Shown here in pieces: positions 1 through 64,000 of a DNA stretch of 64,000 bases. The notes below the pieces were generated by a model that saw only the letters and a program-made list of their open reading frames with translations, had not been told where the DNA came from and made no database searches. Within the stretch, counting starts at the first letter, position 1. Each line of letters begins with the position of its first letter. The stretch is taken from positions 7,827,878-7,891,877 of the forward strand of contig CM061139.1 of assembly GCA_030789695.1 (NCBI GenBank), given 5' to 3'. Made by a program: the position numbers and the translations under genes. Source of the DNA: Scilla litardierei. Lineage: Eukaryota; Streptophyta; Magnoliopsida; Asparagales; Asparagaceae.

Positions 1-1005
1 AATTGTTGTATCCTTTCCCTTGGTTGGAATTCGCCACATAATTCACTTGTGTGGGTCTTGAAGCACTTCCTTCGCTAGCAGTAGGTTAGTACATTGATTG
101 ATGCCATGGTATACGCTACTGCAAAGATTGCATAGCCATTCATTACCAACCGTCACGACCTTCACTCCTTTCACCTGCAACCCTTCAAGTCTCTTGAAAA
201 TGATGGCATCCATTCTTTATTCTAAGTCTTTCTCTTGGGTCAATGTAAGGAGACCACCATGGGCCAAAGGTTGAGGTAATTCTCTCCTCTCAGATTCGGG
301 AGTCGCCTCCCAACTTCGTGCATTCTCTGATATGGATTCCAAGTACTCCCATGCCTCCTCCGGTGTCTTATCCAAGAATTCCCCTTTGCACATCATTTCC
401 ACGAATTGTTTCATGGATGGGATGAGTCCGTCGTAAAAGAAACCGATGAGATGGTATTCATCAAATCCATGGTGTGGACATGCTAGTAGCAGCTCCTTAA
501 ACCTTTCCCAAGTGATATCAAAGCTTTCATTTGGTTTCTGAGAAAAGTTCGCCATTTGTCTCTTTAATCCTTGAGTCTTGTGCAAGGGAAATTTTTTTTT
601 CAGAAATTCAGCTTGCATTGCTAACCATGACTTAGTAGTGTGGGGGAGGTATAACATTAAACCAATTTTTAGCTTTATCCTTTAAATAAAAAGGAAACAT
701 TTTAAGATAAATGGTTTCATTACTAGCCTTCCCATCGGAACATGCGAGGCAGACATCTTCGAAATCCTTTATATGTAAATAAGGATTCTCCTTCTCTACT
801 CCATGAAAAGTGGGAGAATTTGAAATATCCCTGGTCTTGGGCTAAAGGAATTCGCATCAGTTGGAGGCACAATGCATGAGCCGGTGGCAAACCTACTCGG
901 TCTCAACACATATCTCAAACTTCGATCACCCTCATTTTGAGAGTGATCGTCCTCACTAGGATGGGTGTTGTCATTAGCGTTGGTGTTGGTATTTTCATCA
1001 GCCAT
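1..1005 (-). pseudogene. Athila/Tat-type gypsy gag, broken and cut by the window edge
   Basis: This is the capsid gene of a Ty3/gypsy element read leftward from an ATG at 1003-1005. The N-terminal piece (1005-796) is Asn/Asp-rich. The piece at 657-217 holds the retrotransposon gag core, including a WERFKELL segment, a CPHHG turn, FYDGL and KTPEEAWEYLE, which is the usual Athila/Tat order. Between them (about 660-700) another frame still encodes the KDKAKNWF-like motif that should precede the core, so at least one frameshift separates the pieces. A TAA at 217-219 interrupts the frame. Beyond it a basic stretch and a CNLC-like start of a zinc knuckle can be read. Protease and pol would lie beyond the left edge. 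Family assignment rests on gag motifs and on the primer site at 1232. Confidence 0.8.
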
Positions 1006-1231
1006 GTCTATGTTTCTTACTAGTCTATGCGTTCGAGAAGTCCTTAACCACATAAACTAGACAATTGAGCTCAAGGCAAAACTTTCCAAGATTAGCCTAA
1101 TTTTTATAGTTTTGATGATTATAAAAATTGAAAAACAATCTCGGGTATCCACAATGAATATGAACAATAAAATGGAAAGATCTCACCAAATTTTCACGAC
1201 AAAAACCATAGTGTGAAATGAAGATACGCCG

Positions 1232-1249
1232 TCCCCAGCAACGACGCCA
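1232..1249 (-). other. Primer binding site, tRNA-Asp-like
   Basis: On the minus strand this reads TGGCGTCGTTGCTGGGGA, two mismatches from the complement of the plant tRNA-Asp(GUC) 3' end. It sits 3 bp inside the LTR edge and about 230 bp upstream of the gag ATG, as expected for Athila/Tat elements. The two differences (C to T) are probably decay. Confidence 0.75.
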
Positions 1250-1570
1250 ATTTGCTTTACTCTTCCAGAAAGGTGATACTCGCAAGTGTACGAGGTCGGT
1301 AAATAATATACTCGAAAAGTACGAAATCGTATCCACAGAGATGGAACTAATCTGCAAATTCACACAAATAGTTAGAGCATGTAAAGAATGGTTGAGGGTT
1401 CTAACGATCCTTCGAAGGTGAATGATTGTTTGAATAGATGATTTATCTAAGTAGCCTAAAGTTAGGGTAAGGTCCTGAGATTTGGATGCAAGGGAGAACA
1501 AGAGTGTGGGTGTTGAGGATATCAGTAGGATTACTCAATTACTCTGCTAAATGTTAATTCCAAGATAACT

Positions 1571-1935
1571 CGATCATTCATCCATTTCAAGATATGAAGA
1601 TCGGGAAATGAATCATTTAAGCACATATAGGGTGCACCAAGGGTAATTGCTAATTGCGTTCGTCTCCTAATTAAAGCTCATGAATCACTCTCACACCCAT
1701 TTCAATGTAAGTGAGAGTAGTGCATGTAGGTTGTGTTGCGAATCACACAACCACCATTCTGCGGTCCCCTTCGGGTAATGCACGATTCGATAAAATGGGA
1801 CACAACCCAATTAACAACTTAGATTGTTGGGTGAACTAAACTTCTAAACTATGTAATATGGATTGAAGGGGGTTGCATTCATTTCAAGACATGCAATACC
1901 CATTGGATAAATAGGTGCAACAATTACGAAGCACC
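1571..1935 (-). repeat. Hairpin cluster with a recurring TTGAAATG loop in the LTR leader
   Basis: Several perfect or near-perfect stems lie in the transcribed part of the LTR. Positions are 1571-1603 (stem around loop CCATTTCAAG), 1687-1718 (8-bp stem ACTCTCAC/GTGAGAGT around ACCCATTTCAATGTAA), 1729-1752 (8-bp stem GGTTGTGT/ACACAACC), 1873-1896 (6-bp stem TTGCAT/ATGCAA around TCATTTCAAGAC) and 1914-1935 (GGTGC/GCACC). Three of the loops contain CATTTCAA while their stems differ. Read as minus-strand RNA the common loop is TTGAAATG. Confidence 0.6.
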
Positions 1936-2360
1936 ACCGTTCTTCGGCTCCTCCATGGATAGTCTCGAATCCAATTAATCACAAGCTTATTTCACCCAAC
2001 AATATGGATTAACAAAGGGTGTTGGAAATTAACATTAGCAAGGCAATCAAAACATCCTACATCAATCCAAAACACACACACAATGAATCTAGCCTAACAT
2101 ATCAAGAATAGAATAGACATTCATAGAAATAGATATACTTCAACACAAAGAACGAAAGCAAATGTATAATAACAAGATGGTTGGAAATTTGTCACCAAAT
2201 ACAAGCTTCCTCAATCAATAATCAATCTCAGCAACAACAAAATTGAGATCAGAAAACTCAAAACTCTCCAAAACCCTAATCCCCTTCGTACGGTAGAAGA
2301 TGACCTAAAATAGTAAAAGATTAAGTTCTTATGCTCTGTTTATTACATTCTGAATAGTAG

Positions 2361-2370
2361 TGTTTTATAC
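2361..2370 (-). promoter_or_regulatory. LTR TATA box
   Basis: On the minus strand this is GTATAAAACA, about 120 bp downstream of the palindrome array and about 1.1 kb before the primer site. It is the best core promoter in this LTR. Confidence 0.5.
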
Positions 2371-2490
2371 CCCCTAGCGGTTGCATCTCATCCATCCAAA
2401 ACATCATCCAACCACCCATAGCAACTGGAGATAAATCGGGTTAAGAAAAACTCGTTTCTCGCAACCCAGACCGCAGGTGAAAAACCCCGA

Positions 2491-2857
2491 TCAGTCGACT
2501 GTCAAACAAACGACAGTCGACTGATGACAGGTGGCTGTCATTGCTACCAAAGGGCGACATGCGACTGTCTTAAAAATCACAGTCGCCTGTGTGATCCATA
2601 GGCGACTGTCTTTTGTTCTTCATTCGCCTGCTGCAGAAGTGTCAAAATAACAGAGAGTCGGCTCTTTCTGCTCCCTTAGGCATCTGGAAAATCAGTCGAC
2701 TGATGCAAAGATGACATGCGACTATACAATATTACAGTCGACTGTCAATCCTCTTGCATGCGACTGTCGTTGGACTTCAGCTTCTCCAGCTCCAGTTCTT
2801 TAAAGGCAGGCGACTGCCGATGTTTGGGCTGTCACTGTCTGGTTTCCCAGGCGACTA
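2491..2857. repeat. CAGTCGACTG palindrome array in U3
   Basis: About ten exact or degenerate copies of the palindrome CAGTCGACTG (also seen as GCGACTGTC and CAGTCGCCTG) are spread over about 370 bp, many in facing pairs that can fold. The array lies just upstream of the LTR TATA box. Confidence 0.75.
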
Positions 2858-3017
2858 GTGTTCCTTCTACTGGTGCCTATTTTGTACTCCTCTTCTTGAG
2901 TTGATTTAGTCCCCTTCAGGACACCCGAAAAATCCAGAAAAATCCCTAAAAATATAGTAGACATTTATAATGCTTTAGGGAAGTGAAATTGTGCCAAAAT
3001 AAAATCATATTCTCACA

Positions 3018-5469
3018 AATGATGAATTAACATAAATGTAGTTAATAGAGCATGATTCCAAGGATTATGTGCACTAGAGGAGATGATTATGATGTTAGAA
3101 TATGCAATGTTTATTTATAATCACCGAACAGTGTGCAACACGAAGACTTTCTTGAAACCACAAGGGTGCTACCCCGGGCCGAGTAACAAACTACTCAGGA
3201 TCCATTCAAATGTTAGTACACGGAATCTGGATCGTGCCTGTAAAATAATAGTATCATAAACGATCATGCCTGATCGTGGAATGTAAATCCTCCCAGACAT
3301 GGCCGAAAGACAGGTCCTAGTTGCTTACGCACTCTCATAATCATAAGTTTCCTGAAAACTCGGCGAGTCAAGCTAGATTAATCAATTATTAGTTTATAGA
3401 CGTGATGTTGTTCAATATTAATTAAACCACATAGTCAATGTGGAAGTCCATAGATAATGATCGAATGTAGTAACCAGACATGTCCAGAGTCAACCTCAAT
3501 TCCACAAGTCATCCAGTATCGTGTCAGTATCATGCCATCACAAGAAACATCCCAAGACTACGCAATTTAACAATATTAAACTTACTAGTATTGAAGGGTT
3601 TCGAGGGACCCTTAGGGTATAAATATATGTCTGTCCTACATCAGATGGACGATAGAAGCAGAAAATCAGACATAGAAATAAATCATTAAACTATTTAATG
3701 AACAGTAAGAATGTCATTAACCCTATCCAGGAAATCCACTATCTTAGGGTTGGTCTGACTAACCCCAATGATAGATCTAAACTACTGCAATAATATATAA
3801 AAGAAAGAAAAGCAGAAAACATACCCGGAACTTCGCTTCCACGGAACACGAAGCGTCGTTTTCAGCAACCTTCTTTACTCTCCCGCATCGAGCCGACTCC
3901 ACGCCTCCAAGACTGGACCTCCCGAGGCGAGCCAATTAACAACGTGCCTCCGAGCCAATCACCTGCCAAAGAAAGTTTCACTTGAGTATGATCCACATCA
4001 AATACTATGGATCTAATCCAAACCTCCTTGTCGTCTTGCTAGGACGCGAACGGAGGAACGAAAGATTAAGGAGGAGAGAATAATTTTAGTCTCGGCTCAA
4101 GCGTGCTTAAAACTTTTTGGAGCTGCTCGAATCAGAGACTTGGGACAAATTTTCCAAGGGGAGTCAGCCCCTATTTATATAGGAAGCCAGACCCCTTGCT
4201 CGTCTAACGAGCAATGAGGGACTAATCAAAATTAGGGGAGAAAATTAAGTTAGTTTTGCCATACAATAAGGCTAAACTTCAACAAATTTTCTCTCACTCA
4301 CCGTTGAGCTTCACAAGTGATACAACCTATCAAATCGAAGAGCTATGAACGGTGAACGCATAGAAACAAACGGCGCTCCAATCCGACTTTGTTTGACCCC
4401 TCAAACGACAGCTCAAAGTCGGGCAAAAACCACAAACTGGCTGAAAACGCAGCCGTCATTTGCAAGTTAGGGTTTCTGCAAACTGGGCAGTCAGCCAACA
4501 GGGCAGCCAGCCCACCTGGGTGGGTCGGTCGCCTACTCTTGCACGCCCAAACCTGCCCGCCTGGGCGAGCGGGCCAGGCACCCGCTGGAACGGGCCTGGC
4601 CCGCTCGACTAGGCGGGCGGGAGGGCCCCGCGTGAGCGGGCCAGACCAGCTCATGCGGGCCCAGCCCAGCCTGCCAACGGGCAGGCTGGCTTGACCCCTA
4701 CCTGTGGGCGGGCTTGACCTACCCGCCCAAGCTGGGCAGGCTAGCCCAGCCTAGCTGGTCGGGCTAGGCGCCTTTGAGCTATATCTTGAGCATTTGAGCT
4801 CCGTTTGTGCCCATTTCAAATCCGTTTGAAAACAGGTTTCGAATGGGACCATTCCAAAAACCTTTGCAACCTTTTCTATGCTTTTATTATTTAAAATATT
4901 CCCGTAAATATTTTACTATTTATTTTAAACCCTTTTGCATCATATGAAATAACCATGCATAGAATTCTTCTAATGCTTATACCGCAAACATTTTGCGGAA
5001 CCATTAAATCTCATTTAATACAGACTTAATGTCACAACCTTTTGTGACTAATTATTCACGTGCACCCGAGTGCACTCCTCATACATTCTTCCTGTTACTA
5101 AGTTGCAAACCATACTCGGTGTGAGACCCTACAACTTAGCCCCACTACAGGTTGGGACTCAAAACCCCCTAGATGACAGTGACCACGAGCAGCAGGTGTC
5201 GTCCCTGTTTCGGCATCATAATTACGTGATTGACCCATAAACAAAAGTACTGTCGGGATCACCCTAACTGTGACTGTGATGACTACCGTAATTTTAGTCC
5301 ATTCGTCAAAACTATGTTGCTGCATAGCCTAGGGTATGGTAAACTATCATCCCCACTATCTATCCCTGGTCAGTTTGCTACGGTCTTTGGTATATACATG
5401 TTGTACTTCCTACAACATACCCCGGCCGAGGTTTAGCACCAAGAACCGCACTGAGCATATAACACTAAC
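3018..5469. other. Non-coding LTR-like remnant
   Basis: No credible ORF is present; the short frames run through stops and GC repeats. The stretch has an LTR-like order on the minus strand: a GC-rich dyad array at 4770-4485 followed by ATATAAATAG at 4180-4171. I could not find matching ends or a target duplication, so it is probably a degraded or fragmentary LTR. Its ends may also include unrelated intergenic DNA. Confidence 0.4.
4485..4770. repeat. GC-rich dyad repeats
   Basis: About 290 bp of GC-rich inverted motifs lie here, for example GCCTGCC with GGGCAGGC, and GGGCGAGCGGGCC with GGCCCGCTCG. They stand out sharply from AT-rich flanks. Position and form resemble the palindrome arrays of the other LTRs. 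Frames open through this stretch on both strands are composition artefacts. Confidence 0.6.
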
Positions 5470-5650
5470 TGTAAGGACACTGTGCTACGAGGAACAAACA
5501 CTAGAGGGGGTGACTAGTGTTTTCTAGAAGTGTAAGGAATTTACGCAAAATAAAAACCTAATGAACCAACAAATTCGGAATTAAAGAAATGACCAATAAC
5601 ACTAGGAAAAATGCAATGCAAACATGCAATGTATCCTGGCTCGATGCCAC

Positions 5651-6000
5651 CCAAGTCAAACCCGACTTGTTATCGGTGCCCTAATCCAGAAACACTCGAG
5701 ATCACACTCGGATACTCTAGTAAATACAACTAGAGCTTCCCTTTAGCCCACTTGCAGAAACCCCAACAAGTGCAATCGACCTACAATCGATGTCCGTGTA
5801 TCCCACAACCCGGGAACATGCAAATACTTTAATCCCACAACTTAGAACTAAGCACACTCTCATAACCCGAGAGAAAACCCTTTCTTTGACTCCCACAACT
5901 TGGGAAGCCAACACTCTTCAAATACCGAGAGCAAACCTTTCTCCTTCTTGACCCCAACAACTTGTAATCAAGCCAACCCTCTCGCCAACCGAGAGTACTC
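5651..6000 (-). repeat. Mini-hairpin cluster with ACAACC-type loops
   Basis: Roughly ten small stems with similar A/C-rich loops lie in the LTR leader. Examples are CAAGTC/GACTTG, CTCTAGT/ACTAGAG, ATCGA/TCGAT, TCCC-ACAACCC-GGGA, CTCTC-ATAACCC-GAGAG, TCCC-ACAACT-TGGGA and CTCTC-GCCAACC-GAGAG. Stems differ and loops resemble each other. The intact SIRE LTR has the same kind of cluster at the same place. Confidence 0.6.
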
Positions 6001-6292
6001 AATAAAATAAAAGTATTTAGAATGAAATATACAACTTGAAATACACCCACCTATGATTTGAATAAGAACTTACTTGTGAAGGCTATAGTGTGTGTGTGAA
6101 GTGCTCAATGTGGGAGGAGATATCTCTTGAGATGCTTGCCCAAAGATGAAAGCAAATCTAGCTTAGATGTGTGCTTTAGATCATAGAGTGCAATGGAGAA
6201 TTAGAGAGCACTTGAGAGGATATAGAGGCTTGAAAATAAGACTTAAAATGTTTTCTTAAGGGACAAAGAGGGCTAACATATTCAGCATATCT

Positions 6293-6303
6293 CCTATATA
6301 TAG
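6293..6303 (-). promoter_or_regulatory. LTR TATA box
   Basis: On the minus strand this reads CTATATATAGG, immediately downstream of the palindrome array and upstream of the hairpin-rich leader. The intact SIRE LTR has the same relative placement. Confidence 0.6.
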
Positions 6304-6388
6304 TAGCTCAAGGGAAGCCCAAAACGCCAAGCAAAAAGACCCAAAAACCAATCTCCCAACGGCTAGAATTGGGCTGAAAACGACTCGA

Positions 6389-6865
6389 ACATGCGCCTGT
6401 AGAAGGGGGACATGCGCCTGGTCCACTGTAGCAAACGACTATAAAATGAAAAACACTGGAAGGACACATGCTGACCATGCACCTGTTGAAGGATGACCAT
6501 GTGCCTGTACACCTGGGCAGGCGCCTGTCAAATCTACAACAGGCGGCTGTTCGAGGGGCAAATTCTGCATTTTTTCAGTACAGCTGATCACTAAAACATC
6601 TATATCTGCCACTACAGATATCCTATTGGAGTGATTCAAGTTGGGTTGGAGAGCTAACAAAATTTTCTTTCAAATGAGCTTAGAAATGGACATGAAATTC
6701 TAATTATAGAAAAACTGACAGCACTTTGAAGATAGACTGGTCTGAAAAACAGAATACAACTTCAACCGGATTTGGGCTCTGTTTAGAAACATGCGTCTAC
6801 TGAAGGGAAACCAGGCCTCTGGTGTGCACACCAGGCGCCTGGTTATCCTTCATCAGGCCCATGTT
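6389..6865. repeat. CAGGCGCCTG palindrome array in U3
   Basis: Repeated and degenerate copies of the palindrome CAGGCGCCTG (CATGCGCCTG, CAGGCGGCTG, CATGTGCCTG and others) occur in pairs separated by 10-20 bp. They sit just upstream of the TATA box. The core differs from that of the other LTRs in the window. Confidence 0.7.
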
Positions 6866-7406
6866 TTGAGTCAAAAGTTCAGATTCAAATTTTGAATGCC
6901 TAGAAGCATATGGGGTCAATTAAAGGCTATACTAATGATGTTTATAGGTAGTGTAGGTGCATCTAAGTAGTTCTAATTCAAGGCTTAATATTCTAAGACT
7001 TACAAAGAAGTAAATACTAAAGATTACAATGAATATCCTTACTTCTTCATGGTCTTGAGTCTTTTAGTTGTATGTCTTGAATGTCTCCATCGTCATCTAG
7101 TCTTTGATCATCAAGATGTTCTTTGAATCTTTTGAATCATCCATTCATTTCTTCTCTTTGGATTGAATCTCCATTCATTTGTTGAAACCATTGGCTTGAG
7201 GTTTGTTGTATTCTTTGAGTTCTTCAATCCAATGCTTCACCTTTGTTGATCTACCAAGGTATCCACTTGAATCAACACGTGTAGTCACTTTTGATCTTCT
7301 TGAATCTAATTGGTGACTCTTTAGTTAACTGCATTCACATGTGTTAATCACAATGATTTATGTTTGATCATCATCAAAACCAAGCTGGAGAGTCCAATAC
7401 TCAACA

Positions 7407-10293
7407 TTATCCCCCTTTTTGATGATGACAAACCAAATATAAACAAAATAAATAATTGTGCATTAAATATACTTACTCCCCCTGCAATGATGCCAACCAA
7501 GTTAATATCAATAATCAATAGCATCATTAAGCAGTTAATAGTGTGTGTATCACATGATGTTGTGTATATATCGCATGAATGACCAAAAAGGATATGCATA
7601 CATAATACAAATTATATAGGTGATACACATCATAAGCATGAGCATGATTACAAACAGATACCAAATGTAATCAATATAGACCAAGGTAATCACCAATATT
7701 GCTCCCCCCTGAATGTAAACTATATAAGCTACCAATTGTAAACAAGATATCAAAATAAAGATATCAATTGCAAGAGAAAATATCCAACAACAACTCAACT
7801 ACCCTCAATTATCACAAATAGATAAGCAATAAGCATAGTGTGATAAAAGATTACAATGGATACTAATTGTAAATAGTAGTGTGAGCAGTGTTATAATAGT
7901 GATAATAGCATAATTAACAGTAGCTACCAGCTATAAACATGATAATAAAATATGGATAACAATGCAAAAATCATGACATCACTTGTGAAAGAAAGACAAG
8001 TGATCAAATAGTGTCAAATACACAAACAAGCTCAATTATCACAAAATTTATAACATTAAGCATAATGTGATAGACTACCATTGAGCAAGAGCAGGACATA
8101 TGACATGAACATGATTAAAGACATAATGATAGAATCAATATAATCATGATGACATAGATCAACAAATAATTTCAATAGACTGAGATCTAAGCCAAACATA
8201 GCAGAAAAATGCAACAAACATGACTATGGAAATTTTTAACCACGTGTGCCAAGTTATGTTATGAAATAAAAACTTAAATTAAGTTCTAAAGATCATAATA
8301 CCAATGAACTAATCACTGCATGTCAAAATATATCAATTGAAAGTGAAGTAACAACAACTGGTGAAAATATGATCCAAAAGGCACGAATAATATCACAATT
8401 ATGGTTATGAACTCATTACTCAAAATAAATTCTAATTAGCATACTAAAATACTCAAAGCATTGATCACATGCCGTAATTACAACAAATGATCACATCTAG
8501 CATAAACCATCTCAAAAATATCATAAAAGAGTGAAAATTGAAGTATGAGATTTGAGATGACATAAAATAAGTATAATGACATGTGATAAACTCCACAAAT
8601 CATCTTCAAAAGTAAGCACATCAATTCTAAGTGTAGTATGAGATGTGGAGTGACAAGGTGATAAAAATGTATGAATATCAAATATCAACATCGTGCAAAA
8701 GTGTAATGCCAAATAAAGATAATAACTTCATAAAAATTATGGCATACATAATTCTAGCACACTAGGATACTAATTTAAACAATGTTCAAAAGAAATATAG
8801 TACTAGCATGCATTCCAGAATAGATACTCACAGAATGAGTCAATGATAAGCATGGAATGCCATGAGCATAAGCAAGATAAGCAATATAACATACGCTCAA
8901 AACTAGCATCAAACAAGAGTATGTAAAGATGATATCCAATATAAATATTCTAACAAAGTATGCAAATCAGACAAATAATGTCAAGATCATGACATCACTT
9001 GTGAAGGAACACAAGTGAACAAATAGAGTCATGATCTCATCCTAGCTCAATTATTACAAAGAATTCAACATGAGACATAATGTGACAAAACGTCTTTTGA
9101 GCAAAGGCATGGAGTTTGACATGAGCATATATAAGATATAATGAAGATAATCTAGGTTCAAAGTCACAAGGTAGGACATAAATGAATAAAGTTATCATGA
9201 GCATCACATGCATGCATACCAATTGTGCGAATATAACAAAAGCTTATGTAATCAGAATTTAATCGGAGGTAACATTAATGAAGTCATAGTGCATCAGGAT
9301 ATATTCATGGAAGAATATCTATGACAAAATATACATATCATCATGCACAATATAAAACTTATATGATCTTGTATCGCACAACTTATCTATAACATCTCAT
9401 AAAAAATAGCATAAAATATGAGCATGAGATGAGAGATGACATTATGAGAAATATAGCATGAAGATCGCTAACCAATATGCATGAGTGCTATGTCACTTGT
9501 AAAAATATCTTACATGAAAGATTTAGCTATAGACATGAAAGATCTCTCAAATAAAATTATAGCTAAACATCAGTCATGAAGCAATTAAAATGACAAGTAA
9601 CGTACACTGATCACCACAAATCATATCAATGTGTCTCATAAAGATAATCATACCAAATATAAGAAAAGTATGAGATGCGTGGTGATACAATGAACAAATA
9701 TGTATAAAGATCCTAAATCAATTAATCTTATTCATGGCATGAATTATATATAAAATGATGAAGTATATCACGCCATAAGGAAATGAATGATTTTACTAGA
9801 ATGAAATGGCATATCATGATAGGATCTAAATAATCCATGAACATAATCATCTATGAAAATTAGGTCCAAGTGGTAGAATAAAAAAACCAATGAATCTTTA
9901 ATGAAAGAAGTGAAAGGTTTTCATTGAAGCTTAAGATCTAAATATACTTAATACAATCTAATAAATAAACAAGCTTGTCATACACATCAGTTATCATGTC
10001 CATAATTTTTAACAATCTTCACAAAGAAGCATGCATGTGAGGAATAAGATGTGTAATGACAATGTGTTCCAAAGATATGAAAATCAATAAATAACTAACT
10101 AACCCATTATATGAACGTTATAACGACCATGATACATGAGTCATACTTAGACATATATTGCACACATCAACATGGTAGTCACATAAACAAACAATCTCCA
10201 CGAGAGTGTGACATGAATGAGCTAATGAAGAAGTATGCTATATTACAAAAATTCAATATATTAAAATACCAATTGTACTAAACACATGCTTAC
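7407..10293 (-). mobile_element. AT-rich interior of the older SIRE-like element
   Basis: The interior starts with a polypurine tract (minus strand GGGGGATAA next to the LTR) and further GGGGGAG-like tracts near 7475 and 7705. The 3' non-coding part of the intact SIRE (47183-48100) has the same layout. After that, about 2.7 kb of AT-rich sequence full of short ATGA/TCATG-like words has no coding potential I can defend. No 3' ORF or pol is recognisable, so this may be a non-autonomous or decayed derivative. Its right part continues beyond the solo LTR at 13383. Confidence 0.5.
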
Positions 10294-10874
10294 TGTCACG
10301 CCCCGCTTCCCATCATACTTGGGAGCGAGGACGCGAACGGAGCCGCTTGGGCTGGAGCGGTGAAGCCCCAACCCAATAAGCGTCTGTGAATGACTACTTT
10401 GGCATGTACTTGCTTGTGAACAATCGGAACAACAAATAATGCCATCATTTTACTTTAACTTCCGGGTTACAAGTACACAAAGAATTAAAAGGCCTAGCAT
10501 GGCCCTTACAACAGTTACAAGGAAATTAAGATACACCTGAAAGAAAATACAACAACAATTATTAAAATTTTAGCAAGCTGCGCAATGTCCGCCGTCTTCA
10601 GCAGTGAATCTCGTGATCTTGGTTCTCTTAGTCGCCTTCTTCAATCTCCAAGTAATCTCCTCTGTGAACTCTGCTCAAAACCTAACGTATATTTCACAAA
10701 CAAGGAAATATACGTCAGCGAGGGTCGCTCGGCAAGATTTAAAACGTTAGTAGTAAAATGACCCTCGGCAAGATTTAAAGACGTTACAAAGCTTTAGGAG
10801 ATGAGGGGCACAATATGATTTCAACAAGAGGAAACATAGTAATAGATTGACACATATGAGCATAAACAATGTGT

Positions 10875-11090
10875 AATGTGCAAAGTAGTGAGCATGCGAA
10901 GTGTGGTGTGCAAGTAGCAAACACATCAAGGTGTAGTGTGTAAAGTAACTAGCACGGCAAGTGTAGTGTGCACAGCAAAAGTAGTGACAAGTGTAGTGTG
11001 TACAGCAAAAGTAGTGACAAGTGTAGTGCATAAGGTAACAAGTGGCATACATGGTCTTCGTAATGCACAAAGTAAAGCACGACATTTGCG
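10875..11090. repeat. About 30-bp tandem repeats in the solo LTR
   Basis: Repeated AAGTGTAGTGTG units are joined to GCACAGCAAAAGTAGTGAC-like spacers, degenerating toward both ends. They lie in the downstream part of the LTR. No ORF overlapping them is credible. Confidence 0.7.
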
Positions 11091-11384
11091 ATGTACAAAG
11101 TAAAACACGATCTGAGCTTAGTTGACAGCTTATACATCCACGATATTAGCAGCAATAAACAAGAGTGCCAACCTGTACTAAATCTAGTGACAAGCCCAGT
11201 GTCTGAGGGGGAGGTGACCAGCATCACACCCAAGTCAACGGGAGCTACCCGTGACTCTATACTCACCGACCCGGCCAGGTGTCGGTCAAGTTCACCACTA
11301 GAGTGCAATCCAGCTTTCCAGCCTCTACTACACTAGACTACCCCACCCAAGGTGTCCATAAGTCAATCCGTAGTTTAATGTTTG

Positions 11385-11610
11385 CCGAGTGGCAAACATT
11401 CCGTAAATGGCCCGCGGCCCAATATCCGTAATTGCCCGAAGGCCCAATAGTCTGTAGTTGCCCGAAGGCCCAATATCTGTAATGCCCGAAGGCCCAATAA
11501 TCTGTAATTTGCCCAAAGGCACAATAGTCCGCAAATTGCCCTAAGGCACAATGGTCCGTAAATTTTCCGAAGACCCAAATATCTGTGATTGCCCCGAGGG
11601 CTAAGTTTTC
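11385..11610. repeat. Tandem GCC-CGAA-GGC mini-hairpins
   Basis: About eight units of 25-30 bp each hold a short stem GCC/GGC (or TGCC/GGCA, TTTGCC/GGCAAA) closed by a 4-nt loop (CGAA, CAAA, CTAA or GAGT). They are followed by a CAATAnTCTGTAAT-like spacer. The variation between units keeps most stems paired. Confidence 0.7.
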
Positions 11611-12275
11611 ACAAATCAAAAGATACACATCACGTAATAAGCCGAACAACAAGAAATAAAAGCATTTCATGCGTATCATTTAAGTGGCTAAAGCAAACAA
11701 CACATTAACAGGATTCATTAAAAACTATATCGGATATAAAAGTTGTTTACTTGACAATTTCACGACGTATGTTATTTCAGGAAGTTTGAAAACAAATAAA
11801 ATACTTGCACCATCAAAAGCTGTAGGAAAAACCATATACTTGCAGGTTGTATATACTTGCCTGTTTCAATCAAAAATCGGGTGACCACGTGATCATGATG
11901 GAAGGCGCATAAAATCTGCGTCATTAAATTCAATATAAGTTGAAAGTGCTCAGGCTATTAGAATATTACTAAACTAACACATTTGATACCTACTGTATTA
12001 AGAAACTAAGGTACTCACCTATCTAATTATTATTAAACTATGCCTGAACTAGCATACTGTATCAGTTATTATAACTAACTTATAAAAGTATAGATACGCA
12101 GGTATAAGCCAATTCCAACGTTCATATAAATACGTAAGGTACGATGCTGATACTAATAATAATTACACCAAGGTTATAACAACCAACAAATACTAACATT
12201 ATAGAAAGATATAAATGAAAATATCTGAAGCTCTTACCTTTTTCACTTGACACTTCTATCCCTTACTGATCTCGT

Positions 12276-12800
12276 TTGCAGGGAGCTCAAGGGGCGATCG
12301 ACGGGGGCAGCGGCGGAGGGATGAGGCGGAAAGAGGTGGCGGGAAACCGTTGGGTCATCGGCGTGTGGGCGCTGGGCGAGTGGCTGGGGTTTGCGACGGA
12401 GGACGAGGCGAGATCGAGGCGTCGCGGGTTCTTGGTGGTGACGGCGATACGGCGTGCAGGGCGGAGGTCGGAGAGAGAGAGCGCGTCGATCTGGGCAGTG
12501 GGTTGCGTGATGGAGGCGGCGGCGTGGCAGAGGCGGGCTCGGAGTGGTGAATCGGAGCGATGGGTGGCGTGCGAGCGGTGATCGGCGGCAGAGCGGGCTC
12601 GAGGCGGTGCAGATCGGAGGTGAGGGGGCGGCGGGTTGTTGGGATGTGGGGTGGAGATCGGTGTTGGGGGGGTTCCTCTGTGTGCGGGCTTGTGAGGAGG
12701 AAGAAAAGGAGGAGGAGCAGTTGCGTGAATGTGGAAAGGAGGATGGCCGTGCGTGAAGAGGAGAAGGGGTTTGGGGTTTGGGCGGCTGTTGAGGATTAAC
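12276..12800 (-). other. GC-rich LTR leader segment, not coding
   Basis: This is an abrupt GC-rich island inside an AT-rich LTR, located just downstream of the minus-strand TATA at 12821. Several overlapping frames are open on the plus strand because of composition, but none has a recognisable domain. I read it as the transcribed leader of the LTR. Confidence 0.5.
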
Positions 12801-13382
12801 CCTAGGTTTAGTAGGGTTTAGATATAAATAGAGAAAAATAGAGTTTAATAAAATAGGATGGGTGTAAGCTGCGGCTGTTAGTAGTTTAGGGTTGTTGTGC
12901 CTTTTTGTTAGCCTAGGATTATATATGGAAAAAGTTAAAACTTATTAATAGGTCTTATTAGGAAATGGGATTTTGAATTCATACTCAAAAGTATTTTAAA
13001 AAGTATTATTATTGGTATTAGCATTTAAAAGGATTAAGCCATATTAGGAAGCTCAAATAAAATAAATTGATTATGTTATAAAGGGTTATTATGGCTAATC
13101 AAGTCTATTGAAAAGAGTCCCAACATAGAAAGTATTATAAACATCTAAACAATTTTAAATTCAAATTCGAATTTTGAATTGGTAATTAAAACAAATTTAA
13201 GAAAAAGTATTTTTAAAATAATTTCAGGAAGGATAATAATAAGAATAATAATAAGTATGAAGAAAAGCATACGGATACGGATACATGTGCGTGGTCAGAA
13301 ATGTCAAGCGACGGATACTGGGGAAAATACACGAGAGAAATACGGATATAACGTAACGACGAAAACTGGTCGTTACACTTAC

Positions 13383-13670
13383 AACCATTTAGCTCTCCAT
13401 ATATGTGTGCATCTCCAAAGCACCATCCTCTCCTTTGAATTGATCCTTCATTTGTAAACCAAGGAGTGTATAGGGTAGGCATCTTGTACAACAATCTGAC
13501 AATTTAATAATTGGTGGTATCCAAAAACTTTTTGGATCCAAGGGATTAAGGAACAAAATCAAGTAGTCCACTAACCAATCATATACCAATTGTAAATAAC
13601 AACCATCAATAAAAATGCATGACATGCATTGATAGGAGTTATTATAATCATGAAAATCGTACACACAAGG
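13383..13670 (-). pseudogene. Right-hand remnant of the older SIRE-like element
   Basis: This continues the SIRE-like interior beyond the solo LTR. On the minus strand a broken frame gives NPLDPKSFWIP, which resembles the NxxGPKxxWVP-like spacer seen before the protease in SIRE-type polyproteins. The rest is too decayed to assign. The large gap between 3' non-coding DNA and this motif means pol has been lost. Confidence 0.35.
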
Positions 13671-14308
13671 TGTTGAGTCATTGGGCCGGCACTCGAGATG
13701 ACTCGACTGATGGATGAATAATGCCCACAAGGCCTACAAGAGAAGCCCGACATCGACTCAGTCAAAGCCCATTTTCCAGTCGACCGTTACATTATCCGCA
13801 CTCGAACGTGGGATTAAAGACAGGCTCGTAATTCGCGGGAACGTGTATAACATTTACTCCTATTAAAGGGAGAAGGTCGTGGCCCCATAATGGGTGGCCG
13901 TTATCTCCCCAATGTCACCAAAAGGACACAGAATGCCTATAAATACAAGGAAGGGTCCCATCGTCAAGGTACGAGATCTAAGACTTAGGACTCTACTTTC
14001 TCAGCTGATATTTCTTACACTATAGAGTTTGCAACATCGGGCCTGAGACAACCTCTGTGGGTCAATCTTATCTGCTCCAAGCTCCCTCTCATCCTTAAGT
14101 TCCTATACTAACTTAAGCATCAGAAGGGATTTGGGTCAGAACCCAGATCCGACCCCCCCCTAACGTGTCTCTGTGGTGTAGATCGACGAGTCGCCATCCA
14201 ACGCCGAAGGTCGTTACCAAGCTTCCCAGCCTCGAATAATCGATGTATCAACTATCCGAATGTCGATCGAGCATCACATTATCATCTCCATCCATCATTC
14301 GACCCAGG
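13671..14308 (+). mobile_element. LTR-like fragment with TATA box
   Basis: The segment starts TGTTGAGTCATTGG. It contains CCTATAAATAC at 13936-13946, with a leader-like stretch after it, and runs to GAGCATCA near 14275. GC and word use differ from the flanks. I found no duplicated target site and no coding sequence. It may be a solo LTR or a small terminal-repeat element. Confidence 0.4.
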
Positions 14309-17222
14309 TTGTCAAGCCCTGTTTTGAACTATACGTGTATTCTACTATATACACGTGATATTTTTACTTACGATGCATACGTAGGCATGAAATAATTGTG
14401 GATATCGATGTATGTATCGTAGAGCATGGGGGTTGTGCCCTAATATATGGCTAAGAGACGAGAATGCGAGACATGAATGCGGGAGAAGTATGAATGACGT
14501 CGTGTGTATAATGTTACAAGTATGTATTGGACGTGTGTGTGCGTGGTACAAGTATGCATGCGTGGGTGTGCATAGTTGTGTGTAGGAAGAGTCATACTAG
14601 TGTGAAAGAGTTGTTAGGGGTTAATGGCATCCTTGTAAGTTTTTAGAAAGATGAGGGGCAAAATGGTCATTTGGACAAAATGAAGGGGTGTGTGTATAGT
14701 AAAGAAGCGTGTACATAAAGTAATGGCATACTTTTAAATACTTGAATATGTGAGGGGTAGTTGGTCATTTAATAAATGCCATGGCTTATGGGATAAGCCA
14801 TGGAAAAATCATTCTAGAATTCTCTCTCTCCTCTTTCTTTCCTTTTCTTCTCTTTTCTTCCATTATCCTTATCTCTTCTCATCCCCTCCTTATCCCCTCC
14901 ACCTTGGCCGACCCTCCCTCCCTCTCCCCTTAACCTGGCCGAAATCCTTTCATAAAAAAAGAGATAAAATAAAGAGAAAATGGGAAGAAGAAGAGAAAGA
15001 AAGGGGAAGAGAAAGAGGAGAGAGTTTTTTTTAAGCAAGATGGAGTCTCCTTGAGGCTAGGAGCTAGGATGAGGTAGGAGGCTTGGGAGAAAGCACGAGG
15101 GTTTGGAAATCCATCATCTTGAGGTAGGAATCCATTCTCTAATGGTTTATTATGCTATTCTATGCCAAATCAATTTAGTTTCATGCAAACACCATGGCTG
15201 ATTTTATAGACAGATTCTGTTACTTGTTCATTTTGGTTATATCTCTTAATTTAGACTTGAATAAATTTCCAAAAAAATAATACACTTGTAGATCTTGAAA
15301 TTCTATCCCAGAATCATATAAAATTTGACATATGTAAAGTTCAGTAATTAGGGGTAAATATTCCATCTTTACAACATGTCTGATTTTCATCCAGTCTAGA
15401 CACAGTTTGGCAAAATTGAGCTCAGTCCCTGCACACTCCATAGAAATTAGTATTCTTGGTCTCGTTGTAAAAATAACATGTTCTACAACTTTTTCCTAGG
15501 ACATGTTTCCGAGATTCTAACTGTAACATGACTTAAAATAGCAATTGTTATAGCTCTTGGAATCTGTCTGAAAAATAGTTTTGACAGGTTCCACCAAACA
15601 ATTCACCAAAAATCACCTAGTTAATATTTCTGCATGAAATTTTATATGTAAATCCAGCATTACCATATCTACAACGTTAATTTATAAAATTGTGTCAAAT
15701 TCACAAAGGAAATATATGATATCTGCATGTGTTTATGGCTGTCAGCATTTCTCCAGCAAGCTGAGTTGTTTACATAGTATTTTGAAGTATGTATGGATGG
15801 TAATCTTGCTCCCTTTATCTCTGATTATTTTTCTTACTTGAAAGGTAGCTTAGTTATGTTAATGATTATTGAATTTGCTAATGTTACAATGACCTTGTGT
15901 ATGATGCCCACCATGTGTTTGTGAAAATGCCCAAATGAAGGCAAAATCGTGAAACCCAAGATGTGTGCATGTATATATGTATAGGCCCTGGGTCAAGTTG
16001 TGAAGTGGTGAAGTGGGAGGCATGAATGACATGAGGACACTAATATTTATGGATGAGAGATGTGATGTGATGGAGGGCATGGCACGTGAGAGCACGACCC
16101 TATTACTATGGAAGATAGCTATATTTGAAAAGTTATTGACACAGAGAAGCCATGCCATCGCGACTCTTATAATATAACCTATGATGTTTAATTAACTTTT
16201 TGGAATGTCTCAATCCCCTCAAAAAGGGGGTGAGCTGCTAAAACTGGTGGTTGAGGAAATTTGAGGAAATTGTGAATATAAGGCCTGGACAATAAAGGTG
16301 GGGAGAAGAGGATGTGATATGTGATGATTATTCTCACTCGCCTTTACAGGGAGTGATGGTTACTTGGCGCTTGTGATGATGTGGTTTGGGTGTGGAGAGG
16401 TGTATATGGAGATCCTCACTCTCGCTACCGTCCAGTGAGGAGGTAGAGAGGCCCGGTGTATAGTGCCCATGTCCACTGCACCATGTGCCATACTCACCCC
16501 AATCTTGGGATGTGGCCCATGAGGCAGGTCCCCTGACGGGGCAGGGTGAGAGGCCCGACGTACAGTGCATGTGTCCACTGCGTCTAGTGCAGTTTTCCAC
16601 CCCAATCCATGGGGTGAGGTCCATGTTCTTATATCTTACAGTTTACCCAGATTTCCAATAAGTTAATAAATTACATGTTACTTATTCAACTTGTAGTGTT
16701 TCCTCTTCCCTCTACTTGTATTATGGTGGCACTGTGTACTTGTAATTGTTCCTTGTCCTCATATATACATTTCTCGTTGTAATCCTATAGTTGTAGTTGC
16801 CTTTGTTGTTCCTTTCCTCGTATATTATTTGTAGCACTAACTCTCTTTTGTAGCAGCTCATTCCCTCACGACAGGTACGTCTCCATTTCATTTGCTTTTA
16901 CTTTATACAGTAGTATGCCACACCGTTATGTTGTGTCCCTTGGTCTCCATGATCTTACCTTAACTTGTAACCATAGTAATCAATAAAGTAATAACATGAT
17001 TTTCCATTAGTGTTGGGATTTCCTAATGTGGCACGCATTGACGTGCTCCTCCCCATTTTTCAGGTAGCAAGGTCAGCTTCATGCTGGTGACTTGGAGTTG
17101 GGTTCCAGGGATAGTACTTGGAATAAGATGTAGCTTTGTGTTGTGTTTTGCTAGGCCTTTGGGAGGTGGAGAGTGGCGTTGTATATATGGTGATGTACCT
17201 AGACTATGTGTATGAATGAATG

Positions 17223-17225
<3 letters not shown>
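14309..17225 (+). mobile_element. Outer Tekay-like LTR, left part (host of the nest)
   Basis: This is plus-strand LTR-like DNA. It has a pyrimidine-rich then purine-rich leader-like block (14818-15030), a long AT-rich stretch (15190-15850), and a direct repeat (16446-16624). The LINE interrupts it in a TA run. The LTR appears to resume at 45217 and end near 45417 with GGGGAGCGGGGCATGAGA. That end is followed by the same TGGTGGCCCATGCAGGTC block that follows the Tekay LTR at 28475. The left edge is a guess. There is no ORF. Confidence 0.5.
16446..16624. repeat. About 100-bp tandem duplication
   Basis: Two diverged units each begin GAGAGGCCCG and share a TGTCCACTGC block and a CACCCCAATC block. 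They start near 16447 and 16549. The matching short frames come from the repeat, not from a gene. Confidence 0.6.

Positions 17226-17296
<71 letters not shown>
17226..17296. repeat. TA microsatellite (left copy of the LINE target duplication)
   Basis: About 35 TA units are followed by ATGTTGT (17297-17303). The same TA run plus ATGTTGT recurs at 45158-45223 on the far side of the LINE. Confidence 0.85.
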
Positions 17297-17298
<2 letters not shown>

Positions 17299-17303
17299 GT
17301 TGT

Positions 17304-17944
17304 ATAATCGTTTTCGTTTCTCTCTCTGCCTTTTCCTAGAGAGAGAAGCTCCGGTGATTTTGCGTGCGGTCTTCACCGCCGGCCGCTTCTACGGCAGGCT
17401 TCGACGGATCGGCGAGGGTTCCTCTGAGCCTAGGCGTGGATCGGAGCGGAGATCTGGTCGCTGAGCGCTTCTCGTCCGAGGCTTATTGATTCGAGCGATT
17501 CTTCGTCTTTTCGATTCGAATCGATTCGTCTTCCTGAGCGTTCGATCTGATCTGGTGATTTCGAAGGTACCGGATCTTGTCCTTGAGCGTGGATCTGAAT
17601 GTGCGGATTGGGATCTCGTCAGAGATTCTGATCCGGTGGTGAGTTCCTTCACCGTCTCTATTTTTGAATCAAGGCTTCTTTTGTTAGATATAGTGCTAAT
17701 CTTTGATCTATTCTTTTGGATCCATTGGAATCTTGATCTCTGGTGGCTGGATCTGAGCCACTGCTTGGTGGAGGTGCTTCTTGCCTTTATCTGACGTTCA
17801 AGCGGCGTCGATCTTGGTCGAGCGGATTGAGAACTCTGGTGGAGTTCTCGATCCGGCGGTGAGTGAATCTTTCATCACCATTGATCTGATCTGAATATTG
17901 ATACTTGAGCTGATCGTCTTTTTTGATCTGATCTGATCTCCGGT
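17304..17944 (+). other. LINE 5' leader
   Basis: About 640 bp begin after the TA run. It opens with a CT-rich stretch and is dense in GATCTG/GATCTGATC words. No ORF shows a known domain. It should contain the LINE internal promoter, but I see no clear core element. Confidence 0.5.
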
Positions 17945-20114
17945 ATGGCTGATGCCTATATTACTGGAGCAAACTCTGCTGACAATGATAATGCGGGGGA
18001 ATGGCGAACGGTGGTTAATAAGAAGACTAATAATGCAATGCCTAAAGGGAAGGGGGTTAGAGGAGATTTCAAGTCTCGTGTGCAAAGCGGTGGTCCGCCG
18101 AAGGATAGGGCTCAATCCTCTGGAACTAGGAAAGTGTTTGAGAGGAGGATGTTGAGGCCTGTAGTGGAAATCAAAATAAATCCTCATGCGGTTAAGCAAT
18201 CGTGGTTGGAGGTATGCACAAGCAAGAGGAAGATCTCAGATGTGGTGGAGATGAGTTATATTCTGCCTGAAGTTGATGAAATAGGGGCTTCTATAGCTGT
18301 TCTTCATCAAGAAATCATTGATGAAGCAACTAGGAATTGGGAGAATACTCTGGTTGCTTACGTCCTCGGTGATGTACCATTCTACAGCTAGTTGAAGGCC
18401 TGGGCCATCAGAACGTGGAAGAAGCCGGGCATGACTGTTTTCTCAAGAGAAAACGGATTCTTCTTCTTCCGATTCAAAGAGAAGGCCGACAGTGATGTTG
18501 TGCTTTACGGTGGCCCTTGGATGTTCGACGGGCGCCTCGTCGTGATCCAGCGATGGGCTCCGGACATGGGGTTTGATCGTGATATGCTTTCTTCCGCCCC
18601 CCTGTGGGTTCAGCTACTCAACCTCCCGCTGAAGTTCTGGTCCTTGAAGATCTTGAACATTATCACAAGTGTTCTTGGATCTCCAATCTGCTTGGATAGA
18701 GCAACGACTACAATGGAACGGATGAGTTACGCCCGCTGCTTGGTAGAGATATCGGCGGAGCAGGACCTTCCCATGTCTGTGACCGTCCAAGTCGAAAACG
18801 GTGAGGTATTTGAAGTTGAGGTGAGGTACGAAGGGGCCCCGTCGAGGTGTGTCAATTGCAATTGCTTTGGACATCTCGTCCAGCAGTGTTCATCCATGGC
18901 TGGCGCTGAGAAAGTTGCTGTTGAGGACTCCAAAGTTGAGAAGATAGCTGAGAATGACGTTGCTGAGGAAGCTACTGATGATCCTGGAGCGAGGTACACT
19001 CCTTCAGACGGTACTGTAAGTCTCCCCTCACTTGATTCAGGTCCTTCTTCTCTGAGCATTGGTGTATTTGGGGGTAGTCTCCCTTCTTCTTCAATTCTGG
19101 GGGGGTCAAGGGGATGCTTATAATTGTAATTTTCATGATGAGGGTACTGGGAAATGTACTAAGGATGTGGATGTCTGTTTAGTTGGGACGGGGGGGGGGT
19201 AGCAAACTTGATGTTGCTGAGCCCAAGGGGGTTTGTAATGCTGTTGATACTGCTTTGGCGCCTACTGAGGCTTGTAATCGGGTCAAATTCACGGGGGAGG
19301 CTGAGTCGGCTGATGCTTGTAAAAGAGTGGACTGTAAGGAGGGTGGAGATGGTATTGTAAATGATAGTATGTATGTAGGCGAGAAGAGCATGTGGGATGC
19401 TGCTAAAGCTGATGATGTTGCTGAGATGAGGGCGGATGTATATCCACTGGCTGCGCCCAGTACTAGCAAGTGTTGTAATAGGGTAGGGGAAGTGGCCGTT
19501 ACGCCTGGAGATAAGCAGTCTATTTGGGGGGATAGAGGCAGGAGCAAAGGAGATTTCGCAATAGGGGATGAATCTTCACAGGTCCGTGTCACTGCTGAGA
19601 AATTGTTGGGAAGTGATCAAGCCCATGGGTCTGGGATGTATGTGAAAAAGGCAAAGCTAGCTGTGCCTAGCGTTGAGGAGACGAGAGGCGTCCCATGTAA
19701 CGATGCGAACTGTATTCTTAATGAAATCGGGGGGGGGGGGGGCCGGGGGTCACTAAGCCTGATGGGCACTTGGCGCTCGCCATGCCATGCTCGCCCAACA
19801 ATCCTACGATGGTACCCCGCAACTCTAGCAAGCCTAGGCCGATTAACACTAACCCGTTTAGTGTCTTAATGGGGGATTTCCCTCGGCTAGGAGCTGACTT
19901 GCTTAAGGATTCAAGTGATACCTTAAACACGGATGATGAGCCCGATGATATGACTATCATCAATGAAGCTTGGCATGAGGAACAAGTGGAGTTAAAACTC
20001 AAGAGTAAGGAAAAGAAAAAACTAAAGAGCATCGGGGGGAATTCCTTGAGGGGCACCCGTAAGAGCTCTAGAATTAACAAAGATGGGGAGCACCCCCCTA
20101 CTTCTTTGCAATGA
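17945..20114 (+). pseudogene. LINE ORF1: RNA-binding protein with DUF4283 and zinc knuckle
   Basis: The ATG at 17945 opens a Lys/Arg-rich N-terminus. A TAG at 18389-18391 interrupts it, and the same frame then encodes a DUF4283-like domain with WxFxGxLVVIQRW features. A zinc knuckle follows (CVNCNCFGHLVQQC, about 18850-18890). Frames then change at two long G runs (19181-19190 and 19728-19742), which suggests slippage in homopolymers. The last piece holds the NPFSVL motif typical of the plant L1 ORF1 tail and a Lys-rich end. Its TGA overlaps the ORF2 ATG as ATGA at 20111-20114. The protein would coat LINE RNA. Confidence 0.8.
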
Positions 20115-21265
20115 CGTTACTCATTTGGAATACCCGGGGGCTTAACAACGTCGCTAGGCGTAATGAGCTCAAATTCCGGGTCCGTAAACATACCCCATCA
20201 ATTTTTGGGCTTCTCGAAACCAAGGTTGTTGCCAAAAATGCCTCCAGAATTTTCAAATGCTTTCCAAAGAACTGGATATCCATCGACAATCGCACCTCTC
20301 ATCCGAATGGTCGTATTGTCATCATGTATAACCCTGACGTCTGGAAGTTTATGGCTAATGAGATGACGGCACAGCACATCTCTATGAAATGTATCAACGT
20401 TGCGGGGTTTATCATGATGGTTACCATCGTCTATGCCTCCAACTCTTATCATGAGCGTAGATCCCTTTGGAAGGACATCACAGTTGCGGCCAACAAATTT
20501 AAAAATACCCCTTGGATCTTAGGGGGTGACTTCAATTGTGTTAGATACACCACGGATAAAGTCGGGGGTAGGATGATTGATGGGCACATGGTTGATGAGT
20601 TCAATGACTGCATCAATACCAGTGCTCTCATGGAGCTTAAAACGGTTGGCAATACTCTGAGTTGGACTAATCGTAGTATTGGGCATAGGCGTATTACTGC
20701 CACCCTTGATCGTTCCTTTTGTAATAGCTCCTGGATGAATGCTCTCACTGCTTCCTATTGTGAGTATAGCGCTGGTGGTACTAGTAACCACGCTATTCTC
20801 ATTATCCATACCCATCAGGTCGGGGGTGATGATCCTAAGCCCTTTAAATTCTTCAATGCTTGGCAACGCTGTCCTGAGTTTCAAAATGTGTTGAAGGAGC
20901 AGTGGTACATCAGTGTTAGTGGTTGCCCGATGATTAGGCTGGTGGCTAAGCTTAAAAGCTTGAAATTTGAGCTCAAGAAGTTCGGGGCGGTTTTTAGAGA
21001 GAACAATGATGTCTTTAAAATTCACATGGAGCTGGATAATGTTCAAAACAATCCGATGCTGTGTTATTGTGCTGAGCTGTAGAAAAAAGAGCATGACCTG
21101 ATTAATCAGCTTGCTGAAGCTAATGAGATAGAAGAGTCTATTCTCAAACAAAAAAGCAGGCAGGATTGGCTTCACCTGGGTGATCGTAACTCTCGCTTCT
21201 TTTATACCGCCATGCGGGCTAGGCAAAGCCACAATAGCCTTAGGCACCTTATCTCTATTGATGGT
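20111..21265 (+). pseudogene. LINE ORF2 part 1: AP-type endonuclease
   Basis: The ORF starts at the ATGA overlap with ORF1. Motifs in order are WNTRGLN, LLETKV, VYASN, GGDFNC, a TLSWTN block, a TLDR segment and SNHAILI. These are the APE-type endonuclease blocks of plant L1 elements, which nick the target for reverse transcription. The usual final SDH motif reads SNH here, so a catalytic Asp is replaced. A TAG at 21080-21082 stops the frame. Beyond it the same frame gives the QDWLHLGDRNSRFFY block that normally leads into reverse transcriptase. The Tekay element interrupts it after ATGGT at 21261-21265. Confidence 0.85.
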
Positions 21266-21847
21266 TGTCATGCCCCGCTTCCCAAAGATGGAGGCGAGAC
21301 ATGAAAAGGTCCGCTCAAGCGTGGAGCTGTGAAGCTGCACGCCTGATAAGCGTCAATTTAGTATAAGCAGGTCCCTGTAAACGCAAACGGAGCAATAATA
21401 ATAATAATAGAAAAGGAGACGGATATGAAATACCAATCCCAAAGTTTGTCCACAAAATATTCAACATCACAGAACAAGACCAAACAAAGCACAAACACAA
21501 ACAGAGTATCAAACTAGGTGCCACGCACCGACAACCTAAGCAGTCTAACAAAAACCAGACATAGACACTAAAACTGATCTCCAGTGTTTACGAAGTCCTC
21601 GATCAACGCGGGTTCTGACTCAGCGTCAGCGAACACCGCGTCCACAGCAAGTATCTCAGGCTCGGGCTCTAACATGTGTCACCCAAAAGAGAAAATGGGC
21701 ACATGTCAGCAAGTCGAAAGACTTGTGCAAGGAAACTGAAAGAAAGGTAAACTAACAACCTAGCAGTTAAAGTATGGTGCATGGCAAGTAAAGTAAGGTG
21801 GTAACAAGTAAAGTAAAGTACAAGTAGCAAGTGGTAGTTGTGACATG

Positions 21848-22025
21848 TAATGTCAAGTAACAAGTACAAGGGATCACTCAACGAGTGCCCTATTGCCCGC
21901 AGGCTGTGTTCACGCATCAAGTACAAGGGATCACTCAATGAGTGCCCTATTACCCGTAGGCTGTGTTCAAGTATCAAGTACAAGGGATCACTCAACGAGT
22001 GCCCTATTGCCCGCAGGCTGTGTTG
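21848..22025 (-). repeat. Three about 58-bp tandem repeats with a CACTC-AAC-GAGTG hairpin
   Basis: Each unit has GGGATCACTCAACGAGTGCCC-like sequence, a small hairpin, followed by TATTGCCCGCAGGCTGTGTT. The middle copy has AAT instead of AAC in the loop, which leaves the stem intact. The set recurs in the other LTR at 29108-29278. Confidence 0.85.
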
Positions 22026-23031
22026 AGTTCGTCTTCTGGAACACGAGCCAGAAAGTGTATTAGGCAAGTATGGCGTAGGGGTGCACCTAGCCGGAACAAG
22101 TAGCACTAGTATGTAGCGATGCTACGCAATCACGATGAGTGTTCAAGCATGCAATGACATGAGCAGATATTCGCGTACCGTTAATTGAAATTAAACGTGA
22201 CAGGTAAAATGCAATGACATGAACATATTCGCGTACCGTTAATTTAAATTAAACATGGCAGTTAAAATGCAATAGCATTTAAGGATGCATGGATGACATG
22301 AACAGTTAATACGCGTACCGTTAAGGGAAAGTATACGTGACATATAAGCATGATGAGGGTGACGGACCAAGCTTCGTTGTCAAGCTAGGTAAATGGCGTC
22401 TAGACGGCTATCCTTTCACCGTCTAGTCTCTTTTACGCTAAAGCAAGGGAAATGGCCTAAGACATGGCCCAAATCAAGAGATGCAAGTTTCACTTGCCTG
22501 ATACCGGGATTGACGAGCAATGAAGATCGTCACACAAGCTAACTACAGAATAGATCACTGTTATAGCAAAACAATTATTAGAACAACGATTCTAAATCGA
22601 TTTCTTAATAGAATCCTAATTGTCTAATAATCCATTTTATTAGGGTTTCACAAATGTCAATGTGGGTTATGCTAAAACTAAAGGATCAAGCCTTACCGTG
22701 AAGAAGCGGAGGAACGATGCCGAGCAACCACGGCAACGGAAGAGCGATCCGGCTCAGATCTGAAAATGAGGGAAAAATCTGGAGAAATAGGGTTGGATGT
22801 GGATTTTGGGGGTTTGATGAAAGTTTGAGGAAGATGAGAGGTAGAATGTGTTAAGTGAGGGTTTGGATGATGGATTTTGGGCTTGGGATGAAGGAATAAG
22901 GGTTTGAGGTAGTAGGGGCTCAATGGGGGAGAAACTAGGGTTTTAGGTCATGAGGAGGAAGAAGAAAACGTTTGGAGGGGTATTTATAGAGTTTGGTGGT
23001 GGCTAGGGCAAAACTAGGGTTTCCTGTACTG

Positions 23032-23450
23032 TTTAGTCGGTCAAAGAGCAACCACTGACCGACTAGTTTGGAAACTAGTCGGTCGGTTGACCAACGCAGA
23101 CCGACTAAGTGTAAACAGTAACCCCTGACGAAAATTAGGATTTAGATTTAGTCGGTCAAAGAACAACTACTGACCGACTAGTTTGACATCTAGTCGGTCG
23201 ATGAACGTTCTTAGACCGACTAAGAGTAAGCAGTAACTAGTGTCAAAAATAATTAATGAGTTAGTCGGTTAAAGAAGCATTGCCGACCGACTAGTTTGCA
23301 ACCTAGTCGGTCAACCAACGTTCTTAGACCGACTAACGATAAACAGTAACTCCTGAACATTTAACAAAGCCCACTAGTCGGTTCAAGAAGGTTTTCCGAC
23401 CGACTGGATCGTCATCTAGTCGGTCGGTGCCCCTTCTTACACCGGCTAAT
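23032..23450. repeat. CTAGTCGGTC palindrome array in the Tekay 3' LTR U3
   Basis: Four units of about 100-115 bp are present. Each has two successive hairpins: CTAGTCGGTC facing GACCGACTAG, then CTAGTCGGTCGG facing AGACCGACTAA. Most units are followed by AAACAGTAACT or a close variant. The array lies directly upstream of the TATA box. It is closely related to the array in the copia SIRE LTRs. Confidence 0.9.
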
Positions 23451-23719
23451 GTGCACCGAAAGTTCCGAAATGGAGCACGAAGCTCTGGGATGGTTTCCTA
23501 AGTCTCCTAGGCTCATTCTAACTCTAAGATAACCACGTTATGGAGCCCGTCACAAATGACTTACTCCAAACACGCCGACCGATGGAAGAATCTAGAGAAT
23601 CACGACGAAACGAACGAAAATGAAAACTACGGAGACGGAAAAAGGAAATCGCAACCAAGGAGAAGAAACCAAATATATATATACATAATAAAATCCATAC
23701 ATGAAAACCAGTCGTTACA

Positions 23720-23735
23720 TCCTCCCCAACTTAAG
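23720..23735 (-). other. Polypurine tract of the Tekay element
   Basis: On the minus strand this reads CTTAAGTTGGGGAGGA, directly abutting the LTR start TGTAACGAC. It is the plus-strand primer for reverse transcription. Confidence 0.9.
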
Positions 23736-23764
23736 AAAAGTTCCGTCCTCGGAATTCCCAACAC

Positions 23765-25105
23765 TCACGTGTCCGGGAACAAAAGTGGGTAGCGCTCTCG
23801 CATCTCATCTTCTCTCTCCCAAGTAGACTCCCCCGGCGAACCGTGCCGCCACATCACTCTAACAAGATCGACGACCTTGTTCCGAAGTGACTTCTGACGC
23901 CTGTCCAGAATCTGCACTGGATGCTGGTCATACGTCAAATCTGGGCGAACGGCGATCTCCGAGAAATCCACAGCATGAGATGGATCGCTGATGTATCGAC
24001 GAAGCTGCGACACATGGAAAACATCATGAACTCCTTCCAAAGATGGCGGTAAGGCTTAGCGGTAAGCTACCTCGCCAACCCTCTCCAGAATATCAAACGG
24101 TCCAATGTATCGCGGGCTCAACTTCCCTTGCTTCCCAAAGCGAATCACTCCACGATTCGGGGAAATCCTCAGAAACACATGATCCCCAGGCTGAAATTCC
24201 AAAGGACGGCGTTTAGCATCCGCCCAATGCTTAAAACGGTCCTGAGCAATCCTCAACCTCTCCCGAATATTCCTGACGACCTCCACAGCCTCCACAATCA
24301 TCTCAGGTCCCAACAACTCCCGATCACCAACGTCATCCCAACTCAATGGCGATCGACATTTCCTCCCATAAAGAGCGACAAAAGGCGCCATGCCAATACT
24401 CGCCTGGAAGCTGTTGTTGTAAGAGAACTCCACCAAGTGTAGATGGTCCTCCCACGAACCCTTGAAATCCAACATGCACGCCCTCAGCATGTCTTCCAAG
24501 ATCTGAATCGTCCTCTCAGACTGGCCATCCGTCTGCGGATGGTACGCCGTGCTGAAACTCTGACGCGTACCCAAACTCTTCGGCAAACTCTGCCAGAACT
24601 GAGATATGAATCTCGTGTCTCTGTCCGACATGATACTCACGGGGACCCCATGAAGTCGCACGATCTCCTCCATATATCTCCTCGCTAGCACCTCGGTGGA
24701 TTGTCCCACTCGGAACGGAATAAAGTGCGCGGATTTGGTCAATCGATCTACGATCACCCAAATCGCGTCATTCTGCTTCGGACTCCGAGGTAGTCCAGTC
24801 ACGAAATCCATAGTGATGTGCTGCCATTTCCACTCCGGAATCGGAAGCGGTTGCAGCAACCCTGCCGTACGCTGATGCTCCGCCTTTACCTGCTGGCAAA
24901 CCAAACACTTGGCCACACTCCGAGCCACGCTCCTCTTCATACCATGCCACCAATAGTTCAGACGAAGATCCTTGTACATCTTGGTCCCACCAGGATGTAC
25001 AAAATACGACGAACTGTGTGCCTCCACCAACAACTCCTCTCTGATATCCCCAGCAGGCACACACAACCTGGCTCCATACCTCAATGAGCCATCTTCATGA
25101 ATCAA
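23765..25105 (-). pseudogene. Tekay integrase with C-terminal chromodomain
   Basis: The integrase starts near 25105 and shows an HHCC zinc domain (H, H, then CLVCQQVK). The D,D-35-E core follows with MDFVTGL, SDRDTRF and TDGQSERT, then a GPFDILERVG block. A TAA at 24056-24058 interrupts the frame. After it the same frame continues with GVHDVFHVSQLRRY and a group II chromodomain (LVRVMWRHG..STWERE), ending at 23765. The enzyme joins cDNA to host DNA, and the chromodomain is thought to steer it to heterochromatin. The frame is offset by one from the reverse transcriptase, so a frameshift lies near 25110. Confidence 0.9.
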
Positions 25106-25260
25106 AAAGTCAGTCCGCAGACCTCTTCAACCTGTTCTCGAATCCTCACCAGCTTCGGATCCACAGCCTGGCCAACCTTGACCCGATCCACAATCGTCGA
25201 CTGTATCTGCATACACATCAACGAAGAAGCCTCCCCAGGAAGAACAATCTCCACTCTAGA

Positions 25261-27086
25261 CTAGCAAAAATCCTGCTACAATCTCCACTGCGAAGTCAAA
25301 ATCATCACCGCTAGAAGCCTACTCAGCGCATCAGGAACCACATTCACCTTGCCAGGGTGATACTGTAAATCAATCTCATAATCCGCCATGAGCTCCAACC
25401 ATCGACGCTGTCGCATGTTGAGCTCCTTCTGGGTGAAAATATACTTCAAGCTTTTGTGATCGGTGAAGATTTTCACTTTCTCACTCAGCAAGAAGTGCCT
25501 CCAAATCTTAAGAGCAAATACAATAGCAGCCAACTCCAAATCATGCGTCGGGTAATTCTTCTCATGAACCTTGGGCTGACGAGAAGCGTAAGCTACAACA
25601 TGTCCATGCTGATGCAATACACAACCAAGACCCTTGCCAGAAGCATCATAAAAGATCTCGAATCCTCCACTGCGATCAGGCACAATAAGAACAGGGGCAG
25701 TCGTCAGCCTCTCCCTCAGAACACCAAAGGCATCCTCACAATCACCCGACCAAACAAAAGCAACATCCTTCCGTGTCAACCTGGTCATCGGCTCAGCAAT
25801 ACGGGAAAAGTCCTTAATGAAACGCCAATAATATCCCGCCAAACCAAGGAAACTCCGAATCTCAGACGCAGATGACGGAACAGGCCACTCTCTGATGGCC
25901 CTGATCTTCTCGGGATCCACTGAAATACCATCTCCAGTCACCATATGCCCGAGAAAAGCAACTCTGTCCAGCCAAAACTCGCACTTTGAAAACTTAGCAT
26001 ACAACCGATGCTTCCTCAGAATCTCCAAAACCGTCCTCAAGTGCGAGGCATGCTCTTTCCCCGACTTCGAATAGATCAGAATGTCGTCAATAAAGATAAC
26101 GACAAACTTATCCAAAAAGTCATAGAAAATCAGGTTCATCAGATTCATGAAAACTGCGGGTGCGTTAGTTACGCTGAAAGGCATAACCACAAACTCATAG
26201 TGTCCATACTTCGTCCTGAAAGCTGTCTTCGGCACATCATCCTTCTTCACCTTCAACTGATGGTAACCACTCCTCAAATCCAACTTAGAAAACACCCTCG
26301 ATCCTCCCAGCTGATCAAAGATATCATCGATGCGAGGCAACGTGTATTTATTCTTAATGGTCACCGCATTCAACTCCCGATAGTCCACGCACATGCGACG
26401 CGAACCGTCCTTCTTCTTCATAAGCAACACCGGTGCTCCCCACGGAGACACACTAGGATTGATATAACCCTTTTGCATAAGCTCATCCAACTGCCTACGC
26501 AACTCTTCCAACTCTGCTGGCGCCATACGATATGGTCCCTTCGAAATGGGCTGCGCTCCCGGAATAAGATCAATAGAAAATTCCAAAGCCCGATCAGGTG
26601 GCAACCCAGACATCTCCTCAGGGAAGACGTCATCAAATTCTCGCACCACAGCTGGCCTCTCCAACTCCATCTGCATAGCCACAACCTCCACTGGTCTGGC
26701 CCGAAATCTGACAGGACCAAGCGAACTGCTACCATGGCTGAACTCAAACACTGGATGTCAGGGAATCTCGAACACCACCTTCTTCCTCCGACAGTCAATC
26801 GTAGCATAGAAGCTCGCAAGCCAATCCATCCCAAGGACCGCATCGTAGTTGATGATGTCGTGGACAATGAAATCAGCACAAAGCTCACGTCCACAAACCA
26901 CCAACGGGCAAGAATTGCACCCACGATGCACCGAGACCACACCGTTCCCCGTGACGATATTCCAACTCTTAGGAAGAGAGGACGTCGACAAGGAATGCTT
27001 CTCCACGAAGCTCCGGGCCAAAATGCACATCGACGCACCTGAGTCAAAGAGGACTCATGCAGGAAATGTGCAAACCAAAACCACAC
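25261..27086 (-). pseudogene. Tekay protease, reverse transcriptase and RNase H
   Basis: The protease begins just after the candidate intron and has the catalytic LFDSGAS motif at about 27030-27050. A TGA at 27055-27057 lies a few codons before it, and another TGA at 26758-26760 separates protease from reverse transcriptase. All three stay in one frame. Reverse transcriptase shows the [27 protein letters not shown] and FIDDILIYS blocks. RNase H shows [18 protein letters not shown] and TDHKSLKY. Two TAG codons (25276-25278, 25261-25263) follow. Both TGA codons could come from CGA by deamination. Protein order and sequence are typical of Tekay elements. Confidence 0.9.
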
Positions 27087-27200
27087 CTAGCAAATAGTTT
27101 AACAATCAAATCCTATTCTAGCAACAAACATGAGCAAGCAACCAAAGATAATCAACAATCAAACTAACTAAGGAAGAAAAATAGCTAGAATGAGCGTTAC
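27087..27200 (-). other. Candidate 114-bp intron at the gag/pol junction
   Basis: On the minus strand ATTACAG is followed by GTAACG at 27200. The candidate ends with a T-rich stretch and GCTAG at 27087, before GTGTGG. Length is 114, a multiple of three, and the insert breaks the usual gag-protease linker. Unspliced RNA meets a TAG inside it (27118-27120), giving gag alone. Splicing would join gag and protease in one frame. Splicing is inferred, not shown. Confidence 0.55.
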
Positions 27201-28332
27201 CTGTAATAACCTCGTCCACGGCCATGCTCTCCTCCTCAGTCATCAGAAAGGCCTGCCCTCTCGGTGGAACGGCCTGCCGAAAGGCCTGTCTCTGTGGAAC
27301 AAGGGGTGCTCCATGTCCAGCGGGCACAGGGGCTCTCTGCTGCAATGGCTGAGCAGCAATAGGTCCTCGCCAAGGCTGCTTCGACCTCGGGCACTCTCTG
27401 ATGGTATGGGCAGGATCTCCGCAGACAATACACTGCCCTAGGAACCTCCTACACTGATCCCTGAGGTGCCCGGTCTTGCCGCAGAAATGGCAAGTCTTCA
27501 GAATAGGCCCTCCCGGCCTCTTGAACTGCACCGGATGATTAGGCTTGAAACCAGGCCTAACCACCACCCTGGCCTGCTCCATAGGACTCTTCCCAGCTCC
27601 TGAAACATGTCCCTTCCTCTGGTTCAAATTCAACTCCTGCCGCCTCGCAGCAACCAGGACCTTCTGATAAGAGTCCAGATCAGAGGAAGACACAAAACTC
27701 TGGAGCTCCAAAGCAAGTCCCTGCAGGAACCTCTGAGCCCTCTCATCGGCATGTTGCACCATCTTTGGTGCAAACCAACTGAGCCTCGTGAACTCTTGGT
27801 GGTACTGATCCACCGACAAGCTCCCCTGCTTCAGATCTATGAAGCGCTGCAGCATCACCTGTCTAGCAGCCTTCGGGAAGAACTCTCCATCAAATTTGGA
27901 CTTGAAGGTAGCCCAAACTATCGGCTCCACCAGCATCTTCTCTTCAGCATCCCACCAGTTTCTGGCATTGTCCTTCAACTGTCTCTTGGCCAAATCAACC
28001 CATCCAGCCGGGTTAATCTTGGCCATCTTCAAGTTATCCTCTATGTTCCGAATCCACTCATCGGCAGCCAGAGGACCCTCAGACCCATCAAAATATGCGG
28101 GACCCAGCTCCCGAAATTGCTTCGCTCCCGGCTCAGAGCGAGGGGCATCCGGAAGTGCCCGGGTAGCTCGAGCAAGTGGAGCATTCTGGACTTGCAGGAG
28201 CACGCCCTACTGCACTTGCATCATCTGGAGTATCATCTGCATCATCTCTCCATTGGTGGGTTCTCGCTCAGGCTCCTCATCATGAGGGGGCGCACCACTA
28301 CCTCCACCACGGGTGAATCGCCTTCCTGCCAT
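27118..28332 (-). pseudogene. Tekay gag (capsid/nucleocapsid)
   Basis: I place the start at the ATG at 28330-28332, which opens a Gly/Arg-rich N-terminus. A TAG at 28207-28209 interrupts it, and the frame then runs open to 27118. The retrotransposon gag core includes FDGSEGPLAADEWI, WWDAEE, FFPKAARQ and QGSLSVDQYHQEF. Two zinc knuckles follow, CHFCGKTGHLRDQC and CIVCGDPAHTIREC, which is usual for Tekay. Gag packages element RNA into virus-like particles. The last 20 or so codons lie inside the candidate intron. Confidence 0.9.
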
Positions 28333-28439
28333 CTAGTGACACAGAAAAAGAAGCAGATTAGACTCATAGCTTAGGGCTCGGATGTCGAATTTATTTGTTG
28401 GACAATCTTATATTATTATTGTTATTCCGATAATTACAG

Positions 28440-28474
28440 TTATAGAGAGACCTGCATGGGCCACCACTAAAACC
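28440..28474 (-). other. Presumed primer-site region of the Tekay element
   Basis: Directly inside the 5' LTR end the minus strand reads GGTTTTAGTGGTGGCCCATG then CAGGTC. The usual initiator-Met primer site is absent. A very similar block follows the end of the outer LTR at 45417. It may be an unusual primer site, but I could not match it to a tRNA. Confidence 0.35.
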
Positions 28475-29107
28475 TGTCACGCCCCGCTTCCCAAAGATGG
28501 AGGCGAGACGTGAAAAGGTCCGCTCAAGCGTGGAGCTGTGAAGCTGCACGCCTGATAAGCGTCAATTTAGTATAAGCAGGTCCCTGTAAACGCAAACGGA
28601 GCAACAATAATAATAATAGAAAAGGAGACGGATATGAAATACCAATCCCAAAGTTTGTCCACAAAATATTCAACATCACAGAAAAAGCCACCAGGCTAAA
28701 AAGAAAGAGTCTAAAGGCCCAGAACAAGGCCAAACAAAGCACAAACACAAACAGAGTATCAAACTAGGTGCCATGCACCGACAACCTAAGCAGTCTAACA
28801 AAAACCAGACATAGACACTAAGACTGATCTCCAGTGTCTACGAAGTCCTCGATCAACGCGGGTTCTGACTCAGCGTCAGCGAACACCGCGTCCACAGCAA
28901 GTATCTCAGGCTCGGGCTCTAACATGTGTCACCCAAAAGAGAAAATGGGCACATGTCAGCAAGTCGAAAGACTTGTGCAAGGAAACTGAAAGAAAGGTAA
29001 ACTAACAACCTAGCAGTTAAAGTATGGTGCATGGCGGGTAAAGTAAGGTGGTAACAAGTAAAGTAAAGTACAAGTAGCAAGTGGTAGTTGTGACATGTAA
29101 TGTCAAG

Positions 29108-29278
29108 TAACAAGTACAAGGGATCACTCAACGAGTGCCCTATTGCCCGCAGGCTGTGTTCACGCATCAAGTACAAGGGATCACTCAATGAGTGCCCTAT
29201 TGCCCGCAGGCTGTGTTCAAGTATCAAGTACAAGGGATCACTCAACGAGTGCCCTATTGCCCGCAGGCTTTATTGAGT
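29108..29278 (-). repeat. Three about 58-bp tandem repeats (copy in the 5' LTR)
   Basis: These are the same units as at 21848-22025, each with the CACTC/GAGTG mini-hairpin. They lie downstream of the TATA box and so in the leader RNA. Confidence 0.85.
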
Positions 29279-30230
29279 TCGTCTTCTGGAACACGAGCCA
29301 GAAAGTGTATTAGGCAAGTATGGCGTAGGGGTGCACCTAGCCGGAACAAGTAGCACTAGTATGTAGCGATGCTACGCAATCACGATGAGTGTTCAAGCAT
29401 GCAATGACATGAGCAGATATTCGCGTACCGTTAATTGAAATTAAACGTGACAGGCAAAATGCAATGACATGAACATATTCGTGTACCGTTAATTTAAATT
29501 AAACATGGCAGTTAAAATGCAATAGCAGTTAAGGATGCATGGATGACATGAACAGTTAATACGCGTACCATTAAGGGAAAGTAAACGTGACATACAAGCA
29601 TGATGAGGGTGACGGACCAAGCTTCGTTGTCAAGCTAGGTCAATGGCGTCTAGACGGCTATCCTTTCACCGTCTAGTCTCTTTTACGCTAAAGCAAGGGA
29701 AATGGCCTAAGACATGACCCAAATCAAGAGATGCAAGTTTCACTTGCCTGATACCGGGATTGACGAGCAATGAAGATCGTCACACAAGCTAACTACGGAA
29801 TAGATCACTTTTATAGCAAAACAATTATTAGAACAATGATTCTAAATCGATTTCTTAATAGAATCCTAATTGTCTAATAATCCATTTTATTAGGGTTTCA
29901 CAAATGTCAATGTGTGTTATGCTAAAACTAAAGGATCGAGCCTTACCGTGAAGAAGAGGAGGAACGATGCCGAGCAACCACGGCAACAGAAGAGCGATCT
30001 GGCTCAGATCTGGAAATGAGGGAAAAATCTGGAGAAATAGGGTTGGATGTGGATTTTGGGGGTTTGATGAAAGTTTGAGGAAGATGAGAGGTAGAATGTG
30101 TTAAGTGAGGGTTTGGATGATGGATTTTGGGCTTGGGATGAAGGAATAAGGGTTTGAGGTAGTAGGGGGCTCAATGGGGGAGAAACTAGGGTTTTAGGTT
30201 ATGAGGAAGAAGAAGAAAACGTTTGGAGGG

Positions 30231-30240
30231 GTATTTATAG
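30231..30240 (-). promoter_or_regulatory. Tekay LTR TATA box
   Basis: On the minus strand this is CTATAAATAC, about 45 bp downstream of the palindrome array. The equivalent site in the other LTR is at 22981-22990. Confidence 0.7.
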
Positions 30241-30283
30241 AGTTTGGTGGCGGCTAGGGCAAAACTAGGGTTTCCTGTACTGT

Positions 30284-30700
30284 TTAGTCGGTCAAAGAGC
30301 AACCACTGACCGACTAGTTTGGAAACTAGTCGGTCGGTTGACCAACGCAGACCGACTAAGTGTAAACAGTAACCCCTGATGAAAATTAGGATTTAGATTT
30401 AGTCGGTCAAAGAACAACTACTGACCGACTAGTTTGACATCTAGTCGGTCGATGAACGTTCTTAGACCGACTAAGAGTAAACAATAACTAGTGTCAAAAA
30501 TAATTAATGAGTTAGTTGGTTAAAGAAGCATTGCCGATCGACTAGTTTGCAACCTAGTCGGTCAACCAACATTCTTAGACCGACTAACGATAAACAGTAA
30601 CTCCTAAACATTTAACAAAGCCCACTAGTCGGTTCAAGAAGGTTTTTCGATCGACTGGATCGTCATCTAGTCGGTCGGTGCCCCTTCTTACACCGGCTAA
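30284..30700. repeat. CTAGTCGGTC palindrome array in the Tekay 5' LTR U3
   Basis: Four double-hairpin units equivalent to 23032-23450, with a few substitutions (for example GTTGGT for GTCGGT). They form the U3 segment next to the TATA box. Confidence 0.9.
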
Positions 30701-30987
30701 TGTTCACCGAAAGTTCCGAAATGGAGCGCGAAGCTCCGGGATGGTTTCCTAAGTCTCCTAGGCTCGTTCTAACTCTAAGATATCGACGTTATGGAGCCCG
30801 TCACGAATGACTTACTCCAAACACACTGACCGACGGAAGCATCTAGAGAATCACGACGAAACGAACGAAAATGAAAACTACGGAGACGGAAAAAGGAAAT
30901 CGCAACCAAGGAGAAGCAACCATATATATATATATATATATATATACATAATAAAATCCATACATGAAAACCAGTTGTTACAATGGT

Positions 30988-31678
30988 TCTCACAACAATA
31001 CTATTGAGGCGCTCAAAGTTGATGCCCCCAAGTTCTACTCTAGCTTATATAATCAGAATGACTACTGGAGGGTCTTCCCTTGCCTTATCACCAAAAGAGT
31101 TCTTACTAATAATGCTGCTGATTGGGTTGAGAGACCCGTTTGTGCTGAGGAAGTCAAAAATGCCGTTTTCAAATTGGGGCTGACAAAGCTCCGGGGCATG
31201 ATGGGTTCAATGGGTTTTTTTATCAGAACTCTTGGGATGTCATCGGCACAGATGTCACCGTTGCTGTCCTCAACTTCTTCAAATCTGGGAAAATCTATCG
31301 GCAGATTAATCACACTTTTCTTACCCTTATCCCCAAGACTGCCAATGCTTCTGGGCTTGCAGATTATAGTCCAATTTCCTGCTGTAATGTTCTATATAAG
31401 ATCATTGGTAAAATTCTTTGCAACTGTCTAAGTAGGGCGGTTATTGAGCTCATTTCTCCCAACCAAGCGGCCTTCCTCCAAGACCGGTTACTGGCTGACT
31501 GTGCTTTGCTTGCTCATGATTATATAAGGGGCTTCACTAATCCTATGGGGGCTCGGGCCTGTCTTAAGCTTGACTTACGTAAAGCCTTCGATAGTGTTAA
31601 TAGGGAATTTGTCTATTACATGCTGCATCAGATGGGCTTTAAACACAAATTTATTAGCTGGATCTGTGAGTGTATATC
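30988..31678 (+). pseudogene. LINE ORF2 part 2: first half of reverse transcriptase
   Basis: The LINE resumes right after the ATGGT duplication. It encodes the FYSSLY block and, after a one-base frameshift near 31185, the HDGFNGFFY segment. The TLIPK, ISCCNVLYKI, NQAAFL and LDLRKAFDSVN blocks follow; the last carries the first catalytic Asp. The ORF is cut at 31678 by the Athila-like element, just before the region that would encode the QGDPLSP block. Confidence 0.85.
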
Positions 31679-31971
31679 TGATCACTCCTTATTTTACACC
31701 TTTTTTCCGCATGTTTGCATGCCATTTAGATCGCCCAAATCATGTTTTTCACGATATATCGACGATTTTGCGATGCTTTTCACGATTTGTTGTTTTTGTC
31801 GCATTTCAGGTGATTCGGCGCGATTTGGAGTGATCTCGAGATGCGCTTACTCTAGACGGTCACCGACGACCTCCCCGAGGGGTATTTTGCTGTTGGAAAG
31901 GAGCGGAAGAAGAATGGACGTCGCAGGAGCGACGAGGAGGCCAAAATAAGCAGATTGGGCATTTTTTGTGT

Positions 31972-32356
31972 CCCACTCGGCCGAGTGGAGGAGCCACTCG
32001 GCCGACCAGCGAGACACTGCTCGGCCGACCAGTTCAGACACGATTTCTATGTGCACTCGGCCGAGCACCGAAGACCACATCGGCCGAGTGAAGATATCTC
32101 GTCCGCCCGAGTGGCGCCCAGACGAAGCCCCTCCAAAACATCGAAGTTACTGTTTTTCGGCTGCCTGAACTTCAGAAGACCCACTCGGCCGAGTGGTAAA
32201 TCCCGTCCGCCTGAGTGCAGCGAAGTCATCGGCCGAGTGACGACAACTCACTCGGCCGAGCCGCCCCCGAAGTAGAGACCCCTGAAGGCCCTGACTTACT
32301 GGAAAATTACAGGGTTTCTCACTCGGCCGAGCGACTTTTGTCACTCGGCCGAGTGC
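31972..32356. repeat. CACTCGGCCGAGTG palindrome array in U3
   Basis: About a dozen exact or degenerate copies of the 14-bp palindrome CACTCGGCCGAGTG are spread over 385 bp, many in pairs. They end about 80 bp before the TATA-like box. The second LTR has the same array at 42000-42384. Confidence 0.9.
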
Positions 32357-32438
32357 GATGCGCTGCCTGTAGCGAAAACTGCGGAAAACAGGCTGTGCAG
32401 GGGCATTTTGGTCACAATTTTTGGACGATTTTTGGGGC

Positions 32439-32450
32439 TATTTAAACCCT
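32439..32450 (+). promoter_or_regulatory. LTR TATA-like box
   Basis: CTATTTAAACCC, after the palindrome array. It is the only TATA-like element between the array and the hairpin leader. The 3' LTR equivalent is at about 42467. Confidence 0.5.
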
Positions 32451-32831
32451 GTTTTACCCTAGTTTTGGGGGCTCTCTCTTAGATTTTTTGCAGCTTTTTA
32501 GATTAGTTTTTTTAGCTTTATTCTTGTGATTGGAGAAGGAGCAAAACTTGAATTTTTGTTGGATTAATTGAAGAACTACATTGGTTTGCATCTCTTTTCC
32601 CTAAAAATTCTATTTTTATTGTTTATACCATTGTTGTGATGAATTCTATTGCTTATCTCAACGATTATTTTTGTGATCTTGCTATGATTTGTGAGTAGTC
32701 TCCGCGTCTTGGGGCGTGGGGATGAACCCTACAAGCCCACCTTCATATTTGTGATGAATTGGTAGAAATTGAGCTAGAATTGCTATTAGAGATTAGATTG
32801 GGATCGATTTACTACGGATTGCTAGGTATTC

Positions 32832-33137
32832 TTATCAATCAGGATTTGCAAGAGATTGGATCCAAATTTGATAGGAAGCCCTAGAAATCCGAATTGGGTT
32901 GGAGTCGGATTTTTCGAAGTATCGGTTTGCAAGAGATTGGACCGATACTAGGATTCCCGGTTGCAATTCTATACCAATACCCGTTTGCAAGAGATTGGAC
33001 AGGTAGGAACTATCCTAATCTAGATCGTGGACCGAGTTTGCAAGAGATTGGGCTCGGTGCGCGATTGGACGATGATGTTGATCCTAATGCTAGCTTCCCT
33101 AGGGTAGGGTTTGCAAGAGATTGGACCCGACCCTAGG
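32832..33137 (+). repeat. Five tandem hairpins with constant loop TTGCAAGAGATTGG
   Basis: The identical 14-nt loop occurs at 32846, 32927, 32985, 33038 and 33111, each flanked by a different inverted repeat. Stems are GGAT/ATCC (plus outer TATCAA/TTGATA); AGTATCGGT/ACCGATACT, 9 of 9; TACCCGT/ACAGGTA, 6 of 7 here and 7 of 7 in the 3' LTR; ACCGAGT/GCTCGGT, with one wobble; and CCTAGGGTAGGGT/ACCCGACCCTAGG, 12 of 13. They lie between the TATA box and the primer site, so they should be in the RNA leader. Loop conservation with free stem variation argues for selected structure. Confidence 0.9.
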
Positions 33138-33501
33138 ATAGCTATAGACCGGCAACAGCGCGAGAGCGTGAGCTTGGTTCTACATTCAGTTGCAACTAGT
33201 TCATCCGAATTCTCATTCTAGCAATTTTGATACCGATGAACCACATTTATGAAGTATGGTGTGTAGCGGGGATTCCCCATTCCCTAGACGTTCTTTATTT
33301 GATTTGATATTTCGCACATTTGTCTGACGATTGTGACAGGATCGCCAAAGGCAAATTTCTCTTCTTAAATAGCCAGGTTGATCGGAGCAAGCACAGTCAT
33401 TCGTCCTCCCTGTGTTCGATATCCCGCTCGCTGCTACACCGTGCACTTGCGGTTAAACTACAACCGTTCTTTTGGGTCACGTCCCGGAGCGATCAAGTTT
33501 T

Positions 33502-33519
33502 TGGCGCCGTTGCCGGGGA
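33502..33519 (+). other. Primer binding site, tRNA-Asp
   Basis: TGGCGCCGTTGCCGGGGA is an exact complement of the plant tRNA-Asp(GUC) 3' end. It lies 6 bp after the LTR and is characteristic of Athila/Tat elements. Confidence 0.95.
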
Positions 33520-33653
33520 GGCGATTGCGTTTGATTCTTTCTCACCCTAGCTATTCTTTTTATTATTATTATTATCATTATTTTTATTTCTTATTTCTTA
33601 CCTAACCCTTCCACGGTACTAATCATTTCTTTGAAACTCTGTTTCCCCTGTGC

Positions 33654-36424
33654 ATGTACACGAGATCTACGGCGGGCCCTAAAGCTTTATTATTTGATCC
33701 CGAGATCGAACGTACCGCGCGGAGACTTAGAGCGGAAAAGAGACAAAATCCGGAAGGGAGGTATATGACCAACCCGAAAACTCCTGAAGAATTGGCGGCA
33801 AGGATGGCAAGGATAATTTCTATTCGTGATAGGCTTCGGCCTAAGACCTCTTCTACTACCTCGTCCATTGCCGTGCCGCAGTTGGCGGCTGACAAGAACT
33901 TCGAGCTAAAGACTGGATTGGTGGGTTTGATGCAACAAGACCCATTTCATGGGAACGCCCATGAGAACCCCCACTACCACATCCAATTATTCTTGTCAAA
34001 GTGCGCCACATTCCAGATGCCGGGGTCTCCATCGATGCTATCAGACTGCGTCTCTTCCCCTTCATGCTTAAGGACAAGGCACTCTATTGGTTGAGGACGC
34101 AGGCTGACGGAGTCTTCACCACTTGGGACGAGTTGGCGAGTGCATTTATTGATAAGTTCTATCCGCCATCCAAGACGGTGAAGATCCGGAGCGCTCTCAT
34201 GTCCTTCAAGCAAGGACCACAGGAGACGCTCTATGAATCTTGGGAGCGTTTTAAGGATTTGCAGCATCAATGCCCGCACCACAGTATAGAAGATTGGGAG
34301 CTAGTTCATAGCTTCTACAACGGTCTCCAACCGGGGACCAAACAAATTATTGATGCCGTGGCGAATGGTGCTATCTTGTCAAAGACTCCCGAGGAAGCTA
34401 CGGCCCTAATTGAGGAGATGGCCTCAAATAACCAACAATGGGGCGATGAGCGAGGACACTCTACGTCCTCCTTAAACCCAACTAGCATCTACGAGGCAAA
34501 GGCCGTAGCGGAGCTTACGAGCAAGTTTGATTCTCTCCACAAGGTAGTGGAGAGATTGGAGAAGTTCATCACGGAGCCCCAAGGGACCCCTTCCACCTCC
34601 GCGCCGACGAACCAAATGTGTGATTGGCAAGACCAATCTCAAGCCATGTACTCGGGAGGAGAGCAAGTAGAAGGATCCTTGTAGCAAGTAAAATATGTTG
34701 CGGGGAACCAAGGGTATTGGGCCAATCCGGCCACAAGAAATCATCCCGGATTCTCTTACGCCAACAATGAAGGAGCTTTGAACCCGCCACAACAACCACC
34801 TCAACAAGCTCGACCACCACCACCCCAACAACAATACTATCCACCGAGGGGGCCTCCACAACAAAACTTTCAACCAAAGCAACAAGTTCCACCATATAGG
34901 CCTCCCGGATACAACCAAGGGTGGAGGAATCAAAATCAAAACCCTCCACAAGCTCCACAACGATCCGACTTCGAAACTAGAGTGGAGGCGTTCATGGTCG
35001 AGCAAAATAAGGTAAATGCTAGCTTGAAGGCGGGGCAAGACTCCCTTAATACCGTTGTGGCTCAAATATCGGAGCAATTGGCGTTGCTCAATCGGAACAC
35101 TCAAAGATTGCCGGCGCAACCGGAGCAAAACCCACGGGGCAACACGGGCCACATCAATGCCGTAGTTGCAGTTACTACTAGAGGCAGGAAGGACACCACC
35201 CCCGCCATGATTCCTATTGAGGAGCCCGTGGAGGAAAGCTTGGAGCCAATTGAGCCGATAGTTGAAGTTGGAAAGGAGAAGGAGCCACAAGACAAAGAGA
35301 AATCTAGAGCGGAGCAATTGATTGAGGAAAGGCGCTTCATACCACCGGTCCCATTCCCCCAAAGGCTCGCTAGAGCGAAAATGGAAAAAAGGCTAGCAAA
35401 ATTTCTCGAGTACCTAAGAGGAGTTAGCCTTAACATTCCCTTCCTTGACGCCATCGTCGAGATCCCCACGTATGCTAAATTTTTGAAGGACTTGATTTCG
35501 GGGAGCAAAAGGAAGGAGAAGATCATGCTAGCCGAGGAGGGCTCTTGGTTCACCAAGAGAGAGAAGGAGCCGGCAAAATTTAAAGATCCGGGGAGTTTTC
35601 GGATTCCTTGCACCTTGGGCGGCGTCCCTCTTCAAAAGGCGTTGGTTGATCTTGGGGCTAGTGTGAGCCTCATGCCTCTCTCCATGTTCTTAAGGCTAAA
35701 CACCGGGACAAAGTTGAAACCCACCGACATGCGCATTCAATTAGCCGATGGACGGATAACAAGGCCGGTGGGGATTGCCGAAGACATACCGCTACAAGTC
35801 CCGGGTGGAATATGCTTGCCATGTGACTTCGTGATCATGGACGCCAAGGAGGAGGGAGACACTTCATTGATACTTGGACGCCCGTTCCTCGCCACCGCCG
35901 GAGTAATTGTTGACGTGCGCGAAGTCACCCTAACCTTAAACGTCGGCAACATCGAGGTGGAGCTCCACATTCCTAAGGCTATGAAGCACATGCCTTACCA
36001 CGAGGAACTTGACTACATGGACCTCCTCGACGAGGTGATTGAAGAGGCGATTCCTCACTCAATTGGCGCTCTTTTTGACGAAGATTTTGAGGATGGCCTG
36101 GATTTGGGCCACGATGAGAATAGAAATGATTCCCCCGACCTCTCCGCTGAAAATGATGAAGGCGACGCTGATGTCGCAAGGATTCGAGAGCTCTGCAAGC
36201 TCGCGAAACTAAAGTCTCCGAAGAAAGCTCCGCCGGCACGGAGATCGGCATCACCGGTAAAACCGTTGACCGGAGCAAATGCTAGCTTGGGGGAGCCTCC
36301 CCCCAAGACTATTCGAGACAAGAGACCACCGCGGGAGAACACGACGCCGCAACTTCCCAATCCAAGCGTTCTCCCCGGAAAGTTTGATGGGTGCATCTCA
36401 TATGCACCAAACATCCCGCATTGA
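33654..36424 (+). pseudogene. Athila-type gag with aspartic protease
   Basis: The ATG at 33654 starts a basic N-terminus. A frameshift near 34000 leads into the gag core (AIRLRLFPF, DKALYWL, FIDKFYPP, KFYPPSKT, SWERFKDL, CPHH, KTPEEA). A TAG at 34682-34684 interrupts it. The same frame continues through a Pro/Gln-rich linker to the protease, where the catalytic site reads VDLGASVSLMP, the DLGAS form usual for Athila/Tat, followed by LILGRPFLATAG. The frame ends at 36424 where reverse transcriptase would be expected. The product would be capsid plus protease only. Confidence 0.9.
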
Positions 36425-36469
36425 TTGAAAATTATAGGGGGTCGAACTCACGACCTTAAACGAGCACTT

Positions 36470-36487
36470 GTCGGGAGGCAACCCGAC
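36470..36487 (+). other. Post-pol-type stem-loop
   Basis: GTCGGG AGGCAA CCCGAC is a 6-bp perfect stem. From memory, similar GGGAGGCAACCC motifs follow the pol end in Athila-like elements. Here it comes right after protease, marking where pol was lost. Confidence 0.55.
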
Positions 36488-36752
36488 GGTTTTTGCTTTA
36501 TTTTTACTTTTCCATTATTTTCATTTTAGAAATTTTTAGTGTTTTGAGTCGTTCGCCCAAAAATTTTGTGATAACGGGTCCTATTTTTCTTGACAGGAGA
36601 GGAGATAGGTAGATCCATCATGAGGAGGATGAACGAGTCGACGAGGAGCGCCCCAAGAAGGCGCTCGACGCTTAGGAGGAAGATGAAATTGATTGGAGGA
36701 AGAAAGACAGAGTTTAGAGCCAAAACGAAGACAAACAGCAGAACACAAGGCT

Positions 36753-37080
36753 CACTCGGCCGAGTATACTAGTCACTCGGCCGAGTACACAAGTTCGTCC
36801 GGCCGAGCCGCTCACGAACGAGGGAAGTCTGCTGTGCCCAACTCTCTGTTTATTTTCTTGATTTCGATATAACTGCTACTTGGCCGAGTATATATATTCA
36901 CTCGGCCGAGTGAAACGGATACCTTCCTAGGGCGAGTCATGCCGAGTAGCTTGAGTCACTCGGCCGAATGGACTTACTCCACTCGGCCGACGCTGGCAAA
37001 GCCACTCGGCCGAAGCGATAGCGGGGAGGAAATTTTCATTGGCCTCGCTCGGCCGAGTGACCACGTCACTCGGCCGAGTC
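36753..37080. repeat. Internal copy of the CACTCGGCCGAGTG array
   Basis: About ten copies of the element's own U3 palindrome lie outside the LTRs, between gag-protease and the 3' ORF. The spacers differ from the LTR array, so it is not a recent local copy of the LTR. A TATA box follows 10 bp later. Confidence 0.9.
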
Positions 37081-37090
37081 GTAACTTTTT

Positions 37091-37098
37091 TATATAAA
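37091..37098 (+). promoter_or_regulatory. Candidate internal promoter TATA box for the 3' ORF
   Basis: TATATAAAGG follows the internal array by 10 bp. It is succeeded by a C-rich leader-like stretch (37110-37330) resembling plant 5' UTRs. A possible 3' splice site (TTTCATGCGCAG, ending about 37463) precedes the 3' ORF frame. A separate transcript for that ORF is inferred. Confidence 0.55.
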
Positions 37099-37555
37099 GG
37101 GCGAGGGGGGGCGCATTTTTCGAAACGCAAAACCCCCAAAACACCCGCGCCCCTTCAGCTCCCTCGCCCGATCCTCGCTCGATCGCGCCCCCACTCGCCC
37201 GACCGTCACTGCCATGCCGCCGCTCGGCCCGCCACCGCCGGCCGAACACCCCCGTCGCCTCGCCCGAGTCGCCGCCGGCGGCCGTGCCTCCGGTCACCTC
37301 CGGTACCCCTATTTCGCCTATTTTTGCCTCTTTTGTGTATTTTTCGAGGATCCGTGTATTAATCGAACCCCTAACCCAAATCAATTCCTATATCTATCTA
37401 TTATACCCCTAATGCTCCATACATTTTGAATATTACCCGCTGAAATCGCCGTTTCATGCGCAGGTTGCTTTTTAGAGCTTAGGGGAGCCCAGGGGAGCTT
37501 CTACGGGCTGATCCGGACTTCGCGGAGGCGCTGACTTCGCACGCTTCCACTGCTT

Positions 37556-39762
37556 AGCACTCGCGGCGTGTCGGGGTACACTCTTTCCACTCTTTTACAC
37601 GCACCGCACTTTTTTCACTTTTCGGCGCGCTCGGGGCCGGTATACCGCCCCGGACACGGCCGCGGTCGAAGAGAGCTTCCGCCAAGCGGAAGCGGTCGGA
37701 TGATGCCGGCCCCTCCCACGAGTTGGAGGACTCACCTCCTCCGTCCCCCACACACCCCGCACACCCAGCACAGCCTGCAGGCCCCGAACACCCCGCACAT
37801 CCTGCAGTGCACCCACAGCCCGCACAGCCTCTCCCTGCCGACCCACAGCCACCACCACCGGCTCCACTGGTCGGGCCGCTCGGGATTACATTTCGAGACG
37901 ATGCACACCGCGCCGTCTTCGAGTGTATCTCCCAGCGCTCGATCGTACCCTCCAGGTTTGCACACCTCACTGACCTAGGACGCCTGGGGGTACTAGAGGG
38001 GATGCTCACGTTGTACGACAACGTGGGCTGGCGAGATTTTCTGCAGGTGTCGGCGGATACTTTTACCCGCCCGACACTTGAGATTTTGAGTTCGATCGCC
38101 CGGACCGACGAGGGATGCTCATTCCGGTTCATGGATCGAGAGTGCCAGGTCACTCTCGATATGATGAGAGCATCCTTCTCGTGGCCCGCTGTCCCCGGAG
38201 CCGATCGCGGTTACGGCCCCACCCATATCCCCCCACCTTCCTTCGACGCCGGTGCCTTCTGGGCCCGGATTACGGGTCACCACGCTACCTTTGACCCTAG
38301 TAGGGCCAAGGCCTCGGCCATTGTCCACCCCTGCCTCCGCATAGCCCAGCGCCTCATGGCGACCACCTTTTTGGCTAGATATGAGCCGGGCACGATGTCT
38401 ACGCCAGAGCTCTACATGCTATATGCGATGACACGTCCCAGAGCTCTATCTAGGGATGGAGACGAGCTTGTCCCCGCCGTCGTGATCGACATTGCGGCTT
38501 GGTTTTTAGACTGCATCATTGTATCGGTGGGCGCTCGCTCACCGATATGCTGCGGCGGTCTGATCACCTTGCTTACCATGATGACCGGCGAGGACCTACC
38601 TGACGACTTGCGACGGGTCCCGGGCCCCACTTCTCTGTCGATAGACGTTATGGCCCGGATGAAGATGCTTCGTCCGCATGGTGAGCGTCACTGGGTCTGG
38701 TTGCACGGCCCTTACGGTGCCGACTACATGATTCTCCCGAGCCCTGCTCGGACTCAGATTGCACCAGCCCACGTCGACTGGCTCCCTGCGATGGATGTTC
38801 TCATCCCCGCTGCCTATGTGCTCGAGGCCGAGGAGGCCGAGCAGGCCCACGCTGCCCACGCTGCCCAGGCTGCCCCCGCAGACCCTGCTGCACACCCTGC
38901 CGAGCCTGCTACCGACCCTGTTGACCCAGTGGCCCCTTAGCCCATACCTAATGTTTCCGCTGCTCCTGATACTTCTGTCCCCACTTCTGTCAGTGTCACG
39001 AGTACCTCAGCTGAGCCCACTTCCACCACTTCCACCATTTCCGCGGCTGTCACCACTATCACCACCACACCCACTACCACCGCTGGCCCTCTGTCTGCTG
39101 AGCCGATTTCCTCTGCCCCACCCGAGCGCCCGCCGACCGTAGTCGAGTGCGGAGAGCCCTCTGTCTCCACTGCCGCTGTATTTTTCGAGAGTGTCGTGGC
39201 GTCTGTCCACACTTCTGTGCCACTGACCTCTCTGGCCGCCTCGCTGCCACTTTTGCACACTTCTTTCACTGCCGCTGCCTCCACTTCTCACCAGCCGGTG
39301 TCCCGGCCTCACACTGAGGCCAGGCCCACATTTGCAGGCACGGCACCTTTTGTCCCCTTCCCTGCTGAGCCTGTTACATACTCTACTCGCGTACGCCAGC
39401 CTCGCCCTGCACAGCCTAGACCGGTGCGTCCCTCTGCCCCACCCCCGCCCGACACTGTACTGCAGAGCATACGTGCTCTTGAGTTGGCGGTGAGTGGTCT
39501 TAGAGGTGACCTTAGGACCCTGTCCTCCACCGTCTCTGCGATGGCTGGACGCTTCGAGCTGATCCCCCAGATCCATTACTGTCTCACCCAGGTTCTGGAG
39601 CGTCTCCCGCGCGTACCCCCACCCACCCAGCAGGTTCCCACACACACTTCCACACACACTAGACCTGCTTCCACTTCCACGCCCACCCCAGCTCAGCAGC
39701 CTACACCACCACCACCACCACCTCCGCCTCAGGACGGAGACGGCGCAGCACCACCTTCTTAG
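37556..39762 (+). pseudogene. Athila-like 3' accessory ORF (env-like position)
   Basis: The frame is open from 37556 with no ATG before about 37723. A first exon or upstream start may supply one. It begins with a basic RSKRASAKRKRS stretch (possible nuclear signal), then a Pro/His-rich repeat (HPAHPAQP), then a folded domain of about 300 residues. That domain has VGWRDFL, a CSFRFMDRECQVTLDMMR block and helical segments, and resembles the plant ATHILA ORF-1/Transposase_32 type. A TAG at 38938-38940 interrupts. The frame then continues through a Thr/Ser/Pro-rich region and a predicted helical SIRALELAVSGLRGDL segment to 39762. I see no signal peptide, so a true envelope role is doubtful. Function is unknown. 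Confidence 0.7.
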
Positions 39763-41688
39763 GTACCCTTGATGCCTTGATTTATTCCTGCCGTTGTGCT
39801 GCCCGTTTCTGCTGGGTCCTGTTGCACTTTTTGTCCACCCCCCTCCCCTCCCTTATTATGGTATTCTCTTTTTGATCATATCTTCTTATATCTATTTTGG
39901 GAGAGAGGGAGAGTTTTTGGTGACACTTATATCTATGTATCGCTCCTATCTGTGCATGCATCATGTCCGCATCATATTTTCATTTCTTTATTTTACCTTT
40001 TTCTTTTCATTTTTCCATGCATGCATCCTCACTTGCCCCTCCCATCGCTTGTCTCTCGGTGTGCCACACTTTGCACATTGAGGACACTGTGCCATTTAGC
40101 TTGGGGGAGTGAGTTCTCACGTTCCTTTTCGATTTGCCACCTTTATTTTTAGTTTTTCACGCCATTTTTTCGCTTTTGCACTTATTTTTCATCATTTTTC
40201 TTTTATTTTGCCATGCATCACGTTTTTCTTATTTTCCTGTGTGCCGCATTGCATAGTTTTATTTTTCCTTTATCTTTATTTCTTTCTTTTTCATCTCATG
40301 CTAGAGATGAATTTTCTATGATGATGATGACGTTGGATTTAGCTTACTCTATATGCATGCTATATTTGTCATGTCTTAGGTTTTATTTCAGATATCATAT
40401 GCTATGACTTGCCTTGCATTTAGAGATAGTAACCCACACTTTTTCCGCATGAAAATGGATGAAATTTTATTATTAGCTGAGTCTGAATATTCATATGTAT
40501 GCTATCACAGAAAACACACCAAGATTCACGCATTGAATGCTTATATCTGGAGTACTGACTTTCTTTTCCTATATCACTTCTATATGCATGAATTGTACAC
40601 TTCACTTCAGGATGATTGAATGATGTTAGCTATGATAAATCTGGATTAGTTAGCTTTTTTGTGATCGAAACTGAGTAGATTAGATTACCCTGCTGAAGTT
40701 GTCATGCATGTCTTTTAGAGTGAACCGAGAGTTATATTTATTTCTTTCTCCACAAATCTTGAACATCATTTCTCTACCTTTCAAATCATTGGTGAATCTC
40801 CCCTTAGTGATTCTATTTTATGGCATTTTCCCCCGCTACTAATTCCTAGCTCCAAATCTCTTATTCTATAAAAAAAAGAGAGAGAAAAACATTCTTGTAC
40901 ATCATTATCTCTCTCTGAGTTGGGATCGTTGTGTATATATTGCTTATTAAAAAAAACAAAAGAAAAAAGAAAAGAGGAAAAATCCTGAATAAAAGATCCC
41001 ATCTCACTTTCTTTCTTTCTTCTTTCTTTTCGTTGCTTTTGGAGCTATATGTATAAAAAAAATGGGGATGTAAATATTTTTTATGCCACCACGCTTATAG
41101 ATAAGCTTGGGGGAGGGGATCCATTGATGTGTGAGAGAGTGACTACTTGACATTGCACGACAACCTAGGCTAAGTAATATTCTATACTCGGTGAGATTAT
41201 TTTAGTTTTACGAAATCCAGAAATCTAAGCCTAGCGTTCATTTCATGAAATCCATACTTTTCTATTCTCTCTATTCTATAGTGTGATACTCATATACTCC
41301 TGATAGAAAGCGTTCAATTGAAAAGTGTGTGATCTGTGATTTGTATACCGCTTTAAATGATTCAGACGACGTTAATTTTAAAATCATTCCGTTTTTCATG
41401 AATATATCGTTTTTCGTGGGTTTTCTATTTCTATTTGCACTATTATACTATGATATCAAAATAAAATTCTTTGACATGTATTTTTCATTCGGTGCATGCT
41501 ATAAGAGTAAGTGAAACCCACGTCCTGAGAAAATGATCTAGTATCCTACCTCTTCGCTTCTTTCTTTCTTTATTTTCATTTCGTTTTCATTCTTCTTCGT
41601 TTTTTCATTTTTCTTTTTTTTCGCCGTTTTCGTTTTCCAAATCCACCGGGTTCACCTTTTACTTATCTTCCTCGAGGACGAGTAAGAG
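39763..41688 (+). other. 3' non-coding region of the Athila-like element
   Basis: Long T-rich sequence without a credible gene. A TTGAGGACACTGTGCCATTT block at 40077 leads into AGCTTGGGGGAG (about 40098), and AAGCTTGGGGGAG recurs at 41101. Such blocks are typical of Athila 3' regions and duplicate the polypurine tract. The short hydrophobic frames here come from T-rich composition. Confidence 0.7.
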
Positions 41689-41705
41689 GCAAGCTTGGGG
41701 GATTT
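41689..41705 (+). other. Polypurine tract of the Athila-like element
   Basis: GGCAAGCTTGGGGGATT is directly followed by the 3' LTR start TGATCACTCC. It is the third AAGCTTGGGGGA-like tract in the 3' region. Confidence 0.85.
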
Positions 41706-43415
41706 TGATCACTCCTTATTTTACACCTTTTTTCCGCATGTTTGCATGCCATTTAGATCGCCCAAATCATGTTTTTCACGATATATCGACGATTTTGCGA
41801 TGCTTTTCATGATTTGTTGTTTTTGTCGCATTTCAGGTGATTCGGCGCGATTTGGAGTGATCTCGAGATGCGCTTACTCTAGACGGTCACCGACGACCTC
41901 CCCGAGGGGTATTTTGCTGTTGGAGAGGAGCGGAAGAAGAATGGACGTCGCAGGAGCGACGAGGAGGCCAAAATAAGCAGATTGGGCATTTTTTGTGTCC
42001 CACTCGGCCGAGTGGAGGAGCCACTCGGCCGACCAGCGAGACACTGCTCGGCCGACCAGTTCAGACACGATTTCTATGTGCACCTCGGCCGAGCACCGAA
42101 GACCACATCGACCGAGTGAAGATATCTCGTCCGCCCGAGTGGCGCCCAGACGAAGCCCCTCCAAAACATCGAAGTTACTGTTTTTCGGCTGCCTGAACTT
42201 CAGAAGACCCACTCGGCCGAGTGGTAAATCCCGTCCGCCCGAGTGCAGCGAAGTCATCGGTCGAGTGACGACAACTCACTCGGCCGAGCCGCCCCCGAAG
42301 TAGAGACCCCTGAAGGCCCTGACTTACTGGAAAATTACAGGGTTTCTCACTCGGCCAAGCGACTTTTGTCACTCGGCCGAGTGCGATGCGCTGCCTGTAG
42401 CGAAAACTGCGGAAAACAGGCTGTGCAAGGGCATTTTGGTCACAATTTTTGGACGATTTTTGGGGCTATTTAAACCCTGTTTTTACCCTAGTTTTGGGGG
42501 CTCTCTCTTAGATTTTTTGCAGCTTTTTAGATTAGTTTTTTTAGCTTTATTCTTGTGATTGGAGAAGGAGCAAAACTTGGATTTTTGTTGGATTAATTGA
42601 AGAACTACATTGGTTTGCATCTCTTTTCCCTAAAAATTCTATTTTTATTGTTTATACCATTGTTGTGATAAATTCTATTGCTTATCTCAACGATTATTTT
42701 TGTGATCTTGCTATGATTTGTGAGTAGTCTCCACGTCTTGGGGCGTGGGGATGAACCCTACAAGCCCACCTTCATATTTGTGATGAATTGGTAGAAATTG
42801 AGCTAGAATTGCTATTAGAGATTAGATTGGGATCGATTTACTACGGATTGCTAGGTATTCTTATCAATCGGGATTTGCAAGAGATTGGATCCCAATTTGA
42901 TAGGAAGCCCTAGAAATCCGAATTGGGTTGGAGTCGGATTTTTCGAAGTATCGGTTTGCAAGAGATTGGACCGATACTAGGATTCCCGGTTGCAATTCTA
43001 TACCGATACCCGTTTGCAAGAGATTGGACGGGTAGGAACTATCCTAATCTAGATCGTGGACCGAGTTTGCAAGAGATTGGGCTCGGTGCGCGATTGGACG
43101 ATGATGTTGATCCTAATGCTAGCTTCCCTAGGGTAGGGTTTGCAAGAGATTGGACCCGACCCTAGGATAGCTATAGACCGGCAACAGCGCGAGAGCGTGA
43201 GCTTGGTTCTACATTCAGTTGCAACTAGTTCATCCGAATTCTCATTCTAGCAATTTTGATACCGATGAACCACATTTATGAAGTATGGTGTGTAGCGGGG
43301 ATTCCCCATTCCCTAGACGTTCTTTATTTGATTTGATATTTCGCACATTTGTCTGACGATTGTGACAGGATCGCCAAAGGCAAATTTCTCTTCTTAAATA
43401 GCCAGGTTGATCGGA
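41706..43415 (+). mobile_element. 3' LTR of the Athila-like element, right end missing
   Basis: Near-identical to 31679-33385, with a handful of substitutions by eye. It carries the array (42000-42384), TATA (about 42467) and the five hairpins (42864-43166). Homology stops at GTTGATCGGA, so the last 110 bp including GATCA are gone and LINE sequence follows at once. Confidence 0.9.
42864..43166 (+). repeat. Five constant-loop hairpins, 3' LTR copy
   Basis: This is the same set as 32832-33137. Two stems differ between the LTRs: here the third stem is fully paired (TACCCGT/ACGGGTA) and the first has GGGAT/ATCCC instead of GGAT/ATCC. The loop is unchanged in all five. Confidence 0.9.
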
Positions 43416-44880
43416 TTTGTCTGATGATTTGTTGGATTTTTGTCGTGCCAATTCTAAATCTTTTGAGGGAATTAAAAATCTGCTCACTGAGTTCAAATCC
43501 TTCACTGGCCTGGAAGTTAATTGGAATAAAAGTGCTGGTATATTCAGTAAAGGGGCCAAGGGACCTAGTAGTCTTGCTGATATTCTGGGTATTCGGCGCG
43601 TGCACTCCCTATCCACTTATTTGGGCCTCCCTCTGTCCCCTAAATACCCTAATGCTGCCATGTACGGTCGTCTGATTGATAAATGCAAGAGCAGGCTGCA
43701 GGGTTGGTCTTCATCTCTTTTATCCATAGCAGGGCGTATTGAGCTTGTCCGGTCTGTGATATACGGCATGGTTAGTTTTTGGATGCAAGCCTTTAGAATG
43801 CCTCAGTCCGTTCTGCGTTCTCTCACTTCCTTGTGCAGGAAATTTATATGGGGGAAGAATCACCTCTGGGCATGGAATGATATGTGTGCCCCCAAACATG
43901 AAGGGGGAGTGGGAATTAGGAATTTCACTGAACTTAATAACGCTTATGGGGTTAAACTGTCATGGCGCATGCTTACCCACAAAGGTATTTGGGCATCTCA
44001 TATGAGGAATCAGTATCTGAGCAATTCTGGGTTGTTTCGGGCAACTGCTCATCCCATGCATTCTGGAACCTGGAAATTCATCCTTCACTGCCGTGAGTTC
44101 ACCAAAAAGCTTACCAAACGTGTTGTCAGGGATGGTACTACTACATTATTCTGGTATGATAATTGGTTACCCTGTGGGCCTCTTTGTGATACTTATGATG
44201 TCCCTGCTGGGGAGGAGAGGAATATGGTTTGTGTTTACTGGTCTTCTGAGGGATGGGTGGATAACAATTCTCTGCGGCCGGTCCGACATCTTATCAATAG
44301 GGTGGTTTTGTCTGAGGGCAGCGACTCTTGGTCATGGGTTACAAAGTCTCCTACTCTTCACAATGCATGGGATGGTTCGCGGGCTATTAAGCCGCTTTTC
44401 CCTACTACAAGGTGGTCTGGTTTCAGGGGCACATCCCCAAGATGGCTATTACCTTATTACGAGCTTTCCACAGGAAACCGCTTACCCGGGATAAGCTCGT
44501 GCATTGGGGAGTGCATACTTCACCCTACTGTGTTTTATGTTCTGATAATGTTCATGAAAGCATGGATCATCTATTTTTTGAATGCCCCTATACTAACTAC
44601 CTCCTTTGCAGGAGCTTCCTTAAAATGGGGGTCACAACTACACTACCCACTACTTTGGCTGGTATTGGAGACCTGATACTCTCACTCTTTCACGGGAAGA
44701 ACAATGTGGGGAGATTGGCCAAAACTGTTTTGGCAGTGATGACTTGGCATATTTGGCAAGAGAGGAACAGAAGGATCTTTGAAGGAAACAATCAGATTTA
44801 GACTCTTCTTTTTGAAAATATCGCTGATGACGTCAGAATTGCCCTGAGGCAAGCTGATTGGGACCATGATTCTGATTTGG
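43416..44880 (+). pseudogene. LINE ORF2 part 3: second half of reverse transcriptase and zinc-binding tail
   Basis: The piece opens with SDDLLDFCRANSKSF, the DD-containing catalytic block, then LEVNWNKS, YLGLPLSPKY and GRLIDKCKSRLQGW. These are the usual plant L1 blocks after the active site. About 80-100 codons expected between 31678 and here are missing. Near 44410 the frame shifts. The other frame then encodes the zf-RVT domain (CVLCSDN.HESMDHLFFECPY) and a WHIWQERNRRIFE tail ending about 44800. Confidence 0.85.
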
Positions 44881-45061
44881 CGCCCCCTTCAAATTGAGGT
44901 TTGATTGATTAGTCTGGCACCTGTGTATTTTTTTGTTCTTTTTGACCCTACGGATAGCGGAAGGTGTCATGTATCTGCTGGGATATGGGCGCATGTGCTC
45001 ATGCCTCGGGTTACTCACATCCTTCTTCCATCTGTGAGCGTCTTGTATTGTTTACCTTTGA

Positions 45062-45069
45062 CTCAATAA
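45062..45069 (+). terminator. LINE polyadenylation signal
   Basis: TCAATAAA, about 20 bp before the LINE 3' end, which runs into a TA microsatellite rather than a clear poly(A) tail. Confidence 0.6.
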
Positions 45070-45085
45070 AGATAAAGCATATTCT

Positions 45086-45087
<2 letters not shown>

Positions 45088-45148
<61 letters not shown>

Positions 45149-45152
45149 AAAG

Positions 45153-45216
<64 letters not shown>
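45088..45216. repeat. TA microsatellites at the LINE 3' end
   Basis: Two TA runs (45088-45143 and about 45158-45216) are split by TTGAAAGATAA. The second is followed by ATGTTGT, matching the left side of the LINE. Long Ile-Tyr repeat frames across it are artefacts. Confidence 0.85.
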
Positions 45217-45218
<2 letters not shown>

Positions 45219-45440
45219 GTTGTTGTTGTTCTTTGTTATTTATGAGGTTGTCTTTGATATTAAAGTGGAGTAGTACGTGCACTATTCCAGCACATGTGCA
45301 GTGGACCTGCTATTTCTTTGTACTCTCTCTCTCTCTCTCTCCTCACTTCACCCTCATTCTTCAAAGTCATGGGAAAGGTTTTTTAATTTCTGTGTATTCT
45401 GGGGAGCGGGGCATGAGAGTTTTTGGTGGCCCATGCAGGT
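45217..45440 (+). mobile_element. Outer Tekay-like LTR end and start of its interior
   Basis: Host sequence resumes after the LINE. It includes a CT run at 45325 and ends GGGGAGCGGGGCATGAGA near 45417. That matches the reversed LTR end of the Tekay element, and TTTTTGGTGGCCCATGCAGG follows. The SIRE element inserted about 28 bp inside this interior. Confidence 0.55.
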
Positions 45441-45628
45441 CACCGTGTAATGCCCTGCTAAGCTACCGCACAAGTACTAGAGGGGGGGTGAATAGTACTT
45501 TAAAATAATTAAGAGGCTAATTCCTAATTACCTTGCAAACTCGACCAAACAATGCGGAAATGCGGAAATGTAAATGTTAGATAACAAAGAAACAATCGCA
45601 AACAAACGATATTACTGGGTTCGGATCC

Positions 45629-45827
45629 ACCCAAGTCTCCCCGACTTGTTCCCGGTGATCCTACGTCCCAACCACCCGGATCACTTCCGGATACTTGAGT
45701 TAGAAACCCTAACTCAAGATTTCCACTATGAAATACTTGTGAAAAACATTCACAAGTCAAATCATACACAAATGAAACTTGTGACTCCCACAACCCGGGA
45801 TCACAAACACACTCTCACAACCGAGAG
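45629..45827 (-). repeat. Mini-hairpins in the SIRE LTR leader
   Basis: Stems include CAAGTC/GACTTG (45632), a perfect 10-bp CTTGAGTTAG/CTAACTCAAG with loop AAACC (45694-45718), CTTGTGAA/TTCACAAG with loop AAACA (45736-45756), TTGTGA..TCCC-ACAACC-C-GGGA..TCACAA (45779-45806) and CTCTC-ACAACC-GAGAG (45812-45827). Loops resemble each other while stems differ. The 5' LTR copy is at about 56123-56321. Confidence 0.7.
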
Positions 45828-46178
45828 CGAATCACTTACAATATCAAAGTAATTTGAAATGCAATTGCTTACCACAAAATACCTATGCCTTGAGTATACT
45901 TACGAATTAGGGCAAAGATGATTTTGGGGAAGATGAAGAGGCACCAAACCCTAGCTCCAAGATGTAGACCAGCTATGGAGAGCTATGAGGTTGATGGTGA
46001 CCTAGGATCAAGCACTTGGCTTGGAAGGCTCACAATCAATGAATCTCTCTTTTGAAATAAGAGTGAGAAGAGATTCAAGATTGGAATGAATGAGCTTTAA
46101 ATGAGAGGGAATGATTTCTCTTTGATCTCTAAACTTGTCTTAATATCAGCCTTGAGTGCAATGAATGCAGCTCATCAA

Positions 46179-46189
46179 GTATATATAGG
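46179..46189 (-). promoter_or_regulatory. SIRE LTR TATA box (3' LTR)
   Basis: On the minus strand CCTATATATAC, about 60 bp downstream of the array. The 5' LTR copy is at 56673-56683. Confidence 0.7.
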
Positions 46190-46249
46190 TTAGAGGAGAG
46201 AGAGAGAAAAACGTTTCAATTAAAGCTCCAACGGCTCTATTCTGAACCA

Positions 46250-46780
46250 AACTAGTCGGTCAAAGAACAACCACTGACCGACTAGTTCATCAACTAGTCG
46301 GTCGGTCAATCAACATGAACCGACTAAGTGGTGAACATGGAAAAGGTCGAAGTTCAGACTTAAGGAACTAGTCGGTCAAAGCACACTTTCCGACCGACTA
46401 GTTTCACAACTAGTCGGTCGGTGAGTTAACTTAGACCGACTAAGAGATAAAACAGAAAGTCTGAGCACAAATAGATTTAGTCGGTCCAAGAACAAAAGTT
46501 GACCGACTAGTTCATCAACTAGTCAGTCGCCAAATGTACATGGACCGACTAACGACAAACAGTAACTAGGCATGTACAGTAGAAGCTCAACTAGTCGGTC
46601 TAAGAAGCATCACTGACCGACTAGTTCACAAACTAGTCGGTCGGTGAGTCAACGTAGACCGACTAACTGTAAACAGTAAAGAGCTATGATTTGAGAAGGC
46701 AAACTAGTCGGTCCAAGAAGGATTGCCGACCGACTAGATCACCATCTAGTCGGTTGGTTCTTCTTCTTGAACCAACTAAC
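46250..46780. repeat. CTAGTCGGTC palindrome array in the SIRE 3' LTR U3
   Basis: Five double-hairpin units of about 105-120 bp, built like those of the Tekay LTR. CTAGTCGGTC faces GACCGACTAG across about 15 bp, then CTAGTCGGTCGG faces AGACCGACTAA; CAGTAACT-like spacers separate units. The last unit shares specific spacer bases with the last Tekay unit (CAAGAAGG, GATC, CATCTAGTCGGT). Confidence 0.9.
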
Positions 46781-47182
46781 ATGCACAAGAAGTCGCGAAT
46801 CGAAGCGCGATGCTTCGGGAAAGTTAGTATGGACTTCTTACTAGTTCCTAGCTCTAAGATAGGAGAGTTATGAAGATTAAAACGTAAGACCTACTCAAGG
46901 CTTAACATTCTACGGAACGAAGCTAAAAGACTATAAATAAAACTCGACGAACCGTCTTCGAAAGCTTCGATCCGAATCTTCATGACTTCTAAAATGGTCC
47001 AAAAGCTTCAACGAAGCTTTAGGCATAAGATCATGTGCTTTGAGAAGTCTCGAGACGTCGCTTTGGATGTTCATATGAATTTGGCGACGATCTCCATAAC
47101 TGCGCTCACAAATTGTTTGTTCATAATATATTTATGTTTGTTCATCATCCAAAACCAAATCCGGGGAGTCCAATATCCAACA

Positions 47183-48121
47183 TTCTCCCCCTTTTTGGTG
47201 ATGACAAAACAACATAAATAATAATCAAAAATAATGATTCAAATGTAATTTACTTACTCCCCCTGCATTGATGCCACGTTAATTCCAAAAAGAATAATAA
47301 TAATACGCATCAAGCAGACGAGTAAAGTATATAAATGAGAATCAAATATTGAAATTTAGGATTTGAAATCCAATTTTTATATCTTAACTCCCCCTGAATC
47401 TAACACATCAAATTAGATTCTTGGAAAAATGCTTAAATTATCATTTAGCACATGTCATTATTATATCTCTCCCCCTTTGGCATTAGCAAAAAGAGCGGGA
47501 GGAGATCACCGACAACAACAGTGGCTTCAAATAAAAGCATGGGAGTCGTAGAATACGACCACGGTCCAAATGACACCAAAGAAAAATACGAATGAAATCA
47601 AGGTGTGTCAATGAGACCAAAGTCGAAAATCGATAAATAAAATCATCAAAACTCAAATAAATTTTACGAATTGAGTTATGGAATATACTCTCCAATATCA
47701 ACATTCTTGGTTAATTTAGTGCATGGAAAACAATTCTATGTTTTCATAAAATGAATTCTATTTAACCAAGTATTTTCGTCGAGCGACGAAATCAAAACAT
47801 CAGAGACATATAAAATATTAAATGTGCACAATATAATGAAATGTCAACATCGATGTATATATATAAATGAAGCATGAGTACAACAAAGTGATACATCGCC
47901 GACATACATAGCATCGATCCAGCGATCGGGGCACAAAATACAACATCATATCACACATATATAAGAGTATCACAAAACATACAACATCATCAGGGATACA
48001 TCATCAGACATCCAAAAATATCAAAAAGCATAACCATAAAACCACCCAAAATATCCTAACCCACACTCTCTCACTACAAGATATCTCATCTAAAGTGCAT
48101 CGGGTGAGGCCTCAAAGAAGC
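47183..48121 (-). other. SIRE polypurine tracts and 3' non-coding region
   Basis: The polypurine tract next to the LTR reads CCAAAAAGGGGGAGAA on the minus strand (47183-47198). At least three more GGGGGAG tracts follow upstream near 47260, 47388 and 47470. The rest is AT-rich with no gene. The older SIRE-like element at 7407 has the same multiple tracts. Confidence 0.8.
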
Positions 48122-49741
48122 TCAAGAGGCAGTGGAAGGATCTGCAGCAGTAACAGGCTCTGCAGCAGGAGTGGTGGTCACCGGATCAGCAGTAGTGTCC
48201 ACGGGAGCGACTGGAGTGGAAATATCTGGAGCAGCAACAGTAGTGGCCTTGGGAGCACCAGTCGTAGTATCCACCGCAGGAACGGTGGCAACAGGTGTGC
48301 TCTCGGGGTCACCAGTAGAAGAGGCAACAGCAGCACCAGAAGTGCCCTCGGGGGCACGAGTAGAAACACGAACAAGCTTCTCAATCTCCTCATCCAACTC
48401 CTCCTCGTCAGAGACTGACGGAGGGATGTCAATACCAAGGTGACGAGCGATACGAGAAAGAATCTCCTCGGTACGAGCATAACGAGACTCCACACATCTC
48501 ACTGAACGTGCGAGCTCGTAAAGAGTGGTAGAGGGAGCAGCTGAGGCAGAGGCAGAGGCAGATGCTGAAGGTGTCGTCCTTTGAACGTGACGGAGAGCCG
48601 CAAGAGACTTCTTGACAGCCGTCACATTTAGAGGAGGACCAAGGGGACGCTCATCGTCAGGTGGAAGAGTGACACGGAAGTGGCGAAAAACAAGGGTCAA
48701 CAAGCACGGATATGGGATATGCGCAGACTTCGTGGTCTTCTGGATACACTCGAAAGAATCCATCTTATCGAGTATGATCCGGGCCCAGTTAATCTCGCTA
48801 CCCATGAAGATGGCATAGATCAAGTTCAGAAATGGCTGGGAAGGCAAAGAAGAGGAGCCGTACTTAGGAAGTAAGCACGACTTCAAGATCAAGTTTAGGA
48901 CCCATGCATTTGGCTTGAATGACTTGGAGGGGACGCCAATCATGGCGGGAGGAATCTCATGGAAGATCTCAGAAAGAATGACCTGATCAAGTGACGAGAT
49001 GTCATCAATAGAAATATCTGAGGGGAGGAGGCCAGACGACAAACAACCAATCAACTCTCCTAAGACTTCTGCCGTGAGGACTATCGGTGTCCCCAAAAAA
49101 GTAGTCTCAATCGAGTGGGTCGTGTCGTACTGACCCCAGATCCTATTGGCATAGAAAAGCTTCACTAGGCGAGGGTAGGGGTGAGGATTCGCCTTAGGGT
49201 CATACCGAAGATAATCGATAAGACCCGAAGACGACAGAAGGTCAGCTAGCCCTATGAAGTCAGAAAACTGTACGAAATGCTCCAGAAGCAGCGGACAGTG
49301 TTCGATACGGTTGTAAGCCGCGAGACACATAGGGTCATCGCGACACAACGAGATATCGACACCGCCAACCGGCATCGAAGCCTTTCCCTTAGGCTGACGT
49401 GTACGGGGTCGAGAGCTAGACTCAGGTTGCCTAGGAGGAGGTGAGGGATCACTATGGGTCTCAGTCTCGGGTCTATACTCAGTGTCGGAATCCGTAGGAG
49501 TATGGAAAGAGGAGGGAGACGCAAGTTGCTTCGAATGCTTGGGTTTGGGCTGAGATTGGGCTCGGGGCTTCGCTGTCGTCGTCCTCTTCCGCTTGAGAGG
49601 AGGCGACGACGACGAGGGCTGGGTGGTCTTCGATCGGCGTCTAGGAGGGGTTCGCCTGGGTTGAATGGGATCCGTAGGGGATGGCTCTACGGTCATAGGC
49701 GAAGGGCTCGAAGGACAGATCGGGATTCATGTACGAGCCAT
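48122..49741 (-). pseudogene. SIRE 3' accessory ORF (env-like position)
   Basis: An ATG at 49739-49741 opens the frame; a TGA at 49727-49729 follows. The frame restarts at ATG 49694-49696 and is open for 524 codons. Order: basic Pro/Ser/Lys-rich N-terminus with SPPLKRKRTTT; a folded domain of about 250 residues with HFVQFSDFIGLADLL, YPRLVKLFYANRIWG and AEVLGELIG blocks; an Ala/Ser run; then an acidic, Thr/Pro/Ala-rich tail. The middle resembles the plant Transposase_32/ATHILA ORF-1 type, with L..LL...G then LVKLFYAN then lt.evl..lig. I see no signal peptide or clear transmembrane span, so an envelope role is not supported. Function is unknown. Confidence 0.75.
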
Positions 49742-50067
49742 AAGCGCGGCACGACACAACGCACAAGTGATCTAATCGAAGAAACCCTAAACAAGAACCC
49801 TAGCCGAAATCAAATGAAACCCTAACCCTAAGCACATGAAACTAACCCTAGAGAGGGATGGGAGAGGGGGGGTTTACCCTAGGAGGAGGTCGACGGCTGG
49901 AGAGATGGTCGGAGTTGGTCGGAATCGACGATCGGAGAGGGAGGAAGGCCAAGGGATCGGGGGTTTTTGGCTGGAGAGGGAAGGATTCGATCGACTTGAA
50001 TGAAAAGAAATCGATTAGATTTCATTTAAGTCGGTCGGAAGTCGAAAAGATGCAACTGTCCCCGTCA
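49742..50067 (-). promoter_or_regulatory. Leader-like segment between internal array and SIRE 3' ORF
   Basis: On the minus strand this is C/T-rich with AACCCTA-like words and AGGGTAAACCCC, resembling a plant 5' UTR with a possible 5' splice site (CTAGGGTAAAC). The only TATA-like word is a weak CTTAAATGAAA near 50030. It may be the start region of a separate 3' ORF transcript. Confidence 0.4.
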
Positions 50068-50261
50068 CAACTAGTCGGTCACAGTTCAAGCACTGACCGA
50101 CTAGATCACGATCTAGTCGGTCGGTCAATGAGCTTGAACCGACTAGTTGTAAATAGTAACTGAAGCCAAATTTCTTGATAAGATTTAGTCGGTCTAAGCT
50201 TATTCACTGACCGACTAGAACTGAATCTAGTCGGTCGGCCAATGAACTTGGACCGACTAAG
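50068..50261. repeat. Internal copy of the CTAGTCGGTC array in SIRE
   Basis: Two double-hairpin units of the same type as the LTR array, including the AAATAGTAACT spacer, lie between pol and the 3' ORF and outside the LTRs. A partial extra unit (AAGTCGGTCGG) is at about 50029. Confidence 0.9.
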
Positions 50262-50509
50262 AGAGTCCAAAAATTGAAAATTTTGAAATTTGATTTCTCT
50301 CCTAATTGCACTTCGACGAAACATCAACATACTCTCATTAATCATTATACTACCCCATTAAACATCGAAAATCTGAAATTTGACGTTTTCGAACAAATCG
50401 AGCGAAAATTCCGAAAATTCAACAAACATCCAGAAAATTTCAAATAAATCTAGCATGTGCAAATATAAAGAATTGAATAGCATGCAAGATTATTGAATAA
50501 AAATGAATC

Positions 50510-52420
50510 CTAAATCTCGGATTCACCCATAATCCCCAATTCTCGACATAACCGCACAAAGGAGTCTTCCTTTAGGGGTTTCGTGAAAATATCGGCGATT
50601 TGCTTCTGGGTTTCAACGTACACTAAAATGATGTCCTTTTTAGCAACATGATCATCTAAGAAATGGTGTCGGTCATCTATGTGTTTCGAACGAGAATGGT
50701 GTACCGGGTTCTTAGAGAGACATATTGCACTTTGGTTGTCCACCATGATAGGGCAAGTATCACAGTTTATACCAAAGTCTTTAAGTGTGTGTCTCATCCA
50801 AAGAACTTGAGCACACGCGGCACCGGCGGCAATATATTCCGCCTCGGTGGTTGAAAGTGATACGAAATTCTGCTTCTTGGAAAACCAAGAGACAAGAGAA
50901 TTTCCTATAAAATGGCAAGTGCCACTAGTACTTTTCCTGTCGGATTTGCATCCCGCATAATCTGCGTCACTATATGAGATTAACTCATACGTGCTAGATT
51001 TTGGATAAAGTAATCCAAAATCAAGTGTATAACTTAAATAACGGAAAATACGTTTTACCGCTACTAAGTGAGACTCCTTAGGTTGAGACTGATAACGAGC
51101 ACATACACATACGACAAACATAATATCGGGCCTACTTGCGGTAAGATTTAGTAAACTACCTATCATACCTCGATATAGACGAATGTCTACATATTTTCCG
51201 CCCGCATCTTTATCAAGATGTGTAGTGGTGCTCATCGGAGTCTTCTTCCCGGAGGCATTCTCCATTCCAAATCGCTTTAGCAACTCCACCGTATACTTCG
51301 TTTGGTGGATGAAGAGTGCATCGTTCATTTGGCGAATTTGGAGACCTAAGAAATATTTGAGCTTACCCATGTGGCTCATCTCAAATTGATCCTTCATCAC
51401 ATTAGAAAACTCTTCGCAAAGAGCAAAGTTAGTAGCACCGAAAATGATATCATCAACATATATTTGAACTAAAATTATATCATTATTCGAATACTTAACA
51501 AATAATGTGGAATCAACTTCTCCCATTTTAAAACCCAAATCCAAAAGAAAATTCTTTAAACGGTCATACCAAGCTCGAGGAGCTTGTCTCAAACTGTAAA
51601 GAGCTTTCTTAAGTTTAAAAACATGATTTGGAAAATTTTCAATTATAAAACCCGGAGGTTGAGAAACATAAACTTCCTCAACAACATCTCCGTTTAAAAA
51701 CGCACTTTTTACATCCATTTCAAATAATTTAAAATCCTTATGGCATGCAAAAGATAACAATAATCTAATTGATTCTAATCTAGCTACCGGAGCAAAGGAT
51801 TCTTCGAAATCGATACCTTCCTCTTACCGATAGCCTTGAGCTACTAACCGAGCTTTGTTTCGGACGATGACTTGGTTTTCGTCGGTCTTGTTCTTGAAGA
51901 TCCACTTTGTCCCTATGACGGTGTGGTTCTTCGATGGCAATGGAACAAGCTCCCAAACCTCATTCCTCTCGAATTGAATGAGTTCCTCTTCCATGGCAAG
52001 GATCCAAGCGCTATCTTCGCATGCTTCATTAACATTCTTTGGCTCAATCGAGGAGGCAAAGGCACAATGAGCGAAGTGGTTGACTTGAGATCTCGTCTTG
52101 ACACTATCATGGATATTGCCAATGACTTGCTCATAAGGATGATCACGAACGGTATGAAGCCGTTTGGGAATTCCTTGATCACTAGGAACATTCTCAACAA
52201 CTTCATTAGTCGGGTTAGTATCAATAGAATCAATAGAATCATTAGAATTAGAATTACCAATTGAATCACATATTACATCCATGGAGTCATCATCATTAGT
52301 AATTCTAGTTGGAACAAATCCTTCATTAAATGAAACATGAAGCGATTCCTCGATCGTTGAGGTTCGTTTGTTGTATCCGGTAGGCTTTGCTACGTGAGGA
52401 ATACCCAACAAAAATCCCCT
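50510..52420 (-). pseudogene. SIRE reverse transcriptase and RNase H
   Basis: The frame enters from the integrase tail with AWILAMEEELIQFERNEVW and GTKWIFKNK. A TAA at 51821-51823, just after LVAQGYR, interrupts it. Reverse transcriptase continues with [27 protein letters not shown], the catalytic [10 protein letters not shown], and LGLQI. RNase H follows with [20 protein letters not shown] and VDNQSAICL, ending IADIFTKPL at 50510. The order is typical copia. Apart from the TAA this part is open. Confidence 0.92.
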
Positions 52421-53219
52421 CATCGGATCTTGGATCGAATTTGTCCAAACTACCATACATGTTTTTAATAAAACATTTCGAACCGAAAACACGAAAATGT
52501 TTAACTTGAGGCAACCTACCAAACAACAATTCATAACAAGTTTGTTTAGTGCCGGGCCTCAAAAGTATTCTATTAAACACATAGCAAGCGGTATGTACCG
52601 CTTCCGCCCAAAATTGATGGCCAAGTTGGCTATCATCAAGCATAGTACGAGCACACTCCACTAGCGTCCTATTCTTTCTCTCAACTACACCATTTTGAGG
52701 AGGTGCGCGAGGGAATGAAAAGGTGTGTGTAATACCAACTTCATCACAAAATGTCTCAAAAGACTCATTCTCAAATTCCCCTCCATGATCACTACGAATA
52801 GTGACAATGGTGGTTCCTAAGAGATTTTGTACTTTCTTAACAAAAATTGTGAAGTTTTCAAAAGAATCATTTTTATTACTCAATGAAAATACCCAAGTAA
52901 ATCTAGAAAAGTCATCAATGATGACAAGTCCATAACGTGCATTTCCTAATGAAGCAACTTTAGTTGGCCCAAATAAATCTAGATGTAATAGCTCTAGTGG
53001 CCGCTTAGAAGAAATGTTTTTCTTAGGTTTAAACGACGATTTTGGAAGCTTGCCTCGTTGACACGAGTCACAAAAGCTTTTCTTTTGAAAGACTAGCTTA
53101 GGGAAGCCTCTAATAGAATTTAACTTGGAAAGCTTAAATAGTGTTCCAAAGTTCACATGACCAAAACGTCGATGCCCATTAGTGTTGTTCACTTGTGTTG
53201 GCAATAAGACATTGTTCAT
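52326..53219 (-). pseudogene. SIRE integrase
   Basis: Integrase zinc domain (HRRFGHVNF..L, then CDSCQRGK), followed by LLHLDLFGPTKV, RSDHGGEFEN and GVVERKNRT, which carry the D,D-35-E triad. After VGYSSRSKAYR the frame is lost near 52380 and continues in the frame used by reverse transcriptase. The N-terminal frame differs from that of the protease, so a further shift lies near 53190. Confidence 0.9.
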
Positions 53220-53560
53220 GTGATCTTGGAAGATCTAGGATGTATATATCCTTATGGCGTGTGCTGGAAAACAATAATTCATTATTATCTTTTCTTAAAA
53301 TATGGCACATTCCTTTCGTAAAGCTAACTTTGTAACCTTTGTCACAAAGTTGGCTTATTGAAATGAGATTGTGGTTTAATCCTTTAACAAGGTAAACATC
53401 ATTTATAAGAGGTTTAGAAGGATTACCCACTTTACCAACACCTATGATGGTTTCGCTCTCGTTGCCTCCAAAGACGACCCGGTTTCCATTTGCAATGGGC
53501 ACCACTCCGGAGAGCAATTGAGCATCATCCGTCATGTGTTTTGAACACCCGCTATCGAGT
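53179..53560 (-). pseudogene. SIRE aspartic protease
   Basis: The catalytic motif WILDSGCSKHMT is encoded at about 53530-53565. IIGVGKVG, VYLVKGLNHNLISISQLCDKG and a GAG-pre-integrase stretch follow. The frame closes at 53179 instead of running into integrase. Confidence 0.9.
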
Positions 53561-53672
53561 ATCCAATTCCCATTGGAGCTAAATTTAAATTTGTTGCTCC
53601 GCTTCTTTTTCTTGAGTACCTAAAGATAGAAAATTTCATATCATGGTACCCAAGGTCATTGGGTCCAAAAGA

Positions 53673-54310
53673 TTAAACCTTTGAAAGCCAAGTCCAATTG
53701 GACTTAGACTTCCACACATAATTATCACTATGCACAACATCCATGAAATACGAATTCATATAAATTTGTTTTTCATCCATGCTTGTGTCCTTTGGGCTCC
53801 AAATTGTGAATATTTTGGGAGCCCTCATCCTATTGGGTGCATGCATGCGTTGTTGGTTTCTACGTGATGCATGTCGTGGATAGGCATAAGGAACATGATG
53901 AAATGGTGCATTATGAGAATTATTCATACTATGATGTGGGTGTACATATGCATGTGGAGGAACACGTGCGTGAGGGTGTCTCACATGGTGTGCACGTGCC
54001 CGTGAATGTGTAGCATAGAAATCATCATATGTGTGAGCCGGTGGAGTAGGACATGTGTTCCTACGTGGCATAGTATTCGTGTACATGTAAGCATGGCCCT
54101 TCTTTGGAGGTCCACCCAAAGTGGGTTTCTTTCCAAATGAAGGTGTGTACAAGGTGGAAGCACCATTGGTAGATGAATTGCCAATAGAGTGTTTGCTAGC
54201 ACTCGTTGAGGCATCGGAAGTTGGCCTAACAAAAGTAGTGGCCGCTTTGGATGAATTTCTCATCGTATACCCCAAGCCAATGTGGTGATTGCCCGGAGAA
54301 AGTCATTTAG
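53673..54310 (-). pseudogene. SIRE gag-protease linker
   Basis: A frameshift near 54300 takes over from gag. The linker is His/Tyr/Arg-rich (THSRARAHHVRHPHARV) with basic patches. It ends in a stop at 53673, before the protease. SIRE polyproteins have a long variable linker here. No enzymatic motif is visible. Confidence 0.7.
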
Positions 54311-55912
54311 GATTTTATCCAAATGGTCCTTACCCTTATTGAATTTGTTAATTCGGCCTAATGTGTTCTCATATTTCTCGGTGAGAGAACGCATAGAAGC
54401 ATCCAAAGTGGATACTTGCGATGTGAGCACATAAACACGAGATTTGAGATTTTCATTCTCAATACTCAAAGTCGAGTTTTGAGAGGTCAAATCTGCTATC
54501 TTGTGTTCCTCCGGATCCTCAATGCTAACATGTTCAAGTTGAGTCTTGAGATTAACAATCTCATTCTTCAACCCTTCAACAACGGTGTCGTTGTTGGTGA
54601 TGATAGTTTTAGGCGAGGTTTGGATGCTAGCTAATTCATCTTGTACTTTAGTATACCTATTTACTAACTTAGTGTATTTAGACCATAATTGAGAATTAGC
54701 ATTCCTAAGGTCATCCATTGTTACCTCTTCGCCTTCGTTGTCGCTATCATCGGAGGAAGATCCTTGTTCATTTTCCTCTCTAGCCATGAAGCACATGTGT
54801 GCTTGCTCCACTTGCTCATCATCTGACTCTCCGTTAGAGGAATCATCGGAGTCGGTGAATGTCCCGAAAAGCCCCTTTTTGTACCCTTTCTTGTACTTCT
54901 TGGACTTGTCGAACTTCGGTGCCTTCCACTTCTCCTTGTGCTTGTTTTGAGGACACTCCGCTTTCATGTGTCCGGGCTTGTTGCATTGAAAACACAAAGG
55001 AGAGGAGGCGTTAGAAGAATTGAACTTTGACTTGTTTTTGAAGTTACCTTTCCGGAAGAACCGGTTGAACTTCTTTGCCATGAGAGCCATGGACTCCAAG
55101 TCCAACTCGTTTTCTGAGTTTTCATCATCGGTCGATGTGGAAGTAGATGGAGCGACCTTGAAAGCGATAGCCTCCTTCTTTGGCTCGTCTTGTTGTAGGT
55201 AGGACTTCATCTTTTCCTGCAACTTCAACTTGCTATCCTTGCGTACCTCATAAGACATCAAGGTACCCATTAGTTGAACAACGGTGTAAGTTTTCATGTC
55301 ATTACCTTCCTCGATGGCGAAGGTACGTTTCTCCCAACTAGAAGGAAGTCCATCGATAATCTTCGAGACTTTCTCCTTTTGGGTGTAGGTCTTACCGAGA
55401 GCCTCCAACTCGTTTGTGATGTCGACGAAGCGAGCATAGTACTCCTTCATTTTCTCACCCTGTAGCATATGAAATAATTCGAAATCTTTATTCACTAAAA
55501 CGAGTTTAGAGTCTCTTACCCTACTCGTTCCTTCATGCAAGATGATGAGGGAGTTCCATATTTGATATGCACTCTTACATGTGCATATCTTGTTGAAATC
55601 CTCGGGCTCCAAAGCACATTGCAAGGTGTTCATTGCCTTGGCATTGCTTACCTCCGCGGCGATCTCCGCGGGAGTCCATTTCTCGAAATCTTCTTCGGCG
55701 GGCTCGACATACTCCTTCATCGTGGCCCTCCATAATGAAGCACTCCGGAGGAAAGTTTCCATCCGGTATTTCCAGTACCCGTAGTTGGTACTGTTGAAGA
55801 AGGGAGGCCTCGTTGAGGAGTGTCCTTCCATCACCGAAGACGCTCCTTCACGATTCTTGAAGGTGCTATAATCGGAAGGTGGACGAACGGTCTTGTTGTC
55901 GTTGGCAGACAT
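54260..55912 (-). CDS. SIRE gag (capsid/nucleocapsid)
   Basis: An intact 550-codon ORF starts at the ATG 55910-55912, only 13 bp from the primer site. It has a copia gag core (YWKYRMETFL, QIWNSLIILHEGT, YYARFVDITNELEALGKTY, IIDGLPSSWE). The zinc knuckle CFQCNKPGHMKAEC (about 54960-55000) is followed by a Lys-rich stretch, an acidic Ser/Asp-rich stretch and a long predicted coiled coil (54700-54340). This long coiled tail is usual for SIRE. The natural polyprotein would continue into pol; here a frameshift ends it. Confidence 0.9.
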   Translation of the reverse strand: MSANDNKTVRPPSDYSTFKNREGASSVMEGHSSTRPPFFNSTNYGYWKYRMETFLRSASLWRATMKEYVEPAEEDFEKWTPAEIAAEVSNAKAMNTLQCALEPEDFNKICTCKSAYQIWNSLIILHEGTSRVRDSKLVLVNKDFELFHMLQGEKMKEYYARFVDITNELEALGKTYTQKEKVSKIIDGLPSSWEKRTFAIEEGNDMKTYTVVQLMGTLMSYEVRKDSKLKLQEKMKSYLQQDEPKKEAIAFKVAPSTSTSTDDENSENELDLESMALMAKKFNRFFRKGNFKNKSKFNSSNASSPLCFQCNKPGHMKAECPQNKHKEKWKAPKFDKSKKYKKGYKKGLFGTFTDSDDSSNGESDDEQVEQAHMCFMAREENEQGSSSDDSDNEGEEVTMDDLRNANSQLWSKYTKLVNRYTKVQDELASIQTSPKTIITNNDTVVEGLKNEIVNLKTQLEHVSIEDPEEHKIADLTSQNSTLSIENENLKSRVYVLTSQVSTLDASMRSLTEKYENTLGRINKFNKGKDHLDKILNDFLRAITTLAWGIR

Positions 55913-55925
55913 AGCTATAGACTTG

Positions 55926-55937
55926 GCTCTGATACCA
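55926..55937 (-). other. Primer binding site, initiator tRNA-Met
   Basis: On the minus strand TGGTATCAGAGC, two bases inside the 5' LTR end. This is the standard copia primer site. Confidence 0.97.
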
Positions 55938-55939
55938 AA

Positions 55940-57676
55940 TGTAATGCCCTGCTAAGCTACTGCACAAGTACTAGAGGGGGGGTGTATAGTACTTTAAAAT
56001 AATTAAGAGGCTAATTCCTAATTACCTTGCAAACTCTATGAAACAATGCGGAAATGCAGAAATGCAAATGTTAGACAACAAAGAAACAATCGCAAACAAA
56101 CGATATTACTGGGTTCGGATCCACCCAAGTCTCCCCGACTTGTTCCCGGTGATCCTACGTCCTAACCACCCGGATCACTTCCGGATACTTGAGTTAGAAA
56201 CCCTAACTCAAGATTTCCACTATGAAATACTTGTGAAAAACATTCACAAGTCAAATCATACACAAATGAAACTTGTGACTCCCACAACCCGGGATCACAA
56301 ACACACTCTCACAACCGAGAGCGAATCACTTACAATATCAAAGTAATTTGAAATGCAATTGCTTACCACAAAATACCTATGCCTTGAGTATACTTACGAA
56401 TTAGGGCAAAGATGATTTTGGGGAAGATGAAGAGGCACCAAACCATAGCTCCAAGATGTAGACCAGCTATGGAGAGCTATGAGGTTGATGGTGACCTAGG
56501 ATCAAGCACTTGGCTTGGAAGGCTCACAATCAATGAATCTCTCTTTTGAAATAAGAGTGAGAAGAGATTCAAGATTGGAATGAATGAGCTTTAAATGAGA
56601 GGGAATGATTTCTCTTTGATCTCTAAACTTGTCTTAATATCAGCCTTGAGTGCAATGAATGCAGCTCATCAAGTATATATAGGTTAGAGGAGAGAGAGAG
56701 AAAAACGTTTCAATTAAAGCTCCAACGGCTCTATTCTGAACCAAACTAGTCGGTCAAAGAACAACCACTGACCGACTAGTTCATCAACTAGTCGGTCGGT
56801 CAATCAACATGAACTGACTAAGTGGTGAACAGGGAAAAGGTCGAAGTTCAGACTTAAGGAACTAGTCGGTCAAAGCACACTTTCCGACCGACTAGTTTCA
56901 CAACTAGTCGGTCGGTGAGTTAACTTAGACCGACTAAGATATAAAACACAAAGTCTGAGCACAAATAGATTTAGTCGGTCCAAGAACAAAAGTTGACCGA
57001 CTAGTTCATCAACTAGTCGGTCGCCAAATGTACATGGACCGACTAACGACAAACAGTAACTAGGCATGTACAGTAGAAGCTCAACTAGTCGGTCTAAGAA
57101 ACATCACTGACCGACTAGTTCACAAACTAGTCGGTCGGTGAGTCAACGTAGACCGACTAACTGTAAACAGTAAAAAGCTATGATTTGAGAAGGCAAACTA
57201 GTCGGTCCAAGAAGGATTGCCGACCGACTAGATCACCATCTAGTCGGTTGGTTCTTCTTCTTGAACCAACTAACATGCACAAGAAGTCGCGAATCGAAGC
57301 GCGATGCTTCGGGAAAGTTAGTATGGACTTCTTACTAGTTCCTAGCTCTAAGATAGGAGAGTTATGAAGATTAAAACGTAAGACCTACTCAAGGCTTAAC
57401 ATTCTACGGAACGAAGCTAAAAGACTATAAATAAAACTTGATGAACCGTCTTCGAAAGCTTCGATCCGAATCTTCATGACTTCTAAAATGGTCCAAAAGC
57501 TTCAACGAAGCTTTAGGCATAAGATCACGTGCTTTGAGAAGTCTCGAGACGTCGCTTTGGATGTTCATATGAATTTGGCGACGATCTCCATAACTGCGCT
57601 CATAAATTGTTAGTTCATAATATATTTATGTTTGTTCATCATCCAAAACCAAATCCGGGGAGTCCAATATCCAACA
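55940..57676 (-). mobile_element. 5' LTR of the SIRE element
   Basis: 1737 bp, the same length as the 3' LTR. Array at 56743-57273, TATA at 56673-56683, hairpin leader at about 56123-56321. CACCG follows at 57677. Confidence 0.95.
56743..57273. repeat. CTAGTCGGTC palindrome array in the SIRE 5' LTR U3
   Basis: Five double-hairpin units matching 46250-46780 with a few base differences. Some differences repair or break single stem pairs (AGTCAGTC versus AGTCGGTC). Confidence 0.9.
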
Positions 57677-57681
57677 CACCG

Positions 57682-58845
57682 CATTGCGATGTGCGTACAG
57701 ATAGTACGGGTAGTGCTCCAGAGTGTTTGGGGTAGATGTATCCTAAGGTGGGTAGGGGGTACCTTAGGCCCGTCCGCCCTAGGGTTAGACTCTTAGCCTT
57801 ATACTGTGCCTAGTATGGGATATATGTATGACATGTAACATATGTAGGATGTGATGGATGTAATGATTTGAGATTATGGAGTGCAGCTATATATGGGATG
57901 ACTATGGGTTTGCATGGTTAAGTGGAGTTATGTTTTATGTATATGTGTGTGTATATGCTTGCCCCGTAGAATGGTGTCTATAGGACCATTTGGATGTATA
58001 TGTAGTGCATGTATCCTTCTGTATATAGTAGCATGATGGGGGATTATATATAGGTATATGAGATATTTGTACGTATGTAAGAGGTGTGTTGTAGAAAGCA
58101 TGGTATGACTGTGTATATGTGTAATTAGTATTAGACATATAGTGGTATATGTCTTATGAGTAGCTATATATGTATGTGACTTATCCATATTCTAATAAAC
58201 ATAAATCAGTATATGGATGTGCATGAATATGGAACATTAGTGTGTATCACCATTGATGTGTGGCTATCTACTAGATGTGTATGAATATTGGAGTGCACCT
58301 AATTGCATAGTATTAATATGCTAGTAAGGGTATGTGTATATTGGATGTTATGTATATAATGGTATGGGTAGCTACCGGCTACAAGCTAGTACAGTTTGGG
58401 TAGCTTAACTGTATGTGTGTGTATGGGTGTCTAATAGTAGAATGTGTATAGTATGTGTGTATGGGTGTGTGTGGCTATACATAAGAATGTATGTGCATGG
58501 TTACATGGATCCTAGTATGTATATATGCATGTCTGTATGCATATCTCATTTTAATATAATAATCTTGTGTGCATGTGTGTACGTGTATTTGTCTATGTGT
58601 AGGCTTAGAGATCTATATATGCTATTGATATGTATACCTCCGTGTGTACATAATGAGTATGTGCATATAATCGGGTATAGAGTATCTATGTGGCGTATTG
58701 ATTGGTGCATATACGTGAATATGTTTTATGGTTGTATGGATTTCTATTATATGTGTCATAGTAGAGTGTAAGGGTGTGAAAATATATGTGTAGTGTGTAG
58801 TAGAAGCATATGTAGTTGTGTGTATATTTGATGAATAGATATATA

Positions 58846-58910
<65 letters not shown>

Positions 58911-59186
58911 TTGTTTGTTTATCTGCAGATCTATCTTATATGGTTGTCTATCTAGGTGTACATTGGATAAGCGTATTCCTGTTTGTATGCGTGTATATGT
59001 AGGTCTGTATCAGAGCATGTGTGTATGTATATACATATGTAATATGGATATAAATGTGATAGATAAGGAATATATATGTATACATGTTTGACGAATGTAA
59101 GAGAATGTAAATGTTTGATATGTGGGTATTGGGATGCGTGTGCTTGTTTGTATATTTATATGTATACATGCGTGTGATGTATAGAT

Positions 59187-59263
<77 letters not shown>
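57682..59263. other. Low-complexity TG/TA-rich DNA
   Basis: The first 200 bp may belong to the interior of the outer Tekay-like element. From about 57820 the sequence is dominated by TATG/TGTATG words, with pure TA runs at about 58850-58908 and 59189-59263. No coding sequence is credible; Ile-Tyr repeat frames come from the TA runs. Confidence 0.6.
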
Positions 59264-59264
<1 letters not shown>

Positions 59265-59292
59265 TAGTCATAACCCGTGCCCACAGGCACGG
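59264..59292 (-). mobile_element. Helitron-like 3' terminus
   Basis: On the minus strand a 7-bp stem CCGTGCC/GGCACGG with loop TGTG is followed 7 nt later by CTAG and then T of a TA run. Helitrons end this way (hairpin, short spacer, CTRR) and insert between A and T. The element would extend to the right. I could not identify its TC start or any Rep/helicase gene. Confidence 0.6.
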
Positions 59293-59297
59293 TTCAA

Positions 59298-59757
59298 TTA
59301 CGATTTTCCCCTGCAAAATCTTTGTTCCCCAAAAAATTATTTCCACGGTCAAAATTGCGCGGAACAACAAATTTACGTAAAAATATTTAACGACATGGAC
59401 GCATTCGGCATGAAACAACAAATTCCACGCGGAACAACAAATTAGTGTAAAAACATTTAGCAGGCGCCTTCGGCAGGGAACAACAGATTAGTTTAAAAGA
59501 AATTTTCGGCGTGGGCGCCTTAATTAAGATTTTCCCCCGCAAAATCTTTGTTCCCCAAAAAATTATTTCCACGGTCAAAATTGCGCGAAACAACAAATTT
59601 GCGTAAAAATATTTAGCGACATGGACCTATTCGGCATGAAACAACAAATTCGGCTCGGAACAATAAATTAGTGTAAAAACATTTAGTGGGCGCCTTCGGC
59701 GCGGAACAACAAATTAGTTTTAAAAAATTTAGCAGGCGCCTTCGGCGCATATAAAAA
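59298..59757. repeat. About 228-bp tandem duplication
   Basis: Two units start near 59301 and 59528, sharing GATTTTCCCC, TTTGTTCCCCAAAAAA and a run of GGAACAACAAATTAG with GGCGCCTTCGGC words. They lie inside the presumed Helitron-like element. Beyond it, 59760-60540 is AT-rich with nothing I can identify. Confidence 0.75.
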
Positions 59758-60566
59758 AATCCGCATTTAAAATTTTTGATCAAATGCATTAAATAAACTC
59801 TGCTATTCCCCAGACACTTTCATTCCCCAAAAAATTTTATTTTTCCATAAACTTTCATTTTCCAAGAAATGTTTTCCCTCCCAAAATTTTCACAAACTCT
59901 CATCTCAACCGTTGATTTCCCAAGATTAAGCTATTCTCAACCATTGTTGTTTCGCAACATTAAGCTATAGCTTATATAAGTGTTCTGATCTTATTTTTGA
60001 ATGTTACATAGTCAACATTCGGCTATAGGAAACACAGAATTGCCAAATATATGGGAGAAATATCTTTTTTGTAAATGCCAGGAAAATATTCATTCCAAAT
60101 TTGGCTTATATCTCGAATGTGTTCAAATTTGGCTTATATCTCGAATGTATTCATACATGTACTAACTCTTTGTGACAGCATCATCGAAAGATGCATTGTT
60201 ACCATCAGTCATCGCATAATTCGCACACATTTTAGTGGGACATTGAAGTTCACATACACGAAGGAAAGCTGAAAAGAAAATTAAGTAGATATCCATGCAG
60301 CAATGCCACAGTATAAACCAAGCAATTCAAATGTATTAGGGACCTTTGTGACCATTGATCAAGAATTCTGGTTGATTTTGGTGAAAAATTGCAATATCAC
60401 AAATAATTTAAGGATTCGAATTGCCAAGTATTCACCAGATACATAGCCAAATAGTTAAAAATTACCACTGAACTTAAAAACATGTGTATCCAACTTATGA
60501 ATCCCAATATAAGTTGCAAAATGAAGAAATAATAAATAGATCTCATGGAAGATAATGATAGTTCAT

Positions 60567-60866
60567 TCAATTTTTTGAGATCTCATGGAACACCATGTCA
60601 CACGTTGTCCATCTCCAATGCTCCCTCTCCGACACCAAGATCTCCCGCCTCATCACCGAAACCATCGCCTCCCATGCCATCCGCTCCCTCACCTCACCTG
60701 CCATCTGCTCCATATCTGCTCCATCATCGTCTTCGAGAAACTCGATGATCTCAATTGTGTCGCCACGAGCGGGGCTTTGTGGAGCTGGAACTGCGGGATG
60801 TAGAAGCTCAAAAGCCAGCATGTGTCGATGGCCTCCAAAACCAAATGAGTTTGAAATAGCTGCCAA
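60567..60866 (-). pseudogene. Unidentified coding-like fragment
   Basis: About 300 bp of higher GC inside AT-rich DNA, open on the minus strand, encode an acidic stretch and a Met/Glu/Arg-rich helix-like stretch (EQMAGEVRERMAWEAM). On its upstream side a T-rich stretch ends in TTTTGGCAG, like a 3' splice site. It could be a captured host-gene exon. I do not recognise the family, and a plus-strand reading is also open. Confidence 0.3.
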
Positions 60867-61036
60867 AAGAGAGTTTTTGTGTCATCAACAACTAATATAC
60901 AATTAATTGTGCGTGGGGCAGCTTCAGACATACGGCCTCCGAAACCAAATGAGTTTGAAATAGCTGCCAAAAGAGAGTTTTTGTGTCCTCAACAACTAAT
61001 ATACAATTAATTGTGCGTGGGGCAGCTTTAGACATA
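60832..61036. repeat. About 104-bp direct duplication
   Basis: Two copies, starting near 60832 and 60936, cover the putative splice acceptor and the start of the fragment above. They differ at only a few positions. Confidence 0.75.
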
Positions 61037-61379
61037 CCAACATGGACTTCGTGATGCTTCTTCACATTTGGAACCGTATCAATTGTGACATGTGCATCCA
61101 AGTTCTGCATCAAAATGCAATCAGTAGGAATCAAAATGCATCAAATTTGTTTTATTGGTTCCATCTGTTTATTCCTGTGTATTCCTATGTAATTATTTGG
61201 GACCGTATCAATTGGTATGTGGGAGTCTCATAGGAAATACTAAGGATTTGTTTAAGTATACTAACATCACTTCACATAAAACATAGCAAATAATATTTTA
61301 ACATCACATACACTTCACATAAAACTCATCATCCCATTCAGCATCCTGTTAGCATCATGTCATCCTATTAAATGAATTT

Positions 61380-61690
61380 GTTTAAGGATTTTTGAATTGG
61401 ATGTTAACAGGATGCTAATTAGGTTTAAATATTGTAACCAATTGGTATTAGGTTATCTGAATCCTTAACTGAATTTGTTTAAGTATTAGGTTTAAGTATT
61501 GTAACAGTTTGAATTGGATTCAGTTAACAAATTCATTTACAATGCTTAATACCAATTCAGTTAATAAATTCATTTAAGGATTAACCTAAAACCAATTCAT
61601 AAACAAATTCATGTTAGGATTCAGTTAACCTAATACCAGTTTGAATTGGATGCTAATTAGGTTTAAATATTGTAACAATCCAATTCAAAA
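61380..61690. repeat. Fold-back cluster of TTAGGTTTAA/AATTCATTTAAGG words
   Basis: Direct repeats of GCTAATTAGGTTTAAATATT (about 61410 and 61650) and many inverted copies of AATTGGTATTAGG and CAGTTAAC fall within 300 bp. The flanks 61040-61380 and 61700-62242 are AT-rich with no recognisable gene. Confidence 0.5.
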
Positions 61691-62242
61691 ACTGATTTGG
61701 ATATAAACTGGACTCCAACACCCCCAACGATGTGTGAGAGAGGGGGGATTAAATTGAGATGGTAATGTGAATTGAGATGGTGATTGGGAATAGCCAAAAG
61801 CCAAAGCAAAGGCTTAAGGTATCATCCACTCAAGCACGACACCAAGATGTGACATTCTTTACAGTTGAGTTCTTTCTCGGTCCCTCAAAGGACCCACTTA
61901 GCCCTCCCCTCAACTCTACTACTACTGATGATTCCACTCAATTTCAATGCCTTGTTTCCCTTGAGATTCTTATCTTAGAAAAAGACAACAGCTGAGATTC
62001 CCACATAATTGAAAGCTGCTTTTGTTCAGGCTGGATTGAGCTTACTCTCATGTTGGAGTATTGCCAAGATGGTTTTTGGAATTAAACATAATTGAAATGA
62101 TGCTTTGATGCTTGATAAAGCCAGATCCAACCAAAATTTTCTGGTTTGAATCCAGAGTGGAGCATAGATCCTAGAAATTGACCCGATTGTTTATTGTATA
62201 TAAATATGGAACCTTAAGGATCCAAACCTGATGCCTAATAAT

Positions 62243-64000
62243 TGTAACGGTCGGTTTCCGATCGTACTTTCTTTGTGCACGTGCTCTTGATTGTGCACGT
62301 GTTTATTTTTGACTTTATTTGTTTTTGAATATTATTGAGTGATATATCGACGTGATCGTCTCTGGAAGTATTAGATTGTGGAATAACTTTGTAACAACAT
62401 ATCTCGAGTCGTTCTTCAGCGACGCTATCTTAATTGACGTGATGTTGCGACTTTCTGCCTTGATGCGAGACGTTACGAATTTTAGTTTCGTCTCTCGACA
62501 TCGAAATGAAGATCCGTCTTCTCCACTACCTTTCTTTAGTCATCTAGAATACCCCAAAATTATTTTATAATTTTTTGACTTAATTTGAACTATTTTCTAT
62601 TTTTTTGAAAGCTTTAAATAATTTTAAAACCTATTTTTATAAAATTTTTAATTACAATAAAATTACTATATTATAATAACGTAATAAAGAATTTTTAAGC
62701 AAAATTTTAGAATTTTTGGCCGCACCCATTTTGCGTGAGGGAGAGGAGAGTAATTTTTAAGTAAATTAATTATTTTAAATTATTTTAATAATATTTTTCC
62801 GAACCCAAACCCTAAACCTAGCTCTAACCTATTTAAGTTAGCCCTAGGAAAAGTATTTTCGTCATTGCTCAAAACCCTAGCCGCCGTTTCCTCTTCCAAA
62901 GCTTCGTCGCAACGTTGCGACGATCGCAACGTGCACGACCGGAGCTCTCCCCCGCAAATCCCCTTGCACGACCGGAGCAGCACCCCGCATCGCCGCTCGC
63001 ACAGCCGCTGCATCGCTTTCCCCCGCTGTCGCCCGCTCCGACCGAAGCTCTCTATCGGTCTGACCGAGAGGCTCCCTCGCACAGCCGCCCGCATCGCCCC
63101 GCTCCGCATCGCCAACGCCTGACCGACCCGCCCCGTCGGTCTGACCGAGGCCCGCTCCGCACCCGAAGCCGCTCCGCACCCCGCTCCGCTGCCAGCTTCG
63201 TCCAAGCGCCCGACCGACAAGATCAGTCGGTCTGACCGACAAGAACCCTCGCACCGACGCTGTGCCGACCTCCCCCGCATCGCAGCTCGCACGACCGAGA
63301 GCTTCTCTCGGTCTGACCGAGAGAAACCCTCGCACCGAAGGAGAACGACCGACGGTCGAACGTCGCAAGTGGGTTTCTCCCACACCAACTTCTGTGGTGG
63401 GCCCCCCAAGTGCTCCTGAGGTGTTGTGGGCCCCCCTTGGACCCCTAGCACTGCTGTGGGCCCCACTTGGACGTGCCACTTCGCGGATTTACCGTCTACG
63501 ATGTTGCGACACGTCGTAGGCCTTCGTCGCAAGTTCGAACTTTTGGAGAGACGTGCGAGGACCAGATCTGAAGCCGAGGAGTTCTCCAATCAGACCCGAC
63601 ATCCAATCTACAGCAAACTCCGGTTCAGGTTGATTCCCCGAAACTCATAGAAACCCCCACAATAGCTGACTGAACCCTAAACTAAAAACCGTCAACTTGA
63701 ACTAAATTTAATTTTCAGCTCCTGTAAAACGTTGTACGAACATAGAAAATCGACGAACGGACTAATTTGACTGTGCACATAGGATAGATCGTCGATTAGG
63801 TTGATACATCAAAAAGTGACTTTTGACGAATAGGATAGTCCCGAAAACCTAGAAACGAAACCTAATAGGATTTGACGAATTCGCGACCTGACACCATCGC
63901 CGTGACTGTTTCAGACGGACTACCGCGGACGCGACGACTGGACGAGACGCCCCGGACGGACGACACACTCGCCATCGCAGGCAAGTGTATCCACTTGCAC
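62243..64000 (+). mobile_element. Start of a plus-strand Tekay-like LTR, cut by the window edge
   Basis: It begins TGTAACGGTCGG, like the Tekay LTR start. AT-rich U3 leads to CTATTTAAGTTAGCC (about 62828) and an AACCCTAGCCGCC leader, then a GC-rich region with palindromes (63040-63360). The internal region is not reached. Frames open through the GC-rich part have no domain. Confidence 0.6.
63040..63360. repeat. TCGGTCTGACCGA palindrome array
   Basis: Four copies of TCGGTCTGACCGA, plus several CGACCGA half-sites, spread over about 320 bp. In this LTR the array is downstream of the TATA-like box, unlike the other arrays. Confidence 0.75.

Follow-up and report, generated by a model that had tools for sequence, protein, structure and literature searches.

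The long terminal repeats (LTRs) of a retrotransposon within the 64-kb stretch of DNA analysed here (the window) contain one 14-nucleotide sequence repeated five times, each time between arms that differ from those of its neighbours, and this raises the questions of whether the repeats are hairpins maintained by selection, on which strand they act, and what might recognize them. The sequence-only reading of this locus had proposed five stem-loops with a constant loop in the leader RNA, possibly a binding site for Gag or a host protein.

An ATHILA-type retrotransposon

Judging from the gag, protease and ATHILA domains predicted between its two LTRs, the window element is an ATHILA-type LTR retrotransposon, with the following parts:

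31679..33495, + strand: 5′ LTR; TGATC...GATCA ends read off the sequence, start word at 31679
32439..32446, + strand: TATA-like word TATTTAAA, read from the sequence
33502..33519, + strand: primer binding site TGGCGCCGTTGCCGGGGA, read from the sequence
33965..34684, + strand: gag frame (Retrotrans_gag, PF03732, E 4.4e-20)
34685..36424, + strand: protease-domain frame (PF13650, E 4.4e-06)
37558..38940, + strand: ATHILA frame (PF03078 above cut-off, E 6.8e-13)
41706..43415, + strand: 3′ LTR; start word at 41706, terminal ~110 nt missing by comparison with the 5′ LTR

The arrangement is that of the ATHILA lineage of Ty3/gypsy elements, with gag and protease flanked by the LTR pair and accompanied by a primer site, and with the ATHILA frame placed after the gag-protease part and before the 3′ LTR. 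The LTRs are 99.06% identical over 1710 aligned positions (self-BLAST, 31679-33386 against 41706-43415), and the primer binding site is presumably a match to tRNA-Asp. The top match of the gag among 15 is a date-palm protein, which suggests a monocot host, the retrotransposon content itself pointing to a plant; a CCHC knuckle is absent from the three forward frames scanned in the window gag region, and likewise from the window side of the alignment to the date-palm relative, which itself has a CCHC-like string (seen by eye) yet no zf-CCHC among its Pfam domains.

A tandem array of hairpins in the leader

Five hairpin units and a sixth hairpin lie in the 5′ LTR, and a second copy of the array lies in the 3′ LTR:

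32831..32875, + strand: hairpin unit 1 (motif 32846-32859), from motif search and folding
32918..32949, + strand: hairpin unit 2 (motif 32927-32940), from motif search and folding
32978..33005, + strand: hairpin unit 3 (motif 32985-32998), with one mismatched pair here that is paired in the 3′ LTR
33023..33066, + strand: hairpin unit 4 (motif 33038-33051), from motif search and folding
33098..33137, + strand: hairpin unit 5 (motif 33111-33124), from motif search and folding
33145..33182, + strand: sixth hairpin, a GCGC-GAGA-GCGU apex on an outer stem (GAGA at 33162-33165), its extent taken from the folds
42860..43211, + strand: second array copy in the 3′ LTR, with motifs at 42875, 42956, 43014, 43067 and 43140 and the GAGA of the sixth hairpin at 43191

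The constant 14-mer occurs exactly five times in each LTR, as first described (32846-33124 and 42875-43153), and at no other mismatch-free site in the 64-kb window. The arms, as also claimed, differ between units yet are complementary when folded, and the case as a whole has come out stronger than it was originally put. The second LTR does keep every loop, but where a single stem had been said to be better paired there, two are: unit 3, and unit 1, in which the 5′ LTR has A·A in place of the G-C of the 3′ LTR, the pair having been lost through changes on both sides. Similarly, the array of five stands, and the sixth GAGA hairpin directly downstream adds to the count; in every one of the 78 copies with a placed unit 5 there is a stretch resembling it (at most 6 substitutions in 23 letters), which has the main inner form in 57. 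A motif-blind scan of the window for like-looped hairpins no more than 250 nt apart recovered the array, with the six innermost arm letters differing by 1-5, and gave no pair in any of five mononucleotide block shuffles; its other output was several tandem repeats whose stems recur along with their loops (distance 0-2). The array was absent from all ten 10-kb stretches chosen regardless of motif, one of them adjoining the window.

The copies compared below number 82, all from one genome, 80 of them from the first 7 Mb of contig C1 and two from the window. The copies were each retrieved by one or more exact apices, a selection that biases the apex statistics, lowering the motif rate, and leaves those of the stems unbiased. 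Among the first 72, five in which one or more units could not be located were excluded from the trees, giving 67 copies and then 77 with the addition of ten more. The TATA-like word is located 361-425 nt 5′ of unit 1 in 63 of 67 copies, and because it precedes that unit the array is predicted to lie in the RNA; in the window element the transcript would start about 30 nt 3′ of the word.

The sequence-only reading had asked that the leader be folded against shuffled controls. The segment 32826-33215 does fold below its dinucleotide shuffles (z -3.86, 0/100), but so does its complement (z -4.04, 0/100), and because the two score alike folding energy cannot pick the strand. In the minimum-energy fold of the 5′ LTR copy, units 1, 2, 4 and 5 form and unit 3 does not. 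Three GNRA hairpins are present at probability 0.5 in the 5′ leader of the window element, against 0.10 in shuffles and 0 in the antisense, and at probability 0.2 there are five in the 5′ LTR and six in the 3′ LTR.

The apex module and its inner pair

The 14-mer is not the open loop for which it was first taken, but a GNRA-capped mini-hairpin, consisting of a U·G pair that extends the outer stem, a UG bulge on the 5′ side, a CAA/UUG stem of 3 bp, and a GAGA tetraloop of the GNRA class; the open 14-nt loop is rejected because the inner stem forms and covaries. Exact matches in the 3.68-Gb genome number 167,774 for the A-U form of the 14-mer, against 5 for a reversed-pattern control, and 32,129 for the C-G form, in which the last inner A-U is swapped to give a CAC/GUG stem, whereas the unpaired mixtures at this pair come to 247 (C·U) and 304 (A·G). 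The corresponding odds ratio is about 70,000 by arithmetic, the copies being related and hence not 200,000 independent events. Unpaired forms are nevertheless scarce, and the strongest evidence for the inner stem comes from the C-G form. The letters are constrained besides pairing, since a pattern allowing G-C, U-A and their two mixtures has 150 genome matches against 30 for its control. Of the 385 units in 77 copies, 372 have a GAGA tetraloop and 377 a GNRA one of any kind, and the C-G inner pair is found in unit 4 of 67 copies, in unit 5 of 19, and in none of units 1 to 3. The total of 199,903 exact apices, divided by five, suggests a family of about 40,000 LTR equivalents. A known Rfam element was also considered and rejected, as the region 31600-33700 gave four matches, with E up to 5 and all under gathering scores.

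Covariation and strand of the structure

Among the same 385 units the outer stems comprise 45 distinct left and 62 distinct right 7-mers, paired at 0.928 of positions; with the right arms re-dealt, pairing is 0.632 across all units and 0.883 within units. On a tree of 77 copies built from flanks and spacers only, without stems or motifs, there were 11 pair-keeping double changes among 50 base pairs, against a mean of 1.27 and a maximum of 6 in 500 simulations with independent columns, and doubles not keeping an existing pair were 5 of 16, against a simulated mean of 3.85. The paired cells were 3641 of 3850, compared with a simulated mean share of 0.781 and a maximum of 0.855. Control pairs in 67 copies gave 0, 0, 0, 2 and 0 pair-keeping doubles when slid, and 0.25 per 35 when drawn across units. 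In a rougher Monte Carlo, with coincident changes counted whatever their outcome, the mean was 5.28 (sd 2.08, maximum 13 in 2000), against 16.2 doubles observed. Ties in the ancestor reconstruction are broken at random, so that double-change counts vary slightly between runs; the pair-keeping doubles were 8 outer and 5 inner with 67 copies, and 6.6 outer and 4.6 inner, or 11 jointly, with 77. The columns that are often unpaired are positions 6 and 7 of unit 2 (paired in 52/77 and 30/77) and positions 5 and 7 of unit 5 (50/77 and 40/77), and the remaining 31 outer positions are paired in 71 to 77 of the 77 copies.

A G-U pair is tolerated in the RNA that carries it, whereas the mirror change is A-C there and G-U only in the antisense RNA, and mutation alone is expected to produce the sense- and antisense-type wobble changes equally. 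On internal branches, which correspond to lineages still copying, there were 21 sense-type pair-keeping changes against 5 of the antisense type (p 0.0025, 77 copies), and on terminal branches, which mostly reflect decay after insertion, 33 against 30; the 67-copy version of the test gave 18 against 5 and 27 against 25, respectively. A sense excess confined to internal branches indicates a structure selected in the sense RNA of replicating lineages. It fits selection on sense RNA, and neither a DNA site nor a neutral palindrome would predict it. The covariation test that the sequence-only reading had called for, run on 77 copies, thus supports a selected structure in the sense RNA, and arms mutating independently were not seen.

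The rates of change follow the parts of the hairpin. Internal-branch changes per column are 0.19 in the motif (a rate lowered by the way in which the copies were found), 0.83 in the left stems, 1.17 in the right stems and 1.50 in the spacers; outside the array they are 1.88 downstream, 2.64 in the upstream leader and 3.11 in U3, values inflated by flank columns that align less easily. On terminal branches the motif has 0.66, against 0.86 to 3.33 elsewhere. In 20 divergent representatives (identity in flanks and spacers never below 0.57 between pairs and 0.73 on average, self-comparisons included) the conserved block spans about 42835-43235, the sixth hairpin included. In the array, then, selection acts on tandem hairpins of the sense RNA, whose apex is almost frozen and whose stems drift yet stay paired. 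The stems had been described as free to drift, and this is accurate for their letters, which vary within limits, but not for the innermost pairs, which vary little.

A second ATHILA family with a different apex

The 92 best ATHILA-domain matches in the genome score 95.8-108.2 bits, compared with 48.7 for the window's own frame, and eight loci downstream of such matches were fetched (L099-L106). Seven of these (L099-L101 and L103-L106) have a common LTR, and L102 has neither this LTR nor its hairpins. The second-family LTR resembles that of the window only in about 75 nt near the 3′ end, at 77-78% (L099-L101). The leaders of all seven loci that have it contain two GGGA hairpins, 77 nt apart, whose apices are CGC/GCG and CAC/GUG over a bulged A (the bulge as read from the sequence) and whose outer stems differ. 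At probability 0.5 L099 has two GNRA hairpins, its antisense none and its 30 shuffles 0.07 on average, and L100 and L101 have two each, with shuffle means of 0.17 and 0.07. Covariation was not seen within this family, as 99 of the 100 matches listed (of 12,356) have an A-U inner pair and one has A·C; because the apex is nearly invariant, the case here rests on the likeness of the two hairpins to each other.

A separate feature of L099, at its positions 264-320, is a set of repeated CCGATCGG-type palindromes just 5′ of a TATA-like word, reminiscent of Sirevirus boxes.

Short elements without detectable gag

Elements with ATHILA-type LTRs, an interior of about 4 kb and no detectable gag are seemingly a frequent size class beside the 10-kb elements, accounting for 8 of 20 LTR pairs sorted by spacing (contig C1, e.g. 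2307963 and 2313874). Short and long were judged by LTR spacing, which is 5.1-6.0 kb in the former and 9.8-11.3 kb in the latter, with one pair at 20.1 kb. The LTR regions of the short pair L067/L068 are 97.75% identical across 1957 positions; the short pair L051/L052 is only 86.7% alike and perhaps not one insertion, and the pairs L060/L061 and L055/L056 align along part of their length only.

Two short interiors were read, one nearly whole (L107, 4001 bases, from the L067/L068 pair) and one in part (L108, from a second insertion). Comparison of L107 with the gag, protease and ATHILA frames of the window gave nothing better than E 0.23, the 15 gag relatives gave no hits in it, against 26 in the window's own interior, and no Pfam domain was found in the seven of its nine ORFs that were scanned. 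It nevertheless keeps the primer site beside the 5′ LTR, with one mismatch, and its end matches the 3′ LTR junction of the window element. L108 is 96% identical to L107 and has no gag match. Exact apices make up 65 of 77 at short spacing (16 copies) and 108 of 120 at wide spacing (24 copies), and paired stem positions 508 of 539 and 774 of 840, respectively. The array is thus retained by elements that would need packaging in trans, as judged from two interiors, one of them partial.

What might read the array

The reading that we favour, and to which we give about an even chance, is that the array is a set of repeated cis-acting sites for Gag or a Gag-associated protein, by which RNA would be selected for packaging or assembly. 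The leader would carry five hairpins, or six with the downstream one, and five of them would present one apical recognition module on a lower stem whose letters may be largely free provided that they pair. The apex is a putative protein binding site, and its repetition could let an oligomer bind with avidity. The likeliest ligand would be the element's own Gag or a Gag-associated protein, and the array would then be a signal for packaging or assembly by which genomic RNA is sorted into virus-like particles; long elements may supply the Gag that packages the gag-less short ones, which bear the same array. Three observations point to Gag as the likeliest reader: the array is kept where gag is not detectable, each of the two families in this one host has an apex of its own, and tetraloop hairpins have a role in packaging in some retroviruses (PMC516450). 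Several findings count against this reading: no CCHC knuckle in the gag frames scanned, four stem columns that are often unpaired, a unit 1 pair lost in the 5′ LTR of the window element, and 5 of 16 double changes that kept no existing pair. The original suggestion of a Gag or host-protein site for packaging therefore stands as the best reading, backed by the gag-less elements, and as a candidate.

The main rival, in our estimate an unlikely one, is that a host protein binds the hairpins for RNA export, localization or stability. The constitutive transport elements of some retroviruses act through repeated internal loops, and a host ligand would suit an identical repeated apex, free stems and an array kept where no gag is detectable. 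However, the two ATHILA families of this host do not share an apex (GAGA with a UG bulge in one, GGGA with a bulged A in the other), and an element-encoded ligand fits two apices in one host better than a single host protein does.

We see only a slim chance that the array controls translation through the long leader, by internal entry, shunting or repression. A long structured leader is predicted to precede gag, but the array persists, about as well paired, in elements that have no gag match and whose scanned ORFs yield no Pfam domain; an array serving only the translation of its own gag should have decayed in them, which argues against such a role. Slimmer again is the prospect of a copying artefact, in which reverse transcription or repair uses one arm as the template for the other, so that palindromes correct themselves without selection. 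Such a process is able to make matched changes in both arms, and 9.4 of 20 internal-branch changes at broken outer pairs did restore pairing, but it leaves unexplained the frozen apex, the restricted letters of the inner pair, and a sense-type wobble excess found on internal branches only.

Dimerization by kissing of TTGCAA palindromes is highly improbable. The A-U form of the apex does contain a 6-nt palindrome, TTGCAA, but half of it falls in the inner stem, and the 32,129 copies of the C-G form have TTGCAC and no palindrome; a self-complementary loop is not maintained, and kissing as a conserved feature is rejected, which makes the dimerization role mentioned in the sequence-only reading unlikely by this route. 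Least probable of all are DNA-level palindromes, whether a transcription factor site or cruciforms, for although other plant LTRs are described as having repeated palindromic boxes (PMC2829016), a palindromic DNA site would keep its letters and these stems vary from unit to unit, the wobble excess is of the sense type, and the array lies 3′ of the TATA-like word.

Returning to recognition by Gag, we tentatively propose an extension, namely that ATHILA families may carry lineage-specific address codes, in the form of repeated GNRA leader hairpins with an apex of their own read by their own Gag, and that gag-less elements could persist by using the same address. If so, the location of the code in the LTR means that transcripts from any such LTR would bear it. 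The family of some 40,000 LTR equivalents offers a short, repeated and covarying candidate signal that is open to in vitro testing, with natural controls at hand in the short elements without detectable gag and in the second family with its different apex.

Relation to known systems

The array has two properties expected of a retroviral-type Psi, a conserved structure in the sense RNA and retention by elements that would need packaging in trans. GACG tetraloops of alpha- and gammaretroviruses take part in viral RNA packaging (PMC516450, in part); these are likewise tetraloop hairpins in the RNA of LTR elements, but the window array is of the GNRA class, has a bulged apex, has five to six units inside the LTR and 5′ of the primer site, and is known here from sequence. 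In MS2 and STNV a short motif recognized by the coat protein recurs in several stem-loops (PMC3662417), whereas the window hairpins are in tandem in one retrotransposon leader and their ligand is only proposed.

Among plant elements, the dimerization and packaging signals of BARE are kept in BARE2, which is unable to make its own Gag (PMC3735527); these too are conserved signals in a plant LTR element, but one of another superfamily, Ty1/copia (PMC12786077), and the available text describes no tandem array with a constant apex (PMC3735527). The LTRs of Sireviruses contain repeated palindromes with a constant CGG-CCG core, 5′ of the TATA box, as possible cis-acting transcription sites (PMC2829016, available text). 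They resemble the array as repeated palindromic boxes in plant LTRs; however, the array has a constant tip, stems that vary between units, and a position downstream of the TATA-like word, and the Sirevirus repeated motif is ruled out. The genomic RNA of yeast Ty3 has mapped structures that include a hairpin proposed for kissing-loop dimerization (PMC11381356), but the words 'tetraloop' and 'packaging signal' are absent from the text available and no repeated apex is described in it. A 2025 review of plant LTR element biology discusses packaging, with no stem-loop, secondary structure or psi in its accessible part (PMC12786077), and the ATHILA hairpins of PMC11410651 are, in the portion available, synthetic RNAi constructs. 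No comparable array was found among literature titles and the openings of abstracts, a scope outside which most subscription journals fall. A two-unit pattern gave no hits in viral contigs, and in the same contigs three stretches fit a gag pattern, none of them a relative.

Other repeats in the window

The missing end of the 3′ LTR is accompanied by an apparent deletion of adjoining LINE sequence (43385-43430, by eye). A LINE-like element, spanning 18392-44676, is seemingly interrupted by two LTR elements; its pieces include a DUF4283 domain (18392-19123), an endonuclease domain (20078-21082) and RVT_1 (31149-31949), and between them lie the ATHILA element and a Ty3/gypsy element whose repeats span 21266-23719 and 28475-30982 and whose genes are read from the minus strand. 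A Pfam search of the frame 43411-44676 gave no match. The repeat-flanked ends of the Ty3/gypsy element and of a Ty1/copia-like (RVT_2) element share tandem repeats of about 115 nt, with roughly 70-73% identity, at 23034-23490, 30285-30741, 46250-46820, 56744-57314 and 50069-50264. These are rich in TAGTCGGTC/GACCGACTA palindromes in which the stems are constant and the loops vary, the reverse of the ATHILA array. The copia-like element also contains PF20167, a putative plant transposon protein, at 48122-49726 on the minus strand. Short tandem duplications are found at 59296-59730 (spacing 226 nt, 91%) and at 60830-61037 (104 nt, 97% identical).
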